Positions 1-51,413 of a stretch of DNA of 51,413 nt are shown here, piece by piece. The stretch comes from Deltaproteobacteria bacterium (GTDB lineage: Bacteria > Desulfobacterota > Dissulfuribacteria > Dissulfuribacterales > QOAL01), in the NCBI GenBank assembly GCA_026992735.1, contig JALWYO010000077.1, forward strand, positions 1-51,413. Reading direction: 5' to 3'. Numbering within the stretch: the stretch's first letter is position 1; each line of letters begins with the position of its first letter. Under the pieces are notes generated by a model. The model was given only the letters and a program-made list of their open reading frames with translations. It ran no database searches and was not told the origin of the DNA. The translations under genes and the position numbers were made by a program.

Positions 1-1103
1 GTACCGCTTTGTCCATAAGGATTGTAAACGTTTTTGACCTTGTTCTTCCAATTGAAGGCGCCAAAAATGAATGCTGCAAGAGGCTTGGTGTTATAGTTAT
101 AGTCACCCTGAGCAAAATAATGCTTGAAACCCTTTGCGCTCATAGGACCCTTTGGAGCAGAACCTGGCAGGAAGTTGATGCCTATCCTTCCCACGTACAG
201 CATCTGATCATCAAAGTTTGCGGTTCCGCGGGTATCCCTGCCATTGTAAACGCCTGCCCAGTATGACAGGAACTGCTTCTGGCCAAGCATGTCCACATCG
301 CCATTGATGTTGACACCCTGGGACCTGTAAAGAAGCATACCGCCGGTGGGGAAGGCAGTAGTCTTGTCCAGGAGATTGCCGACCCTTAGCCTGGCGTTGT
401 AGCCTGGAATATCATAGGTGCGGTTTCCAAACTGATCCTTGTCCATCTCGGAATCACCGGTGAAGATGGTACGGTCTGCACCGTTCTGGCCAAAACCGCT
501 CTGCCAGTACTCAATGGAGTAAGGTATCTTCATACGGCCAAACTGCACCCTGGCAAACTTGTAGTGACGCCACACGATAAATGCGTCATGGGTGTTAACC
601 TTGCCCTGCGGCTCCAGCTGAATATGCATGAAGTACTTCCAGTCCTTGTTAGGCGCATAGCCGTCAAAGAACAGGCGGAGACGGCGCATGGTGAAGGAAC
701 TGAAATTTTCATCCACACCGGAAATGTCATCATCCGTAAAGACATAGGTGTACCTCATCTGGATACCAGCCCTGATCCTCATAAGGTACTCGTTGTTGCT
801 CTTGGGATCATTGTACTTGATCCTGAAGCCGTTTTTCCACTTCATGGAAAAATTGGAACGGCTCTTTTTCCAGTTTTCCAGTTCTGTTACCTTCTGCTGA
901 AGAGCATCGGTATCCGGGCATGGAGCCTCCTTGGTTTCAAGTTGCTTGATCCTCTGCGTCAGCATCTTGACCTGTGCCTTAAGGTCCTGCAGTTCCTGAT
1001 TGGGAGCTACACCTCCTGCATAGGCTGACAGGCAACCTGCACACAGAAAAACCACTGCTACTGCAAAACCCAAAAACTTTTTAGTAAATCCTGGTTTCTG
1101 CAT
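1..1103 (-). CDS. Outer-membrane porin, OprO/OprP-like (3' end outside window)
   Basis: The reading frame opens with ATG at 1103, behind a strong AGGAGG ribosome site, and stays open to the window edge (367 codons), so the C-terminus is missing. Residues 1-26 form a signal peptide (MQKPGFTKKFLGFAVAVVFL, then a small-residue stretch ending AYA). Residues 30-75 are a heptad-rich coiled coil, typical of porins with a periplasmic N-terminal trimer stalk. The rest alternates aromatic and charged residues as in beta strands, with MRRLRLFFDGYAPNKDW and the FGRMKIPYSIEYW segment typical of the phosphate-selective porin O/P family. The role would be a trimeric outer-membrane channel for anions or small solutes. 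The substrate cannot be told from sequence. It has its own promoter and appears monocistronic at its 5' end. Confidence 0.85.
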   Translation of the reverse strand, partial: MQKPGFTKKFLGFAVAVVFLCAGCLSAYAGGVAPNQELQDLKAQVKMLTQRIKQLETKEAPCPDTDALQQKVTELENWKKSRSNFSMKWKNGFRIKYNDPKSNNEYLMRIRAGIQMRYTYVFTDDDISGVDENFSSFTMRRLRLFFDGYAPNKDWKYFMHIQLEPQGKVNTHDAFIVWRHYKFARVQFGRMKIPYSIEYWQSGFGQNGADRTIFTGDSEMDKDQFGNRTYDIPGYNARLRVGNLLDKTTAFPTGGMLLYRSQGVNINGDVDMLGQKQFLSYWAGVYNGRDTRGTANFDDQMLYVGRIGINFLPGSAPKGPMSAKGFKHYFAQGDYNYNTKPLAAFIFGAFNWKNKVKNVYNPYGQSG

Positions 1104-1156
1104 AATCCCTCCTTTGTTAAATTTTTAGCAACCTCCTGAAAATCTTGCTAAATCTA

Positions 1157-1185
1157 TTTAAACTACCACTTTACTTTTTTGTCAA
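1157..1185 (-). promoter_or_regulatory. Sigma-70-type promoter of the porin gene
   Basis: On the minus strand a perfect -35 box TTGACA (1180-1185) is followed by a 17-base spacer and a -10-like TTTAAA (1157-1162), about 54 bases upstream of the porin ATG. A tight inverted repeat (CCGTTTC/GAAACGG, 1187-1202) lies directly upstream of the -35 box. It has no T-run on its 3' side on this strand, so it may be a protein site or chance rather than a terminator. Confidence 0.6.
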
Positions 1186-1274
1186 GCCGTTTCCTGAAAC
1201 GGGGAAGACTATCTTACAATCCATTTAAATTTTATACCCAAAACTACGCAATTAATATGCCACCATTCTAAATA

Positions 1275-2687
1275 TCAACCAGATCCGCCGGTTTTTATAG
1301 GCTTTTTAAGTGGAAGTATAAAATAAAAATTATTCCCAAGAGGCACTGGTTCATAACCAACAACACCACCATGAACTTCTACCACCTTTTTGACAAAATG
1401 CAAGCCATGTCCCGTGCCTGGATTCCCGGCAGTAGCGCTTGCCCTGTATCCCTCATCAAAGATGTGGGCGGCTTCATCCGGCGGGATATGAGGACCTGTT
1501 GTAAATACATTGAATTTTATGCCATCCTGACCAGGGCCGAAATAATCTGGCATGATCTCCCTGCCATAGGAAATAAACCTTGCAGGCCTGCCGGAATCGT
1601 CTGTTACTTCCTGACAATATTTTTCCGCGTTTGAAAGCAGGTTGGCAAAAACCTGTGCAATAAGACCTATATCCACTGCCAGAGGTATGTCCTCATCGGG
1701 CACGCCACCTAACTGATTATCTATCTTGCAGCCCCGTTTTTCCAGCCTTTTCCTGTATCTTTCAATCTGGGGCTCGATCACTTCCTTGCGGAAATTGCAC
1801 ATCCTGCGCCTGAGCACCAGTTCCCCCTTCTGAAAGTGCTCCCGCCTCAACAGGCTTTCAAGGAACAGGCTGGTATTGTTAAAATGCTTTTCTATATCCC
1901 TGTAACAGCCTTCAAGCTCTTTGGTCGTCTCTTCAAGTTGCATGGCAGATGCCTCGGCGCTCTGTATCCTGGGACAGTTGCATTTCCTGGCCTCGGCAAG
2001 ATGCTTCTCCAGGTCATGCAGTATCTCCGTAAGCCGTTTTATCCTGGCCTTTATCATGTTCAGAAAGACCTTGTACTTTATATTCGGAACTATGACATTA
2101 TGCTCTATGTCTTCCACAAGGTTATTGATGAACTTGATATGTTCTTCGTTCTGGCGGGCAAGCAGCTTGTAATGGAGGTTGTAGCCTATCCTGTTGGCAT
2201 ATTTCTCAAAAAAAAGCTTGTCTTTGTCTGTCAGCAAAGCCCTTGGAAAGACCTCGAACATCCCTATAACATCCTTGGGCCTGGCAAGGTTCTTTTCACC
2301 AAACAGACGCTTGTTGCCCCTTATGGGAGCAAAAAACGAATCGCCTCTTTCGTAAGGCTCAGGGGAAAGCCTTACACCCTCTGGCGGATCCATACCGCAT
2401 ACACCAAACGCATTCATGGAATCACAGGCCCTCTTGAGCTCGTCTGATTCAAAATCCACCAGGTACAGGCAGGTATCAAAATCCATGAATATCTTGGGAA
2501 CGAATACGGCTACCCTGTAAAAATTCTCCAGGGTTTCATACTCCTGGGCCAGGTCAAAAAAGGCCCTGAGAGTACGCCCCTGAAGCACGGTAAAATTGTA
2601 TCTCTCGTAATCTTCCTTTTTCTTCCTTATCCTGGAAAGAACACTCGCCAGTTCAGGTGGATCGGGTTTTACACAATAAATGCTCAT
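1275..2687 (-). CDS. Sensor histidine kinase-like protein (cytoplasmic, GAF-like N-terminus)
   Basis: A 470-residue protein with no membrane segment. About the first 175 residues look like a GAF-type sensor domain (inference from length and pattern). A phosphoacceptor-like helix follows, with His196 in the sequence DIEHNVIVPN. The C-terminus is a HATPase fold: N-box FANLLSNAEKY near residue 350 and G-box GTGHGLHFVKK near 427, so ATP binding is likely. No response regulator is adjacent. A TTG start at 2732 would add 15 Arg-rich residues behind an AGGAGG only 3 bases away. I prefer the ATG at 2687, although it has a poor ribosome site. The gene begins within about 65 bases of the cobA-hemD stop and is probably the last gene of that operon. 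Its signal is unknown. Confidence 0.75.
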   Translation of the reverse strand: MSIYCVKPDPPELASVLSRIRKKKEDYERYNFTVLQGRTLRAFFDLAQEYETLENFYRVAVFVPKIFMDFDTCLYLVDFESDELKRACDSMNAFGVCGMDPPEGVRLSPEPYERGDSFFAPIRGNKRLFGEKNLARPKDVIGMFEVFPRALLTDKDKLFFEKYANRIGYNLHYKLLARQNEEHIKFINNLVEDIEHNVIVPNIKYKVFLNMIKARIKRLTEILHDLEKHLAEARKCNCPRIQSAEASAMQLEETTKELEGCYRDIEKHFNNTSLFLESLLRREHFQKGELVLRRRMCNFRKEVIEPQIERYRKRLEKRGCKIDNQLGGVPDEDIPLAVDIGLIAQVFANLLSNAEKYCQEVTDDSGRPARFISYGREIMPDYFGPGQDGIKFNVFTTGPHIPPDEAAHIFDEGYRASATAGNPGTGHGLHFVKKVVEVHGGVVGYEPVPLGNNFYFILPLKKPIKTGGSG

Positions 2688-2750
2688 ATACAATCTGCTT
2701 TCAGCCGCACACCGGGTTCTACGGCCAGGCAAAAACCTCCTGCACCCTAT

Positions 2751-4280
2751 TTATCTATCCTGAAAATCCATCTCTATGGCATCTACCAGGGCCGGAATGG
2801 TAGAGCTTTCGGGCATTATATGTACCTTGAGCCCCATCTTCTTTGCAGTCTTTGCAGTTACCGGCCCTATACAGGCAACCCTTGCCCTGGACATGATCCT
2901 TTTAATGGTATTCTCAGGCACTGTTTTAAACAGATTTTTGACTGTAGATGAACTGGTAAAGGTCACCACGTCTATCTCTTCTTCCTCAAGGAGCTCCAGC
3001 GTCTGAGGAGCTATCTCAGGAGGCACTGTCTCGTATGCAGGAGCCACTGTCACCTGTGCGCCCAGTTCCCTGAGACCCTCGGGCAAGAGTTCTCTTGCCA
3101 CTACGGCCCTGGGGATCAGCACCCTGCGGCCCTTCATGTCCTGGCCCTGGAAAAACTCGAGTAGGCCCTCTGCCCTGAAATTTTCGGGTACGGCATCCAC
3201 CTTAAGATGGAGTGCCTTTATGGCATCCGCCGTGCTGGAACCCACGGCGGCTATCTTCACATTTCCCAGCGCCCTAATATCATTGCCAAGCTCATCTATA
3301 CGCCTGAAAAAGAACTTCACGGCATTGCTGCTGCTGAATACAATCCAGTCATATCCGGCGAGATCAGAGATGGCACTGTCAAGGACCGAGGTCTCCTGAA
3401 CCATCCTCACCTCTATAGTCGGGCACTCTATGCACCCGGCCCCTTTCCTCTCCAAGAGGAGCACCAGGCTGCTGGCCTGCTGCCTTGTCCTGGTCACCAG
3501 GACCTTGCGGCCAAGAAGAGGCTGCCTTTCGAACCAGTTGATATCATCCCTTACAGAGCAGACATCACCCACCACTATGATGGCAGGCGGTTTGAACCGA
3601 TTTTCCTTTACTCTGTCGGCAATATCAGCCAGGGTCCCGATCAAGGATTCCTGGAGCGGTGTTGTGCCCCAGCGTATCACTGCCACAGGAGTATCAGGAT
3701 TCCTGCCGAATTTAATCAATTTTTCCGTTATGTTTGGGAGATTAGACATGCCCATCAGAAATACCAGGGTGCCAACACCCTTGGCCAGGCCTTCCCAGTC
3801 AACACCTGCCTCACTGCTGTCAAACCTCCGGTGACCCGTGATAAAGGCTACCGATGCGGTAAATGAGCGGTGTGTCAGCGGGATGCCTGCATAGGCCGGA
3901 ACAGCAATGGCAGAGGTCACTCCCGGCACAATCTCAAAAGGAATGCCCTGGGCCGCAAGGATCTGGGCCTCCTCACCACCACGGCCGAATATAAACGGAT
4001 CTCCACCTTTAAGCCGCACTACCTTCCGGCCTTCCCTTGCCTTTTCAACAATAAGGTCGTTTATCTCATTCTGGTTTGCCACATGTTTGCCTATACGCTT
4101 TCCCACGTATATCTTTTCAGCACCGGGATTTACGAGCTCCATTATCCTGGGGCTTGCCAGCCTGTCATATATGACTACATCGGCCCTGGACAATAACTCC
4201 CTGCCCCTGAGAGTCAGAAGCCCGGGATCGCCCGGGCCTGCGCCAACCAGATAAACCTTTCCGCTGTCCTTAACTTTCAC
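2751..4280 (-). CDS. cobA-hemD: Uroporphyrinogen-III C-methyltransferase / uroporphyrinogen-III synthase fusion
   Basis: A 509-residue bifunctional protein. Residues 5-245 are the SUMT methyltransferase: VGAGPGDPGLLTLRG near the start, RLKGGDPFIFGRGGEE, and VPGVTSAIAVPAYAGIPLTHR-type SAM-binding segments. They turn uroporphyrinogen III into precorrin-2. Residues 255-505 are HemD, which closes and inverts ring D of hydroxymethylbilane (VLVTRTRQQASSL; DWIVFSSSNAVKFFF; DVVTFTSSSTVKNLF). The start overlaps the end of hemC by 11 bases, so the two are translationally linked. The pair gives precorrin-2 for siroheme, cobalamin and, in many sulfate reducers, heme by the siroheme route. That fits a cell that needs corrinoid for AcsC/AcsD. 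This fusion is common in anaerobic bacteria. Confidence 0.95.
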   Translation of the reverse strand: MKVKDSGKVYLVGAGPGDPGLLTLRGRELLSRADVVIYDRLASPRIMELVNPGAEKIYVGKRIGKHVANQNEINDLIVEKAREGRKVVRLKGGDPFIFGRGGEEAQILAAQGIPFEIVPGVTSAIAVPAYAGIPLTHRSFTASVAFITGHRRFDSSEAGVDWEGLAKGVGTLVFLMGMSNLPNITEKLIKFGRNPDTPVAVIRWGTTPLQESLIGTLADIADRVKENRFKPPAIIVVGDVCSVRDDINWFERQPLLGRKVLVTRTRQQASSLVLLLERKGAGCIECPTIEVRMVQETSVLDSAISDLAGYDWIVFSSSNAVKFFFRRIDELGNDIRALGNVKIAAVGSSTADAIKALHLKVDAVPENFRAEGLLEFFQGQDMKGRRVLIPRAVVARELLPEGLRELGAQVTVAPAYETVPPEIAPQTLELLEEEEIDVVTFTSSSTVKNLFKTVPENTIKRIMSRARVACIGPVTAKTAKKMGLKVHIMPESSTIPALVDAIEMDFQDR

Positions 4281-5208
4281 TATAAACTTCCTCTAATATT
4301 TTGCGCCCGCCTGCCTCCAGAATCATGTCTCCAAGCCTCAAGCCAAGCTCCCTGGCCTGGCTGAACGGGCCTGACAGGGCCTTGACAATAACCTGTTCAC
4401 CATTTTCATCAGCGACCAGGCCAGTTACAGCCAGTATATCCGGGCCTGAGATAGTGGCAAGGGCGCCGATCGGCACCTGGCATCCGCCTTCCAGCCTTTC
4501 CAGAAAAGCACGCTCACAGCTCACGCAGACCGCAGTCTTCTGGTGGTGCAGACAGGAAAGTATCTCCCTGGTATCCTGGTCATCGCTCCTGAACTCTATG
4601 CCAAGGCAGCCCTGACCTATGGCAGGGAGCATTATATCCACCGGGATACAGGATGTAATCCTGTGTGAAAGCCCAAGCCTGTTCAGGCCTGCAGCTGCAA
4701 GAATTATTGCATCGAATTCCCCCTGGTCAAGCTTTCTGAGCCTGGTATCAAGATTTCCCCTTAGAGATTCTATATCAATATCCGGCCTGACCTTCTTGAT
4801 CTGGGCCATCCTCCTGAGGCTGCTGGTGCCAACAACAGCGCCCTCTGGCAGCTCATCCAGTGCCCTGCAACTGCTGCTGCCGCTCACAAAGGCATCTCTG
4901 AAGTCCTCCCTTTCAGGAAAAACAGAGACCTCCAGGCCATCAGGGATCTCTGTGGGCACGTCCTTCAGGCTGTGCACCGCCAGGTCTGCCCTGCCATCAA
5001 GCATGGCCTCCTCAATCTCTTTTACGAAGAGGCCCTTGCCGCCAACCTTGGCCAGGGGTACGTCCAGTATCTTGTCGCCCCTTGTGGTAACCTCCAGCAA
5101 GCTCACGGAAATGCCCGGCCATGCCTCCTGTATCTTTGATTTCACCCAGTTGCTCTGTGCAAGCGCCAGCTTGCTCTTCCTGGTGGCAAGTAGAAGTTGT
5201 TTTTTCAT
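4270..5208 (-). CDS. hemC: Hydroxymethylbilane synthase (porphobilinogen deaminase)
   Basis: A 312-residue cytoplasmic enzyme that polymerises four porphobilinogens into hydroxymethylbilane. The family signatures are intact: N-terminal LATRKSKLALAQSNWV, the catalytic Asp in HSLKDVPTE (Asp83), TSSLRRMAQ, and the dipyrromethane-cofactor cysteine in LEGGCQVPIGA (Cys243). Length matches the family. ATG at 5208 is the natural start. The next gene, cobA-hemD, overlaps its end and uses its product directly. The FmdB-type gene lies 9 bases upstream, suggesting one transcript. Confidence 0.97.
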   Translation of the reverse strand: MKKQLLLATRKSKLALAQSNWVKSKIQEAWPGISVSLLEVTTRGDKILDVPLAKVGGKGLFVKEIEEAMLDGRADLAVHSLKDVPTEIPDGLEVSVFPEREDFRDAFVSGSSSCRALDELPEGAVVGTSSLRRMAQIKKVRPDIDIESLRGNLDTRLRKLDQGEFDAIILAAAGLNRLGLSHRITSCIPVDIMLPAIGQGCLGIEFRSDDQDTREILSCLHHQKTAVCVSCERAFLERLEGGCQVPIGALATISGPDILAVTGLVADENGEQVIVKALSGPFSQARELGLRLGDMILEAGGRKILEEVYSES

Positions 5209-5217
5209 GGAACCAGG

Positions 5218-5448
5218 CTATCCCCCGCAGGAACTGCAGTTAGTGCTTGTACAACCGGCACAACCACCTGAAGAAGCCTTCTTGCCTGTACCAACAAACT
5301 TACTGCCGCTCTTCATGGCAAAGGCTGACATCTTCTTGGTGGTATCGGCAGAGCCGCAGCTCCGGCATTTTATCACCTCGTCATTGGAAAAGACCAGCTG
5401 TTCAAACTCTTCACCGCATGCATTACATACATATTCATAAATAGGCAT
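5218..5448 (-). CDS. FmdB-family small zinc-ribbon protein
   Basis: A 76-residue protein beginning MPIYEYVCNACGEEFE. Two CxxC knuckles (CNAC and CRSC) form the zinc ribbon of the FmdB/CxxC_CxxC_SSSS family. The C-terminus is Gly/Ser/Cys-rich (CAGCTSTNCSSCGG). A GGAGG ribosome site lies upstream of the ATG. It precedes hemC by 9 bases. The family's function is not established, although members are often called regulatory. The C-terminal cysteines could bind a second metal (inference). Confidence 0.85.
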   Translation of the reverse strand: MPIYEYVCNACGEEFEQLVFSNDEVIKCRSCGSADTTKKMSAFAMKSGSKFVGTGKKASSGGCAGCTSTNCSSCGG

Positions 5449-5549
5449 TGTCCTTTACCTCCGGTAAAATTTTATACAGTCCACTCCTGTGCTGCATAAT
5501 GCACCACAAACACAGGGTTCCCTGCATCTTATTCTGACAGGATGCCGAG

Positions 5550-6503
5550 TTATCCTGCAGATGCAAGCTCTTCCAGGACTGCAGATGCAAGAAGCGGGAT
5601 CATGATCTCATGATGTCCTGTAAAATTATATCCTTTGCCACCTTCCAAGGTAGGCCTGTTGACCACGTTGGTCAATGGGCGGTATTGACGGATAAAATCG
5701 AGGTTTACCGTTACAAAGCGAGTAACATCGAATCCCAGATTCCTGACAGCTGTAAGTGCCTTGAGGAAGACCTCTGGAAGGAGCACGGCGGAACCAACAT
5801 TAAAATATACACCACCCTGCAGCCCTGCCACAAGCGAACAGAACAATTTGAAATCAAGATAGGACGCCTTGCCGATACTGGCACCGTCTGCAGAAGGATG
5901 GATATGGATGATATCTGTCCCAACTGCCACGTGGACAGTAACAGGTATATCCAGCCTGGCTGCAGAGGCAAGAAGGCTCATGTCATTATGGGGGAAACCC
6001 TCTTCCACAAGCCTTCTGCCCACTGTCTGGCCGAGCCCATGCCCGGTGGAAGCAGCCTGATTTATGGCCTGGTTGAGAAATTCCCCGGTCTCCCTTGCGG
6101 CCCCGAAGGCCCCTGATCTAAGTACTGTAGCCACGTCTTCGGATGTCTTGCCTGCCATTGCGATCTCGGAATCATGGATTATCCCTGCACCGTTTATGGC
6201 AAATGCAGAAATCAGCCCCCTTTCCATCAGATCTATAAGGACTGGATTGAGGCCGACCTTTATGACATGGGCGCCCATGGCAAAGATTATCCTGTTTCCT
6301 GACCGGACCGCCTCCGTCCATGACCTGGCAACCTCGATTAAATCACTGGCAGCAAGCTGGCGAGGCAGCCTCGACAAAAAATCTTTCATGCTCAGGCCCG
6401 GAGCAGCAGCATCAGCAAAATCATTCACCGATACCTTGCTGGGCCTGTCAAAGAGAGAATAGGTATTCAGCCCCTTGAACGACATGGGTTTGAGGTAACT
6501 CAT
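5550..6503 (-). CDS. Deoxyhypusine-synthase-like protein
   Basis: A 317-residue soluble protein resembling the deoxyhypusine synthase (NAD-binding Rossmann) superfamily: FAMGAHVIKVGLNPVLIDLM, AINGAGIIHDSEIAM, and GVYFNVGSAVLLPEVFLKAL. In true deoxyhypusine synthase the last region carries the lysine that forms the enzyme-substrate imine (GGGxxKHH context). Here it reads GSAVLLPEVF, with no lysine at that place, so the classical reaction is unlikely. I chose ATG 6503 because it overlaps the gmhA stop as ATGA. A TTG at 6512 would add three residues. Coupling to gmhA suggests a shared role, perhaps in sugar or envelope metabolism, but the substrate is unknown. Confidence 0.7.
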   Translation of the reverse strand: MSYLKPMSFKGLNTYSLFDRPSKVSVNDFADAAAPGLSMKDFLSRLPRQLAASDLIEVARSWTEAVRSGNRIIFAMGAHVIKVGLNPVLIDLMERGLISAFAINGAGIIHDSEIAMAGKTSEDVATVLRSGAFGAARETGEFLNQAINQAASTGHGLGQTVGRRLVEEGFPHNDMSLLASAARLDIPVTVHVAVGTDIIHIHPSADGASIGKASYLDFKLFCSLVAGLQGGVYFNVGSAVLLPEVFLKALTAVRNLGFDVTRFVTVNLDFIRQYRPLTNVVNRPTLEGGKGYNFTGHHEIMIPLLASAVLEELASAG

Positions 6504-7072
6504 TCTCCGCAAACCTTCCTTTCAACCATGTCACACAGCACGTGTCCAAGAAATATATGGACCTCCTGTATACGTGGTGTGTCTGTTGACTGCACCTTCA
6601 GCAGGCATTGACATACAGCCTCCATGGCACTGCCTTCAGCACCTGTAAGTCCAACTGTCAGGATTCCCATACTTTTGGCCTCGGCCAGTGCCCTCACCAC
6701 GTTTTCAGAACTGCCACTGGTTGAAACGCCAAGCAACACATCACCCTGACACCCAAGGGCCTGTACCTGCTTTACAAACACGTCATCAAACGAATAATCA
6801 TTTGCTATGGCAGTCAAAATGGAGGTATCCGTGGTCAACGCAATGGCCGGAAGGGGACGGCGCTCCATGCGGAAACGGTTTACCAGCTCTGCTGCAATAT
6901 GCTGACAGTCAGCGGCGCTGCCCCCATTCCCGCAGAGCAGCAGCTTCCGCCCGGCCGCAAGTGCTGATGCAACCGCCTCTGCGATCTCTATAAGCACATT
7001 GCACTGGGTTGCCAGCGTATCCTTCAATGCACCTACAAGATCATTTCCTGAAATATTGGCCAATGTTTTCAT
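6500..7072 (-). CDS. gmhA: Phosphoheptose isomerase (sedoheptulose 7-phosphate isomerase)
   Basis: A 190-residue SIS-domain enzyme that converts sedoheptulose 7-phosphate to D-glycero-D-manno-heptose 7-phosphate, the first step to LPS inner-core heptose. The phosphosugar-binding loops are clear: LLLCGNGGSAADCQHIAAELVNRF near residues 45-68, ALTTDTSILTAIANDYSFDDVF and GVSTSGSSENVVRAL. The C-terminal QEVHIFLGHVLCDMVE helix carries the metal and catalytic residues of the family. It supports a Gram-negative envelope. No strong ribosome site is visible before the ATG. Confidence 0.93.
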   Translation of the reverse strand: MKTLANISGNDLVGALKDTLATQCNVLIEIAEAVASALAAGRKLLLCGNGGSAADCQHIAAELVNRFRMERRPLPAIALTTDTSILTAIANDYSFDDVFVKQVQALGCQGDVLLGVSTSGSSENVVRALAEAKSMGILTVGLTGAEGSAMEAVCQCLLKVQSTDTPRIQEVHIFLGHVLCDMVERKVCGE

Positions 7073-7119
7073 GAAGGAAAATAAAACAGGAAAATCCCTT
7101 TATGGCTACTGTTTTGGGC

Positions 7120-7144
7120 ATATTTCAGCAATTCACTGAAATAT
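7120..7144. repeat. Perfect inverted repeat between a DUF2235 gene and gmhA
   Basis: A 9-base perfect palindrome arm, ATATTTCAG (7120-7128), and its complement CTGAAATAT (7136-7144) surround a 7-base loop. It lies after the DUF2235 stop and about 50 bases upstream of the gmhA start. There is no T-run on the minus-strand 3' side, so it could be an operator or a Rho-assisted terminator rather than an intrinsic terminator. Confidence 0.45.
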
Positions 7145-7202
7145 CATCTTGTTAGGCATTTGAAGTGCATAATCTGACATCATGGGGAGCAATGCCAAAA
7201 TA

Positions 7203-8756
7203 CTAACCTATACAGGTTATCTTCATTTGAACACTTCCTCTGTTATTCCCATAAAAATTCCAGGCATCATTGGCAAATGCATAGAGATAACCGGATTTCC
7301 CAGGGGTAATCCTGGTGACAGGCACCTTCCCGGAGCCTGGACATACAGGAAATATCTCGTGACTGGCAGGCGTGCCATCCTTGCCAGGGTTGCCAGCATT
7401 TGCAACAGCGCCCACCAGCGCAAACCAGGGAATGTCATCCTCTCTCCTGGTGAACATGCAATCCGCAGACTTGTTGCCTGATATGCGCCTGAATATACCC
7501 TGGAGCTTTCCAAGTGAAGTGCCAGCTATATAAGCCAGCTTCTCTACATTAAACTTTCCGTCATTGGCACCGCAGGGCCCGCACTTTATGTTCAGATCCA
7601 TCCACTGTCCACTTGCCTCAAGCCTGTATGTCCTTCCGGCCTCCATATACAGACCTGTGTCATTCCAGGGCTCCACGGCAAATACATCCACCTCCATGGA
7701 TTCCCCTGGTGAAAGAAGGATTGTCCTGCGATAAGGGGCCTGGGATATAGGCGGCTCGGTCTGTCTCTCCAGCGCTGATGGATGGACAGACTCTCCGCTG
7801 TTTTTACTGATAATAGCGGGAATACTCCTGGGGCAAGTAGGCATGTGCTTGTAAATCCCCTTACATGAATCATAGAGAATACCCTTGCTGTCTGGACTGA
7901 GCTGTTCGGCCATGCCTTGTTTAAGGCCGAGCCCTGCGCCTTCCGCCTTCTTCATCATCCATTCCAGGGCGATGTCTGACAGGCCGGTATCCACATAGCC
8001 GCCTCCCACATTGGAATGTACGCCCGGGAACCAAACCTCCCTGGCATCTGCATGTTCTGAAACATTTTCCCACAATGTCGGAGTAAAACTGGCACGCATC
8101 TCGTCTATGGCAACTGCATGACGTGCAGTGAGGACATGACTGCCCAGTTTCAAATCGTGGAAACTGTATTTCTTCGAGGGATCAAAGATATTCAGAAGGG
8201 CCAGGCTGTCTGGTATTCCAAGGGCGCCAACAGTATCCCATGCCCCAAGAAAATCCACGATAACGGCGTCATTACCCTGTGCATCCCTGTGAAACACCCA
8301 GTCTTTGGCCCATTTGGAGCGGTCCTGTTTCTTCCTGTATCCCTTCTCATAGGCCTTCTTCACCCGGCCCCAGGCATCCTCCTCGCTGATGTCTGACAGG
8401 TCCAGCAGGCCCAGCATCCCGACCATGCCTGCAAGGCTCCGCACAGTAAAGGCGCCACGGCTGAAGCCAAACATAAATATCCTGTCACCAGGGATATAGC
8501 TGGAGCAGAGCCATTTATAAGCACTCATGATGTTCCTGCTCAGCCCTGCACCAAAGGCTCCGCCTGCAAGCCTTTCCAGCAGGCTGCCTCCTGCGCCTAC
8601 CCCTGGATGATAGTACCTCAACTGGGCATTGCCATTGGCATCTGCCTCTGCTACAGCATTGTAAATACGCACCACATTGGTAGGAACAGGGACATCATGC
8701 CTTTTCTGATCCCGGGTATTCCACGTACCGTCACAACACACTATGAGATTTCTCAC
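7203..8756 (-). CDS. DUF2235 alpha/beta hydrolase (Tle1-like) with a C-terminal lectin-like domain
   Basis: A 517-residue protein. I take GTG 8756 as the start because AGGAGG (8764-8769) sits 7 bases upstream and the protein then opens with the family's NLIVCCDGTWN. Residues about 1-300 are the DUF2235 hydrolase fold, with nucleophile elbow GFSRGAF (Ser99), FLGAWDTVGALG and WFPGVHSNVGGGY as likely acid/base regions. This fold includes the type VI phospholipase Tle1. Residues about 345-517 form a separate beta-rich domain ending YLYAFANDAWNFYGNNRGSV, which resembles PA-IL/LecA-like sugar-binding domains. No signal peptide and no type VI genes are in view. A lipase acting on membranes or glycolipids is inferred, not shown. 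It starts 31 bases after acpS. Confidence 0.75.
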   Translation of the reverse strand: MRNLIVCCDGTWNTRDQKRHDVPVPTNVVRIYNAVAEADANGNAQLRYYHPGVGAGGSLLERLAGGAFGAGLSRNIMSAYKWLCSSYIPGDRIFMFGFSRGAFTVRSLAGMVGMLGLLDLSDISEEDAWGRVKKAYEKGYRKKQDRSKWAKDWVFHRDAQGNDAVIVDFLGAWDTVGALGIPDSLALLNIFDPSKKYSFHDLKLGSHVLTARHAVAIDEMRASFTPTLWENVSEHADAREVWFPGVHSNVGGGYVDTGLSDIALEWMMKKAEGAGLGLKQGMAEQLSPDSKGILYDSCKGIYKHMPTCPRSIPAIISKNSGESVHPSALERQTEPPISQAPYRRTILLSPGESMEVDVFAVEPWNDTGLYMEAGRTYRLEASGQWMDLNIKCGPCGANDGKFNVEKLAYIAGTSLGKLQGIFRRISGNKSADCMFTRREDDIPWFALVGAVANAGNPGKDGTPASHEIFPVCPGSGKVPVTRITPGKSGYLYAFANDAWNFYGNNRGSVQMKITCIG

Positions 8757-8787
8757 CGTGCCACCTCCTGAATCCAAGGACAAACGG

Positions 8788-9213
8788 TCAACTGCCAACA
8801 GGCTGACCCGGGCAGGAACAAGGTTCAGCCCCTGCATCTCCTTCCAGTATCACCATGGCAATGGCATCACTCTTTTCATGGCTTATGGATACGTGCAGGG
8901 CTGTGACTCCGAGCCTACGGGCATATTCCAGGGCGTTGCCGGACAGGACGATCTTGGGCCTGCCGTTATCCAGGCGGTTTACACAGATATCTGTCAAGGC
9001 TATGCCATGCCTGAAGCCTGTGCCAAGGGCCTTCACAAGAGCCTCCTTGGCAGCAAACCTGCCCGCAAGGCAAGGCCATGGAATGCGTTTTTCCATGCAA
9101 CAGTCTATCTCACCCAGACAGAATGCACGGGAGAGAAACCTTTTGCCAAAACGCCGGGCAGCACGCTCTATCCTGGGGATATGGACAATATCAATACCCG
9201 TGCCGATTATCAT
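8788..9213 (-). CDS. acpS: Holo-[acyl-carrier-protein] synthase
   Basis: A 141-residue enzyme that transfers 4'-phosphopantetheine from CoA to apo-ACP. Both family motifs are present: GTGIDIVHIPRIE (metal-binding Asp8) at the start and FAAKEALVKALGTG near residues 53-66, followed by SISHEKSDAIAMV. The last dozen residues, rich in Cys, Gly and Pro, are beyond the usual end. It follows pdxJ by 10 bases, the usual pdxJ-acpS order. Confidence 0.95.
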   Translation of the reverse strand: MIIGTGIDIVHIPRIERAARRFGKRFLSRAFCLGEIDCCMEKRIPWPCLAGRFAAKEALVKALGTGFRHGIALTDICVNRLDNGRPKIVLSGNALEYARRLGVTALHVSISHEKSDAIAMVILEGDAGAEPCSCPGQPVGS

Positions 9214-9223
9214 GAAAAGATAC

Positions 9224-10366
9224 TCAGGCAGTACCTTTCACAAGGGCCAGCATCTCCCTTACCGCCCTTTCCAGGCCCACCAGGCTTGCCCTGGCAACAA
9301 CGGCATGGCCTATGCTGAATTCCACGATCTCGCTGACTGCAGCAAGTCTTGCAGTGTTCATGTAGTTAAGGCCATGCCCGGCATGCACCCTGAGCCCAAG
9401 GTCAGATGCCATCCCGGCCATCTTCACGATCTGCTCAAACTCCATATCCTGCTCCGCAGCTCCCGGGGCATCGGCATACCGGCCAGTGTGTATTTCAATG
9501 CATTCCGCACCTGTCCGGCTGGATGCCTCTATCTGGTCAGGCTCAGGATCCACAAACAGGCTTACAGGGATACCTGCATCGTGCAGCCTTTTCACTGCAT
9601 CTGCCACCGAATCTTCCAGCGACTTGACATCCAGGCCTCCTTCAGTCGTGAGTTCCTGACGCTTTTCAGGCACAAGCGTTACGATATCGGGCTTCAGATC
9701 AGAGGCTATCCCGATCATTTCGTCAGTGGCAGCCATCTCCAGGGTCAGCCTGGTCTTTACAACCTCCCTGATAATCCGGACATCCCTGTCCTGGATATGC
9801 CTCCTGTCCTCCCTGAGATGGACCACAACACCGTCAGCACCTGCAAGCTCCACGATACCGGCGGCAAGCACTGGATCAGGCTCATTGCCTCCCCTTGCCT
9901 GCCTGATGGTGGCAATATGATCCACGTTTATACAAAGATCTGCCATAAGACCCTCCATTATCAGACTGTCTCTCAATTCCAGTTCTTTTTCTGCCATCCG
10001 CCTGGCATGTTCATCCCCAAGCTCGTGATCCTCGCCCATGAGATGCGCCAAGCCATGAATCAGTAATTCCATGACCCTGTTTTCAAGGGTTGTGAGGCCC
10101 TGTTCCGCCTCTTCCGCAGCCCGGTCCACACAGATAACCACGTCACCAAGGATGCCTGGATCTTCCATTGGAAACGATATCACGTTAGTAGGCCCCTGGC
10201 GGCCAAACCACTGGCGGTTTATCTTTGTTATACCCCTGGCATCTGTAAACAGCAGTCCGAGATGCATGTGCCCAAGCCCGGCGATGCGGAGCAATACCCC
10301 TGCCATCCTCCTGTAACGGCACAGGGACATCGGCCTTCCTGACTGGTTTACTACTTCAACCGGCAC
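9224..10366 (-). CDS. ybeY-pdxJ: YbeY endoribonuclease fused in frame to pyridoxine 5'-phosphate synthase PdxJ
   Basis: One 380-residue frame holds two complete proteins. Residues 1-140 are YbeY, the zinc RNase of 16S rRNA maturation, with HGLAHLMGEDH (residues 104-114). Residues 141-380 are PdxJ, which joins deoxyxylulose 5-phosphate and aminoacetone phosphate: MADLCINVDHIATIRQARGG, HLREDRRHIQDRDV, EIHTGRYAD, HAGHGLNY. There is no linker. A GGAGGG lies 4 bases before the PdxJ ATG at 9946, so PdxJ could also be made alone. One frame away, TGA and TAA codons occur just before that ATG, so a single-base loss could have fused two once-separate genes. I chose GTG 10366 because AAGGGAG sits 6 bases upstream. 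TTG 10399 is possible. Confidence 0.85.
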   Translation of the reverse strand: MPVEVVNQSGRPMSLCRYRRMAGVLLRIAGLGHMHLGLLFTDARGITKINRQWFGRQGPTNVISFPMEDPGILGDVVICVDRAAEEAEQGLTTLENRVMELLIHGLAHLMGEDHELGDEHARRMAEKELELRDSLIMEGLMADLCINVDHIATIRQARGGNEPDPVLAAGIVELAGADGVVVHLREDRRHIQDRDVRIIREVVKTRLTLEMAATDEMIGIASDLKPDIVTLVPEKRQELTTEGGLDVKSLEDSVADAVKRLHDAGIPVSLFVDPEPDQIEASSRTGAECIEIHTGRYADAPGAAEQDMEFEQIVKMAGMASDLGLRVHAGHGLNYMNTARLAAVSEIVEFSIGHAVVARASLVGLERAVREMLALVKGTA

Positions 10367-10450
10367 AGGTATCTCCCTTGAGTCAAAACATCCAGGCAAG
10401 TCATGATGTCAGCCCTGCATGACAGGCAGGGCCACCCCGTACAATCTGGA

Positions 10451-11407
<957 letters not shown>

Positions 11408-11408
11408 T

Positions 11409-13160
11409 TCAGGCAATATCCCCAAGCGCCCTGTCATAAAGCTTACCCACACCGTACTCCTTGCGTCTCTGGAATTTTTCCCACGGCGGGCCTATGATTT
11501 GCATCTCGGGATGTTCCTTCTGAACCTCTCTTGCAATCTGCATTTCTTTGGTACAGCCGGTGCTGTACGTGGCATCCTTGCCCACCCATTCCGGAGGCAC
11601 CTTTTCGCCCAGAAGCTCAAAGGCCTTTTCTATGTCTTCATAGGTCTGGAAACGCCAGATATCTATCAGCCCGCTCCGCTGAACAATCTCCCACATATAC
11701 ATGATGTCATCGGCATCCATTCCAGGCTCAAAATGCTCTGCCGGATTGATAACCACCACTCCTTCCTGCTTTTCCCGGAGATACTTGACAAAGACATTGA
11801 GTATCTTTTTCGCTGTCTCCAACTGGTTTGGAATGCTGCCAACTATTGCACTGTAGAACATGATGGTTTTGCCCCGGCCTTTTTCCACCTGAAGATGATA
11901 GATAAGGCTTTCGGCCTTGACCCTGAGGTCCTTCTCTGAGAAACGTATTACCTTGGGGTGATGCGGCTTCATAGTAAGAACAAGCCTTGATCCGGGCCCG
12001 CCGCTGGCCCTGAACAGCATGTCCCTGGTAAAACTGAAATGAGAATGCTCTATGCATCGGGCATCTCGTGGAGAACGGATTACTACTGCATCGGCCTCCT
12101 TGAAGGCCCTTGCAAATGTAACCGACGCCAGAAGCGGATTAAATTTCTCCTGGGTACCGTCAGATATGACAAATATAGTCCTGTCACTCTTGAGCTTGTC
12201 TATGAGCTCGTTCTTGGAGATATCCTTTCTTGCGATCACATCCGCCTCGCTCAAATGCTCTGCCAGAAATGGATCGTCTATTATGTCCTCCATGGTAATA
12301 TCGTGATAATAAAAGGCCTGTTTAACAGAAATTATAACCTTGACCCTGAAATGCAATAGCAGCTTGATTACCTCAAGATCCAGGAGAAATGCCCCTGCCG
12401 AGGGTGCATGCCATAAAAGATAATGCCATGCTTCCTGCTTCTGCCATGTGGAGAGCAAATCCAGAAACCAATTCCAGCCCTCACCTTCTATATCTCTGGA
12501 CATCAGCATGGAAATATCATCCCTGGTCGGCTTTTCCATGGTCATGAGCGTGTCTATGTTGCTGGACAGGCTGAGAAGACGCTTCAGTTTCAAGACGTTG
12601 ATCTGAAAATTTATGTCATTAAGAGGAGTATCAGGGGCTATGTCCAGACCGGAGCGCTGATTAAGGGCATCTCTGTAAGCATCTGTTGCCAGAAGCTCGT
12701 GGATCTTTCGATTCTTTCTTTCCTTTTCATGGGAAAGAGGCCTGTCTATCTCGCTTACCCTTACGAATATCTGCAAAAGCCTCTTTTCAACCCGGGACGG
12801 CAGCATGACCAAGGATGCTGTCTCATGGCGAAACTTTATCTTCAGGAGGCTCATCAGAAATTTCTTCTTGAAATCATCCTCTATGAGGCCGTTGACAAGA
12901 GGTTCCACCTTCTCCCACACCTTCATATACTGAAGGATGAGGCTGTCACTGTCCTGCTTGTTTATTATGCTATTGAAAGTCTTGTCAGAACAAGGATAGT
13001 AATAGGGTTCATCTTCCAGGTACACGATGAACTTGAGCTGCTCCGGAGAGGCTACCTCGTTTGGGAATGCCTCGTAGGCAAGGTGATTCTCTGTAAAAAA
13101 ATTGGCGATCCAGGCCTCTTTTGCAGGATCCTTTTTGGTTTTCAGACTGTTATCCGGCAT
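11409..13160 (-). CDS. Uncharacterised 583-residue protein, possibly DUF89/ARMT1-like
   Basis: I do not recognise this gene with confidence. It is soluble, without signal peptide or membrane spans. The first 220 residues are helical and charged. The middle (VKVIISVKQAFYYHDITMED near 285-305, then TIFVISDGTQEKFN and FKEADAVVIRSPRDARCIEH near 345-385) has the spacing of the metal-dependent phosphatase core of DUF89/ARMT1 proteins (D-x-T-x-E-D, a second D...N, an AD...I...R stretch). The similarity is by eye only. The C-terminal 100 residues include PAEHFEPGMDADDIMYMWE and STGCTKEMQIAREVQ. It ends 1 base before the phoH start, so it is probably cotranscribed with phoH and ybeY-pdxJ. Confidence 0.8.
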   Translation of the reverse strand: MPDNSLKTKKDPAKEAWIANFFTENHLAYEAFPNEVASPEQLKFIVYLEDEPYYYPCSDKTFNSIINKQDSDSLILQYMKVWEKVEPLVNGLIEDDFKKKFLMSLLKIKFRHETASLVMLPSRVEKRLLQIFVRVSEIDRPLSHEKERKNRKIHELLATDAYRDALNQRSGLDIAPDTPLNDINFQINVLKLKRLLSLSSNIDTLMTMEKPTRDDISMLMSRDIEGEGWNWFLDLLSTWQKQEAWHYLLWHAPSAGAFLLDLEVIKLLLHFRVKVIISVKQAFYYHDITMEDIIDDPFLAEHLSEADVIARKDISKNELIDKLKSDRTIFVISDGTQEKFNPLLASVTFARAFKEADAVVIRSPRDARCIEHSHFSFTRDMLFRASGGPGSRLVLTMKPHHPKVIRFSEKDLRVKAESLIYHLQVEKGRGKTIMFYSAIVGSIPNQLETAKKILNVFVKYLREKQEGVVVINPAEHFEPGMDADDIMYMWEIVQRSGLIDIWRFQTYEDIEKAFELLGEKVPPEWVGKDATYSTGCTKEMQIAREVQKEHPEMQIIGPPWEKFQRRKEYGVGKLYDRALGDIA

Positions 13161-13210
13161 AATTGTAACTTCTCAATAAGTCCGTGCAAATTCTCCTGTA
13201 TCTGTTTACA

Positions 13211-13259
13211 GGATGCTGAAGGTACAAGACGGGGGACGCGCAGGCGTACTTCCTTGTGC
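13211..13259. repeat. Degenerate interspersed repeat, copy A
   Basis: A 49-base stretch between corA and the uncharacterised gene matches 15193-15241 in the same orientation at 35 of 49 positions without gaps. The best-kept blocks are GGATGC, CAAGAC and GCGCAG..TAC. An inverted repeat CCTGTA/TACAGG (13195-13212) overlaps its left edge. No coding potential was seen in this 200-base gap. It could be a decayed member of a genome-wide repeat family. Confidence 0.4.
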
Positions 13260-13366
13260 TTCAAGTGTCTGGCAACGCCATAGATGCGATACCCTTATAG
13301 TAAGTCAGTTCTGTGAGCAGATACGCATAATTCATCAGGGAAGTTCGGGAGATACTGCCAGCCAAT

Positions 13367-14299
13367 TCAAAACATCTTCTTTTTTATGAATACATAAACA
13401 ACCACCAATGAGATGAGAAATGAAAGGCCCATTGTCATAAAAAAGGCATAGTGACTGTGCTGGAACGGCAATTCTATATTCATGCCGTAGATACTCGCCA
13501 CCAGGTTGGGCACCATGAGAACAATGGTAACGGCTGTAAGAAACTTCATGACGATATTCAGGTTGTTGGAAATGACAGAGGCATAGGCATCCATCATGCC
13601 GGCCAGAATATCACTGTATATCTTGGCCATCTCAATGGCCTGCTGGTTCTCGATCTGGGCATCTTCAAGGATATCCTCGTCATCCTCGGTAATGGACACG
13701 TACCTGCCGCTGCCCAGCCTGACCATTACCATGTCATTTGCCTTGAGGCTTGTATTGAAATAGACCAGACTCTTCTCCAGGTTGAGCAGTTTGACCAGTT
13801 CCTTGTTCCTCATGGACTGCTGAAGCTCGTTCTCGTATTCCTCCATTAGACGGTCAATCAGCCTGAGGTGCCTGAGATAATCACTGGCTACCCTTAAAAA
13901 TATATTGAAGATAAACCTGACCCGGCTGACAAATATGCGCTGCTTCATGGCAGAGTCTATGACACGCTTCAGGACCTCTGTCTCAACCGGGCAAATGGTG
14001 ATAATCTCGTTCTCCAGAATCACTATACCCAGAGGAATGGTCTCGAACCTGACCATGTCCTTGCTGTGCTGGGGATAGGGTATCTTGACGATGATCAGTA
14101 TCTGGCCTTCATCGCTTTCCACCCTGGAAGTCTCTTCTACATCAAGCGGATAGCGCAGAAATTCCGGTAATACTTGAGTCTCCTGCAATATCCGGTTAAT
14201 CTCTTCCTCGGTAGGGTCCACGAGGTTGACCCAGCAACCTTTTTCTATCTGGTTCGTGGGTTCTACCGAGTGTTTTTTCTGTGAGAAGATCTGAAGCAA
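13367..14299 (-). CDS. corA: CorA-family magnesium/divalent cation channel
   Basis: A 310-residue inner-membrane protein. The N-terminal two-thirds is the cytoplasmic funnel domain (KGCWVNLVDPTEEEINRIL; long helices near residues 140-240). It is followed by two membrane helices around residues 250-275 and 288-308, joined by the selectivity loop YGMNIELPF, which is the CorA signature. The KKKMF tail is the usual basic end. I chose TTG 14299 because GAGG lies 8 bases upstream and MLQIFSQKK resembles the family N-terminus. Longer GTG/TTG starts up to 14362 lack a ribosome site. It is divergent from the crp-like gene across a 186-base gap. Confidence 0.9.
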   Translation of the reverse strand: MLQIFSQKKHSVEPTNQIEKGCWVNLVDPTEEEINRILQETQVLPEFLRYPLDVEETSRVESDEGQILIIVKIPYPQHSKDMVRFETIPLGIVILENEIITICPVETEVLKRVIDSAMKQRIFVSRVRFIFNIFLRVASDYLRHLRLIDRLMEEYENELQQSMRNKELVKLLNLEKSLVYFNTSLKANDMVMVRLGSGRYVSITEDDEDILEDAQIENQQAIEMAKIYSDILAGMMDAYASVISNNLNIVMKFLTAVTIVLMVPNLVASIYGMNIELPFQHSHYAFFMTMGLSFLISLVVVYVFIKKKMF

Positions 14300-14485
14300 T
14301 CCTGAATCCTCTTGTGTTTGAATTTTCAATAATAATCGTATCGTCCAAAGACAGCCCGGCACCTGTTGACATGGCCCGGCACAGGCTGCCTTTGTTTGCT
14401 GCTTTTATCTTATAAGACAGCCCCCTAGGTTAGGCAAGCAAAAGAAAAGACAATGCCGGCCTGTTAAACCAGAAAAGTTACAGCA

Positions 14486-15169
14486 ATGGACCCTGAAAAC
14501 CTCATTGAACAATGCTTTATATTCCATGGACTGCCTGCCAGGGTCCTGAATGATATCGTTGCCATTGGCTCTGTAAAAAAATTCAATGCCAAACAGACCA
14601 TCTTCATGGAAGGAGACAGGGCCACGGGCTTTCACATTGTTATTACAGGCAGGATAAAGATATTCAAGCTGTCAACAGAGGGCAGAGAGCAGACACTCCA
14701 CGTATTCGGGCCTGGCGAACCATTTGGTGAAGCGGCTGTCTTTGCAGGCACCAGGTTCCCTGCCAATGCCATGGCAGTAAAAAAGACAGAGACATTCTAC
14801 ATACCCAGAGAGGCGTTTGTTCTCCTGCTGAAGAAAGACCCGTCCATTGCCATGAATCTCCTCTCCATCCTGTCCAGAAGGCTCATGAGCTTTGCCGTCA
14901 TGATTGGAGACCTTTCCCTCAAGGAGGTACCTGGACGCCTGGCCACATATCTCATCATCCTGATGAAACAGCAGGGCAAATCTGATTCCGTCACCCTGGA
15001 CATGCCCAAGTCACAGCTGGCAAGCCTGCTTGGCACCATCCCGGAAACCCTCTCCAGGATATTTGCAAAGATGCAAAGGCAGGGAATTATAGCTGTCCAG
15101 GGCCCACACATAAAAATCCTGGACCTGGAGGCACTCGAAGAACTCTCAGGCACAGAATTCAGAGACTGA
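14486..15169 (+). CDS. Crp/Fnr-family transcriptional regulator
   Basis: A 227-residue DNA-binding regulator and the only plus-strand gene in the first 41 kb. Residues 15-125 are a cyclic-nucleotide-type beta barrel (KQTIFMEGDRATGFHIVITG; FGEAAVFAGTRFPANAMA). Residues 150-215 are the winged helix, with recognition helix near MPKSQLASLLGTIPETLSR. The N-terminal cysteines needed for an Fnr iron-sulfur cluster are absent (only Cys10), so an Fnr-type oxygen sensor is unlikely. The family usually binds a small ligand or heme; which one is not visible. It is divergent from corA, so control of corA is possible but unproven. Confidence 0.9.
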   Translation: MDPENLIEQCFIFHGLPARVLNDIVAIGSVKKFNAKQTIFMEGDRATGFHIVITGRIKIFKLSTEGREQTLHVFGPGEPFGEAAVFAGTRFPANAMAVKKTETFYIPREAFVLLLKKDPSIAMNLLSILSRRLMSFAVMIGDLSLKEVPGRLATYLIILMKQQGKSDSVTLDMPKSQLASLLGTIPETLSRIFAKMQRQGIIAVQGPHIKILDLEALEELSGTEFRD

Positions 15170-15192
15170 CCATCATAAGTAAAGTGGGAAAA

Positions 15193-15262
15193 GGATGCCG
15201 CAGAGGCAAGACAGCGGGTGCGCAGCCATACTCCCTGTTGCAAACGCCCGCCAACACGGCGG
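15193..15262. repeat. Degenerate interspersed repeat, copy B, with a GC-rich stem
   Basis: Positions 15193-15241 match copy A (13211-13259) at 35 of 49 positions. Just after it, CCGCC (15248-15252) and GGCGG (15258-15262) form a short stem with loop AACAC. The element fills the gap between the convergent crp-like and argB genes, where it could act as a weak two-way transcription stop. No T-run follows on either strand. Confidence 0.4.
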
Positions 15263-15283
15263 ACGCAGTGCCGTGAATGCTTA

Positions 15284-16177
15284 CTACTGGACTATTTCCG
15301 TGCCCACACCTGCGTCAGTAAACAGCTCCAGGAGAATGGCGTGCTCGCGCCTTCCATCAACTATATGTGCCTTTCTGGTGCCCTTCTTAAGGGCCTTGAG
15401 GCAGGCCTTGAGCTTTGGAATCATCCCGCCGGTGACAACAGAGCGGGAGATAGCAGTCTCTACCTCTGCAAAACTCATGGAACGGATAAGTCTCTGTTCC
15501 TCATCCTCTCTTCCAGGTCCTAATACACCTGGCACATCCGTCAACAGTATAAGTTTCTCTGCCTTCAGATGCCCGGCCACTGCACCTGCCACCAGATCTG
15601 CATTGATATTATAGGCATGACCGCCAGGTCCTACGCCAACAGGCGCAATAACGGGGATGAACCCCTCTGATTCCAGGGCGGTAAGAACACCGGGATTCAC
15701 GTCAGCCACTTTGCCAACCCTGCCGATATCGATGATCTCCGGCGGCCTTTCATCTCCGGTGTACTTGTATATCTTCATGCGTTCAGCCCTGATGAGATCG
15801 CCGTCCCTGCCTGACAACCCGACAGCTCTGCCACCCAGGCTGTTTACCAGGCCTACAATCTCCTTGTTCACAGTGCCTACCAGGACCATCTCCACCACGC
15901 TCATGGTCTCTTCATCGGTAACACGCTGACCTTCCACAAATGTGGACTCTATGCCCATCCTTGACATTATCCTGCTGATCTGTGGCCCGCCGCCATGGAC
16001 AATAACGGGATTGATACCAACATATTTCATGAGGATGATATCAAGGGCAAACTGTTTCTTGAGATCCTGGTCCACCATGGCATGCCCGCCATACTTTATA
16101 ACAATAGTCTTTCCGTAAAATTTACGGATGTACGGAAGGGCCTCTATAAGCACCTGTGCCGTTGACAGAGATGACAC
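15284..16177 (-). CDS. argB: Acetylglutamate kinase
   Basis: A 297-residue amino-acid kinase that phosphorylates N-acetylglutamate, the second step of arginine synthesis. Signatures are [12 protein letters not shown] near residue 27, [30 protein letters not shown] and ITGGMIPKL-like [14 protein letters not shown] near the end. I chose GTG 16177, with AAGGAG 6 bases upstream. The upstream frame extends without a stop into hslU sequence but is not family-like. It starts 19 bases after hslU. hslV-hslU-argB is a recurrent order in deltaproteobacteria. Confidence 0.95.
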
Positions 16178-16196
16178 GGTTTTCTCCTTTTCCTCT

Positions 16197-17570
16197 TTAC
16201 AGAATGAACCTGCTGAGATCCTGGTCTTCCAAGATATTCGAGAGTTTTTCCTGCACATATCCGGCTGTAATATGTATGGTCTGCGGGGCCACGTCCGGGG
16301 CTTCAAAGGATATCTCCTCCAGGAGCCTTTCCATCACTGTATGAAGCCTCCTGGCACCGATATTTTCCGTGCGGGAATTTACCTCAAACGCAATCCTGGC
16401 AATCTCTTCGATTGCCTCTGGCTCGAACACCAGATCTATATCCTCGGTCTCCATAAGTGCCTTATACTGGGTCACCAGGGCGTTCTCAGGCTCTGTGAGT
16501 ATCCGTGCGAAATCCTTCTGCGTGAGAGAATCCAGTTCAACCCTTATGGGAAACCTGCCCTGCAATTCTGGCAGCAGGTCAGAAGGCTTGGCCACATGAA
16601 AGGCACCGCTTGCCATAAAAAGTATGTGATCTGTCCTGACTATTCCATACTTGGTATGCACGCTGGTTCCTTCCACAATGGGCAGGAGGTCGCGCTGAAC
16701 GCCTTCTCTGGATACATCCGGCCCTCCCCTGCCTGCACTGGCCCCTGCAGCAATCTTGTCTATCTCGTCCAGGAAAATGATTCCCTGCTGCTCCACCCTG
16801 GCCACAGCCTTTTCCACCACCTTGTCCATATCGATAAGGCGTCCTGCTGCCTCTTGCTCCAGGATCTTTCTGGCCTCCTTGACTGTTACACGGCGGCGTT
16901 TCTTCTTCTTTGGAAAGACATTGGAAAGCATGTCCTGGAGGTTTGACTGCATCTCTTCCATGCCAGCGGCAGCAAAGATCTCCACCATGGGAGCTGCGGC
17001 GCTCTGAGAGACCTCCAATTCCACAAATCTCTCCTCAAGCTTTCCATCCCTGAGCATCTGCCTGAAGCGTTCCCTGGTATCCGTCGTATCTGGAACATTT
17101 GCGTCTTCCGGAGGCGCTCCGGCAAGGCGTCTTGGGACAAGGAGGTCCAGGAGTCTCTCTTCAGCCTGCTCCCTGGCCTTCTGCTCCACTTTCTGTTTTT
17201 CCTCACCCTTGACCATATCCACTGCCAGGTGTGTCAGGTCCCGGATCATGGATTCCACGTCCCGGCCAACATAGCCTACTTCTGTAAACTTACTGGCCTC
17301 TATCTTGAGAAACGGTGAATGGGCAAGCCTTGCCAACCGCCTGGCAATCTCGGTCTTGCCAACACCGGTAGGACCTATCATTATAATATTTTTAGGGGCT
17401 ATTTCGTCCCTGAGCTCCTCAGGGACCTGCTGTCTGCGCCAGCGGTTCCTCAATGCAATGGCGACTGACCTCTTTGCCTTGTCTTGCCCTATTATGTACT
17501 TATCTAAAGCTGCTACGATCTGTCTGGGCGTCATGGGCCCAAAACCACCATCTGAAACGAGAGCCTTCAT
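16197..17570 (-). CDS. hslU: HslU, ATPase subunit of the HslUV protease
   Basis: A 457-residue AAA+ unfoldase that feeds substrates to HslV. It contains [34 protein letters not shown] at the N-terminus, Walker [16 protein letters not shown] near residue 67, the GYVGRDVE pore loop near 95, Walker [12 protein letters not shown] near 258, sensor segments and the C-terminal tail ending DLSRFIL, which docks in HslV. An intermediate I-domain lies at about 110-230. The ATG overlaps the hslV stop as ATGA (17567-17570), giving translational coupling and matched amounts. Confidence 0.97.
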
Positions 17571-18121
17571 TCTGATTTATCCTCTAATGTTTCATATACA
17601 AAAGAATGATTGGTATATATGCATATGTCAGCTGCGATCTCCAGTGCGCTCTGAGCTATCTCCCTGGCAGAAAGTTCGCTGTGCGCCACAAGAGCCCTGG
17701 CTGCAGAAAGGGCATACGGCCCACCGGAGCCAATGGCGATCAACCCGTCATCCGGCTCTATTACATCACCTGAGCCAGAAATCAACAGGGTATGGCTGTC
17801 ATTGGCTGCTATAAGCATGGCCTCCAGACGCCTGAGCAGCTTATCTGTACGCCAGTCCTTGGCAAGCTCCACGGCAGCTCTCAGGAGATTGCCACCGTAT
17901 GATTCTATTTTTGAATCAAGCCGTTCAAACAATGTAAAGGCGTCGGCAGTGGCTCCGGCGAAACCCGAGATGACCTTGCCGTTAAAAAGCCTTCTTACCT
18001 TCCTGGCCTTTTGTTTCAAAACAGTATTTCCAAGCGTTACCTGGCCATCTCCGGCAATCACAACCTGCCCCTTATGCCTTACTGCAATAACAGTTGTTCC
18101 TCTTATTTCTCCATTCATCAT
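17567..18121 (-). CDS. hslV: HslV, proteolytic subunit of the HslUV protease
   Basis: A 184-residue threonine protease of the proteasome-beta fold. The mature enzyme should begin at the Thr of [20 protein letters not shown] after removal of a short leader (MMNGEIRG), as in other HslV proteins with propeptides. The [22 protein letters not shown] and [16 protein letters not shown] segments are diagnostic. ATG 18121 or the next codon, 18118, are both possible. The longer upstream frame to 18193 is not family-like. It is the first gene of the hslV-hslU-argB operon. Confidence 0.96.
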
Positions 18122-18363
18122 GATCCACTTATTCCTCGAACTCTTCATGGAATGGCCACTCCGCTGCATGGCAGCAGATGTAAACTGGCCCATCCATGCT
18201 TTTTAACCAATAATGGGACAAATTGCTCTTGTTTTTAACAAAATATGATTTGTGTCTGCTGGTGAATGCTGCATATGTTCAGACCAGAGAAGTCCAGACT
18301 GCCTGGCAAATCCAATCTCCGGCAATGCAGCAGGTTCAGTACCCATGGCAGGAGACCGTTATA
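18122..18363. other. Gap upstream of hslV: possible heat-shock-type promoter
   Basis: This gap has no gene. On the minus strand, TTGTTA (18236-18241) and CCCATTAT (18210-18217) are 18 bases apart and about 90 bases before the hslV start. The CCCATTAT box loosely resembles a heat-shock sigma-32 -10 element, which would suit hslV-hslU. The support is weak. The remainder shows no clear structure. Confidence 0.25.
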
Positions 18364-18437
18364 TTAACCCGGATTATGCAGCTCGCAAGTTTGCCAAAGA
18401 TGCGAGGCAAAGGTCATAGTGCATAATCCGGGATTAA
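18364..18437. repeat. Palindromic element with nested, possibly pseudoknotted arms at the end of fdhA
   Basis: The outer arms CCCGGATTATGCA (18368-18380) and TGCATAATCCGGG (18420-18432) are perfectly complementary over 13 bases. TTAA on each side extends the stem past one bulged A. The loop holds two interleaved pairings: CTCGCA (18382-18387) with TGCGAG (18401-18406), and TTTGCC (18390-18395) with GGCAAA (18406-18411). The order of the arms is that of an H-type pseudoknot, and the two pairings share one base. The fdhA stop codon (18434-18436) lies in the outer arm, so the element can protect or end the fdhA transcript. The layout suggests a dispersed repeat family. Confidence 0.6.
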
Positions 18438-21400
18438 TGTCCCCTGTCAATGGCACGGATACGCACTGCACATACCTTGTATTCGGGGGTCAGGGTCTTG
18501 TTATCCATGCCGTGACTTGTGAGAACATTGGTAAGATCATCCTGGAAATGAAACGTCATAAACACGGTACCAGGCTTGCTCCTTTCCGTAACAGTGGCCA
18601 CAGCCTTTATGCTACCCCTGCGTGACTCTATCCTTACGGTATTGCCATCTGCAATACCAAGGACCCTGGCGTCATCAGGATGGATTTCCAGCAGTTCCGT
18701 CCCTGCGATCTGATCAAACCCTTGGCACCTTCTGGTCATGGAGCCGTTATTGTAATGCTCCAGTCTCCTGCCGGTAATCAGCACCAAAGGATAATCCTTG
18801 TCTGCCTCTTCCTCGGGCACGATATATGAGACCGGCACAAAAGAGGCCCTTCCCCTGGGGAAGCGCTTGGTGTGAAGCAACGGTGTACCAGGATCCTGTT
18901 TTGAGCTACATGGCCAGACCTTGCCATCCTCACCCAGCCCCTGATATGTGATTCCCCCGTAAGAAGGAGTCAGGGCAGCTACCTCGGTCATTATCTGTTC
19001 CGGGCTGGTGTATATCATCGGATAGCCCATTGCCTGTGAAATAAGACAGATAATCTCCCAATCAGCCTTGGTGCTGCGCCTGGGAGGTATCACCTTGTTG
19101 ACTTTTCTTACACGCCGTTCGCCACTGGTAAAAGTGCCTTCTTTTTCATAAAAACATGCTGACGGAAGCACCACATGAGCGAGTTTTGCCGTCTCTGTCA
19201 TGAACATATCCTGCACCACTACAAAATCCATGGCCTTCATGGCCTTGCGGACATGTTCTATGTTGGACTGGGTATGGGCAGGATCATATCCTACGCAGTA
19301 AAGGGCCTTGAAGCTGCCATCCAGGGCAGCATCGTACATCTGCGGCTCCATAAGCCCCTTGGTCTTTGGAAGCGCCTTTACACCCCAGGCCCTGGCAAAA
19401 CGCTCCAAGACCTTCTGATCATCAGTATCCTGATAACCAGGATAGATATACGGCAAGGTGCCCATATCACAAGAACCCTGGACATTGTTCTGCCCCCTGA
19501 GAGGATTGATGCCATTGTTGGGCCTGCCAACGTGACCAGTAGCAAGTACCAGATTTGCAAGGGCAATAACACCGGCAGTACCGCCTTTGTGTTCTGTCAC
19601 CCCAAGGCCGTACAGAATCATAGAGTTCGCAGAAGTAGCATACAGCCTGGCAGCCTTCCGTATCAGTTCCGGCTTCACATCAGTGAGCTCAGCCATCCTC
19701 TCGGGAGAATAATCCTTGCAATGTTCCAGGATAGCATCAAATTTCTCTGTGCGTTCCTCAATGAATTTTTCATCCAGAAGGCCTTCCTCGATAATGGTAT
19801 GAAGCATGGCATTCAGCAGCGGGATATTACTGCCAGGCCGGACTCTCAGCCATATACCAGAGGACTGCTCATCTGCAATTACTGCCAGGTCGGTCCTTCT
19901 TGGGTCAATGACAATAAGCCTTGCCCCTCGCTTGACAGCTTCCCTGATCTTCAGGCCGATTATGGGATGTGCCTCAGTGGTATTTGCCCCGCATATAAGG
20001 AGACAATCTGCACCAATTATCTGCTCAAAAGGAGTTGTTGCTGCGCCGCTTCCCAGTGTTGCCAGCAGACCGCTGACAGATGGAGCGTGTCAGACCCGGG
20101 CACAATTGTCCACGTTGTTCGTGCCCCATGCGGCTCTCGCAAGCTTCTGAAGAAGGTAATTCTCCTCGTTTGTGCAGCGGGATGATGCAAGCACGCCCAT
20201 GCTGTCCGGGCCAAACTTGTCTCTTATGGCAAGAAACTTCTCGGCAGTTATTCTCAGGGCCTCATCCCATTCCACCTCTCTGAAAGGCTCTTCTACACTG
20301 TAACGGACAAGTGGGAGCCGAAGTCTCTCATGGTTTCTGTAAAATGAATAGCCAAACCGTCCCTTTACACACAGGTGACCAAAATTGGGAGGCCTGTCAG
20401 GATCTGCCTTCACCTCAAGGATAGCGCCATACATGTGAACTACGTCAATACTGCAGCCTGTACCGCAATAGGTGCATACTGTCTTCACTGACGACAATTG
20501 CGCAGGCAGAAGCGGCACCACGCTGTCCTGCTTTGACAGCGTACCTGTCGGGCATACATCCACGCAGGCACCGCAAGAGACGCAGTTCTGGTTTATCTTT
20601 ATGGAAACATCGTCAATAAGGCCGGTCTTCTGATCAAGAGTGAGATCCAACTCAAAAGCATCGTACTTGCAGCTTCTCACACACCTTGTGCAGCCTATGC
20701 ACTTGTTGGCATCCACCACGATAAATGGATGAGACTTGTCAACCTGGTACTTTAGCCTTGTCCTGGCCTTATTGGCCTTGACCTTGTAATCAACACACAT
20801 CTCACGATAACTGCATTTGGACAGGCCAAGGCATCCGCACTGAAGACAGCGCTTGGCCTCCCGCACGGCCATCTCCTCGGAAAATCCAAGCTGGACCTCG
20901 CCGAAATCCCCTGTCCTTCTCTCAGCAGGCCTGGCTGGCATGACCTCGTTAAGCTGAAGCTCATAGCCCTCAAAGTTGTGCATATCCACGTCTTCAAATC
21001 TCTTGCCCTTGGTGAAGTTGAAGCGTGGCTCAAGCACGGAAGGCCTTTCCTTTGTGAGATATTCGTGTATGGATTCTGCGGCCCTCCTGCCGCCTGCCAC
21101 AGCCTGTATAACCGTTCTTGAGCCAGTGGCTGCATCACCCCCTGCGTATATTCCATCCACGCTGGTCTTCATGGTGCTTGGATGGGCCTTTATGGTATTG
21201 CGAGGTGTAAGCGCTATAGATGCCTCAAGTTCGCCATAGCTGTGAAACGTGGGATCTCCTTCCTGGCCAAGGGCTGAAATAACAGTATCCCCGGTCCAGA
21301 AAAGCCTGGACCCAGGCATGGGAATCGGGCGCCTTATGCCGCGCTCATCAGGCTCGCCGAGTATGGTACGGGCCATCTCCACCTTGAGTTGCCCGTCTTC

Positions 21401-22564
21401 CTTCATAATCTTCAGAGGTGTGGCCATGAGAAAGAACTGCACGCCTTCCTTTTCCGCCTCTTCTATCTCCCTCTGATGCGCAGGAAGCTCTACCCTGGAC
21501 CTTGGATAGATAACCGTAACATTCTTTGCGCCCAGCCGCCTGGCGCTCCTGGCAGAATCCACAGCTATGTCACCGCCGCCGACAATAAGCACCTGGTCTC
21601 CAATCTCTGGCTTTGCCCCCATGTTTACTTCCCTGAGGAAATTAAGGCCGCACCTGGCGATTCCCGCACCTTCTAACTCGAGCTGTTTCTGCCGGGACAG
21701 GCCGGTAGCAATAAAAATGGCGTCAAATCCCTGGTCTCTAAGGGTCTGCAGGGTAAAATCCGTCCCCCATCTCTTTCCAAGCCTGGCATGTACGCCAAGG
21801 TTGAGGATGCCCTGGACCTCCCTGTCAACTTCCCGGTTTGGCAGCTTGTAGCCCGGGATGCCGTATCTCATTAGGCCACCGAGCTTGTCCTCTGCCTCGA
21901 AAATGGTAACCTGATGACCCTGTTTTCTCAAAAAATAGGCACAGGAAAGACCAGCAGGGCCACCACCAATGATAGCTACCTTTTTACCGGTAGGCTTGCC
22001 TACCTCTGTATCCCTGAACCTTGCCTCACGGGCATGATCTGCCACAAATCTCTTTAGATGGTTGATAGCAATAGGCTCATCCAGCAAAATACGCCTGCAC
22101 CTGGTCTCGCAAAACCTTGGGCATACCCTGCCTACTGCAATGGGGAGGGGATTCTTTTCCTTTATGAGCATCAGGGCTGCGAGATACTCCCCTTTTGCTA
22201 TAAGGTTCACATAACCCTGGACGTTTATGCCTCCGGGACATGTGAGGTTGCATGGAGCTCGGCAGTCCCCGTAGTGACTCTCTGCCAATACCTCCAGTCG
22301 CTCCTTTCGGAAGGCATCCAGGTCTCTATTGTGGACCTCTATAACTTGGCCATCTCCTGCAGGAGTAGCACAGGCCCTGACCCTGCCAAGACCCTCTATC
22401 TCTACCATGCACAGGAGACAGGGATTGGAAGATGCTTCCTCACCCTTGATATGACAGATGGTTGGAATTTTTATGCCCGCCGCTGCCGCTGCTTCAAGGA
22501 TGGTCTGACCCTTGACCGCAGCCACCTGTTTGCCGTCAATGGTTATATGAATAAGTTCAGCCAT
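18434..22564 (-). CDS. fdhA: Selenocysteine formate dehydrogenase with NuoG-like and GltD-like N-terminal domains
   Basis: A 1376-residue protein read through one TGA (20090-20092, Sec825) in NNVDNCARV-Sec-HAPSV, the classic active-site context. Both halves are in the same frame, and the codons after the TGA give normal FDH sequence. Domains: [2Fe-2S] ferredoxin with Cys37, 49, 52, 65; a cysteine-rich segment (residues 99-155); a GltD-like FAD/NAD(P) domain (VAIIGGGPAGLSCAYFLRKQ; VLIVGGGDIAVDSARSARRL), about 190-520; two [4Fe-4S] clusters (CIGCTRCVRSC, CVSCGACVDVC); then the molybdopterin/tungstopterin domain from CTYCGTGCSID onward. It should interconvert CO2 and formate using NAD(P)H and possibly ferredoxin through its own flavin and clusters; the electron partner is inferred. 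A terminator separates it from acsE, so it has its own transcription. ATG 22564 has GAGG 4 bases upstream. Confidence 0.93.
20060..20078 (-). promoter_or_regulatory. SECIS hairpin of fdhA
   Basis: In the mRNA, TGTCAGC - GGTCT - GCTGGCA forms a 7-pair stem (one G-U) with a 5-base loop, starting 11 bases after the UGA at 20090-20092. Loop sequence and spacing closely match the SelB-binding upper stem-loop of E. coli fdhF (loop GGUCU). This supports insertion of selenocysteine rather than termination. Confidence 0.85.
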
Positions 22565-22659
22565 GACACCTCATATGAATTAAGACTTATATGCAATCCG
22601 TTATCTACTGCTGCAATCATGCAAATGAACGCAAGGCCACCGGCCTGTATCTTCACAGT

Positions 22660-22693
22660 AAAAAAATGGTGGGCAATAAACACAACCCACCAT
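22660..22693 (-). terminator. Intrinsic terminator after acsE
   Basis: On the minus strand an 8-base perfect stem, ATGGTGGG/CCCACCAT (22686-22693 and 22666-22673), with a 12-base loop runs straight into a T-run (22660-22666). It lies 50 bases after the acsE stop and about 95 bases before the fdhA start. It should therefore end the long acs transcript and leave fdhA to its own promoter, which I could not define. Confidence 0.8.
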
Positions 22694-22742
22694 CAGACAA
22701 TACTTCGTTCCAGCTCTGTTGCAACCTGCCAGGACAATTACA

Positions 22743-23633
22743 TTAAAGTTCCAGCCAGGATTCGGAAAAGATGGTCTTGCCCATAAGCACCCTGGTAGTC
22801 TTGTAATATTCCAGCTCCTTGTCTGAAAGAGAAGATGGATCCGGATCATTGTCGTCCATTATATCATGAACCAATTTCAGCAGTTCCGGCCTTTCCCCGT
22901 GGGCCAACTCTATGAGCTCGTGGTCATATGTGTCCACAATGGCCGACCAGACACCGTGTTTCATGAGCATTGCAAGAAAGGCACGGTTGAGATATGGCCG
23001 AAGCTTCGTATCCACGCCATTCGATACATTGGAAAGACCCACAGTACTCTTGGCACCGGGAGCGATGTCAGGCAGCATTGACATGAATTCCAGCCCGCTC
23101 ATCACCTGGTCTGAACCCAGGGTAATTGGAGTGGCTATCGGGTCCACGAGTATCTTCTCATTGGGTATGCCTGCCTCGTTCATGGCCATTAAAAGGTCTA
23201 TGGTCATGGCTGCCCTTTCATTGGAATCCCTCGGCATGCCGTCCACTCCCCAGAGAAGCCCAACCACAAAACATCCTGCCTCTGCTGCAACAGGAATGAG
23301 CTTTTTCATCCTCTCAGGCTGGAGAGAAATGGAATTCATGATATGACGTTCCGGATGAGCAGCCGCCTTCATACCTGCTATCAAGGCATCCGCATTTGTG
23401 GTGTCAAGAGAGAGCGGACAATCTGTCACATCTTCCACCACGCTGACGATCCAGGGCATGAGATCCGGCCCGTCTTTTCTGGCAGGGCCGATATTCAGAT
23501 CCAGGAAGTCTCCTCCATCTGCCACTTCCTCATGCGCCATTTCCACGATAGGTCTGGGGTCCCTGGCCCTCATGGCACTTCCTGTGCGGTTCCCCATGAT
23601 ATTTATGCTTTCAGCTATACATTGAACATACAT
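22743..23633 (-). CDS. acsE: Methyl-THF:corrinoid iron-sulfur protein methyltransferase
   Basis: A 296-residue pterin-binding TIM-barrel enzyme that moves the methyl group of methyl-tetrahydrofolate to the cobalt of AcsC/AcsD. Its pterin-binding features are INIMGNRTG near residue 12, the DLNIGPARKDGPDLM segment near 47-61, PLSLDTTNADALIAGM, and the KSTVGLSNVSNGV segment. I chose ATG 23633, with GAGG 8 bases upstream. A TTG six codons earlier is possible. It is the last gene before the terminator, 42 bases after acsC. Confidence 0.94.
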   Translation of the reverse strand: MYVQCIAESINIMGNRTGSAMRARDPRPIVEMAHEEVADGGDFLDLNIGPARKDGPDLMPWIVSVVEDVTDCPLSLDTTNADALIAGMKAAAHPERHIMNSISLQPERMKKLIPVAAEAGCFVVGLLWGVDGMPRDSNERAAMTIDLLMAMNEAGIPNEKILVDPIATPITLGSDQVMSGLEFMSMLPDIAPGAKSTVGLSNVSNGVDTKLRPYLNRAFLAMLMKHGVWSAIVDTYDHELIELAHGERPELLKLVHDIMDDNDPDPSSLSDKELEYYKTTRVLMGKTIFSESWLEL

Positions 23634-23675
23634 GGCAATTTCCTCGCTCAAATTACTACTGGCTTCAGGCCAGAC

Positions 23676-25031
23676 CTAATCTTCCGGGCTCCATTTTTTC
23701 AAGAATGGAGGCAGATGGCTTGCTTCCCTGGGACCTATCTGTATCTTCCAATCAGGCAGCTCCTCCTCCAGCTCGCCCTTGATAGAGGCAAGATAACCGG
23801 GAATGATAATGCTCCTGTGCTTTACCTTGTCCTCTATGCCGCTCTTTTTAACGAACTGGGCAATGAGATCTGCGCTGAACTTCCCGGCAGCCCAGGCCGT
23901 AAGCACTGAAAGGCCTTCGGTATCCTTGATAAGCAGCCATGATGGAACCTTGCTCCCCTCTATCTCACCAGAGACAATGAAATAGGTCAGGGAGAAATTA
24001 CACGTCACCAGCACTGGAGAATTCTCATCAGGGCCATTGATGGGATATATATCCTCCTGGACAACCATTGGACGCTGTGGATCCGTAAAGATATTCAGGC
24101 GCTCCAGGAGAAGCGGGAAAAGCAAATCCCCCTGCAGATCGGACAGAACCATGATGCCTGCATACTTGGCCACAAGAATAGAAGCAACAACCGTTTCCAT
24201 GAACGGATCATCGGTCATCTCGCAGGGGAATGTAATAGTAGGAAATCCCAGGGGTTTGTACTTGTGTTTTATGGCCGCGCGTCTGCATACAATCTGGTCT
24301 TCAAAAAGGCTCTTCATTGTGCGGGCACCGGTATCCAGGACAAGGTCCTTGAACCCGTCGGCCTGGAGCTTTTCGGAAAGTTTTGCAGTCCCGCCAATAT
24401 TTTCACCACGCACTGCCAGGGGACAACCTGTATCCTTTGCAACCTCAGCAACAGCATCAGCATTGGATTCAGTGGCAGCATAGAGAAGCGGCACGTGTTC
24501 CCCGCAGGCCTCGGCCCCTGCCTTCAATACATCAGCGGCTTCGCTCATGAGTATAAGGGCGGCATCAGGACACTTGGAACGTGCCTTTTCAACCAGGGCG
24601 GTAAATGCTCCTGCATCACCAGAGCTGTCCTTTATGGCCAGGAGGTCTGCCTTGAGCTCGACACCCACCCTGTCATAACGAAGTGCCAGAAAACGGTCCA
24701 TCCTGCCGTCTATATCACCGTCATCCATGTCAGTGGTGAGTAGTACAGCTATACCTGTTGGATGCTCAAACCTCTTTTCATGCCTGGAAAGGCAGGTCTC
24801 GCCACCGAAAACAAACTTATTCTCCCCGCTTCCAAGGGTGATTGTCCGGATTGGAGGTGCACTGGCCTCGCTGACTGTTTCCTTGACCTCGTCAGAGACA
24901 TAAGGGCAAGCATCAATTTCAACCTGGCCTGCTGCCACCTTCATGGCAAATGCCAGACACGTAGGTACTCCACACTCCCCGCAATTCTTCTTGGGGAGCA
25001 TTTTCAGGATCTCTATTCCAGTAAGCGCCAT
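23676..25031 (-). CDS. acsC: Corrinoid iron-sulfur protein, large subunit
   Basis: A 451-residue subunit (CdhE/AcsC) that carries the corrinoid and an N-terminal [4Fe-4S] cluster in NCGECGVPTCLAFAMK (Cys17, 20, 25, and Cys42 in DACPY). This cluster reactivates oxidised cobalt. A TIM-barrel domain follows (FGGETCLSRHEKRFEHPTG; AIKDSSGDAGAF), then a C-terminal corrinoid-binding Rossmann-like domain (SYWxxSGEIEGSKVPSWLL-type region near 370-400; RSIIIPGYLASIKGELEEEL). It accepts methyl from AcsE and passes it to AcsB. Its usual partner, AcsD, is fused to MetF in this genome (27343-30558). Confidence 0.95.
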   Translation of the reverse strand: MALTGIEILKMLPKKNCGECGVPTCLAFAMKVAAGQVEIDACPYVSDEVKETVSEASAPPIRTITLGSGENKFVFGGETCLSRHEKRFEHPTGIAVLLTTDMDDGDIDGRMDRFLALRYDRVGVELKADLLAIKDSSGDAGAFTALVEKARSKCPDAALILMSEAADVLKAGAEACGEHVPLLYAATESNADAVAEVAKDTGCPLAVRGENIGGTAKLSEKLQADGFKDLVLDTGARTMKSLFEDQIVCRRAAIKHKYKPLGFPTITFPCEMTDDPFMETVVASILVAKYAGIMVLSDLQGDLLFPLLLERLNIFTDPQRPMVVQEDIYPINGPDENSPVLVTCNFSLTYFIVSGEIEGSKVPSWLLIKDTEGLSVLTAWAAGKFSADLIAQFVKKSGIEDKVKHRSIIIPGYLASIKGELEEELPDWKIQIGPREASHLPPFLKKWSPED

Positions 25032-25046
25032 GATCCTAAGCTCCTC

Positions 25047-27254
25047 TTAAACTACGCTTTCCATAGAAAGTGCAGGATGATTCTTTTCCTGCAGATATTT
25101 CAACACCTCATCTTCGGCGATGCCTACCTCTTCATCTGCTATGAGGTCAAGAAGATCAGGCACTCCTTCCTCCTTTGCCCTCTCTTCCAGGCGATCCCTG
25201 AGTTCCTCTTTAAGCATCTTGGGCATCCATACTACCCTCTTGAGCCCGCCTTCGGCCTGCATGAACTTCCTGGAGCATATGTAGTGCTTGGACACTCCAA
25301 GAAATCCCGGGGTGACCTGCCCGCCTCCAACCATGCCTGCCAAGGTGGTAAACTTCATCCCGCTGGGGGTCATGCCCATATAATCACGGTTGACTATCAT
25401 TATGCCGTTACACATGGGAAGCATGGTGGCAATGCACTCAAAACAGCCGCAGGCAGTCATTGGGTCAACCATGAGTGAATAGGCGCTGACCTGCTGCACC
25501 TTGCCCCTGGACGCCTTTTTTACGAACTCGTTTATTCCTTCCCACTGGCCCAGCTTTGGATCAAGACACTTACCCTTTTCTATGGGCTGGTTCGGGCCGG
25601 TTGGGTTTATCTCATATGATGCCTTTCCATCCAGCCAGTTGTATGCGCCGCACATGCCGATACGTTCGGGTGTGATTACGCATACGTGGCTCGGAGCAAA
25701 AGACTGGCAAAGGGTGCAGGAATAGAAAATCTCCTCGCTCTCGTCTGTCATGGAACCAAGACGCCTGTCCCTTTCTGCATAGACCTCCTTGGCAAGCTCG
25801 AGGACTTCCTTGACCTTGTCTTCCACTGTGTAGATCTTGACCTGAACTTTATCCAGGATGGCACCAAAATCCTGGTGGAGCTTTCCATGAAGTATCCTGC
25901 CGATATGCTCGAACTTGAAGCCCTTTTCTATGGCTGCCTTCCCAACCCTGAGCCACATGATGTTTCTCTGGCCAATGTGCATTATACCCTGGGCATAATT
26001 AATGAGATGATGAAACTGGCGTTCAAGTATCGGCTCAAAGTCAGGCTGCATCTGCCTGCCTGCGACTTCAACCAGAATGGCCAGAGGCAGCTTGTCGCCT
26101 TCCTTGCAGTCTGTCATCTCAGGGCCTTCTACAATAACCTTGCCGTCTTCCACCTCGTCCATGTCCTTGGAAACCAGGACTTCTACACCAAGGGTCCTTC
26201 CGCCGCCGCATTCGAGATAGAGATCATCTTTCCTGATACGCTCGCCCTCAAAAGCTGGGCCGTAGGAGACAGGAATGTCTATTTTGGTAACGCTGACCTT
26301 AAGCCCCCTGACCTCGATGGCCTTCTGGACGATCTCGTCATGAGGGACCTTGCTCACCACATGCTCGTAGGTGCAGATACCAGTTGGGAGCACTTCCGGG
26401 ATATCCCAGTCGGAAATGGTGGGGAAACCCCAGTTTATGGCACCGGCGGCATTGGCATACCATTCATCCGAGACCGGGCCGAATGCAATGACAAATGCAA
26501 AAGTACGATCCTTATTATAGATAAGATTGCCCTTGTAGTCTCCAGGCTTTATGCCTCCAAATGCCAAGGCCACGCGACAGGCAAAACCTATTGAAAAGAT
26601 AGTAGAAGTATATGTAGGGCCAAATGGTACAAGCCTGGTGGACCAGCCTATCTGCACTTTCCTCTTCAGGAGCTGATCTGGAAAATATATGCCGTCGGTC
26701 TGGTCATGCAAAAATACATAGAGGTTCTTCTCCTGAAGCTCAATGGCTATCTTTTCCGCCTCCTCTGAACTGGCAGGAGAACCAAGGATAGCAGCAAAGC
26801 CCGGAGCCGTGCCGTCCACGAACTCAACGCCTCTCTTCCTGAAGATGATATCGTCTGCAGCTCCCAACCAGTAGTTTCCACTGGATGGTGGATCTTCGGT
26901 CTTGGTATAGTACTGCGGTTCTTCTATATATCTTATTGCCTCGAACATCTCCTCTGCAAAATAGGTGGCCATGCCTGCATCCAATGCAGGTGCCAGATAG
27001 GGAAGCCAGAGGTCATCTGTAACCGGCGGAGGCAGCAGCTTCCTGCATTCCTGAAAGATCTCCTTCATGTCTCCGAGCTGCTTAACCGGTGCCCCGAGCA
27101 TGCTGTATATGATAGGCAGATAATAGGCCGTGTTGGGAAAAGCTATTTCCTGCTCAGGTCCGTACTTTTTCAGGGCCTCTTCAAACTTTTCCTCGGCCAT
27201 ATCCACTATCTTGTGAGCGCCTCGGATGGCTGCAGAACAGATTATCTTGGACAT
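25047..27254 (-). CDS. acsB: Acetyl-CoA synthase (ACS catalytic subunit)
   Basis: A 735-residue bacterial-type ACS that joins CO, a methyl group and CoA. The A-cluster ligands are intact: Cys513, 516, 525 and 535 (SCTLCQSFAPSHVCV ... GMCGAYNW) for the [4Fe-4S] cube, and the Cys602-Gly603-Cys604 motif in TACGCFECI for the distal nickel. The spacing parallels the Moorella enzyme. The N-terminal domain (residues 1-310) that contacts CODH is present, unlike the shorter archaeal protein. It precedes acsC by 15 bases. Confidence 0.97.
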   Translation of the reverse strand: MSKIICSAAIRGAHKIVDMAEEKFEEALKKYGPEQEIAFPNTAYYLPIIYSMLGAPVKQLGDMKEIFQECRKLLPPPVTDDLWLPYLAPALDAGMATYFAEEMFEAIRYIEEPQYYTKTEDPPSSGNYWLGAADDIIFRKRGVEFVDGTAPGFAAILGSPASSEEAEKIAIELQEKNLYVFLHDQTDGIYFPDQLLKRKVQIGWSTRLVPFGPTYTSTIFSIGFACRVALAFGGIKPGDYKGNLIYNKDRTFAFVIAFGPVSDEWYANAAGAINWGFPTISDWDIPEVLPTGICTYEHVVSKVPHDEIVQKAIEVRGLKVSVTKIDIPVSYGPAFEGERIRKDDLYLECGGGRTLGVEVLVSKDMDEVEDGKVIVEGPEMTDCKEGDKLPLAILVEVAGRQMQPDFEPILERQFHHLINYAQGIMHIGQRNIMWLRVGKAAIEKGFKFEHIGRILHGKLHQDFGAILDKVQVKIYTVEDKVKEVLELAKEVYAERDRRLGSMTDESEEIFYSCTLCQSFAPSHVCVITPERIGMCGAYNWLDGKASYEINPTGPNQPIEKGKCLDPKLGQWEGINEFVKKASRGKVQQVSAYSLMVDPMTACGCFECIATMLPMCNGIMIVNRDYMGMTPSGMKFTTLAGMVGGGQVTPGFLGVSKHYICSRKFMQAEGGLKRVVWMPKMLKEELRDRLEERAKEEGVPDLLDLIADEEVGIAEDEVLKYLQEKNHPALSMESVV

Positions 27255-27342
27255 ATTCTTTCCTCTCTAAGTTTCTCTTTGAAATATCGTTCAGGCTGTT
27301 TGCCTGAAAAAATCTCCTGAAATTCGTAAACAAATCCGGGCA

Positions 27343-30300
27343 TCAAAGCATGCCTTCCACAAGGGCATCGGCAAGGGCAGCAGCCTTGGGATGCCTCATG
27401 ACCATGAGTTCCCCGCCTGCAAGCAGGAGGGCAGAGGCAGTTATAGCCTCCATAAGCACCCCTCTTCTCTCCTGGTCACCCAACATGCCGTCAGACGGGA
27501 GTCTCGTCTCCTTGGCCTTCCAGACCTCCCGACCCAGGTTTACGATAAACGGGCATGAAAGCTTGTCATCCTGCTGGGTAAGGGCAGCCAGCCTGATCCT
27601 CTCCATTACTGAATAGGTGTATTCCAGCCCGTAACCAACAGCGCCGATGGAAGGATCCATAAGGATGTGATCCAGATGGACACCAAGGTTCTCCAGCAGG
27701 ATATTCAGCTGTTTCGCAAGATTTACATCAATAGGCGTAGAGGCTACCACCGGATACTGGAATGCCATTGCTGTAGCGCCAAGAGTCCTGTAATTGGCAT
27801 CGCTAAGCGGGCCCAGGCAGACTTTCTTGTCACCAATCCTGCCAGTGACCTCCCTGAGTGTCTCGGTGTCCTTTTCTGCATTACCGCAACCCCACAGGAT
27901 TATGGGGACATCTACTGCCTCTACAACCCTCTCAGCCACTTCAGCAGCCTCGGCCGGTGAAGCATCTGCACCATTTGGATCAGTGCTGACCAGAGACAGG
28001 CAGATTGATTTCGCATTGTACTGTTCCACGCACTTCCTGGCCCATTCCGCAGGATCTGAGAGGCAGTCTGAAAAATATTTCGTCAGAACATCAGGCCATT
28101 CCTCAGGCTCTGAATCCAGTACCTCGAATGCCACCCTTGGTGGATTAGGCATGTCGCCTTCAAAATTGTAAAAGGGAAGGGCAGTTTCCCCACCTACTGA
28201 AAAGGCATTTTCTCCATCACCCAGCATTACGCTTTGTATCATCCCTGAACAGGACTCCATGTAGACGTCTTCCGGTATGTCTCCCGCCCTTTCGGAAAGC
28301 GGGGGCTCATCCTTGGCAAGTGGCGTAACGGACAGATCCGAGACCCCCTCGCCGGCTGGCGCCGATATCTCAACCTTTGGAGCCTTGGGCTCTGGTGCAG
28401 GTTTCTCCTTCTTTTCTTCCTCTGCCGCCTTCTCAGGCTTCGCTGGCTTTTCCTCAGCAGGAGCAGCCTCTGCCTCTTCTTCCTTCTCTTCCTCTTCCTC
28501 TTCTGCAGGGGCTGCAGCAGGCTCAGGTGTCTTTTCCTCTTCAACAGAAGGGGCACCGGCTGCTTCGGGAATACGAATTCCCTCCTTGTTTTTGGCCCTG
28601 TTCAGGCCGTCCTTTGCCTTCCCATTCTCAGGATCAAGGGACAAGGCCTTTTCAAATTCAACAACGGCCTTTTCATAGTCGCCATTCATCATGGCAACGT
28701 TGCCCCTTGCAGTGTAACGGATTATCCACTTTTCCTTCCACCAGGTTTCATCCACGCCTTCGGGACAAGGCGGCAAAAGGCCTTCCGATTCCTCTGATTC
28801 TGATGGTTGAACTGCAGAAATCGCCTTCTCAAGGGCAGCCTTGGCCTCGGCAAGACCGGCCTTCGCCTTTGCATCTTCCGGATCGATACCAAGTGCCTGC
28901 TCAAAGGCCTCGATGGCACCATTGTAGTCACCACTGTGAAGCGCCAGGTTGCCTTTTGCAACCAGGTTTACAACCTCTTTATTCCTGGCTGGCTTCTCTG
29001 GCTTGACAGGCTCTTCCACCAGGGCCTCTGCTTCCGGCGGGGCCGGTGCAGCTTCTGGTACAGGCCCTGCCGGTTGAGGCTCAGCAGGCCCAGGAGCAGG
29101 CGGGGCCGGTGCAGATGGTGTCACAGGGACTGGCGCCTGGCCAAACTGCAACATGAATTCCGCTTCAAGGAATCTTCTAAGGGCCTCAAACTGCGTATCA
29201 TCAAGCCCCAGGACCGTCTTCAATGCCTCGAGACCAAGATTCAGTGACTCCAGCACCCGCTGCTCCCTGCCTGTAAGTGGACCTGCCGGCCCAGGAACAG
29301 GTGGAGCTGCAGGGGGTTGCGGTTCAGGAACAGGCGCTGATGGTGCTGCTGCCTGTTTTGCTTCAAGTTCCTTCTTTGCCATCTCTATTTCTGCTGTAAG
29401 TTTCTGGACTTCGGCCTCTTTGCGGCTTGCCATAGTCCTTGCCTCCTCTACCTGTTTCTTGAGATCTGAAATCTCAGAGGCTATCTTTTCCTTTTCCTTG
29501 ATCACTAGCTCACGGGAAGCTTGGGCCTCTGTTTTTGCCCTTTCCAGTTCTTCCTCCAGCTCTATTCTAATCTCTTTTCTGGCATCCTCCACAGCCTTTT
29601 CAATGGACTGGGAACTTGACAACACTGGTTCGATGCCCTTTGGGTCAGGCCTGTTGGAAAGCCCTGCCCTCTTGACTATCTCAGGCACAGCCTCTTCCCA
29701 CTCGATTGCCATCACATGTACACCGGCCACCCCGGGAATATCCTGCACCTGCTTTATGATATCGACGCAGATATTGATGCCCTCTTCCCGCTGATCAGAA
29801 GCATCGGAAAGCCTGGACAGCACGTCATCAGTCACATCCAGGCCAGGCACGAACTTCTTCATGTATCTTGCCATGCCCAGGGACTTTGGCGGGGTTACCC
29901 CGGCGAGTATATAGCATTTTTCATGAACGCCCAGATCCCGTACCATCTCCATGAACCTGGCAAATTTTTCCACGTTGTAGATGATCTGGGTCTGCACAAA
30001 ATCTGCACCTGCAGACACCTTCTTTGCCAGCCTTACAGGCCTGAACTCAAAAGGATCTGCAAACGGATTGGCGGCACAGCCCAAAAAGAGCCTTGGCTCA
30101 TTGCCTTTTATCTCCTCACCACACTGAAATGCCCTATCGTCCCGCATGCCCCGGACCATCTGAAGAAGCTGTATGGAATCCATGTCAAAGACGCCCTTTG
30201 ACTGGGGATGATTGCCGAATTTCTGATGGTCACCGGTCAGGCATAGAAGATTTTTTATGCCGAGGGCCGCGGCCCCCAGGATATCTGCCTGCATGCCGAT

Positions 30301-30558
30301 CCTGTTCCTGTCCCGGCAGGTCATCTGCATTACAGGTTCGACACCCTCCGCTAATGCTGCCAGCCCCGCTGTGAGACTGGACATCCTGACAATGGCTGTC
30401 TGGCAGTCTGTTATATTGACTGCATCCACATGGCCCTTAAGAATCCTGGCCTTTTTTCTAACCAGCCCCAGGTCACCGCTCTTTGGCGGCCCCAGTTCCC
30501 CTGTGACCGCAAAGGCACCTGAGCGCAATACATTTTCTAGATTGCTTCCTGCTTTCAC
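27343..30558 (-). CDS. metF-acsD: MetF-coiled coil-TPR-AcsD fusion (methylene-THF reductase joined to corrinoid protein small subunit)
   Basis: One uninterrupted 1071-residue frame. Residues 1-305 are a MetF TIM barrel (AVTGELGPPKSGDL; LLCLTGDH; DFVQTQIIYNVEKFARF; ILAGVTPPKS). Residues 315-403 are a charged coiled coil. Pro/Ala linkers flank a small helical unit (430-475). Two TPR-like repeats lie at 527-575 and 612-657 (GNLALHSGDYNGAIEAFEQAL; GNVAMMNGDYEKAVVEFEKAL). An acidic Glu/Lys/Pro linker spans 660-765. Residues 766-1071 are AcsD, the CFeSP small subunit (FSVGGETALPFYNFEGDMPNPP; ILMDPSIGAVGYGLEYTYSV). The protein would make methyl-THF and also be part of the corrinoid methyl acceptor. 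It starts in an ATGA overlap with metV, and acsB follows after 88 bases. No other metF or acsD is in the window. Confidence 0.92.
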   Translation of the reverse strand: MKAGSNLENVLRSGAFAVTGELGPPKSGDLGLVRKKARILKGHVDAVNITDCQTAIVRMSSLTAGLAALAEGVEPVMQMTCRDRNRIGMQADILGAAALGIKNLLCLTGDHQKFGNHPQSKGVFDMDSIQLLQMVRGMRDDRAFQCGEEIKGNEPRLFLGCAANPFADPFEFRPVRLAKKVSAGADFVQTQIIYNVEKFARFMEMVRDLGVHEKCYILAGVTPPKSLGMARYMKKFVPGLDVTDDVLSRLSDASDQREEGINICVDIIKQVQDIPGVAGVHVMAIEWEEAVPEIVKRAGLSNRPDPKGIEPVLSSSQSIEKAVEDARKEIRIELEEELERAKTEAQASRELVIKEKEKIASEISDLKKQVEEARTMASRKEAEVQKLTAEIEMAKKELEAKQAAAPSAPVPEPQPPAAPPVPGPAGPLTGREQRVLESLNLGLEALKTVLGLDDTQFEALRRFLEAEFMLQFGQAPVPVTPSAPAPPAPGPAEPQPAGPVPEAAPAPPEAEALVEEPVKPEKPARNKEVVNLVAKGNLALHSGDYNGAIEAFEQALGIDPEDAKAKAGLAEAKAALEKAISAVQPSESEESEGLLPPCPEGVDETWWKEKWIIRYTARGNVAMMNGDYEKAVVEFEKALSLDPENGKAKDGLNRAKNKEGIRIPEAAGAPSVEEEKTPEPAAAPAEEEEEEKEEEAEAAPAEEKPAKPEKAAEEEKKEKPAPEPKAPKVEISAPAGEGVSDLSVTPLAKDEPPLSERAGDIPEDVYMESCSGMIQSVMLGDGENAFSVGGETALPFYNFEGDMPNPPRVAFEVLDSEPEEWPDVLTKYFSDCLSDPAEWARKCVEQYNAKSICLSLVSTDPNGADASPAEAAEVAERVVEAVDVPIILWGCGNAEKDTETLREVTGRIGDKKVCLGPLSDANYRTLGATAMAFQYPVVASTPIDVNLAKQLNILLENLGVHLDHILMDPSIGAVGYGLEYTYSVMERIRLAALTQQDDKLSCPFIVNLGREVWKAKETRLPSDGMLGDQERRGVLMEAITASALLLAGGELMVMRHPKAAALADALVEGML

Positions 30559-31223
30559 GGCAGCAAGTCCTCCCTGATTCTGCGACGCGGGCCGCCATGG
30601 CCTGCAGAGGTCCAGTCGCGAATTGGCATTATATTCTTCATCTCATCCGATCTGTTCAGCCCTGAAAGTTTGTCATATATCTGCTGCCAGATGCATGCAA
30701 CATCCGGATGGATCTCGCAACGTCCACCCTGAGAACCCCCGCACGGGCCATTGGAAAGGCTCTTGGCGCACCTTGCAACAGGGCAAAGCCCGCCGGTCAG
30801 ATGAAGCACGCATGCCCCACAGCCTGCGCACATTTCTTTCCACTCTCCACTGGACAGGTTGGCCCCGTAGAATGTGGTATCAAGGGCAGGCAACACGTTT
30901 ACCTTGTCGCAACGGTCTGCTATGAAATTCACACCTACTCCGCATGCCATGGAGAGCACTGCATCAAAATCTGCTGCATCCTGGTTGAGCGGGTCAATAT
31001 ATTCAGGATCGCACTGCCTGACTAATGTACGCTGCTCGATGTCTATTTTCTTGCCCCGCCTGGTAAGTCCGAGCTTCAGAGCTGATGCAAGGATTGCAAC
31101 CTCCTTGTCCCCACCTGCAGAACAGACCGCCACGCAACCCCTGCATCCAAGGATAAGAACACGGCTGCACCCATCTATCATTCCCAGAAGTTCTTTTAAT
31201 GTCTTTCTTTCAGCGATTATCAT
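30555..31223 (-). CDS. metV: MetV, iron-sulfur/zinc partner of methylene-THF reductase
   Basis: A 222-residue cysteine-rich protein of the MTHFR C-terminal family. The N-terminal half is a Rossmann-like domain with GCRGCVAVCSAGG near residues 28-40. The C-terminal half has CAGCGACVLHLTGGLCPVARCAKSLSNGPCGG-type ligands near 130-165, in order Cys-x2-Cys-x2-Cys, Cys, Cys, Cys. In acetogens MetV partners MetF and links it to Hdr-type electron carriers. The ATGA overlap with the metF-acsD gene indicates coupled synthesis. Confidence 0.9.
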   Translation of the reverse strand: MIIAERKTLKELLGMIDGCSRVLILGCRGCVAVCSAGGDKEVAILASALKLGLTRRGKKIDIEQRTLVRQCDPEYIDPLNQDAADFDAVLSMACGVGVNFIADRCDKVNVLPALDTTFYGANLSSGEWKEMCAGCGACVLHLTGGLCPVARCAKSLSNGPCGGSQGGRCEIHPDVACIWQQIYDKLSGLNRSDEMKNIMPIRDWTSAGHGGPRRRIREDLLP

Positions 31224-31285
31224 GAAATTACCTCAAAAAAAACGCATGAATCCGTCTGTCATGAACAGCAGTCAATCTCTGCCTG

Positions 31286-31666
31286 CTAACCAGGCTGATC
31301 CTGCTCTGAAACCCTGGCAGCCATGAGTCTTGCAGCCTCCACAACAGGCTCTGTCTCGCCCCTTCCTGCATAAAACATCTCCACCAAAGCAGGATCCATA
31401 TCCAGCTCTTCAAGGATCTTTCTGGCCTGGCCCACTCTTTTGGAGGCCCTCCTGCTGCCTGAGAGGTTATGACATTTGTCAAGTTGACAGCCAACCACAA
31501 AGACGGCTTCAGCTCCCTCGGAAAAGGAATCGAGTATTTCCGGCACTTCCAGCCTGCCAGTGCACGGCAGCCTTTCAATCTCAACGTCTTCAGGAATAAG
31601 GCCTTCACTCCTCAATGCCTCAGGCTCCACACTCAGGGTATAATTGCAACAAAATCCCTTGATCAT
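31286..31666 (-). CDS. Short MvhD-like iron-sulfur protein
   Basis: A 126-residue protein related to the hydrogenase/Hdr delta subunit MvhD, but shorter and with all cysteines. VVGCQLDKCHNLSGSRRASKR (near residues 57-77) corresponds to [14 protein letters not shown] of the larger MvhD encoded at 32244-33044. The N-terminal FCxWC motif is reduced to GFCCNYT, followed by RLPCTGRLE in place of the VMCTGRID segment. It starts in an ATGA overlap with the hdrC-like gene. It probably passes electrons between the Hdr proteins and MetV (inference from position). An overlapping frame at 31228-31608 is not used. Confidence 0.82.
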   Translation of the reverse strand: MIKGFCCNYTLSVEPEALRSEGLIPEDVEIERLPCTGRLEVPEILDSFSEGAEAVFVVGCQLDKCHNLSGSRRASKRVGQARKILEELDMDPALVEMFYAGRGETEPVVEAARLMAARVSEQDQPG

Positions 31667-32214
31667 TTCAAAGCCCCCCTTGCTTCAGGTGACGGAGCAA
31701 GCTCTATGGCCTCTGCAGGACATTCCAGCACGCATATGCCACAGGCCCTGCACAGTTCCGGCTCTATGACCGCATAGCCCTCATCTGCGATTTTCGGTGC
31801 GCCAAAAGGGCAAAGCCTAACGCAAGTAAGGCATGCCACGCATTTCCCTCCATCCACAACTGCAAACTGCCCCAGGTGTTCCAGGCGTTCTGGATCCACT
31901 GATTTCCTCTTGACCGCTTCGTCCCGGAGGGCCTTTATCACGTCTGCACAGCGGACATCTTGAGGACATACCGGTATGCAACTCTGGCATTGGGAACATG
32001 CCCAGATGACATCCCCGTTTATCAGTGCCTCTTCCATCCCCAGGGCCACCATATGCACTATCTTGCGTGGGTCGAATTCATCGACCACCTTTTCCACAGG
32101 GCAGACGCCACTGCAGGAACCACAGCCATAGCAGAGGCTTACTGTCTCGCAGCCCTGGTAGGGAAATATCTCCTCCAGGAATTCCGGATTTAATCTTGAT
32201 GCCTGTAGAGTCAT
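31663..32214 (-). CDS. HdrC-like protein with two extra [4Fe-4S] clusters
   Basis: A 183-residue electron carrier. The N-terminal part is HdrC-type: CYGCGSCSGVCP (Cys28-38) and CSQCQSCIPVCP provide two [4Fe-4S] sites. The C-terminal 60 residues add a 2[4Fe-4S] ferredoxin (CVACLTCVRLCPFGAP and CRACGICVLECPAEA). The extra ferredoxin is not part of ordinary HdrC and may replace the missing HdrB as the exit for electrons. It lies 29 bases after mvhD and overlaps the next gene by 4 bases. Confidence 0.88.
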   Translation of the reverse strand: MTLQASRLNPEFLEEIFPYQGCETVSLCYGCGSCSGVCPVEKVVDEFDPRKIVHMVALGMEEALINGDVIWACSQCQSCIPVCPQDVRCADVIKALRDEAVKRKSVDPERLEHLGQFAVVDGGKCVACLTCVRLCPFGAPKIADEGYAVIEPELCRACGICVLECPAEAIELAPSPEARGALK

Positions 32215-32243
32215 GAATCAGTTCCTATAATTATGTTCTACTT

Positions 32244-33044
32244 TCAGGAAGAAAGAGAAAAACTGTCTTTTTTCCGTGAAATCTGCCCTTTCTTCAACAT
32301 GGGGGCCAATATCTTTTCCAGTTCTTCTGCAGATGCACCTGTATCGCTGCAAAGCTTTTTGAGATCCGCAGGGCCTTCTTCCAAGATCATTCCAACCTCA
32401 GTAGCTATCCTCACCGACCTCATGGCAGGAAACACCTTTGCCTTCACACCCTTGGAAATAGCATCTCTGGAATAATCTCCTTCCTTTGCCATCTTCTTCG
32501 CAAGCTTTCCTAAAAGAGTGCGGGGCTTCCTGGCACCAGCGGCCTTAACGGCTGCCTTGAGCCTGCGGCCAACAACATCTGCAGGGATCTCGTCTGGGCC
32601 TGACCCCAACGGCCCCTTTTCCCTGATCCTGGACACATAGCCGGTTATGAGCTCTACGAACCTTGGAGCCTCTGCAGCAGATGCCCACTCCAGAGCCAGC
32701 CTTTCCCGGTCAACTCCACAGTCTTCCAGGAGCTGTCTTGCCGCCTCCGTTACTATCATAGCCTCGTAATTACCAGACTGGTAATGACATTCACCAAGGT
32801 GTCAGCCACCTGTAAACACACCATCAGCACCACACCGGAATGCCTCGATGACAAATCTGGCATCGATTCGGCCGGTGCACATCACCCTTATAACCCTGAC
32901 GTTGGGCGGATATTGATACCTGGAAACGCCTGCCGAGTCAGCTGCTGCATAACAGCACCAGTGGCAGAAAAAGCCCAGTATCTTGGGATCAAAACCCTCT
33001 TGGGTCATTTCATTCTCCTTTGTTACTGCGTTTTCCTTTGCCAT
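32244..33044 (-). CDS. mvhD: Selenocysteine MvhD (Hdr/hydrogenase delta subunit)
   Basis: A 266-residue protein when the TGA at 32802-32804 is read as Sec81. The frame reads GADGVFTGG[17 protein letters not shown], exactly where MvhD/VhuD proteins have Cys or Sec, and continues in frame to 32244. Residues 24-140 are the [2Fe-2S] MvhD domain ([27 protein letters not shown]). The last 120 residues are a basic helical extension ending in a winged-helix-like segment. MvhD hands electrons to HdrA. ATG 33044 has GAGGGG upstream, within the end of hdrA. ATG 33008, with AAAGGAG 6 bases before it, gives a more family-like N-terminus (Sec69) and may be the true start. Confidence 0.9.
32769..32785 (-). 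promoter_or_regulatory. SECIS hairpin of mvhD
   Basis: In the mRNA, ATTACC - AGTCT - GGTAAT forms a perfect 6-pair stem with a 5-base loop, starting 16 bases after the UGA (32802-32804). The loop differs from the fdhA loop (GGTCT) only in its first base. Spacing is longer than in fdhA, but the hairpin and family alignment together support selenocysteine. Confidence 0.7.
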
Positions 33045-33050
33045 ACCGTA

Positions 33051-36000
33051 CTACCCCTCGTCACACTGCCGGCCGGAAAAGGCATGGATCTGAGCCATAA
33101 TGGCCTGGTCTGTAAAACCGCCCATGCTTATTGCTATGGTCGGACAATGGGATGCACAGATACCGCAACCCTTGCAGGAGGCTGTTATGGTCTGGGCCTT
33201 CTTCCTCTTGCCCACCTTGGAAAGCCTGATGGCATTGAACGGGCAGAGGCTCTCACATATGCCGCAGCCGATACAGGCATCCTGGTCAACATGAGATACG
33301 ATAGGAGCAACTGCGACCTTGCCCTTTGCAAGTGGTATGGTTGCCTTTGCTGCAGCAGCTTTTGCCTGGGCCACTGACTCCTCCAGGCTCTTGGGACCAT
33401 GCGCCAGGCCGCACAGATAAACTCCATCAACTGCAATCTCCACCGGCCTGAGCTTTGCGTGGGCCTCCAGAAAAAAACCTTCAGGAGTAAGGGGTGCCTT
33501 TAGAATCTTCGAAAGCTCCTGATTGTCTCCAGGCGCAATGCCTGCTGAAAGCACGACAAGATTGGCAGGTATCTCTATTTCCTCGCCGAGGAGCCTGTCA
33601 AAGGCCCTTACCTTGATCCCCCTCGCCTGCTTGATGACCTGCGGCTTTTTGTCAGTGCTGTATCTCAGGAAGATGACACCTTTTTCCCTGGCCTCCCGGT
33701 ACGCATCCTCATGGAAGCCGTATGTCCTCATGTCTCTGTAAAGGATATATATCCTGCAGTCAGGTTTGAGCTCCTTAAGCTTAAGGGCATTCTTCACCGC
33801 CTGGGTGCAGCACAACCTGCTGCAATGGCTCATATCATCGCCCCTAGAGCCCACGCACTGGATCATGACTATATTGCGGGCATTCTTCAGGAAGCTCTTT
33901 CCCCTTGCAAGCTTTTCTTCCAGTTCCAGCTGGGTGACTATCCTCGTGCTTTCGCCATAGGCATAAGATCTGGGTTTGTATTCCCTGGCTCCTGTGGCAA
34001 TAACGGTTACTCCGTGGTTGATGAGCCTGTTCTTCTTTCCCTGGCTTACAGTACTGGTAAAATTGCCCACGTAACCTGAAATAGCCTCAACGGTGGAGCC
34101 TGTAAGCACCTCTATTCCCGGGTGAGATTCCACGCTGGAAATCATATCTTCCATGACCTTCCTGGCGTCCTGGCCGTCCGTGGTCCACTGAAGCCGTCTC
34201 AGGTTTCCACCAAGATGCCTGGATTTTTCCACGATAGTCACGCTGTAACCCTGGTCTGCAATGGAAAGCGCTGCCGACATGCCGGCAGCCCCGCCACCAA
34301 GAACAAGGGCGCCCGGGGTCACGTCCACGGTGGGCTGTTCAAGAGGCGTAAGCAACCTGGCCTTGGCCGCTGCCATTCTCACCAGATCTTTGGCCTTTTC
34401 TGTTGCTGCCTCAGGCTCCTGTGCATGTACCCAGGCACATTGGTCACGAATATTTGCCATCTCCACCAACGCAGGATTCAGGCCTACAGAACGAAGAGTC
34501 TCCTGAAACAGGGGTTCATGGGTCCTTGGCGAACAGGCGGCAATAACTACCCGGTTCAGATTATTGTCTCTTATCTTCTCGGCTATACCTTTGAGTGCAT
34601 CCTGGGAACAGGAATATAGAGGATCTTCATAAAGCACCACCCCTGGAAGGCTTGCCGCATAATCGCGCACTGCCTTGACATCTACTACACCGGCAATATT
34701 CACGCCGCAGTGACAGACAAAGATGCCGATTCTCGGCTCCTGTTCCTCAAGGGCCTTGTTTTCTTCCGGATAGGTAATGCTTACTGTCTGGGAATTTCTT
34801 GCCTCTGCAAGAAGCTCAGAGGCAATGGCAGCGACACCCGATGCCTGGGTAACGCTCTCTGGAATATCCTTGGGCCCCTGGAAGGCCCCTGCTACGAATA
34901 CACCGTCCCTGGAGGTAGAGAGGGGAGAATCAACCCTGGTGCTGCAGAAATTATAGTTATTGAGTTTAATATCGGCTATCTTGGAAAGAGCCTCGGCATC
35001 CTCGGGAGACTCAAGCCCCACAGACAGGACAACCATGTCGAAGATACCGGAATGATGCTTCCCGTCATCCGTGGTCCAGGTAAGAGCAAGCCTGCCATCC
35101 ACCTGGTCCACCCTGGGCACCCTGGCCCTTATCACATTTATGCCGTACTTTTCCTGGGCGCGTTTCCTGGCATCGTCAAAGCCCTTGCCCTGCGTTCGGA
35201 CATCCATGAAAAATATGGACACGTCGAGGTCCGGCTCGTGCTCCTTGGCAACAGACGCCTCCTTGATAGCATACATGCAGCAGACCGAAGAGCAGTAACC
35301 GTTGCCGCACGTCTCGTCCCTGGAACCTATGCACTGGAGAAACGCAATTTTTCTCGGAGGCCTGTTGTCAGACGGCCTGACTATGTGTCCTTCAGTTGGG
35401 CCTGATGCACATGTGAGACGCTCGAATTCAAAGGCTGTCAACACGTCTGGATATTTACCGTAACCAAATTTTTCCAGCACGGAACTATCCACCCTGCCAA
35501 AACCAGGGGTGAGCACAACAGCACCTACTTCCAGCTCCAGGTTCTTGGGTTTCTGGCTGAAATCTATGGCCCCTGCAGTACAGGTCTGGGCACACAGATT
35601 ACACGTCTCGAAATTCACCCTGAGACATGCCTTTGCATCTATGTAATAACTGGATGGAATTGCCTGGGCATAATCGATATGCGGCGCCCTGGTAATCTCA
35701 AGCCTTTCGTTGTATGCATCAACCACGGGCCTGGGACAATACATGGTACACATGCCGCAGGCAGTACACAGATCTTCGTTTATATACCTGGGCTCCTGGA
35801 ATACCCTGGCCTTGAACTGCCCTGGTTTGCCCTCAAGCCCCTCCAGCCTGGCATTGGTAAGGATTTCTATGTTTGGAGACCGACCGGCCTCTACCAGCTT
35901 TGGCGCCAGGATTCACAACGCGCAATCATTGGTGGGAAAGGTCTTGTCGAGCTGGGCCATGACCCCGCCTATGGAGGCCTTCTTTTCCACTATGTAAACA

Positions 36001-36086
36001 TAGTAGCCCAGGTCGGCAAGATCCAGTGCAGCCTGAACTCCAGCCACACCGCCGCCGAGGACCATTATCGCACCGCTTTTAGCCAT
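33051..36086 (-). CDS. hdrA: Selenocysteine HdrA (flavin subunit of heterodisulfide reductase-type complex)
   Basis: A 1011-residue protein from ATG 36086, read through TGA 35913-35915 (Sec58). The frame before it, [20 protein letters not shown] ... TFPTNDCAL, and after it, [10 protein letters not shown], give the HdrA motif where the family has Cys or Sec. It is a long HdrA with two flavoprotein halves. The first FAD site is near residues 9-16. A [4Fe-4S] site is at [12 protein letters not shown] (about 108-119), and the second FAD site is [14 protein letters not shown] near 605. A C-terminal 2[4Fe-4S] ferredoxin ([24 protein letters not shown]) begins near 935. HdrA is the flavin centre for electron bifurcation or confurcation. 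Placed before mvhD (6-base gap) and after acsA. Confidence 0.92.
35876..35891 (-). promoter_or_regulatory. Candidate SECIS hairpin of hdrA
   Basis: In the mRNA, GAGGCC - GGTC - GGTCTC can form a 6-pair stem (one G-U) 21 bases after the UGA (35913-35915). This is farther than usual for bacterial SECIS. A second option pairs CTGGC with GCCGG around the GCCAAAGCTGGT stem, nearer the UGA. Which fold is used cannot be settled by eye. The Sec assignment rests mainly on the HdrA alignment. Confidence 0.4.
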
Positions 36087-36152
36087 TCTTGCTACTCCAA
36101 ATAGTTGTTGTTTTCACCTTGAAGATTCACGCTGCCACATAATTCATCCGGT

Positions 36153-38147
36153 CTAATGGCCGCCTGGAGAGCACCCCATTCCAGGGATACTGGAACCAAG
36201 CTCCCGGCGCATGGCCATGTCGAACAGCACGCGCTCTTTCTTCTTGTCCAGGCCAAGGGCCTGCCTTCTCGCATCGATCTTGTCGATCATCTTGTTGGCA
36301 AACTCGTTGGCTGTTACAGCAAGATCCCATGAGCCGCCATATATCTCATTCATCTCGTTGAAACAGAAATCTGTCACTTTCTTCGAGCCCGTTGTGGGGA
36401 AACTCGGGCCAAATACTACATATGCACCACTTGAGACAAAATACTGCCCGATGGACACGGCCTTCTCACTCATCCACTGTGGAGCGCAGCCCACAACCGG
36501 AATCTCGCTTATATCACTGCCGAGCCCACCCGTATGAACCATCTCGGTAGCTGCAATCAAGAGCCTGCTATTGTCCACGCAAGAACCCATGTGAAGGACA
36601 GGTGGACAGCCCACGGCCTCTAACACCTCTTTAAGGCCATCGCCTGCCATTTCCTTGGCCTCTGGAGAAAGAAGCCCGGCACGGCCCATGCCTGTTGCAG
36701 CGCAGCCGGTGACAAGAACCAATACATTGTTTGCTATGAGTTCCTTGGCCAGTTCAACGTGAACCTCGTCCATGACCCTGAAATTGTCACAGCCAACGAT
36801 GGCGGCAACCCCCCTGATCCTGCCGTTGACAATATTGTCGTTCAGGGGTTTGTAGGAAGCCCTGAAACGGCCTCCCAGGATATAGTTTATGGTCTCGTGA
36901 CTGAAACCAGCCACCACATCCATTTCATGAACAGGGATAAAATGCTTGCCTCTTTCAGGAAACTTGGCAATAGCGCGCTTGAGGATGTCCTTTGCCACGT
37001 CCATGGCATTGTGTTCCTCAAACGGGATATGAGTGGCACCTGTTATCTTGGCCTTGTCAGAAGTAGTAAAAAGAGAAGTATGGTAATTGCTGGACACCGG
37101 CGAGACGCCCTGCATAATGCACTGAACATCAACCACCATGGCCTCTACCGCACCGGTTGCCAGGACTACTTCCTGCTGGACAAAGCTTCCTGCAATTGGG
37201 AGCCCTCTTCTCATGAGGATTTCATTGCCAGTACAGCATACGCCTGCCAGGTTGACCCCCTTGGCGCCCACTTTCTTGCATTCTGCCACTATTTCTGGAT
37301 CATTGGCAGCCATGGCCAGGGCCTCGGCAAGAACAGGCTCATGCCCGTGAACCGTGACGTTTACCTCTTTCTCTTTAAGAACACCGATATTTACCTTGCT
37401 CCGTATGGGAACCGGGGTGCCGAACATGATGTCTGAAAGCTCGGTAGCTATCATGGATGCACCCCACCCATCTGCAAGGGCACAGCGGGCAGCATGCTGC
37501 AGGATATGTTCGTAGTGCTGGTCCACACCCATGTGGGTCCGGTGCATCATTTCCACCACTTCCCTGTCAACACCTCTGGGGGCAACACCCTGCTTTTCCC
37601 ACAGCTCCTGCCTGGGTGCAGGTGCCCTTTTGATAAAAGATAGCACTCCTTCCTGCTGGCCGAATTCTGCCACCATCTTTTCTCCCACTTCGATGGCAAG
37701 ATCGGTCTTCGACTTCTCTCCAGGATCTATACCTATGCGAAGCGCAGTTTCCCTGAGCTTCATGCCGTCTTTTATTTCGTAAGGGGTCTCACCCTTTGCG
37801 GTTGCCAGAAATGCCAGGGCAACACCACGGCCGTGATCCATGTGGGCAGCAGCGCCACCTGCGACTATCCTGGCAAAATTCCTTGCTGCCACAGTAGCGG
37901 CATCAGCCCCGCATACTCCCTTCATGGAATCGACGCCTTCAATTATCTGGCATGGACCCATGTTGCAGTTTCTGCAACAGGTGCCGCCCTTTCCAAAGAG
38001 ACAGGGCTCTATGCTCCTGTCCTGGACCCTGTGGGCAGCGGTTATAACTCCTTCAGAGCATGAATTGCACAGGACTTCCCGGTTTGCCTCACACTGGATG
38101 CCGGGACATCCGCCATTGCCCTTATCAAATCTCTTGCTGGTATCCAT
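36153..38147 (-). CDS. acsA: Carbon monoxide dehydrogenase catalytic subunit
   Basis: A 664-residue Ni-Fe-S CO dehydrogenase (AcsA/CooS) that interconverts CO2 and CO for AcsB. N-terminal cysteines, including CLFGKGGTCCRNCNMGPC (Cys49-66), bind the B- and D-clusters. C-cluster features follow: GVCCTGNEILMRRG near residue 300, GCDNFRVMDEVHVELA, VTGCAATGMGRAGLLS, and HMGSCVDNSRLL. The length and ending fit the bacterial CODH/ACS type. It lies 16 bases after folD and 66 before hdrA. No cooC/acsF nickel-insertion gene is in this window. Confidence 0.96.
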   Translation of the reverse strand: MDTSKRFDKGNGGCPGIQCEANREVLCNSCSEGVITAAHRVQDRSIEPCLFGKGGTCCRNCNMGPCQIIEGVDSMKGVCGADAATVAARNFARIVAGGAAAHMDHGRGVALAFLATAKGETPYEIKDGMKLRETALRIGIDPGEKSKTDLAIEVGEKMVAEFGQQEGVLSFIKRAPAPRQELWEKQGVAPRGVDREVVEMMHRTHMGVDQHYEHILQHAARCALADGWGASMIATELSDIMFGTPVPIRSKVNIGVLKEKEVNVTVHGHEPVLAEALAMAANDPEIVAECKKVGAKGVNLAGVCCTGNEILMRRGLPIAGSFVQQEVVLATGAVEAMVVDVQCIMQGVSPVSSNYHTSLFTTSDKAKITGATHIPFEEHNAMDVAKDILKRAIAKFPERGKHFIPVHEMDVVAGFSHETINYILGGRFRASYKPLNDNIVNGRIRGVAAIVGCDNFRVMDEVHVELAKELIANNVLVLVTGCAATGMGRAGLLSPEAKEMAGDGLKEVLEAVGCPPVLHMGSCVDNSRLLIAATEMVHTGGLGSDISEIPVVGCAPQWMSEKAVSIGQYFVSSGAYVVFGPSFPTTGSKKVTDFCFNEMNEIYGGSWDLAVTANEFANKMIDKIDARRQALGLDKKKERVLFDMAMRRELGSSIPGMGCSPGGH

Positions 38148-38163
38148 CTGTCATGAATCTCCT

Positions 38164-39051
38164 TTATGCGAGACCGGCAAACTGTTTTGCGGCCTGAACC
38201 GTATTCTTCATCAGCATGGTAATGGTCATGGGACCAACACCGCCTGGTACCGGAGTGATGGCAGCTGCCTTTTCCTTTATGGCATCAAAATCCACGTCTC
38301 CACAGAGAATGGCCTTGCCTTCAGGGGTCTTTCCAATCCTGTTCACACCCACATCGATCACCACCACGCCTTCCTTGACCATGTCCGCTGTAATGACCTT
38401 GGGCCTGCCTGCAGCAACGATAAGGATATCCGCCCTCCTAGTGTGAAAAGCCATGTCCCTGGTTCTTGTATGGCAGACAGTAACAGTGGCATTTCCGCCT
38501 TCACGCTTCTGGATCATGAGATTGGCAATAGGCTTCCCAACTATGTTGCTCCTGCCCACAACCACCACTTCTGCCCCGCTGGTCTCTGTACCCGATCGTA
38601 TCAGCATTTCCAGTATTCCATGAGGCGTACAGGGAAGAAAACATTGTTCTCCTATGACCATTTTACCTACGTTTACCGGGTGAAAGCCATCCACATCCTT
38701 GTCTGGAGAGATGGCATAGAGAACCTTGCCCTCATTTATATGTTTCGGGAGAGGCAGCTGTACCAATATACCGTGGATACTGGTATCCTGATTATATTTT
38801 TCAATGAGGCTCAAGAGATCATCTTCTGAAATATCTTCAGGCTGGTTGTCCTGAACAGAATGGAAGCCAAGATCGTGCGCCGTTCTCTGCTTGGCAGTTA
38901 CATATGAAACAGAGGCGGGATTTTCTCCTACCAGGATGGTAACAAGCCCTGGCGTCACACCATGCTTTTCCTTGAGTTCCTGGACCTCATCTTTTAGTTC
39001 AGCCCTGATCTGTTTTGCTATTTCAATTCCGCTGATGATCTTTGCCGACAT
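38164..39051 (-). CDS. folD: Bifunctional methylene-THF dehydrogenase / methenyl-THF cyclohydrolase
   Basis: A 295-residue enzyme converting formyl/methenyl-THF to methylene-THF with NAD(P)H. Signatures: SYVTAKQRTAHDLGF with the catalytic Lys near 54, GILVQLPLPKHINEGKVL near 95, the VVGRSNIVGKPIANLM nucleotide site, and the ending TPVPGGVGPMTITMLMKNT. AGGAGG lies just before the ATG. It is the first gene of the long folD-acsE transcript, after a 382-base regulatory gap. Confidence 0.96.
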   Translation of the reverse strand: MSAKIISGIEIAKQIRAELKDEVQELKEKHGVTPGLVTILVGENPASVSYVTAKQRTAHDLGFHSVQDNQPEDISEDDLLSLIEKYNQDTSIHGILVQLPLPKHINEGKVLYAISPDKDVDGFHPVNVGKMVIGEQCFLPCTPHGILEMLIRSGTETSGAEVVVVGRSNIVGKPIANLMIQKREGGNATVTVCHTRTRDMAFHTRRADILIVAAGRPKVITADMVKEGVVVIDVGVNRIGKTPEGKAILCGDVDFDAIKEKAAAITPVPGGVGPMTITMLMKNTVQAAKQFAGLA

Positions 39052-39190
39052 GACTCCTCCTGTCTAAATCCTGTCTTTAAAATTTCCCCCTAAACGGGCG
39101 GGGCCACCCAGGACTCTATGAACACAAGCAAAAAACGGGCCTACATAGACCAATCCGTACCATAAAAATAGCTTTGGCACATAATATATT

Positions 39191-39199
39191 AATATATCA
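39191..39199 (-). promoter_or_regulatory. Candidate extended -10 promoter for folD and the acs operon
   Basis: On the minus strand TGATATATT fits an extended -10 (TGn-TATATT) inside a long AT-rich stretch (about 39178-39228). A transcript from here would have a leader of roughly 130 bases before folD. No good -35 is present. A second -10-like TATGAT lies at 39313-39318 and would place the start upstream of the hairpins at 39243-39297. Confidence 0.35.
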
Positions 39200-39236
39200 G
39201 AAAAAATTTATTTAAAAACGTGGCACCAACATTAAA

Positions 39237-39297
39237 AAAATGCCACCAAAACCGCGGTGGGGAAAACTGACTCAGACACGATACACATCTCCCCACC
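39237..39297 (-). promoter_or_regulatory. Competing hairpins upstream of folD: possible attenuator or second fhs terminator
   Basis: Read on the minus strand, segment A GGTGGGGA (39297-39290) pairs perfectly over 8 bases with B TCCCCACC (39263-39256). B can instead pair with C GGTGG (39247-39243), and C is followed by CA and a T-run. B-C is thus a terminator and A-B would prevent it, the order seen in attenuators and riboswitches. If transcription starts only at the extended -10 downstream, the structure would instead act on read-through from fhs. No known riboswitch class was recognised. Confidence 0.45.
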
Positions 39298-39378
39298 AGG
39301 ACAAACAGCCTAATCATAAAAAGGTTGCACTAAAACAGGAAATGGCAGCTTACCTGCAAATTATCTCGCACACCAAAT

Positions 39379-39413
39379 GCAAAGGCCGCAAGGACAATCC
39401 CTGCGGCCTTTGC
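39379..39413 (-). terminator. Strong hairpin after fhs
   Basis: A 12-base perfect stem (GCAAAGGCCGCA, 39379-39390, with its complement ending at 39413) encloses an 11-base loop, 20 bases after the fhs stop. The minus-strand 3' side has only CCTTTGC and then ATTTGG, so it lacks a long T-run. It probably stops transcription or protects the fhs mRNA end. A small plus-strand frame (39240-39437) crossing it has no ribosome site and is not called. Confidence 0.65.
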
Positions 39414-39433
39414 CGAAACAACATTTATAATAA

Positions 39434-41197
39434 TTAGAACAGACCCTTTACCTTGCCGGTGTCAGTATCCACGTCTATCCTGCGGTATGCAGGATCTGAA
39501 CCTGTGCCAGGCATCAGGCTTATTGCTCCTGCTACAGGAACCACGAAACCAGCACCCTTGTAGGTGAGGATATCGCGTACGTGAAGCTTCCACCCCTTGG
39601 GCACTCCCTTGAGATTCGGATTGTCAGAGAGGCTCAGGTGGGTCTTGACCATGCATGTGCCAAGCTTGGATATTTCCGGATCTTTCTCCATGGCCTCTGC
39701 CTTTGCAGCTGCTTCGGGAGTATAGGTAACCCCGTCGCCACCGTAAACTTCCTTTGTAATAAGCTCAATCCTCTGGCGAAGCGGCATATCAAGGTCATAG
39801 AGGAACTTGAAATGATTTTCTTCATTACAGGCATCAACCACTGCGTCGGCAAATTCCAGGGCACCGTCACCGCCCTTTTCCCAATGTTCTGATACGGCAA
39901 CACGCGCACCTGCCTGTTCGCAGAGCCTGCGGCAGGCCTCGATCTCATCCTTGGTATCTGTATAAAATGCATTGATACACACAACCGGATTGATGCCAGC
40001 CTTCTTGACCGTCTCGATGTGATGCAGGAGGTTGGCGGTACCCTTCTCCACCCATTCAACATGTTCTTCATTGTACTCTGGCGGCATTGGACGGCCCGGC
40101 CTGGGAATCGGTGCTCCTCCGTGACATTTGAGCGCCCTGATGGTGGCCACTACTACCGCGCAGTTGGGTTTCAGGCCACTGAAACGGCACTTGAGGTTCC
40201 AAAATTTTTCGAACCCGATGTCAGCACCGAAACCGCTCTCTGTCACAAGGTAATCACCAAGTTTCAGGCCTATCTTGTCGGCAATCACGGATGACTGGCC
40301 AATGGCTATGTTGGCAAAAGGCCCTGCATGTATCAGGCATGGCTGCCCTTCAACAGTCTGCATGAGATTGGGATTGACGGCCTCCACCATCCATGCGGTC
40401 ATTGCACCTGCCACCTCCAGATCCTCTGTTGTGACAGGCTTGCCGGTGCGGTCATAGGCAACCACTATCCTGCCGATCCTCTCCCTCAGGTCCTTGAGAT
40501 CGTTGGCAATGGCAAGGATGGCCATAATCTCGGAACTCACTGCGATATTGAACCCGCTCTGCATGGTCATACCGTCCATGCGCCCGCCAAGACCAATGGT
40601 GATGTTCCTGAGGGCCTGGGCACAGAAGTCGAGGATCCACTTGAATTCCACACTTTTTGGATGGACATTGATTCTCTTGAGATTTCTCTGCGCAAGCTGC
40701 TCATCAGTATAGTTTGACTCATGCTGCATCCTTGCAGTAAGGGCTACCATGCCGAGGTTATGGGCATTCATGATGGCGTTGATGTCACCGGTAAGGCCAA
40801 GGGAAAACTTGGAAAGAGGAATTACCTGTGCAAGGCCGCCGCCTGCAGCGCTTCCCTTTATATTGAAAGTGGGCCCGCCTGACGGCTGACGAAGAGCGCC
40901 GATCACGTTCTTGCCCCTCTTGCCCAGACCTTCCATCAGGCCGACTGCACATGTACTCTTTCCTTCGCCAAGGGGTGTAGGAGTAATGGCAGTAACATCA
41001 ATATATTTTCCATCCGGCTTGTCCTTGAGCCTTTCAAGTGCCTTTGCGTAGTCTATCTTGGCAACATAGTGGCCATAGGGAAGGAGCTCTTCCTTGTCCA
41101 GGGCAAGCTCTTCTCCGAGCTGATAGACCGTCTTCATGGTCTCTTCAGCTGCCTCTGCTATCTGCCAGTCTTTCATCTTGGTGGGGTCCAGTTTCAT
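39434..41197 (-). CDS. fhs: Formate-tetrahydrofolate ligase (formyl-THF synthetase)
   Basis: A 587-residue enzyme that activates formate with ATP onto THF, the entry of the methyl branch. It carries the P-loop [15 protein letters not shown] near residue 72, [20 protein letters not shown], the [25 protein letters not shown] ending region and [21 protein letters not shown] good ribosome site (AGGAGGATAGG) precedes the ATG. It is the first gene of the minus-strand island, with a 210-base divergent gap before the tsaC-like gene. That gap holds a possible fhs promoter (TTGAGA 41300-41305, TATATT 41279-41284; 15-base spacer, weak). Confidence 0.97.
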
Positions 41198-41407
41198 CTC
41201 CTATCCTCCTGTGTTTTTTGTGGATTCAGGCAGACACTCCGGGCACTAACAAACAACATGTGCAGCGGATGGGGTTGAAATATAAAAAACCTTGGTTAAT
41301 CTCAATGTATGAGCAACGCACTTAAGCATAACCGGCATCTGCCTGGAACTGATTCAAAAACTGTTAACTTAAAAACAGCCTGCTTGTCAATCCTTTAGGA
41401 GGAAACA

Positions 41408-42013
41408 GTGATCCTGGAAATAGATACTCACAGGCCAAATCCAAAAAAAATCGCCAGGATTGCAGAGGCGCTAAAAAACGGTGAAGTTGTCATATATCCT
41501 ACTGACACCTGCTATGGCCTTGGCGCAGATATCTTCAACAAGAAGGCCATAGAAAAAATCTACCAGATCAAGGGTATTCCCAAGAACAGGCCTTTCAGCT
41601 TTGTATGCTCAAACCTCAGCGACATCAGCAGATATGCCAGGGTTACTGACTTTGCATACAGGATTTTGAAGAGATACCTGCCCGGCCCATACACATTTAT
41701 CCTGGAAGGTTCTAAGCAGGTCCCCAAGATGATGCTGACGAAAAGGAAGACCGCTGGCATCAGGATACCGGACCATCCTGTATGCCAGGAGATAGTTCGG
41801 CTTTTAGGGAACCCGGTAATAAGCACTACGGCATCAATGGGAGACAGGACATTTTCAGACCCCAGGGAGATGGCAAAGGTATTCGGAAAGAGAGTTGCGA
41901 TAATCGCTGACTGCGGCATAATCCCGCCGGAGCCATCCAGCGTCATATCCCTGGCAAATGACGAGCCGTCCATACTGCGAAGAGGCAAGGGGAGCTGTGA
42001 AGACTTTGAGTAG
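41408..42013 (+). CDS. Sua5/YciO/YrdC-family protein (threonylcarbamoyl-AMP synthase-like)
   Basis: A 201-residue protein with the YrdC fold (VIYPTDTCYGLGADIFNKKAIEKIYQIKG; PKNRPFSFVCSNLSDISRYA; AGIRIPDHPVCQEIVR; STTASMGDRTFSDP). The family makes threonylcarbamoyl-AMP for tRNA t6A37, although the YciO branch is less certain. The length and sequence fit either TsaC or YciO. GTG 41408 has AGGAGG (41397-41402) 5 bases upstream, which decides the start. It is the first gene of the plus-strand half. Confidence 0.88.
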   Translation: MILEIDTHRPNPKKIARIAEALKNGEVVIYPTDTCYGLGADIFNKKAIEKIYQIKGIPKNRPFSFVCSNLSDISRYARVTDFAYRILKRYLPGPYTFILEGSKQVPKMMLTKRKTAGIRIPDHPVCQEIVRLLGNPVISTTASMGDRTFSDPREMAKVFGKRVAIIADCGIIPPEPSSVISLANDEPSILRRGKGSCEDFE

Positions 42014-42101
42014 GGATCATCCTGTCATCTCCTGATTCAGACCTTTTTATGAAAAAAATCTCTTGCTCCATCATAGACATCATAATGCAATTGCAATTGA
42101 C

Positions 42102-43775
42102 ATGCTCTCGGAACTGATACTGGAAAACTTTATCCTGACCAAAAGGGCATCCTTTCCCTTTGAATCCGGATTTACAGTAATCACGGGCCCTACTGGTGCA
42201 GGCAAATCCCTGCTTGTAAAGGCATTAAAGCTCATACTCGGGGACAGGGCAGACACATCAGTTGTCAGGCCTGGAGCAGAATATGCTGTCGTGCAAGCGC
42301 TTTTCGAGGTACCCTCAAATGTCCGGGAAGCCCTCAAGCAACAGGGAATAGAGAGCGATGGCGAGATGATTATCAGGAGGATCATAACCACCAAGGGCAA
42401 GGGCAAAACATTCATAAACGGCAACCTAGTAAGCCTGCAACAGGCCAAAAAACTGACCAAAGGCCTGGTAACCATTGCCAGCCAGCACGAATTCCAGAAC
42501 CTCCTCAGAAGGGAAAGGCACTTAACTCTGCTGGATAATTTTGGAAACCTGGAATCACAGTGCAATGTGCTTGCGGGCCTGCATGCAGATGTCATGCTCT
42601 GGAGAAAAAAACTGGAAAGGCTCGAGGAGCAAAACCAGGCATGGGAGGAAGAAAAAAAGAAAATTCTCGCGGAACTGCGCATGATAGATGAAGTCGCCCC
42701 TCAGGAGCATGAAGAAGAGGAACTGGAGCAGGAACGTTCTGTACTCAAGGCATCCAGTCTCCTCAGGGAGCTTGGAGAAGGTATCTACAGGGAGCTCTAT
42801 TCTGCACAGGGAAGCATTACCGAACGGCTCTCCAGCTGCCGTGCTGACATGGAAAAGATGGCTGGAATCGATACAAAGCTTAGCCCCCTGCAAGAACTCC
42901 TGGACTCCACCACTTATCAGGCCTCTGATCTCGCCCTCTCTCTCAGAGACTATCTGCACGGCCTTCCAGTAGATCTTTCCAGGCTTGACCAGGTTGAGGA
43001 ACGCCTGTTCAGGCTTCAGGAGATAAAGAGAAAATTCGGGCCAGAGATACGCGACGTCCTTGAACACAGGGAAAAACTCCAGATGAAATTAGACGAGCAT
43101 GGAGACCTGGAAATCGAAATCACCAATGCGGCCGGAAAACTGGAGCAGGCGGAAGACATACTGTGCCGCGAAGCCGAAAAGTTGAGCATCATGCGTCACG
43201 AGGCTGCCAAGGCAATGGAACAGGCTGTGATGAAGGAGCTATCTTTTCTGGACCTGAAATTGGCTTGTCTTCAGGTAAGGATAACCTCCCCTGAGGAAAT
43301 ACTTCCGGACACAGTAGGGCCATCAGGTGCTGACAAGGTGGAATTCTTTTTCTCAGCCAACCCCGGGCAACCTCTGCGCCCTTTGGCCAAGGTCGCCTCT
43401 GGCGGCGAACTCTCAAGGGTGCTGCTTGCTGTCAAAACCGTAACAGGTGGAAAAGGAATGAATCAGACCATGGTCTTTGATGAGATAGACACAGGGCTTG
43501 GCGGAGAAATTGCAGAAAACGTGGGCAGAAAGCTCAGGTCTATAGGCAAGGATTTACAGGTCATTGCAATAACGCATTTTCCCCAGATAGCCTCCATGGG
43601 GCAAGGACATCTTGCCGTAGAAAAACGGCAGCAGAAAGGCACGACGGTAATGGAGGTAAAAAATCTCTCTGATGAAGAACGGCCTGCTGAAATCATGAGA
43701 ATGCTTGGAGGCGACACAGAGACTGCTGAACAATATGCAAACGAACTGCTTGGTCCTGTTCTCCGGCGGACTTGA
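42102..43775 (+). CDS. recN: DNA repair protein RecN
   Basis: A 557-residue SMC-like ATPase for double-strand-break repair. N-terminal head: LSELILENFILTKRASFPFESGFTVITGPTGAGKSLL (Walker A). Coiled-coil arms lie at about 150-220 and 270-370. C-terminal head: signature KVASGGELSRVLLAVKTV near 440 and Walker B TMVFDEIDTGLGGEIAENVG. I take ATG 42102, because the family begins MLSELILENF there. A TTG at 42063 would add 13 residues, and neither start has a good ribosome site. Its end overlaps the next gene by 41 bases. Confidence 0.94.
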   Translation: MLSELILENFILTKRASFPFESGFTVITGPTGAGKSLLVKALKLILGDRADTSVVRPGAEYAVVQALFEVPSNVREALKQQGIESDGEMIIRRIITTKGKGKTFINGNLVSLQQAKKLTKGLVTIASQHEFQNLLRRERHLTLLDNFGNLESQCNVLAGLHADVMLWRKKLERLEEQNQAWEEEKKKILAELRMIDEVAPQEHEEEELEQERSVLKASSLLRELGEGIYRELYSAQGSITERLSSCRADMEKMAGIDTKLSPLQELLDSTTYQASDLALSLRDYLHGLPVDLSRLDQVEERLFRLQEIKRKFGPEIRDVLEHREKLQMKLDEHGDLEIEITNAAGKLEQAEDILCREAEKLSIMRHEAAKAMEQAVMKELSFLDLKLACLQVRITSPEEILPDTVGPSGADKVEFFFSANPGQPLRPLAKVASGGELSRVLLAVKTVTGGKGMNQTMVFDEIDTGLGGEIAENVGRKLRSIGKDLQVIAITHFPQIASMGQGHLAVEKRQQKGTTVMEVKNLSDEERPAEIMRMLGGDTETAEQYANELLGPVLRRT

Positions 43776-44748
43776 CAGCATACTTGCCTGCAAAGTACTG
43801 GAAGAACAGGGCATAAGACCAATAGCCCTGCGCTTTATCACGCCGTTCTTCGGCCTGAATCTATACGATGAAGACAAGGCCGGGGCCGAAGCCGAAAAGG
43901 CCATGGAGAAATACGGCATTGAAATGCAGGTCATAGACATAAGCCTGGAATACCTGGCCATGGTCCCGAATCCGCCACATGGTTACGGCCGCCACCTGAA
44001 CCCCTGCATTGACTGCAAGATACTCATGGTAAAAAAGGCCATTTCCATGCTGGATCACTTCAACGCCTCGTTTGTGGCAACTGGAGAGGTGCTGGGGCAG
44101 AGGCCCATGTCCCAGAGACGGGATACCTTAAGGATAATCGAACGCGACAGCAGTGCCCATGGCCTGCTTCTGAGACCGCTCTCAGCCAGGTTCCTCCCTG
44201 AGACAATCCCTGAAAGGCAGGGCATCATAAACAGGGAGCTTCTGCCATCCATTTCCGGCAGAAGCAGAAAGGCACAGATAGCCCTTGCAAAACAGTATAA
44301 AATCAAAGACTATCCTGCACCAGCAGGCGGATGCGTGCTTGCTGACAAGATCATCGCCAACAGGTTCAGGAAAATTTTTACTCAATGGCCGGATTTTACT
44401 GCAGAAGACTGCATATTGGCACAAGTGGGCAGGCACTTTCTCCTGCAGGACATGAGCTGGCTTACTGTAGGCAGGAATCAGGATGAAAACGCCAGGCTGC
44501 AACATATAACTCTCGATTCTGATATACAAATAAGGCTTGTGGACAATCCCGGCCCGTATTCTGTTATACGATATTTAAAAACCCGTGATGCCCTGGAACA
44601 GGCGGTACAGTTAATTGCCAGGTATTGCAGGCATGGACGCGGACAGGCCATGAAATTCCTGGCAACCTGCTCTGAAACAGGATTAAAGACAAGCATCAGC
44701 ACTGAGCATCCCTTAACAGACTGGCAGATTGACGCCATGAGATTTTGA
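43735..44748 (+). CDS. PP-loop (MnmA/ThiI-like) tRNA thiolation-type protein
   Basis: A 337-residue protein. It opens with the PP-loop VLFSGGLDSILACKVLEEQG (residues 7-26), a site for ATP-driven adenylation. NPCIDCK near residue 93 and GGCVLAD near 202 give three cysteines with the spacing of thiouridylases. The C-terminal third (residues about 220-337) is a separate domain seen in related deltaproteobacterial proteins. The likely role is sulfur insertion into tRNA, but the target base is not known. ATG 43735 lies inside the end of recN, in another frame. No good ribosome site is visible; translational coupling to recN is likely. Confidence 0.82.
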   Translation: MQTNCLVLFSGGLDSILACKVLEEQGIRPIALRFITPFFGLNLYDEDKAGAEAEKAMEKYGIEMQVIDISLEYLAMVPNPPHGYGRHLNPCIDCKILMVKKAISMLDHFNASFVATGEVLGQRPMSQRRDTLRIIERDSSAHGLLLRPLSARFLPETIPERQGIINRELLPSISGRSRKAQIALAKQYKIKDYPAPAGGCVLADKIIANRFRKIFTQWPDFTAEDCILAQVGRHFLLQDMSWLTVGRNQDENARLQHITLDSDIQIRLVDNPGPYSVIRYLKTRDALEQAVQLIARYCRHGRGQAMKFLATCSETGLKTSISTEHPLTDWQIDAMRF

Positions 44749-44981
44749 AGGCCCTCTTTCACGCCATCAAAGCTGCAGTCTCCTGGTTTTCATCAGACGC
44801 AGGACTTTCTTGACATTGTGTGGCCAAGAAGGCATCCTACAGAAATTTCATTTCACATGGGTACAGTTTGCGATAGTGCTTTATTGTCTGCCAGCATGAA
44901 TAGCCTGGGCTCATGCACTGGCCTGGGCCTTCTACAGGCATTTGAGATAATCTATTTACTGAGAGGAGATATCCCGGAACG

Positions 44982-46883
44982 ATGCTTGACATTATCAGAA
45001 GAAATGCAGCGTCATGGCTGATGAAATTCATACTGGGCGCCATAGTGGTGGTATTTATTTTCTGGGGCGTTGGCACTTTCAGGTCACAGCGTCTGGACAT
45101 CATGGCCAAGGTAAACGGCCAGAAGATCCTGGTAGAAGACTATCAGAAGGCATATAATTCTACTCTGGACCGGCTCCGGCGCATGTACAAAGGGGCCATC
45201 TCAGAGGCAATGCTCAAACAGATGCACCTGAAACAACAGATGTTGGATCAACTCATAGACACGGCCTTGGTGGAACAGGAAGCCAAAAAGATGGGGATCA
45301 GGGTTACTGACAAGGAAATCCAGAAAGTCATTCTCAGTATCCCTGCATTCAAACAGAATGGTTCATTTGACAATCGGCTATACCAGATGGCCTTGAGAAA
45401 TGCAGGGCTGAAACCGGTAGATTTCGAGCAAAATGTCAGGCATGAGATGTATCTCAGGAAGGTTCAGGCCCTGCTGACCTCTGGTGTTGCAGTGCCTGAT
45501 GCCGAGGCAGCCATGCATTATAGATATGAAAATGCTGAAATAAACGTGGAATTCGTAAAGATCAAGGGAGATGACTGCCTGTCATCTGTCAATGCCACGG
45601 ATGAGAAGCTCAGGACATGGTTCAAATCTCACCAGGAAAAGTTCAGGACTGATCCTCAGATCAAGCTCAAGTATGTGCTCTTCTCAAGAGAGGAGCTGAA
45701 AAAGTCTGTCAATGCCACGGATGCCGAGATTCGGCAGTACTACCAGGATCACCCTGATGAATTCCGTCTCCCGGAGATGCGCAGGGCAAGTCACATACTC
45801 CTGAAGATACCAAATGATGCAAGCAAGGCCGAGTTAGAGGCCATCAGGAAAAAGGCGGAAGAAATAGAAAAAAGGCTCAAGAAAGGCGAGGCCTTTGCAT
45901 CCCTGGCAAAGGAATACTCCGAGGACCCGGTGTCTGCGGCAAGGGGAGGCGATCTCGGCCTCTTCAAGAAGGGCACCATGGTCAAGCCCTTTGACGACAA
46001 GGTCTTCTCAATGAAAGAAGGAGAGATCAGCGAGCCGATACAGACAAATTTCGGCCTTCATATCATCAAGGTCACGGACATAAGACCTGCAAGGGAGCTG
46101 ACACTCAAAGAAGTCCATGACCGGATTGCCTCACAGATCAAGGCCAAGAAGACGGAAAAGATGCTGTGGGACCAGGCCAACAAGGCCTATGACACAATAA
46201 TTGAACTTGGCAGCCTGGAGGCCTATGCTGACAGCGCTAACAAGACCATCAAGGAAACCGGCTTCTTTTCCAGGAAGCAGCCGAGTCCGGTGCTTGGTTT
46301 CAATCCTCAGGTAACAGGGGCCATCTTCTCCCTGGGCAAGGGTGAACTGAGTTCTCTCATGGAGGTTCCCAAGGGGGTGCTCATAGCAGAAGTTGCGGAC
46401 AAGAAGGCCCCTTACATACCTCCGTTCAACGAGGTAAAGGACAAGGTCACAACAGCCTACCGCCATGACAGGGCACTGGAGCTATGCAGGGAAAAGGCGG
46501 AAGATTTCCTCAAGGCAGCAAAAGAGAAGGGATTTGCCAAGGCTGCTGCTCTTTATGGCCTGAAGATAGAAGAAACAGGTTATTTCAAGCGCCTGGACGC
46601 CTCTGGCAATAACAGGACAAAACTACCTCCTACAGTGGTAAAGGATGCCCTTTCCCTGGACAAGTCAAGACCACTGCCTGACAAGATTTCCACTGACAAC
46701 CAGACGTTCTACGTGCTGTATCTCAAGGGAGACAGGGACACTGCTGATATGAAGGCCTTTGATTCAAAAAAGAAGGCCGAGATAAAGAAAAAGGTGAGAC
46801 AGGTGAAGTCAGAGACGGTATTCCAGGACTGGCTAAAACACATCAGGGACAAGGCCAAGATCGAAATGATAAGAAAACCATGA
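44982..46883 (+). CDS. ppiD: PpiD-type periplasmic chaperone / peptidyl-prolyl isomerase
   Basis: A 633-residue protein anchored by one N-terminal membrane helix (MKFILGAIVVVFIFWGVG, residues 14-31) and otherwise periplasmic. The SurA-like N domain spans about 35-235 (KILVEDYQKAYNSTLDRLRR). A parvulin PPIase domain lies at about 265-370 (MRRASHILLKIP; EDPVSAARGGDLGLFKKGTMV; SEPIQTNFGLHIIKV). A second, degenerate parvulin-like region follows. The role is release and folding of outer-membrane proteins after Sec transport. The 233-base gap upstream shows no second gene; GAGAGGAGAT precedes the ATG. Confidence 0.93.
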   Translation: MLDIIRRNAASWLMKFILGAIVVVFIFWGVGTFRSQRLDIMAKVNGQKILVEDYQKAYNSTLDRLRRMYKGAISEAMLKQMHLKQQMLDQLIDTALVEQEAKKMGIRVTDKEIQKVILSIPAFKQNGSFDNRLYQMALRNAGLKPVDFEQNVRHEMYLRKVQALLTSGVAVPDAEAAMHYRYENAEINVEFVKIKGDDCLSSVNATDEKLRTWFKSHQEKFRTDPQIKLKYVLFSREELKKSVNATDAEIRQYYQDHPDEFRLPEMRRASHILLKIPNDASKAELEAIRKKAEEIEKRLKKGEAFASLAKEYSEDPVSAARGGDLGLFKKGTMVKPFDDKVFSMKEGEISEPIQTNFGLHIIKVTDIRPARELTLKEVHDRIASQIKAKKTEKMLWDQANKAYDTIIELGSLEAYADSANKTIKETGFFSRKQPSPVLGFNPQVTGAIFSLGKGELSSLMEVPKGVLIAEVADKKAPYIPPFNEVKDKVTTAYRHDRALELCREKAEDFLKAAKEKGFAKAAALYGLKIEETGYFKRLDASGNNRTKLPPTVVKDALSLDKSRPLPDKISTDNQTFYVLYLKGDRDTADMKAFDSKKKAEIKKKVRQVKSETVFQDWLKHIRDKAKIEMIRKP

Positions 46884-46915
46884 CGGACTGGACGCTTATT
46901 TAGATACAGATAGCA

Positions 46916-47767
46916 ATGAAATTATGTGATCTTCACACGCATACCACTGCTTCAGATGGCTCGGATTCACCTGAAGAGCTGCTGCAACTTGCCTCTAAAA
47001 CAGGGCTGGCTGCCATAGCCATCACGGACCACGATACCACTGCCGCCTTAAAACCCGGGGCTGCTGCCGCAATGGACGCAGGAGTGGAGTTTATACCAGG
47101 TGTGGAGCTGAGCTGTTCATTTCCCAAGGGCAACATGCACCTGCTCGGCTATTTCATAGACCAAAACTCTTCGGAATTGCAGTCTGTAATAGAAAAGGTC
47201 CAGGCAGCCCGGGCTGAGCGAAACCCAAGAATACTCAAGATGCTGGGCAAAATGGGGCTTCCCGTCTCCATGGAAGAGATCAACCGTATCTCTCATGGCG
47301 GACAAGTAGGAAGGCCACACATTGCTAGGATTATGGTAGAAAAAGGCTATGTCAAATCCGTAAGCCAGGCATTTGACAGGTATCTCAGGAAGGGTGGACC
47401 TGCCTATGCGCCGAAATCCATCCTGTCGCCGGAAGATGCCATCCAGACAGTACGCAGGGCAGGCGGTATTCCTGTATTGGCCCATCCATTTTCCCTGCAG
47501 GCAAAAGATGCCGAGGAACTGGAAGGCATGGTAACCGCCCTAAAGGATGCCGGGCTTATGGGGATCGAGTGCTATTACAGCGAGCATGACAAGGCCTTTA
47601 CCGCCCTCTGCCTGGATATTGCCTCAAGATATGGCCTGGTGGCCACTGGAGGCAGCGATTACCATGGCAAGGCCAAGCCTTATATCAGGCTGGGCGTTGG
47701 CAAAGGCAACCTCAGGATTCCATACTCCTGCGTGGAGGCACTAAAAGCGGCAAGGGATGCCCTTTAA
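46916..47767 (+). CDS. PHP-domain phosphoesterase (TrpH/YciV, RNase AM-like)
   Basis: A 283-residue metal enzyme of the PHP superfamily. The ligands are in DLHTHTTASDGSDSPEEL (residues 5-22), ITDHDTTAAL, PGVELSCSF, HLLGYFID, VLAHPFS and SDYHGKAKP, all intact. Relatives are 3',5'-nucleoside bisphosphate phosphatases and 5'-3' exonucleases that trim rRNA and tRNA ends. The gene ends 11 bases into the next one, so translation is likely coupled to the importer genes. Confidence 0.9.
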   Translation: MKLCDLHTHTTASDGSDSPEELLQLASKTGLAAIAITDHDTTAALKPGAAAAMDAGVEFIPGVELSCSFPKGNMHLLGYFIDQNSSELQSVIEKVQAARAERNPRILKMLGKMGLPVSMEEINRISHGGQVGRPHIARIMVEKGYVKSVSQAFDRYLRKGGPAYAPKSILSPEDAIQTVRRAGGIPVLAHPFSLQAKDAEELEGMVTALKDAGLMGIECYYSEHDKAFTALCLDIASRYGLVATGGSDYHGKAKPYIRLGVGKGNLRIPYSCVEALKAARDAL

Positions 47768-49379
47768 AAAGACCGTTCCCAGAACAGTATTTCTTTTCCT
47801 TTTCATGGCGGCCTGGCTCGTGCAGGCACAGGCATCTGCAGATGAGGAAAGGCCTGCCTATGGAGACACGATAATAGTCGGCTCCATAGGAGATGCATCC
47901 ACACTCATACCGATGCTTGCATCTGATGCGACTTCCCATGAGATAGCCGGCCTGATCTACAACGGGCTGGTCAAGTACGACAGGAACCTGAACCTGGTGG
48001 GAGACCTGGCAGAATCATGGGACATCACCAACAATGGCAAGACCATCACATTCCATTTAAGACATGGGGTCAAGTGGCAGGACGGCGAGCCGTTCACCTC
48101 GGCAGACGTGCTTTTCGGATTCAAGACTATCATCAATCCAAAGACCCCCACGGCCTATGCAGGTGATTTCCTTGAGGTGGAGAAGGCCGAGGCCCCTGAT
48201 GATTACACCTTCAAGGTGACCTACAAGGAACCGTTTGCTCCTGCGCTCAGCTCCTGGGGTGACATAGTTGTGCTGCCAAAGCACCTGCTTAAGGGCAAGG
48301 ACATCACCAAGAGCCCACTGGCCCGCAAGCCGGTCGGGCTTGGCCCCTACAAGCTGAAACTCTGGAAGACGCAGGAAAGGATAGAGCTGGAGGCAAACCC
48401 AGGCTATTTTGATGGACGGCCCTATCTCGATGGATACATCATGCGCGTCATTCCCGACCCCGCCACCATGTTCATGGAGCTGAAGGCAGGCGGCATAGAC
48501 TGGATGGGCCTGTCGCCTGTACAGTACCGCAGGCAGACCAACACTCCATTCTTCAGAGAAAACTTCCGGAAATACAAGTACCTGTCCTTTTCGTACACCT
48601 ACCTTGGCTACAACCTGAGACATCCGTTTTTCAAGGACAGGCGTGTGCGGCAGGCCATCTCCTATGCCATTGACAAGGAAGAGATCATAAGGGGGGTACT
48701 CCTTGGCCTGGGAGTAGTTGCCACTGGTCCTTACAAGCCTGATGCCTGGTTTTACAACCCTGCTGTCAGACGCTATCCATACGACCCTGAACGGGCGAGG
48801 AAACTGCTGGCAGAATGCGGCTGGACTGACAGGGATGGAGACGGCATCATCGACAAGAACGGCGTGCCATTCTCGTTCACTGTGCTGACAAACCAGGGAA
48901 ATTCTTTAAGGGACAGGACGGCCCAAATCATCCAGTACAGGCTGAAGCAGGTGGGCATAAAGATGAACATAAGGCAGCTTGAATGGACGGCCTTTATCAA
49001 CGATTTTATTGATAAACGCCGCTTCGAGGCTGTCATACTGGGATGGACCCTCGGGCAGGACCCTGACATCTATGACATCTGGCACTCCTCAAAAACCGGG
49101 CCAAAAGAGCTTAACTTTATAGGGTACAAAAACCCCGAAGTGGACCGGCTGCTGCTCATGGGGCGCAGGACATTCAACAGGGAAGAAAGAAAGAAGATAT
49201 ATTTCAAGATACAGGAGATCATTGCCGAGGATCAACCTTATACATTTCTCTATGTGCCCATGGCCCTTCCCGTTATCCACGCCCGCTTTCATGGCATCCA
49301 CCCTGCCCCGGCAGGAATAAGTTACAACTTTATCAGGTGGTGGGTGCCAAAAAACGAACAGAAATACATAATGCGCTGA
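47757..49379 (+). CDS. Peptide/solute-binding protein of an ABC importer (SBP family 5)
   Basis: A 540-residue periplasmic binding protein. Residues 1-28 are a signal peptide ([17 protein letters not shown]). The family-5 fold follows: [53 protein letters not shown] (the family signature), and [16 protein letters not shown]-type motif near 295. It binds oligopeptides, nickel or similar ligands; which one cannot be read from sequence. It is followed by two permeases of the same importer. The ATPase genes are not in the window. Confidence 0.92.
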
Positions 49380-49404
49380 CAAGATATGGAGACCAATCAC
49401 TGAA

Positions 49405-50403
49405 ATGGATTTCTTGATCTGGTTTGGCAAGAGGCTCCTGGCCCTGGTGCCGACATTCATAGGGATCACCATTATATCATTTTCCGTTATGCACATGGCT
49501 CCGGGAGAGCCAATGAGCCTGCAGGCCGACTTCAATCCGAAGATGACACCTGAAATGAGGCAGAGGCTGAGGGCACAGTACGGCCTGGACAAGCCCCTGT
49601 ATGTCCAGTACGGCAAGTGGCTCAAGGGGCTGGTGCAGCTGGACCTTGGCAGATCATTCTCCCCGGACAGGCGCAAGGTCTGGGACAAGATAAAAGAGCG
49701 TCTGCCAGTTACAATACTCATCAACGTTCTTTCCATGATACTGATAATCCTGGTGGCAGTTCCCCTGGGCGTATGGGCAGCGGTGAGACAGAACAGTCTC
49801 TTTGACCAGGTGACCACTGTGCTTGTATTCATAGCCTATGCCGCACCGGCGTTCTGGGTAGCCCTGCTCCTCATGCTATATTTCGGCATAGAGCTTAACT
49901 GGCTGCCTGTGTCCGGTCTCCACACCCTCATGGGCTACGAGAGGATGGATGCCTGGCACAAGGTGCTTGACTGGGGGAAACACCTGATCCTTCCGGTATT
50001 CGTTTCTGCCATAGGTGGCCTGGCCGGCTTCTCAAGATACACCAGGTCGTCCATGCTGGAGGTATTGCGGCAGGATTTCATTACAACGGCAAGGGCCAAG
50101 GGCCTGCCGGAGCGCACGGTCATATACAGGCATGCCCTGAGAAACGCCTTGCTGCCACTCATCACGATCCTGGGGCTGTCCATTCCCGGGCTCATTGGCG
50201 GAAGTGTCATCTTTGAATCCATATTTGCCATACCAGGCGTGGGGCAGCTCATGTGGTCCGCAGTAATGGCCAGGGATTACCCGGTATTGATGGGAAACCT
50301 GGTAATAGTTGCTGTAATGACCCTGCTCGGCAACCTCCTGGCAGACATGGGCTATGCGGCAGCAGACCCGCGCATCAGAACCGGCATCAGGGAGGAAGAA
50401 TAG
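49405..50403 (+). CDS. ABC transporter permease, DppB-type
   Basis: A 332-residue inner-membrane protein with about six membrane helices. It begins [20 protein letters not shown] and has the family loop [15 protein letters not shown]. The EAA cytoplasmic loop, which meets the ATPase, is [31 protein letters not shown] near residues 225-255. The gene follows the binding protein by 25 bases. Confidence 0.94.
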
Positions 50404-50405
50404 CC

Positions 50406-51278
50406 ATGTCTGGCAATTCCAATGCCTGGTCAAGGGCAAGGCGGGCGGCTATCTTCTGCCAGGAGCTGCTCTCCAATCCCCTGGCATTTTCAGGCATGGT
50501 TATAGTAACAATACTGTTCATGGTGGCGCTCCTTGCACCAGTGCTTGCACCCTATGATCCCCAGGTCATCGACACATATCATATCCTGGAGGCCCCATCC
50601 AGGATGCACTGGCTCGGCACGGACTCCCTTGGCAGGGACTGCCTGTCCAGGCTCATATACGGCTCCCGTATTTCCCTTCTCGTGGGGTTCGTGGCAGTTG
50701 GCATAGCAACGGCAGTTGGCACTGTACTGGGCGCCCTGGCGGGTTTTTACGGCAGGTGGACAGACACCCTGATCATGCGTTTCGTGGACATCATGCTCTG
50801 CTTTCCGTCCATCTTTCTCATAATGGCGGTCATCGCCTTCTTGGAACCTTCCATCTGGAACATCATGGCTGTAATCGGCCTCACGGGATGGATGGGGGTT
50901 GCACGCCTGGTGCGCGCGGAATTTCTGAGCCTGAGAAAGAGGGATTTCGTGCTTGCAGCCAGGATATCAGGCGCATCCAATATCAGGATTGTATTCAGCG
51001 AGATACTCCCTAACGCGGTTGCGCCAATCATTGTATCAGCCACCCTGGGGATAGGCGGGGCAATCCTGACGGAAAGCGCCCTAAGCTTCCTGGGTATCGG
51101 CGTTCAGCCTCCTACTCCAAGCTGGGGCAACATGCTTACCGAGGGCAAGGACAACCTGGAAATCGCCTGGTGGCTCTCTGTCTATCCCGGCCTGGCCATC
51201 CTGATAACGGTTCTTGGCTACAACCTGCTTGGCGAAGGCCTCCGGGATGCCCTGGACCCAAGGAAAAGACAGAGATAA
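50406..51278 (+). CDS. ABC transporter permease, DppC-type
   Basis: A 290-residue permease paired with the DppB-type protein. It has a short N-terminal soluble segment, then helices from LSNPLAFSGMVIVTILFMVA. It shows HWLGTDSLGRDCLSRLIYGSRISL and the EAA loop KRDFVLAARISGASNIRIVFSEILPNAV. ATG 50406 is preferred because GGGAGG lies 9 bases upstream and follows the DppB stop by 2 bases. The frame is open upstream to 50253 but overlaps the DppB gene. Confidence 0.94.
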   Translation: MSGNSNAWSRARRAAIFCQELLSNPLAFSGMVIVTILFMVALLAPVLAPYDPQVIDTYHILEAPSRMHWLGTDSLGRDCLSRLIYGSRISLLVGFVAVGIATAVGTVLGALAGFYGRWTDTLIMRFVDIMLCFPSIFLIMAVIAFLEPSIWNIMAVIGLTGWMGVARLVRAEFLSLRKRDFVLAARISGASNIRIVFSEILPNAVAPIIVSATLGIGGAILTESALSFLGIGVQPPTPSWGNMLTEGKDNLEIAWWLSVYPGLAILITVLGYNLLGEGLRDALDPRKRQR

Positions 51279-51286
51279 AGAAACCG

Positions 51287-51413
51287 ATGAAGATCAAACA
51301 GGAACAACTGAACATCCATGGCCCGGACCAGGGAGAAATGGCCCTCAGGGCAGTGGTGGAAAGGGTCACCTATGCGGACCCGGCATCGGGCTTTGCCATA
51401 CTCAGGGTAAAAC
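51287..51413 (+). CDS. recD2: RecD2-type helicase, N-terminal fragment (runs off window)
   Basis: ATG 51287 opens a frame to the window edge (42 codons). The sequence EMALRAVVERVTYADPASG, then FAILRVK, is the N-terminal OB-like start of ATP-dependent RecD2 helicases (the GTVERVTFxxxxxGFxVL pattern). Everything beyond is outside the window, so the call rests on about 25 residues. It starts 8 bases after the permease stop. Confidence 0.65.
   Translation, partial: MKIKQEQLNIHGPDQGEMALRAVVERVTYADPASGFAILRVK

Follow-up and report, generated by a model that had tools for sequence, protein, structure and literature searches.

Methylene-THF reductase (MTHFR, MetF) and AcsD, the small subunit of the corrinoid protein CoFeSP, share one reading frame in the 51,413-nucleotide stretch of Deltaproteobacteria DNA analysed here, referred to below as the window. 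Is this fusion a genuine gene, and what would be gained by joining a producer of methyl-THF to part of the protein that accepts the methyl group? An earlier note on this DNA had proposed a scaffold that holds the Hdr-MetFV reductase and the CODH/ACS complex together.

The MetF-AcsD gene and its neighbourhood

The frame runs from position 30558 to 27343 and comprises 1071 codons with a GTG start. The single 1071-residue frame claimed in the note was thus confirmed, though on the minus strand; the plus-strand reading of 27343–30558 contains 21 stops. The protein consists of a MetF barrel, a 460-residue linker and an AcsD domain (Table 1). At the MetF end, Pfam matched the MTHFR family at residues 7–299 (E 3e-38, above cut-off) and Foldseek matched the T. 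thermophilus MTHFR structure 8eac with TMt of 0.77–0.81. E21, D110 and Q191, which by comparison with E. coli MTHFR we take to be the catalytic Glu, the Asp of the TGD motif and the conserved Gln, are invariant in an alignment of 49 fused homologues, so that both the barrel and the residues by which an MTHFR is recognized were found. At the other end, the NCBIfam AcsD model matched residues 765–1070 (E 1e-137) and was the only standard model to pass its cut-off on the fusion protein in that search. Pfam CdhD matched residues 777–1017 (E 6e-42), phmmer returned 4c1n_B/2h9a_B (E 8e-84) and Foldseek returned 2h9a_B (TMt 0.89) and 9fzy_E (TMt 0.88). The C-terminal domain therefore combines the CdhD barrel with the operon position beside acsB and acsC that is expected of AcsD. 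An AlphaFold2 model of the protein alone, built with the 49 fused homologues, likewise places an MTHFR-like barrel and an AcsD barrel at the two ends, with a long helix, a hairpin and TPR units between them. Both domain identities given in the note were upheld by these searches.

The GTG start follows the ribosome-binding sequence AGGGAGGA and shares bases with the metV stop (GTGA), an arrangement kept in the near relatives compared. MetV carries the NGPCGG motif, and an adjacent MetV of this kind marks the reductase as MetFV-type. The Hdr-MetFV complex named in the note holds in part: hdrA, hdrC, mvhD and metV are adjacent, and a domain search of the contig found no HdrB (CCG) domain, which leaves the gene set short of the six-subunit Moorella-type MTHFR.

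Two further frames in the window deserve description. A 171-residue protein encoded between hdrA and hdrC gave only a weak partial match of the MvhD type (FlpD), and its position is conserved in fused relatives. The frame downstream of acsE is interrupted by a single TGA whose context, NCARV*HAPS, is the expected selenocysteine position of FdhA, and its product is probably a selenoprotein joined to a module that handles NAD(P)H. Scans of the window for Rfam families, SECIS included, and for tRNAs gave no matches.

Table 1 Features of the window, with residue numbers of the fusion protein where they apply.
Feature	Position	Strand	Evidence
GltD-like (Fer2, Pyr_redox, Fer4) module and formate dehydrogenase catalytic domain, single frame broken by one TGA	18434..22564	-	
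AcsE, methyl-THF:CoFeSP methyltransferase	22743..23651	-	NCBIfam PRK07535 and CODH_ACS_meth matches
AcsC, corrinoid-bearing CoFeSP large subunit	23676..25031	-	NCBIfam PRK04165 over cut-off
AcsB, acetyl-CoA synthase	25047..27254	-	NCBIfam equivalog over cut-off
AcsD (CoFeSP small subunit) domain, residues 766-1071	27346..28263	-	NCBIfam AcsD, phmmer, Foldseek
TPR unit 2, residues 604-656	28591..28749	-	Pfam TPR; AlphaFold2 pLDDT mostly >90
TPR unit 1, residues 527-583	28810..28980	-	Pfam TPR; AlphaFold2 pLDDT mostly >90
Conserved helix hairpin, residues 428-475, candidate docking or self-association element	29134..29277	-	Homologue comparison, AlphaFold2
Single long helix / coiled-coil segment, residues 316-401	29356..29613	-	AlphaFold2; dN/dS 0.05 to closest relative
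MetF (methylene-THF reductase) domain, residues 1-305	29644..30558	-	Pfam PF02219, Foldseek, invariant residues
MetV, partner subunit of MetF; stop overlaps fusion start	30555..31223	-	Pfam PF12225 E 3.5e-35; GTGA overlap
MvhD-like electron transfer subunit	31286..31666	-	NCBIfam VhuD-type match
HdrC-like Fe-S protein	31663..32214	-	NCBIfam HdrC
171-residue protein	32244..32759	-	Weak partial MvhD-type (FlpD) match
HdrA-like flavoprotein	33051..35753	-	NCBIfam HdrA2 E 3e-250
CODH catalytic subunit	36153..38147	-	NCBIfam TIGR01702 over cut-off
FolD	38164..39051	-	Pfam
Formate-THF ligase	39434..41197	-	Pfam

Distribution and origin of the fusion

Within the window's order the fusion was whole in 33 of 46 genomes and in pieces in 10, and 3 gave no match to it; this tally includes the window's own genome and some incomplete drafts, and the pieces lie on broken contigs, as contig breaks would lead one to expect. 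It is whole in the single-contig genomes G023, G108, G165, G222 and G231, and the complete single-contig carriers include families other than the window's. Most of 80 independently fetched database loci have both domains in one frame. In a phylum-wide sample of 164 genomes with AcsD, 23 carry a MetF-fused AcsD and one a split gene (G139), and the others gave no sign of a MetF fusion; this count rests on frame lengths, some of the loci having been read directly. The fused members belong to the window's order, to families f71 and f82, which named loci and genome sizes lead us to regard as Desulfobulbia-type, and to families f72 and f39, which by the same reasoning are Thermodesulfobacteria-type; cultivated as well as uncultured lineages are represented. 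The window's genome is a 137-contig draft, and the note had considered that re-sequencing might reveal a stop or frameshift within residues 305–766, but recovery of the same frame from dozens of independent assemblies and from single-contig genomes rules out an assembly or sequencing artefact almost completely. The fusion is real, and its architecture is conserved throughout a group of CO2-fixing sulfur bacteria.

Fused and split AcsD form one clade in the AcsD tree (support 100/100), with the split form falling inside f39, and a single branch separates fused from unfused MetF (100/99). The latter tree was left unrooted and without the remote second MetF, because rooting with that outgroup placed the root on the long f39 branches and was uninformative. 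Both trees indicate that the fusion arose once. In the related family f28 (L165) the genes are unfused in the order metV-metF-acsD-acsB-acsC-acsE, with metF and acsD adjacent, as would be expected of the ancestral state. One f39 species (G139) has separate MetF and AcsD again. In the secondary split at L154:5180–7324 (minus strand), metF has its own stop and acsD retains a helical linker remnant of about 100 residues.

Among near relatives dN/dS is about 0.03 in both enzyme domains, 0.05 in the coil and 0.07 in the hairpin, values that are rough because synonymous sites are near saturation; the linker spacers are unconstrained and evolve fast. These ratios indicate strong purifying selection on both enzyme domains, and the fusion is very probably functional.

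The note had also raised the possibility that separate metF and acsD genes are the working copies. The window's genome has no second AcsD; apart from the fusion, its MTHFR proteins are a homocysteine methyltransferase-MTHFR (646 residues) and an MTHFR-DUF5981 protein (563 residues). No separate MetFV-type MetF was found in the fused genomes examined closely; in the complete genome G108 the fusion is the sole MTHFR of any kind, and most others keep paralogues of the HcyS-MTHFR or MTHFR-DUF5981 type. Two fused genomes have one of the proteins in separate form as well: G280 a 315-residue E. coli-type MetF, and G019 a second, unfused AcsD. In Desulfobulbia-type genomes hdrC-mvhD-metV lies at another locus without a metF of its own and MetF is still on AcsD, so the partner of MetV would need to be the fused MetF, and this protein would then bridge reductase and CoFeSP. 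Among unfused relatives, L103, L104 and L166 have an additional, divergent MetF close to the main one, often accompanied by a MetV of its own; the additional MetF of L103 is 41% identical to the window MetF.

The linker

AlphaFold2 predicts the linker as an 86-residue helix (316–401), a helix hairpin (430–450/454–472), a disordered segment (473–526), two three-helix TPR units, and a disordered, acidic stretch (660–745) between the TPRs and the AcsD barrel. Pfam matched TPRs at residues 533–562 and 615–645. The coiled coil (315–403) and the two TPR-like repeats (527–657) of the earlier note are therefore present, with boundaries shifted by a few residues. The docking arm that it assigned to the TPRs is not a general feature: TPRs were found in all loci of the window's order and in one f72 genome, and in no other fused loci. 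Linker length among fused homologues ranges from about 110 residues (some f39) to the 460 of the window.

The conserved linker element is instead the hairpin of about 45 residues, absent from the note's description, which is shared between classes by the window's order and the Desulfobulbia-type genomes. Its consensus is ERxxALxSxxxGLxALKKALGLxDDQFEALxxFxEAExxL and it is present in 95 of 102 fused loci, some of which are the same gene fetched twice. A hairpin profile gave one match per genome, to the fusion only, in 17 of 297 genomes, with two more matches marginal. Folded alone by AlphaFold2, it forms two helices with pLDDT of about 90. The f39 and f72 fusions have other helical segments where the hairpin would sit. 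Pfam and PDB searches returned no convincing relative; PDB matches to TAL repeats added up from many weak repeat matches, of which none was significant by itself in one search, and were treated as pattern similarity.

A putative tether in the methyl branch

We consider it likely that the fusion covalently tethers two successive machines of the Wood-Ljungdahl methyl branch, so that the MetFV(-Hdr) reductase stays connected to CoFeSP. MetV and AcsC would bind their usual partners: the N-terminal barrel would pair with MetV, and the C-terminal barrel would form CoFeSP with AcsC. Electrons passed through MvhD, HdrC and HdrA would reach MetF-MetV and reduce methylene-THF to methyl-THF, and the methyl group would move via AcsE to CoFeSP and then to AcsB. 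The linker (long helix, hairpin, disordered spacers and, in the window's order, two TPR units) would hold both heterodimers in one assembly, so that methyl-THF would be released close to AcsE and CoFeSP. Such tethering may raise the local methyl-THF concentration and fix stoichiometry, and the hairpin or TPRs may either dock to another protein of the pathway or mediate self-association. The corrinoid of CoFeSP sits on AcsC, not on AcsD. MetF is thus joined to half of the methyl acceptor, as the note had it, specifically to the scaffold half.

Two other fusions involve CoFeSP. AcsC and AcsE form one 801–817-residue frame in two f39 genomes (G139 and G211), and AcsD and CODH form one 1123–1150-residue frame in G140 and G071, with similar linkers rich in Pro, Ala and Lys. 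These are independent of MetF-AcsD and also link CoFeSP to pathway neighbours; such repeated fusion argues for selection on proximity. The AcsC-AcsE fusions at L154:461–2863 (minus strand) and L158:10111–12561 (plus strand), in two Thermodesulfobacteria-type genomes, have a charged linker, and the linker of the AcsD-CODH catalytic subunit fusions at L168:6925–10374 (minus strand) and L170:5315–8683 (plus strand) contains a short segment that looks helical. An extra stretch of about 200 residues occurs in many of the phylum's other AcsD, and in L169 a C-terminal tail is of similar composition.

A stronger version of the tether, compatible with it, is a strict channel in which the hairpin, the TPRs or both dock AcsE and MetV and methyl-THF is handed over unreleased within a defined Hdr-MetFV-AcsE-CoFeSP-CODH/ACS megacomplex. 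The conserved hairpin, the well-folded TPRs predicted in the window's order and the AcsC-AcsE fusion of relatives all fit this idea, which we nevertheless consider unlikely: the TPRs are not conserved, and a largely disordered linker whose length varies from about 110 to 460 residues points to proximity more than to a fixed channel. AcsE has to work between the two domains and is a separate protein in the window. Conversely, the fusion could be neutral or act at the level of expression, a stop having been lost between neighbours, with independent domains, no role for proximity and any benefit confined to equal dosage or co-folding. The adjacency of metF and acsD in f28, the split in G139, where tethering is evidently dispensable, and the disorder and fast evolution of much of the linker are what such a fusion would leave. 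It appears improbable given that the fusion was kept across several families, that the hairpin is conserved between classes, that MetF remained joined to AcsD in genomes with hdrC-mvhD-metV at another locus, and that the other CoFeSP fusions connect pathway partners. Tethering of the methyl-THF reductase to CoFeSP is thus well supported by anatomy, single origin, conservation across families, the lack of a separate MetFV-type MetF in closely examined genomes and the further CoFeSP fusions, and to this extent the scaffold proposed in the earlier note stands, shorn of a general TPR arm. Channelling, like the role of the hairpin, is hypothetical. More tentatively, a lineage of autotrophic sulfur bacteria could run the methyl branch as one covalently organised assembly, in which MetF-AcsD bridges Hdr-linked MetFV and CoFeSP/CODH-ACS with a helix-hairpin docking domain not described before, and which relatives extended by AcsC-AcsE or AcsD-CODH.

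A natural tether bears on whether the methyl branch uses free or handed-over methyl-THF. The fusion also corrects annotation, since genome papers give other loci as MTHFR, omit acsD or call metV absent where the genes exist in the form described here. MTHFR of Dissulfurimicrobium was reported at two loci whose numbers lie far from those of its acs cluster (PMC8780430), and G023, which appears to be that organism, carries the fusion inside its acs cluster. For Ca. Desulfobulbus rimicarensis, metV was reported absent, no acsD was listed and all listed carbon-fixation genes were said to be transcribed (PMC7117923); its genome encodes MetV and the fusion (L076).

The architecture is new and the enzymes are known. 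Paper searches, with preprints and subscription journals outside their coverage, found no published description of a MetF-AcsD fusion, and the five-group MTHFR classification contains no AcsD-fused type (PMC8515935). As in the six-subunit HdrABC-MvhD-MetFV enzyme of Moorella thermoacetica, metV lies directly upstream of metF, hdrA, hdrC and mvhD are in the same cluster and the MetF barrel has the conserved active-site residues; unlike that enzyme, the window MetF is fused to AcsD and the contig has no HdrB. The AcsD end resembles AcsD/CdhD of CoFeSP (PDB 2h9a, 4djd, 9fzy) in its full-length barrel (about 38–44% identity, TMt 0.85–0.89) and its place next to acsB and acsC, but the solved chains are stand-alone proteins of 309–323 residues, whereas here AcsD is the C-terminal third of a 1071-residue protein. 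Fused NfnAB (PMC6405883) and A. woodii RnfC2, a MetV-RnfC protein (PMC8515935), also place partners in one chain; both join electron-transfer subunits of one complex, whereas MetF-AcsD joins enzymes of two successive complexes.
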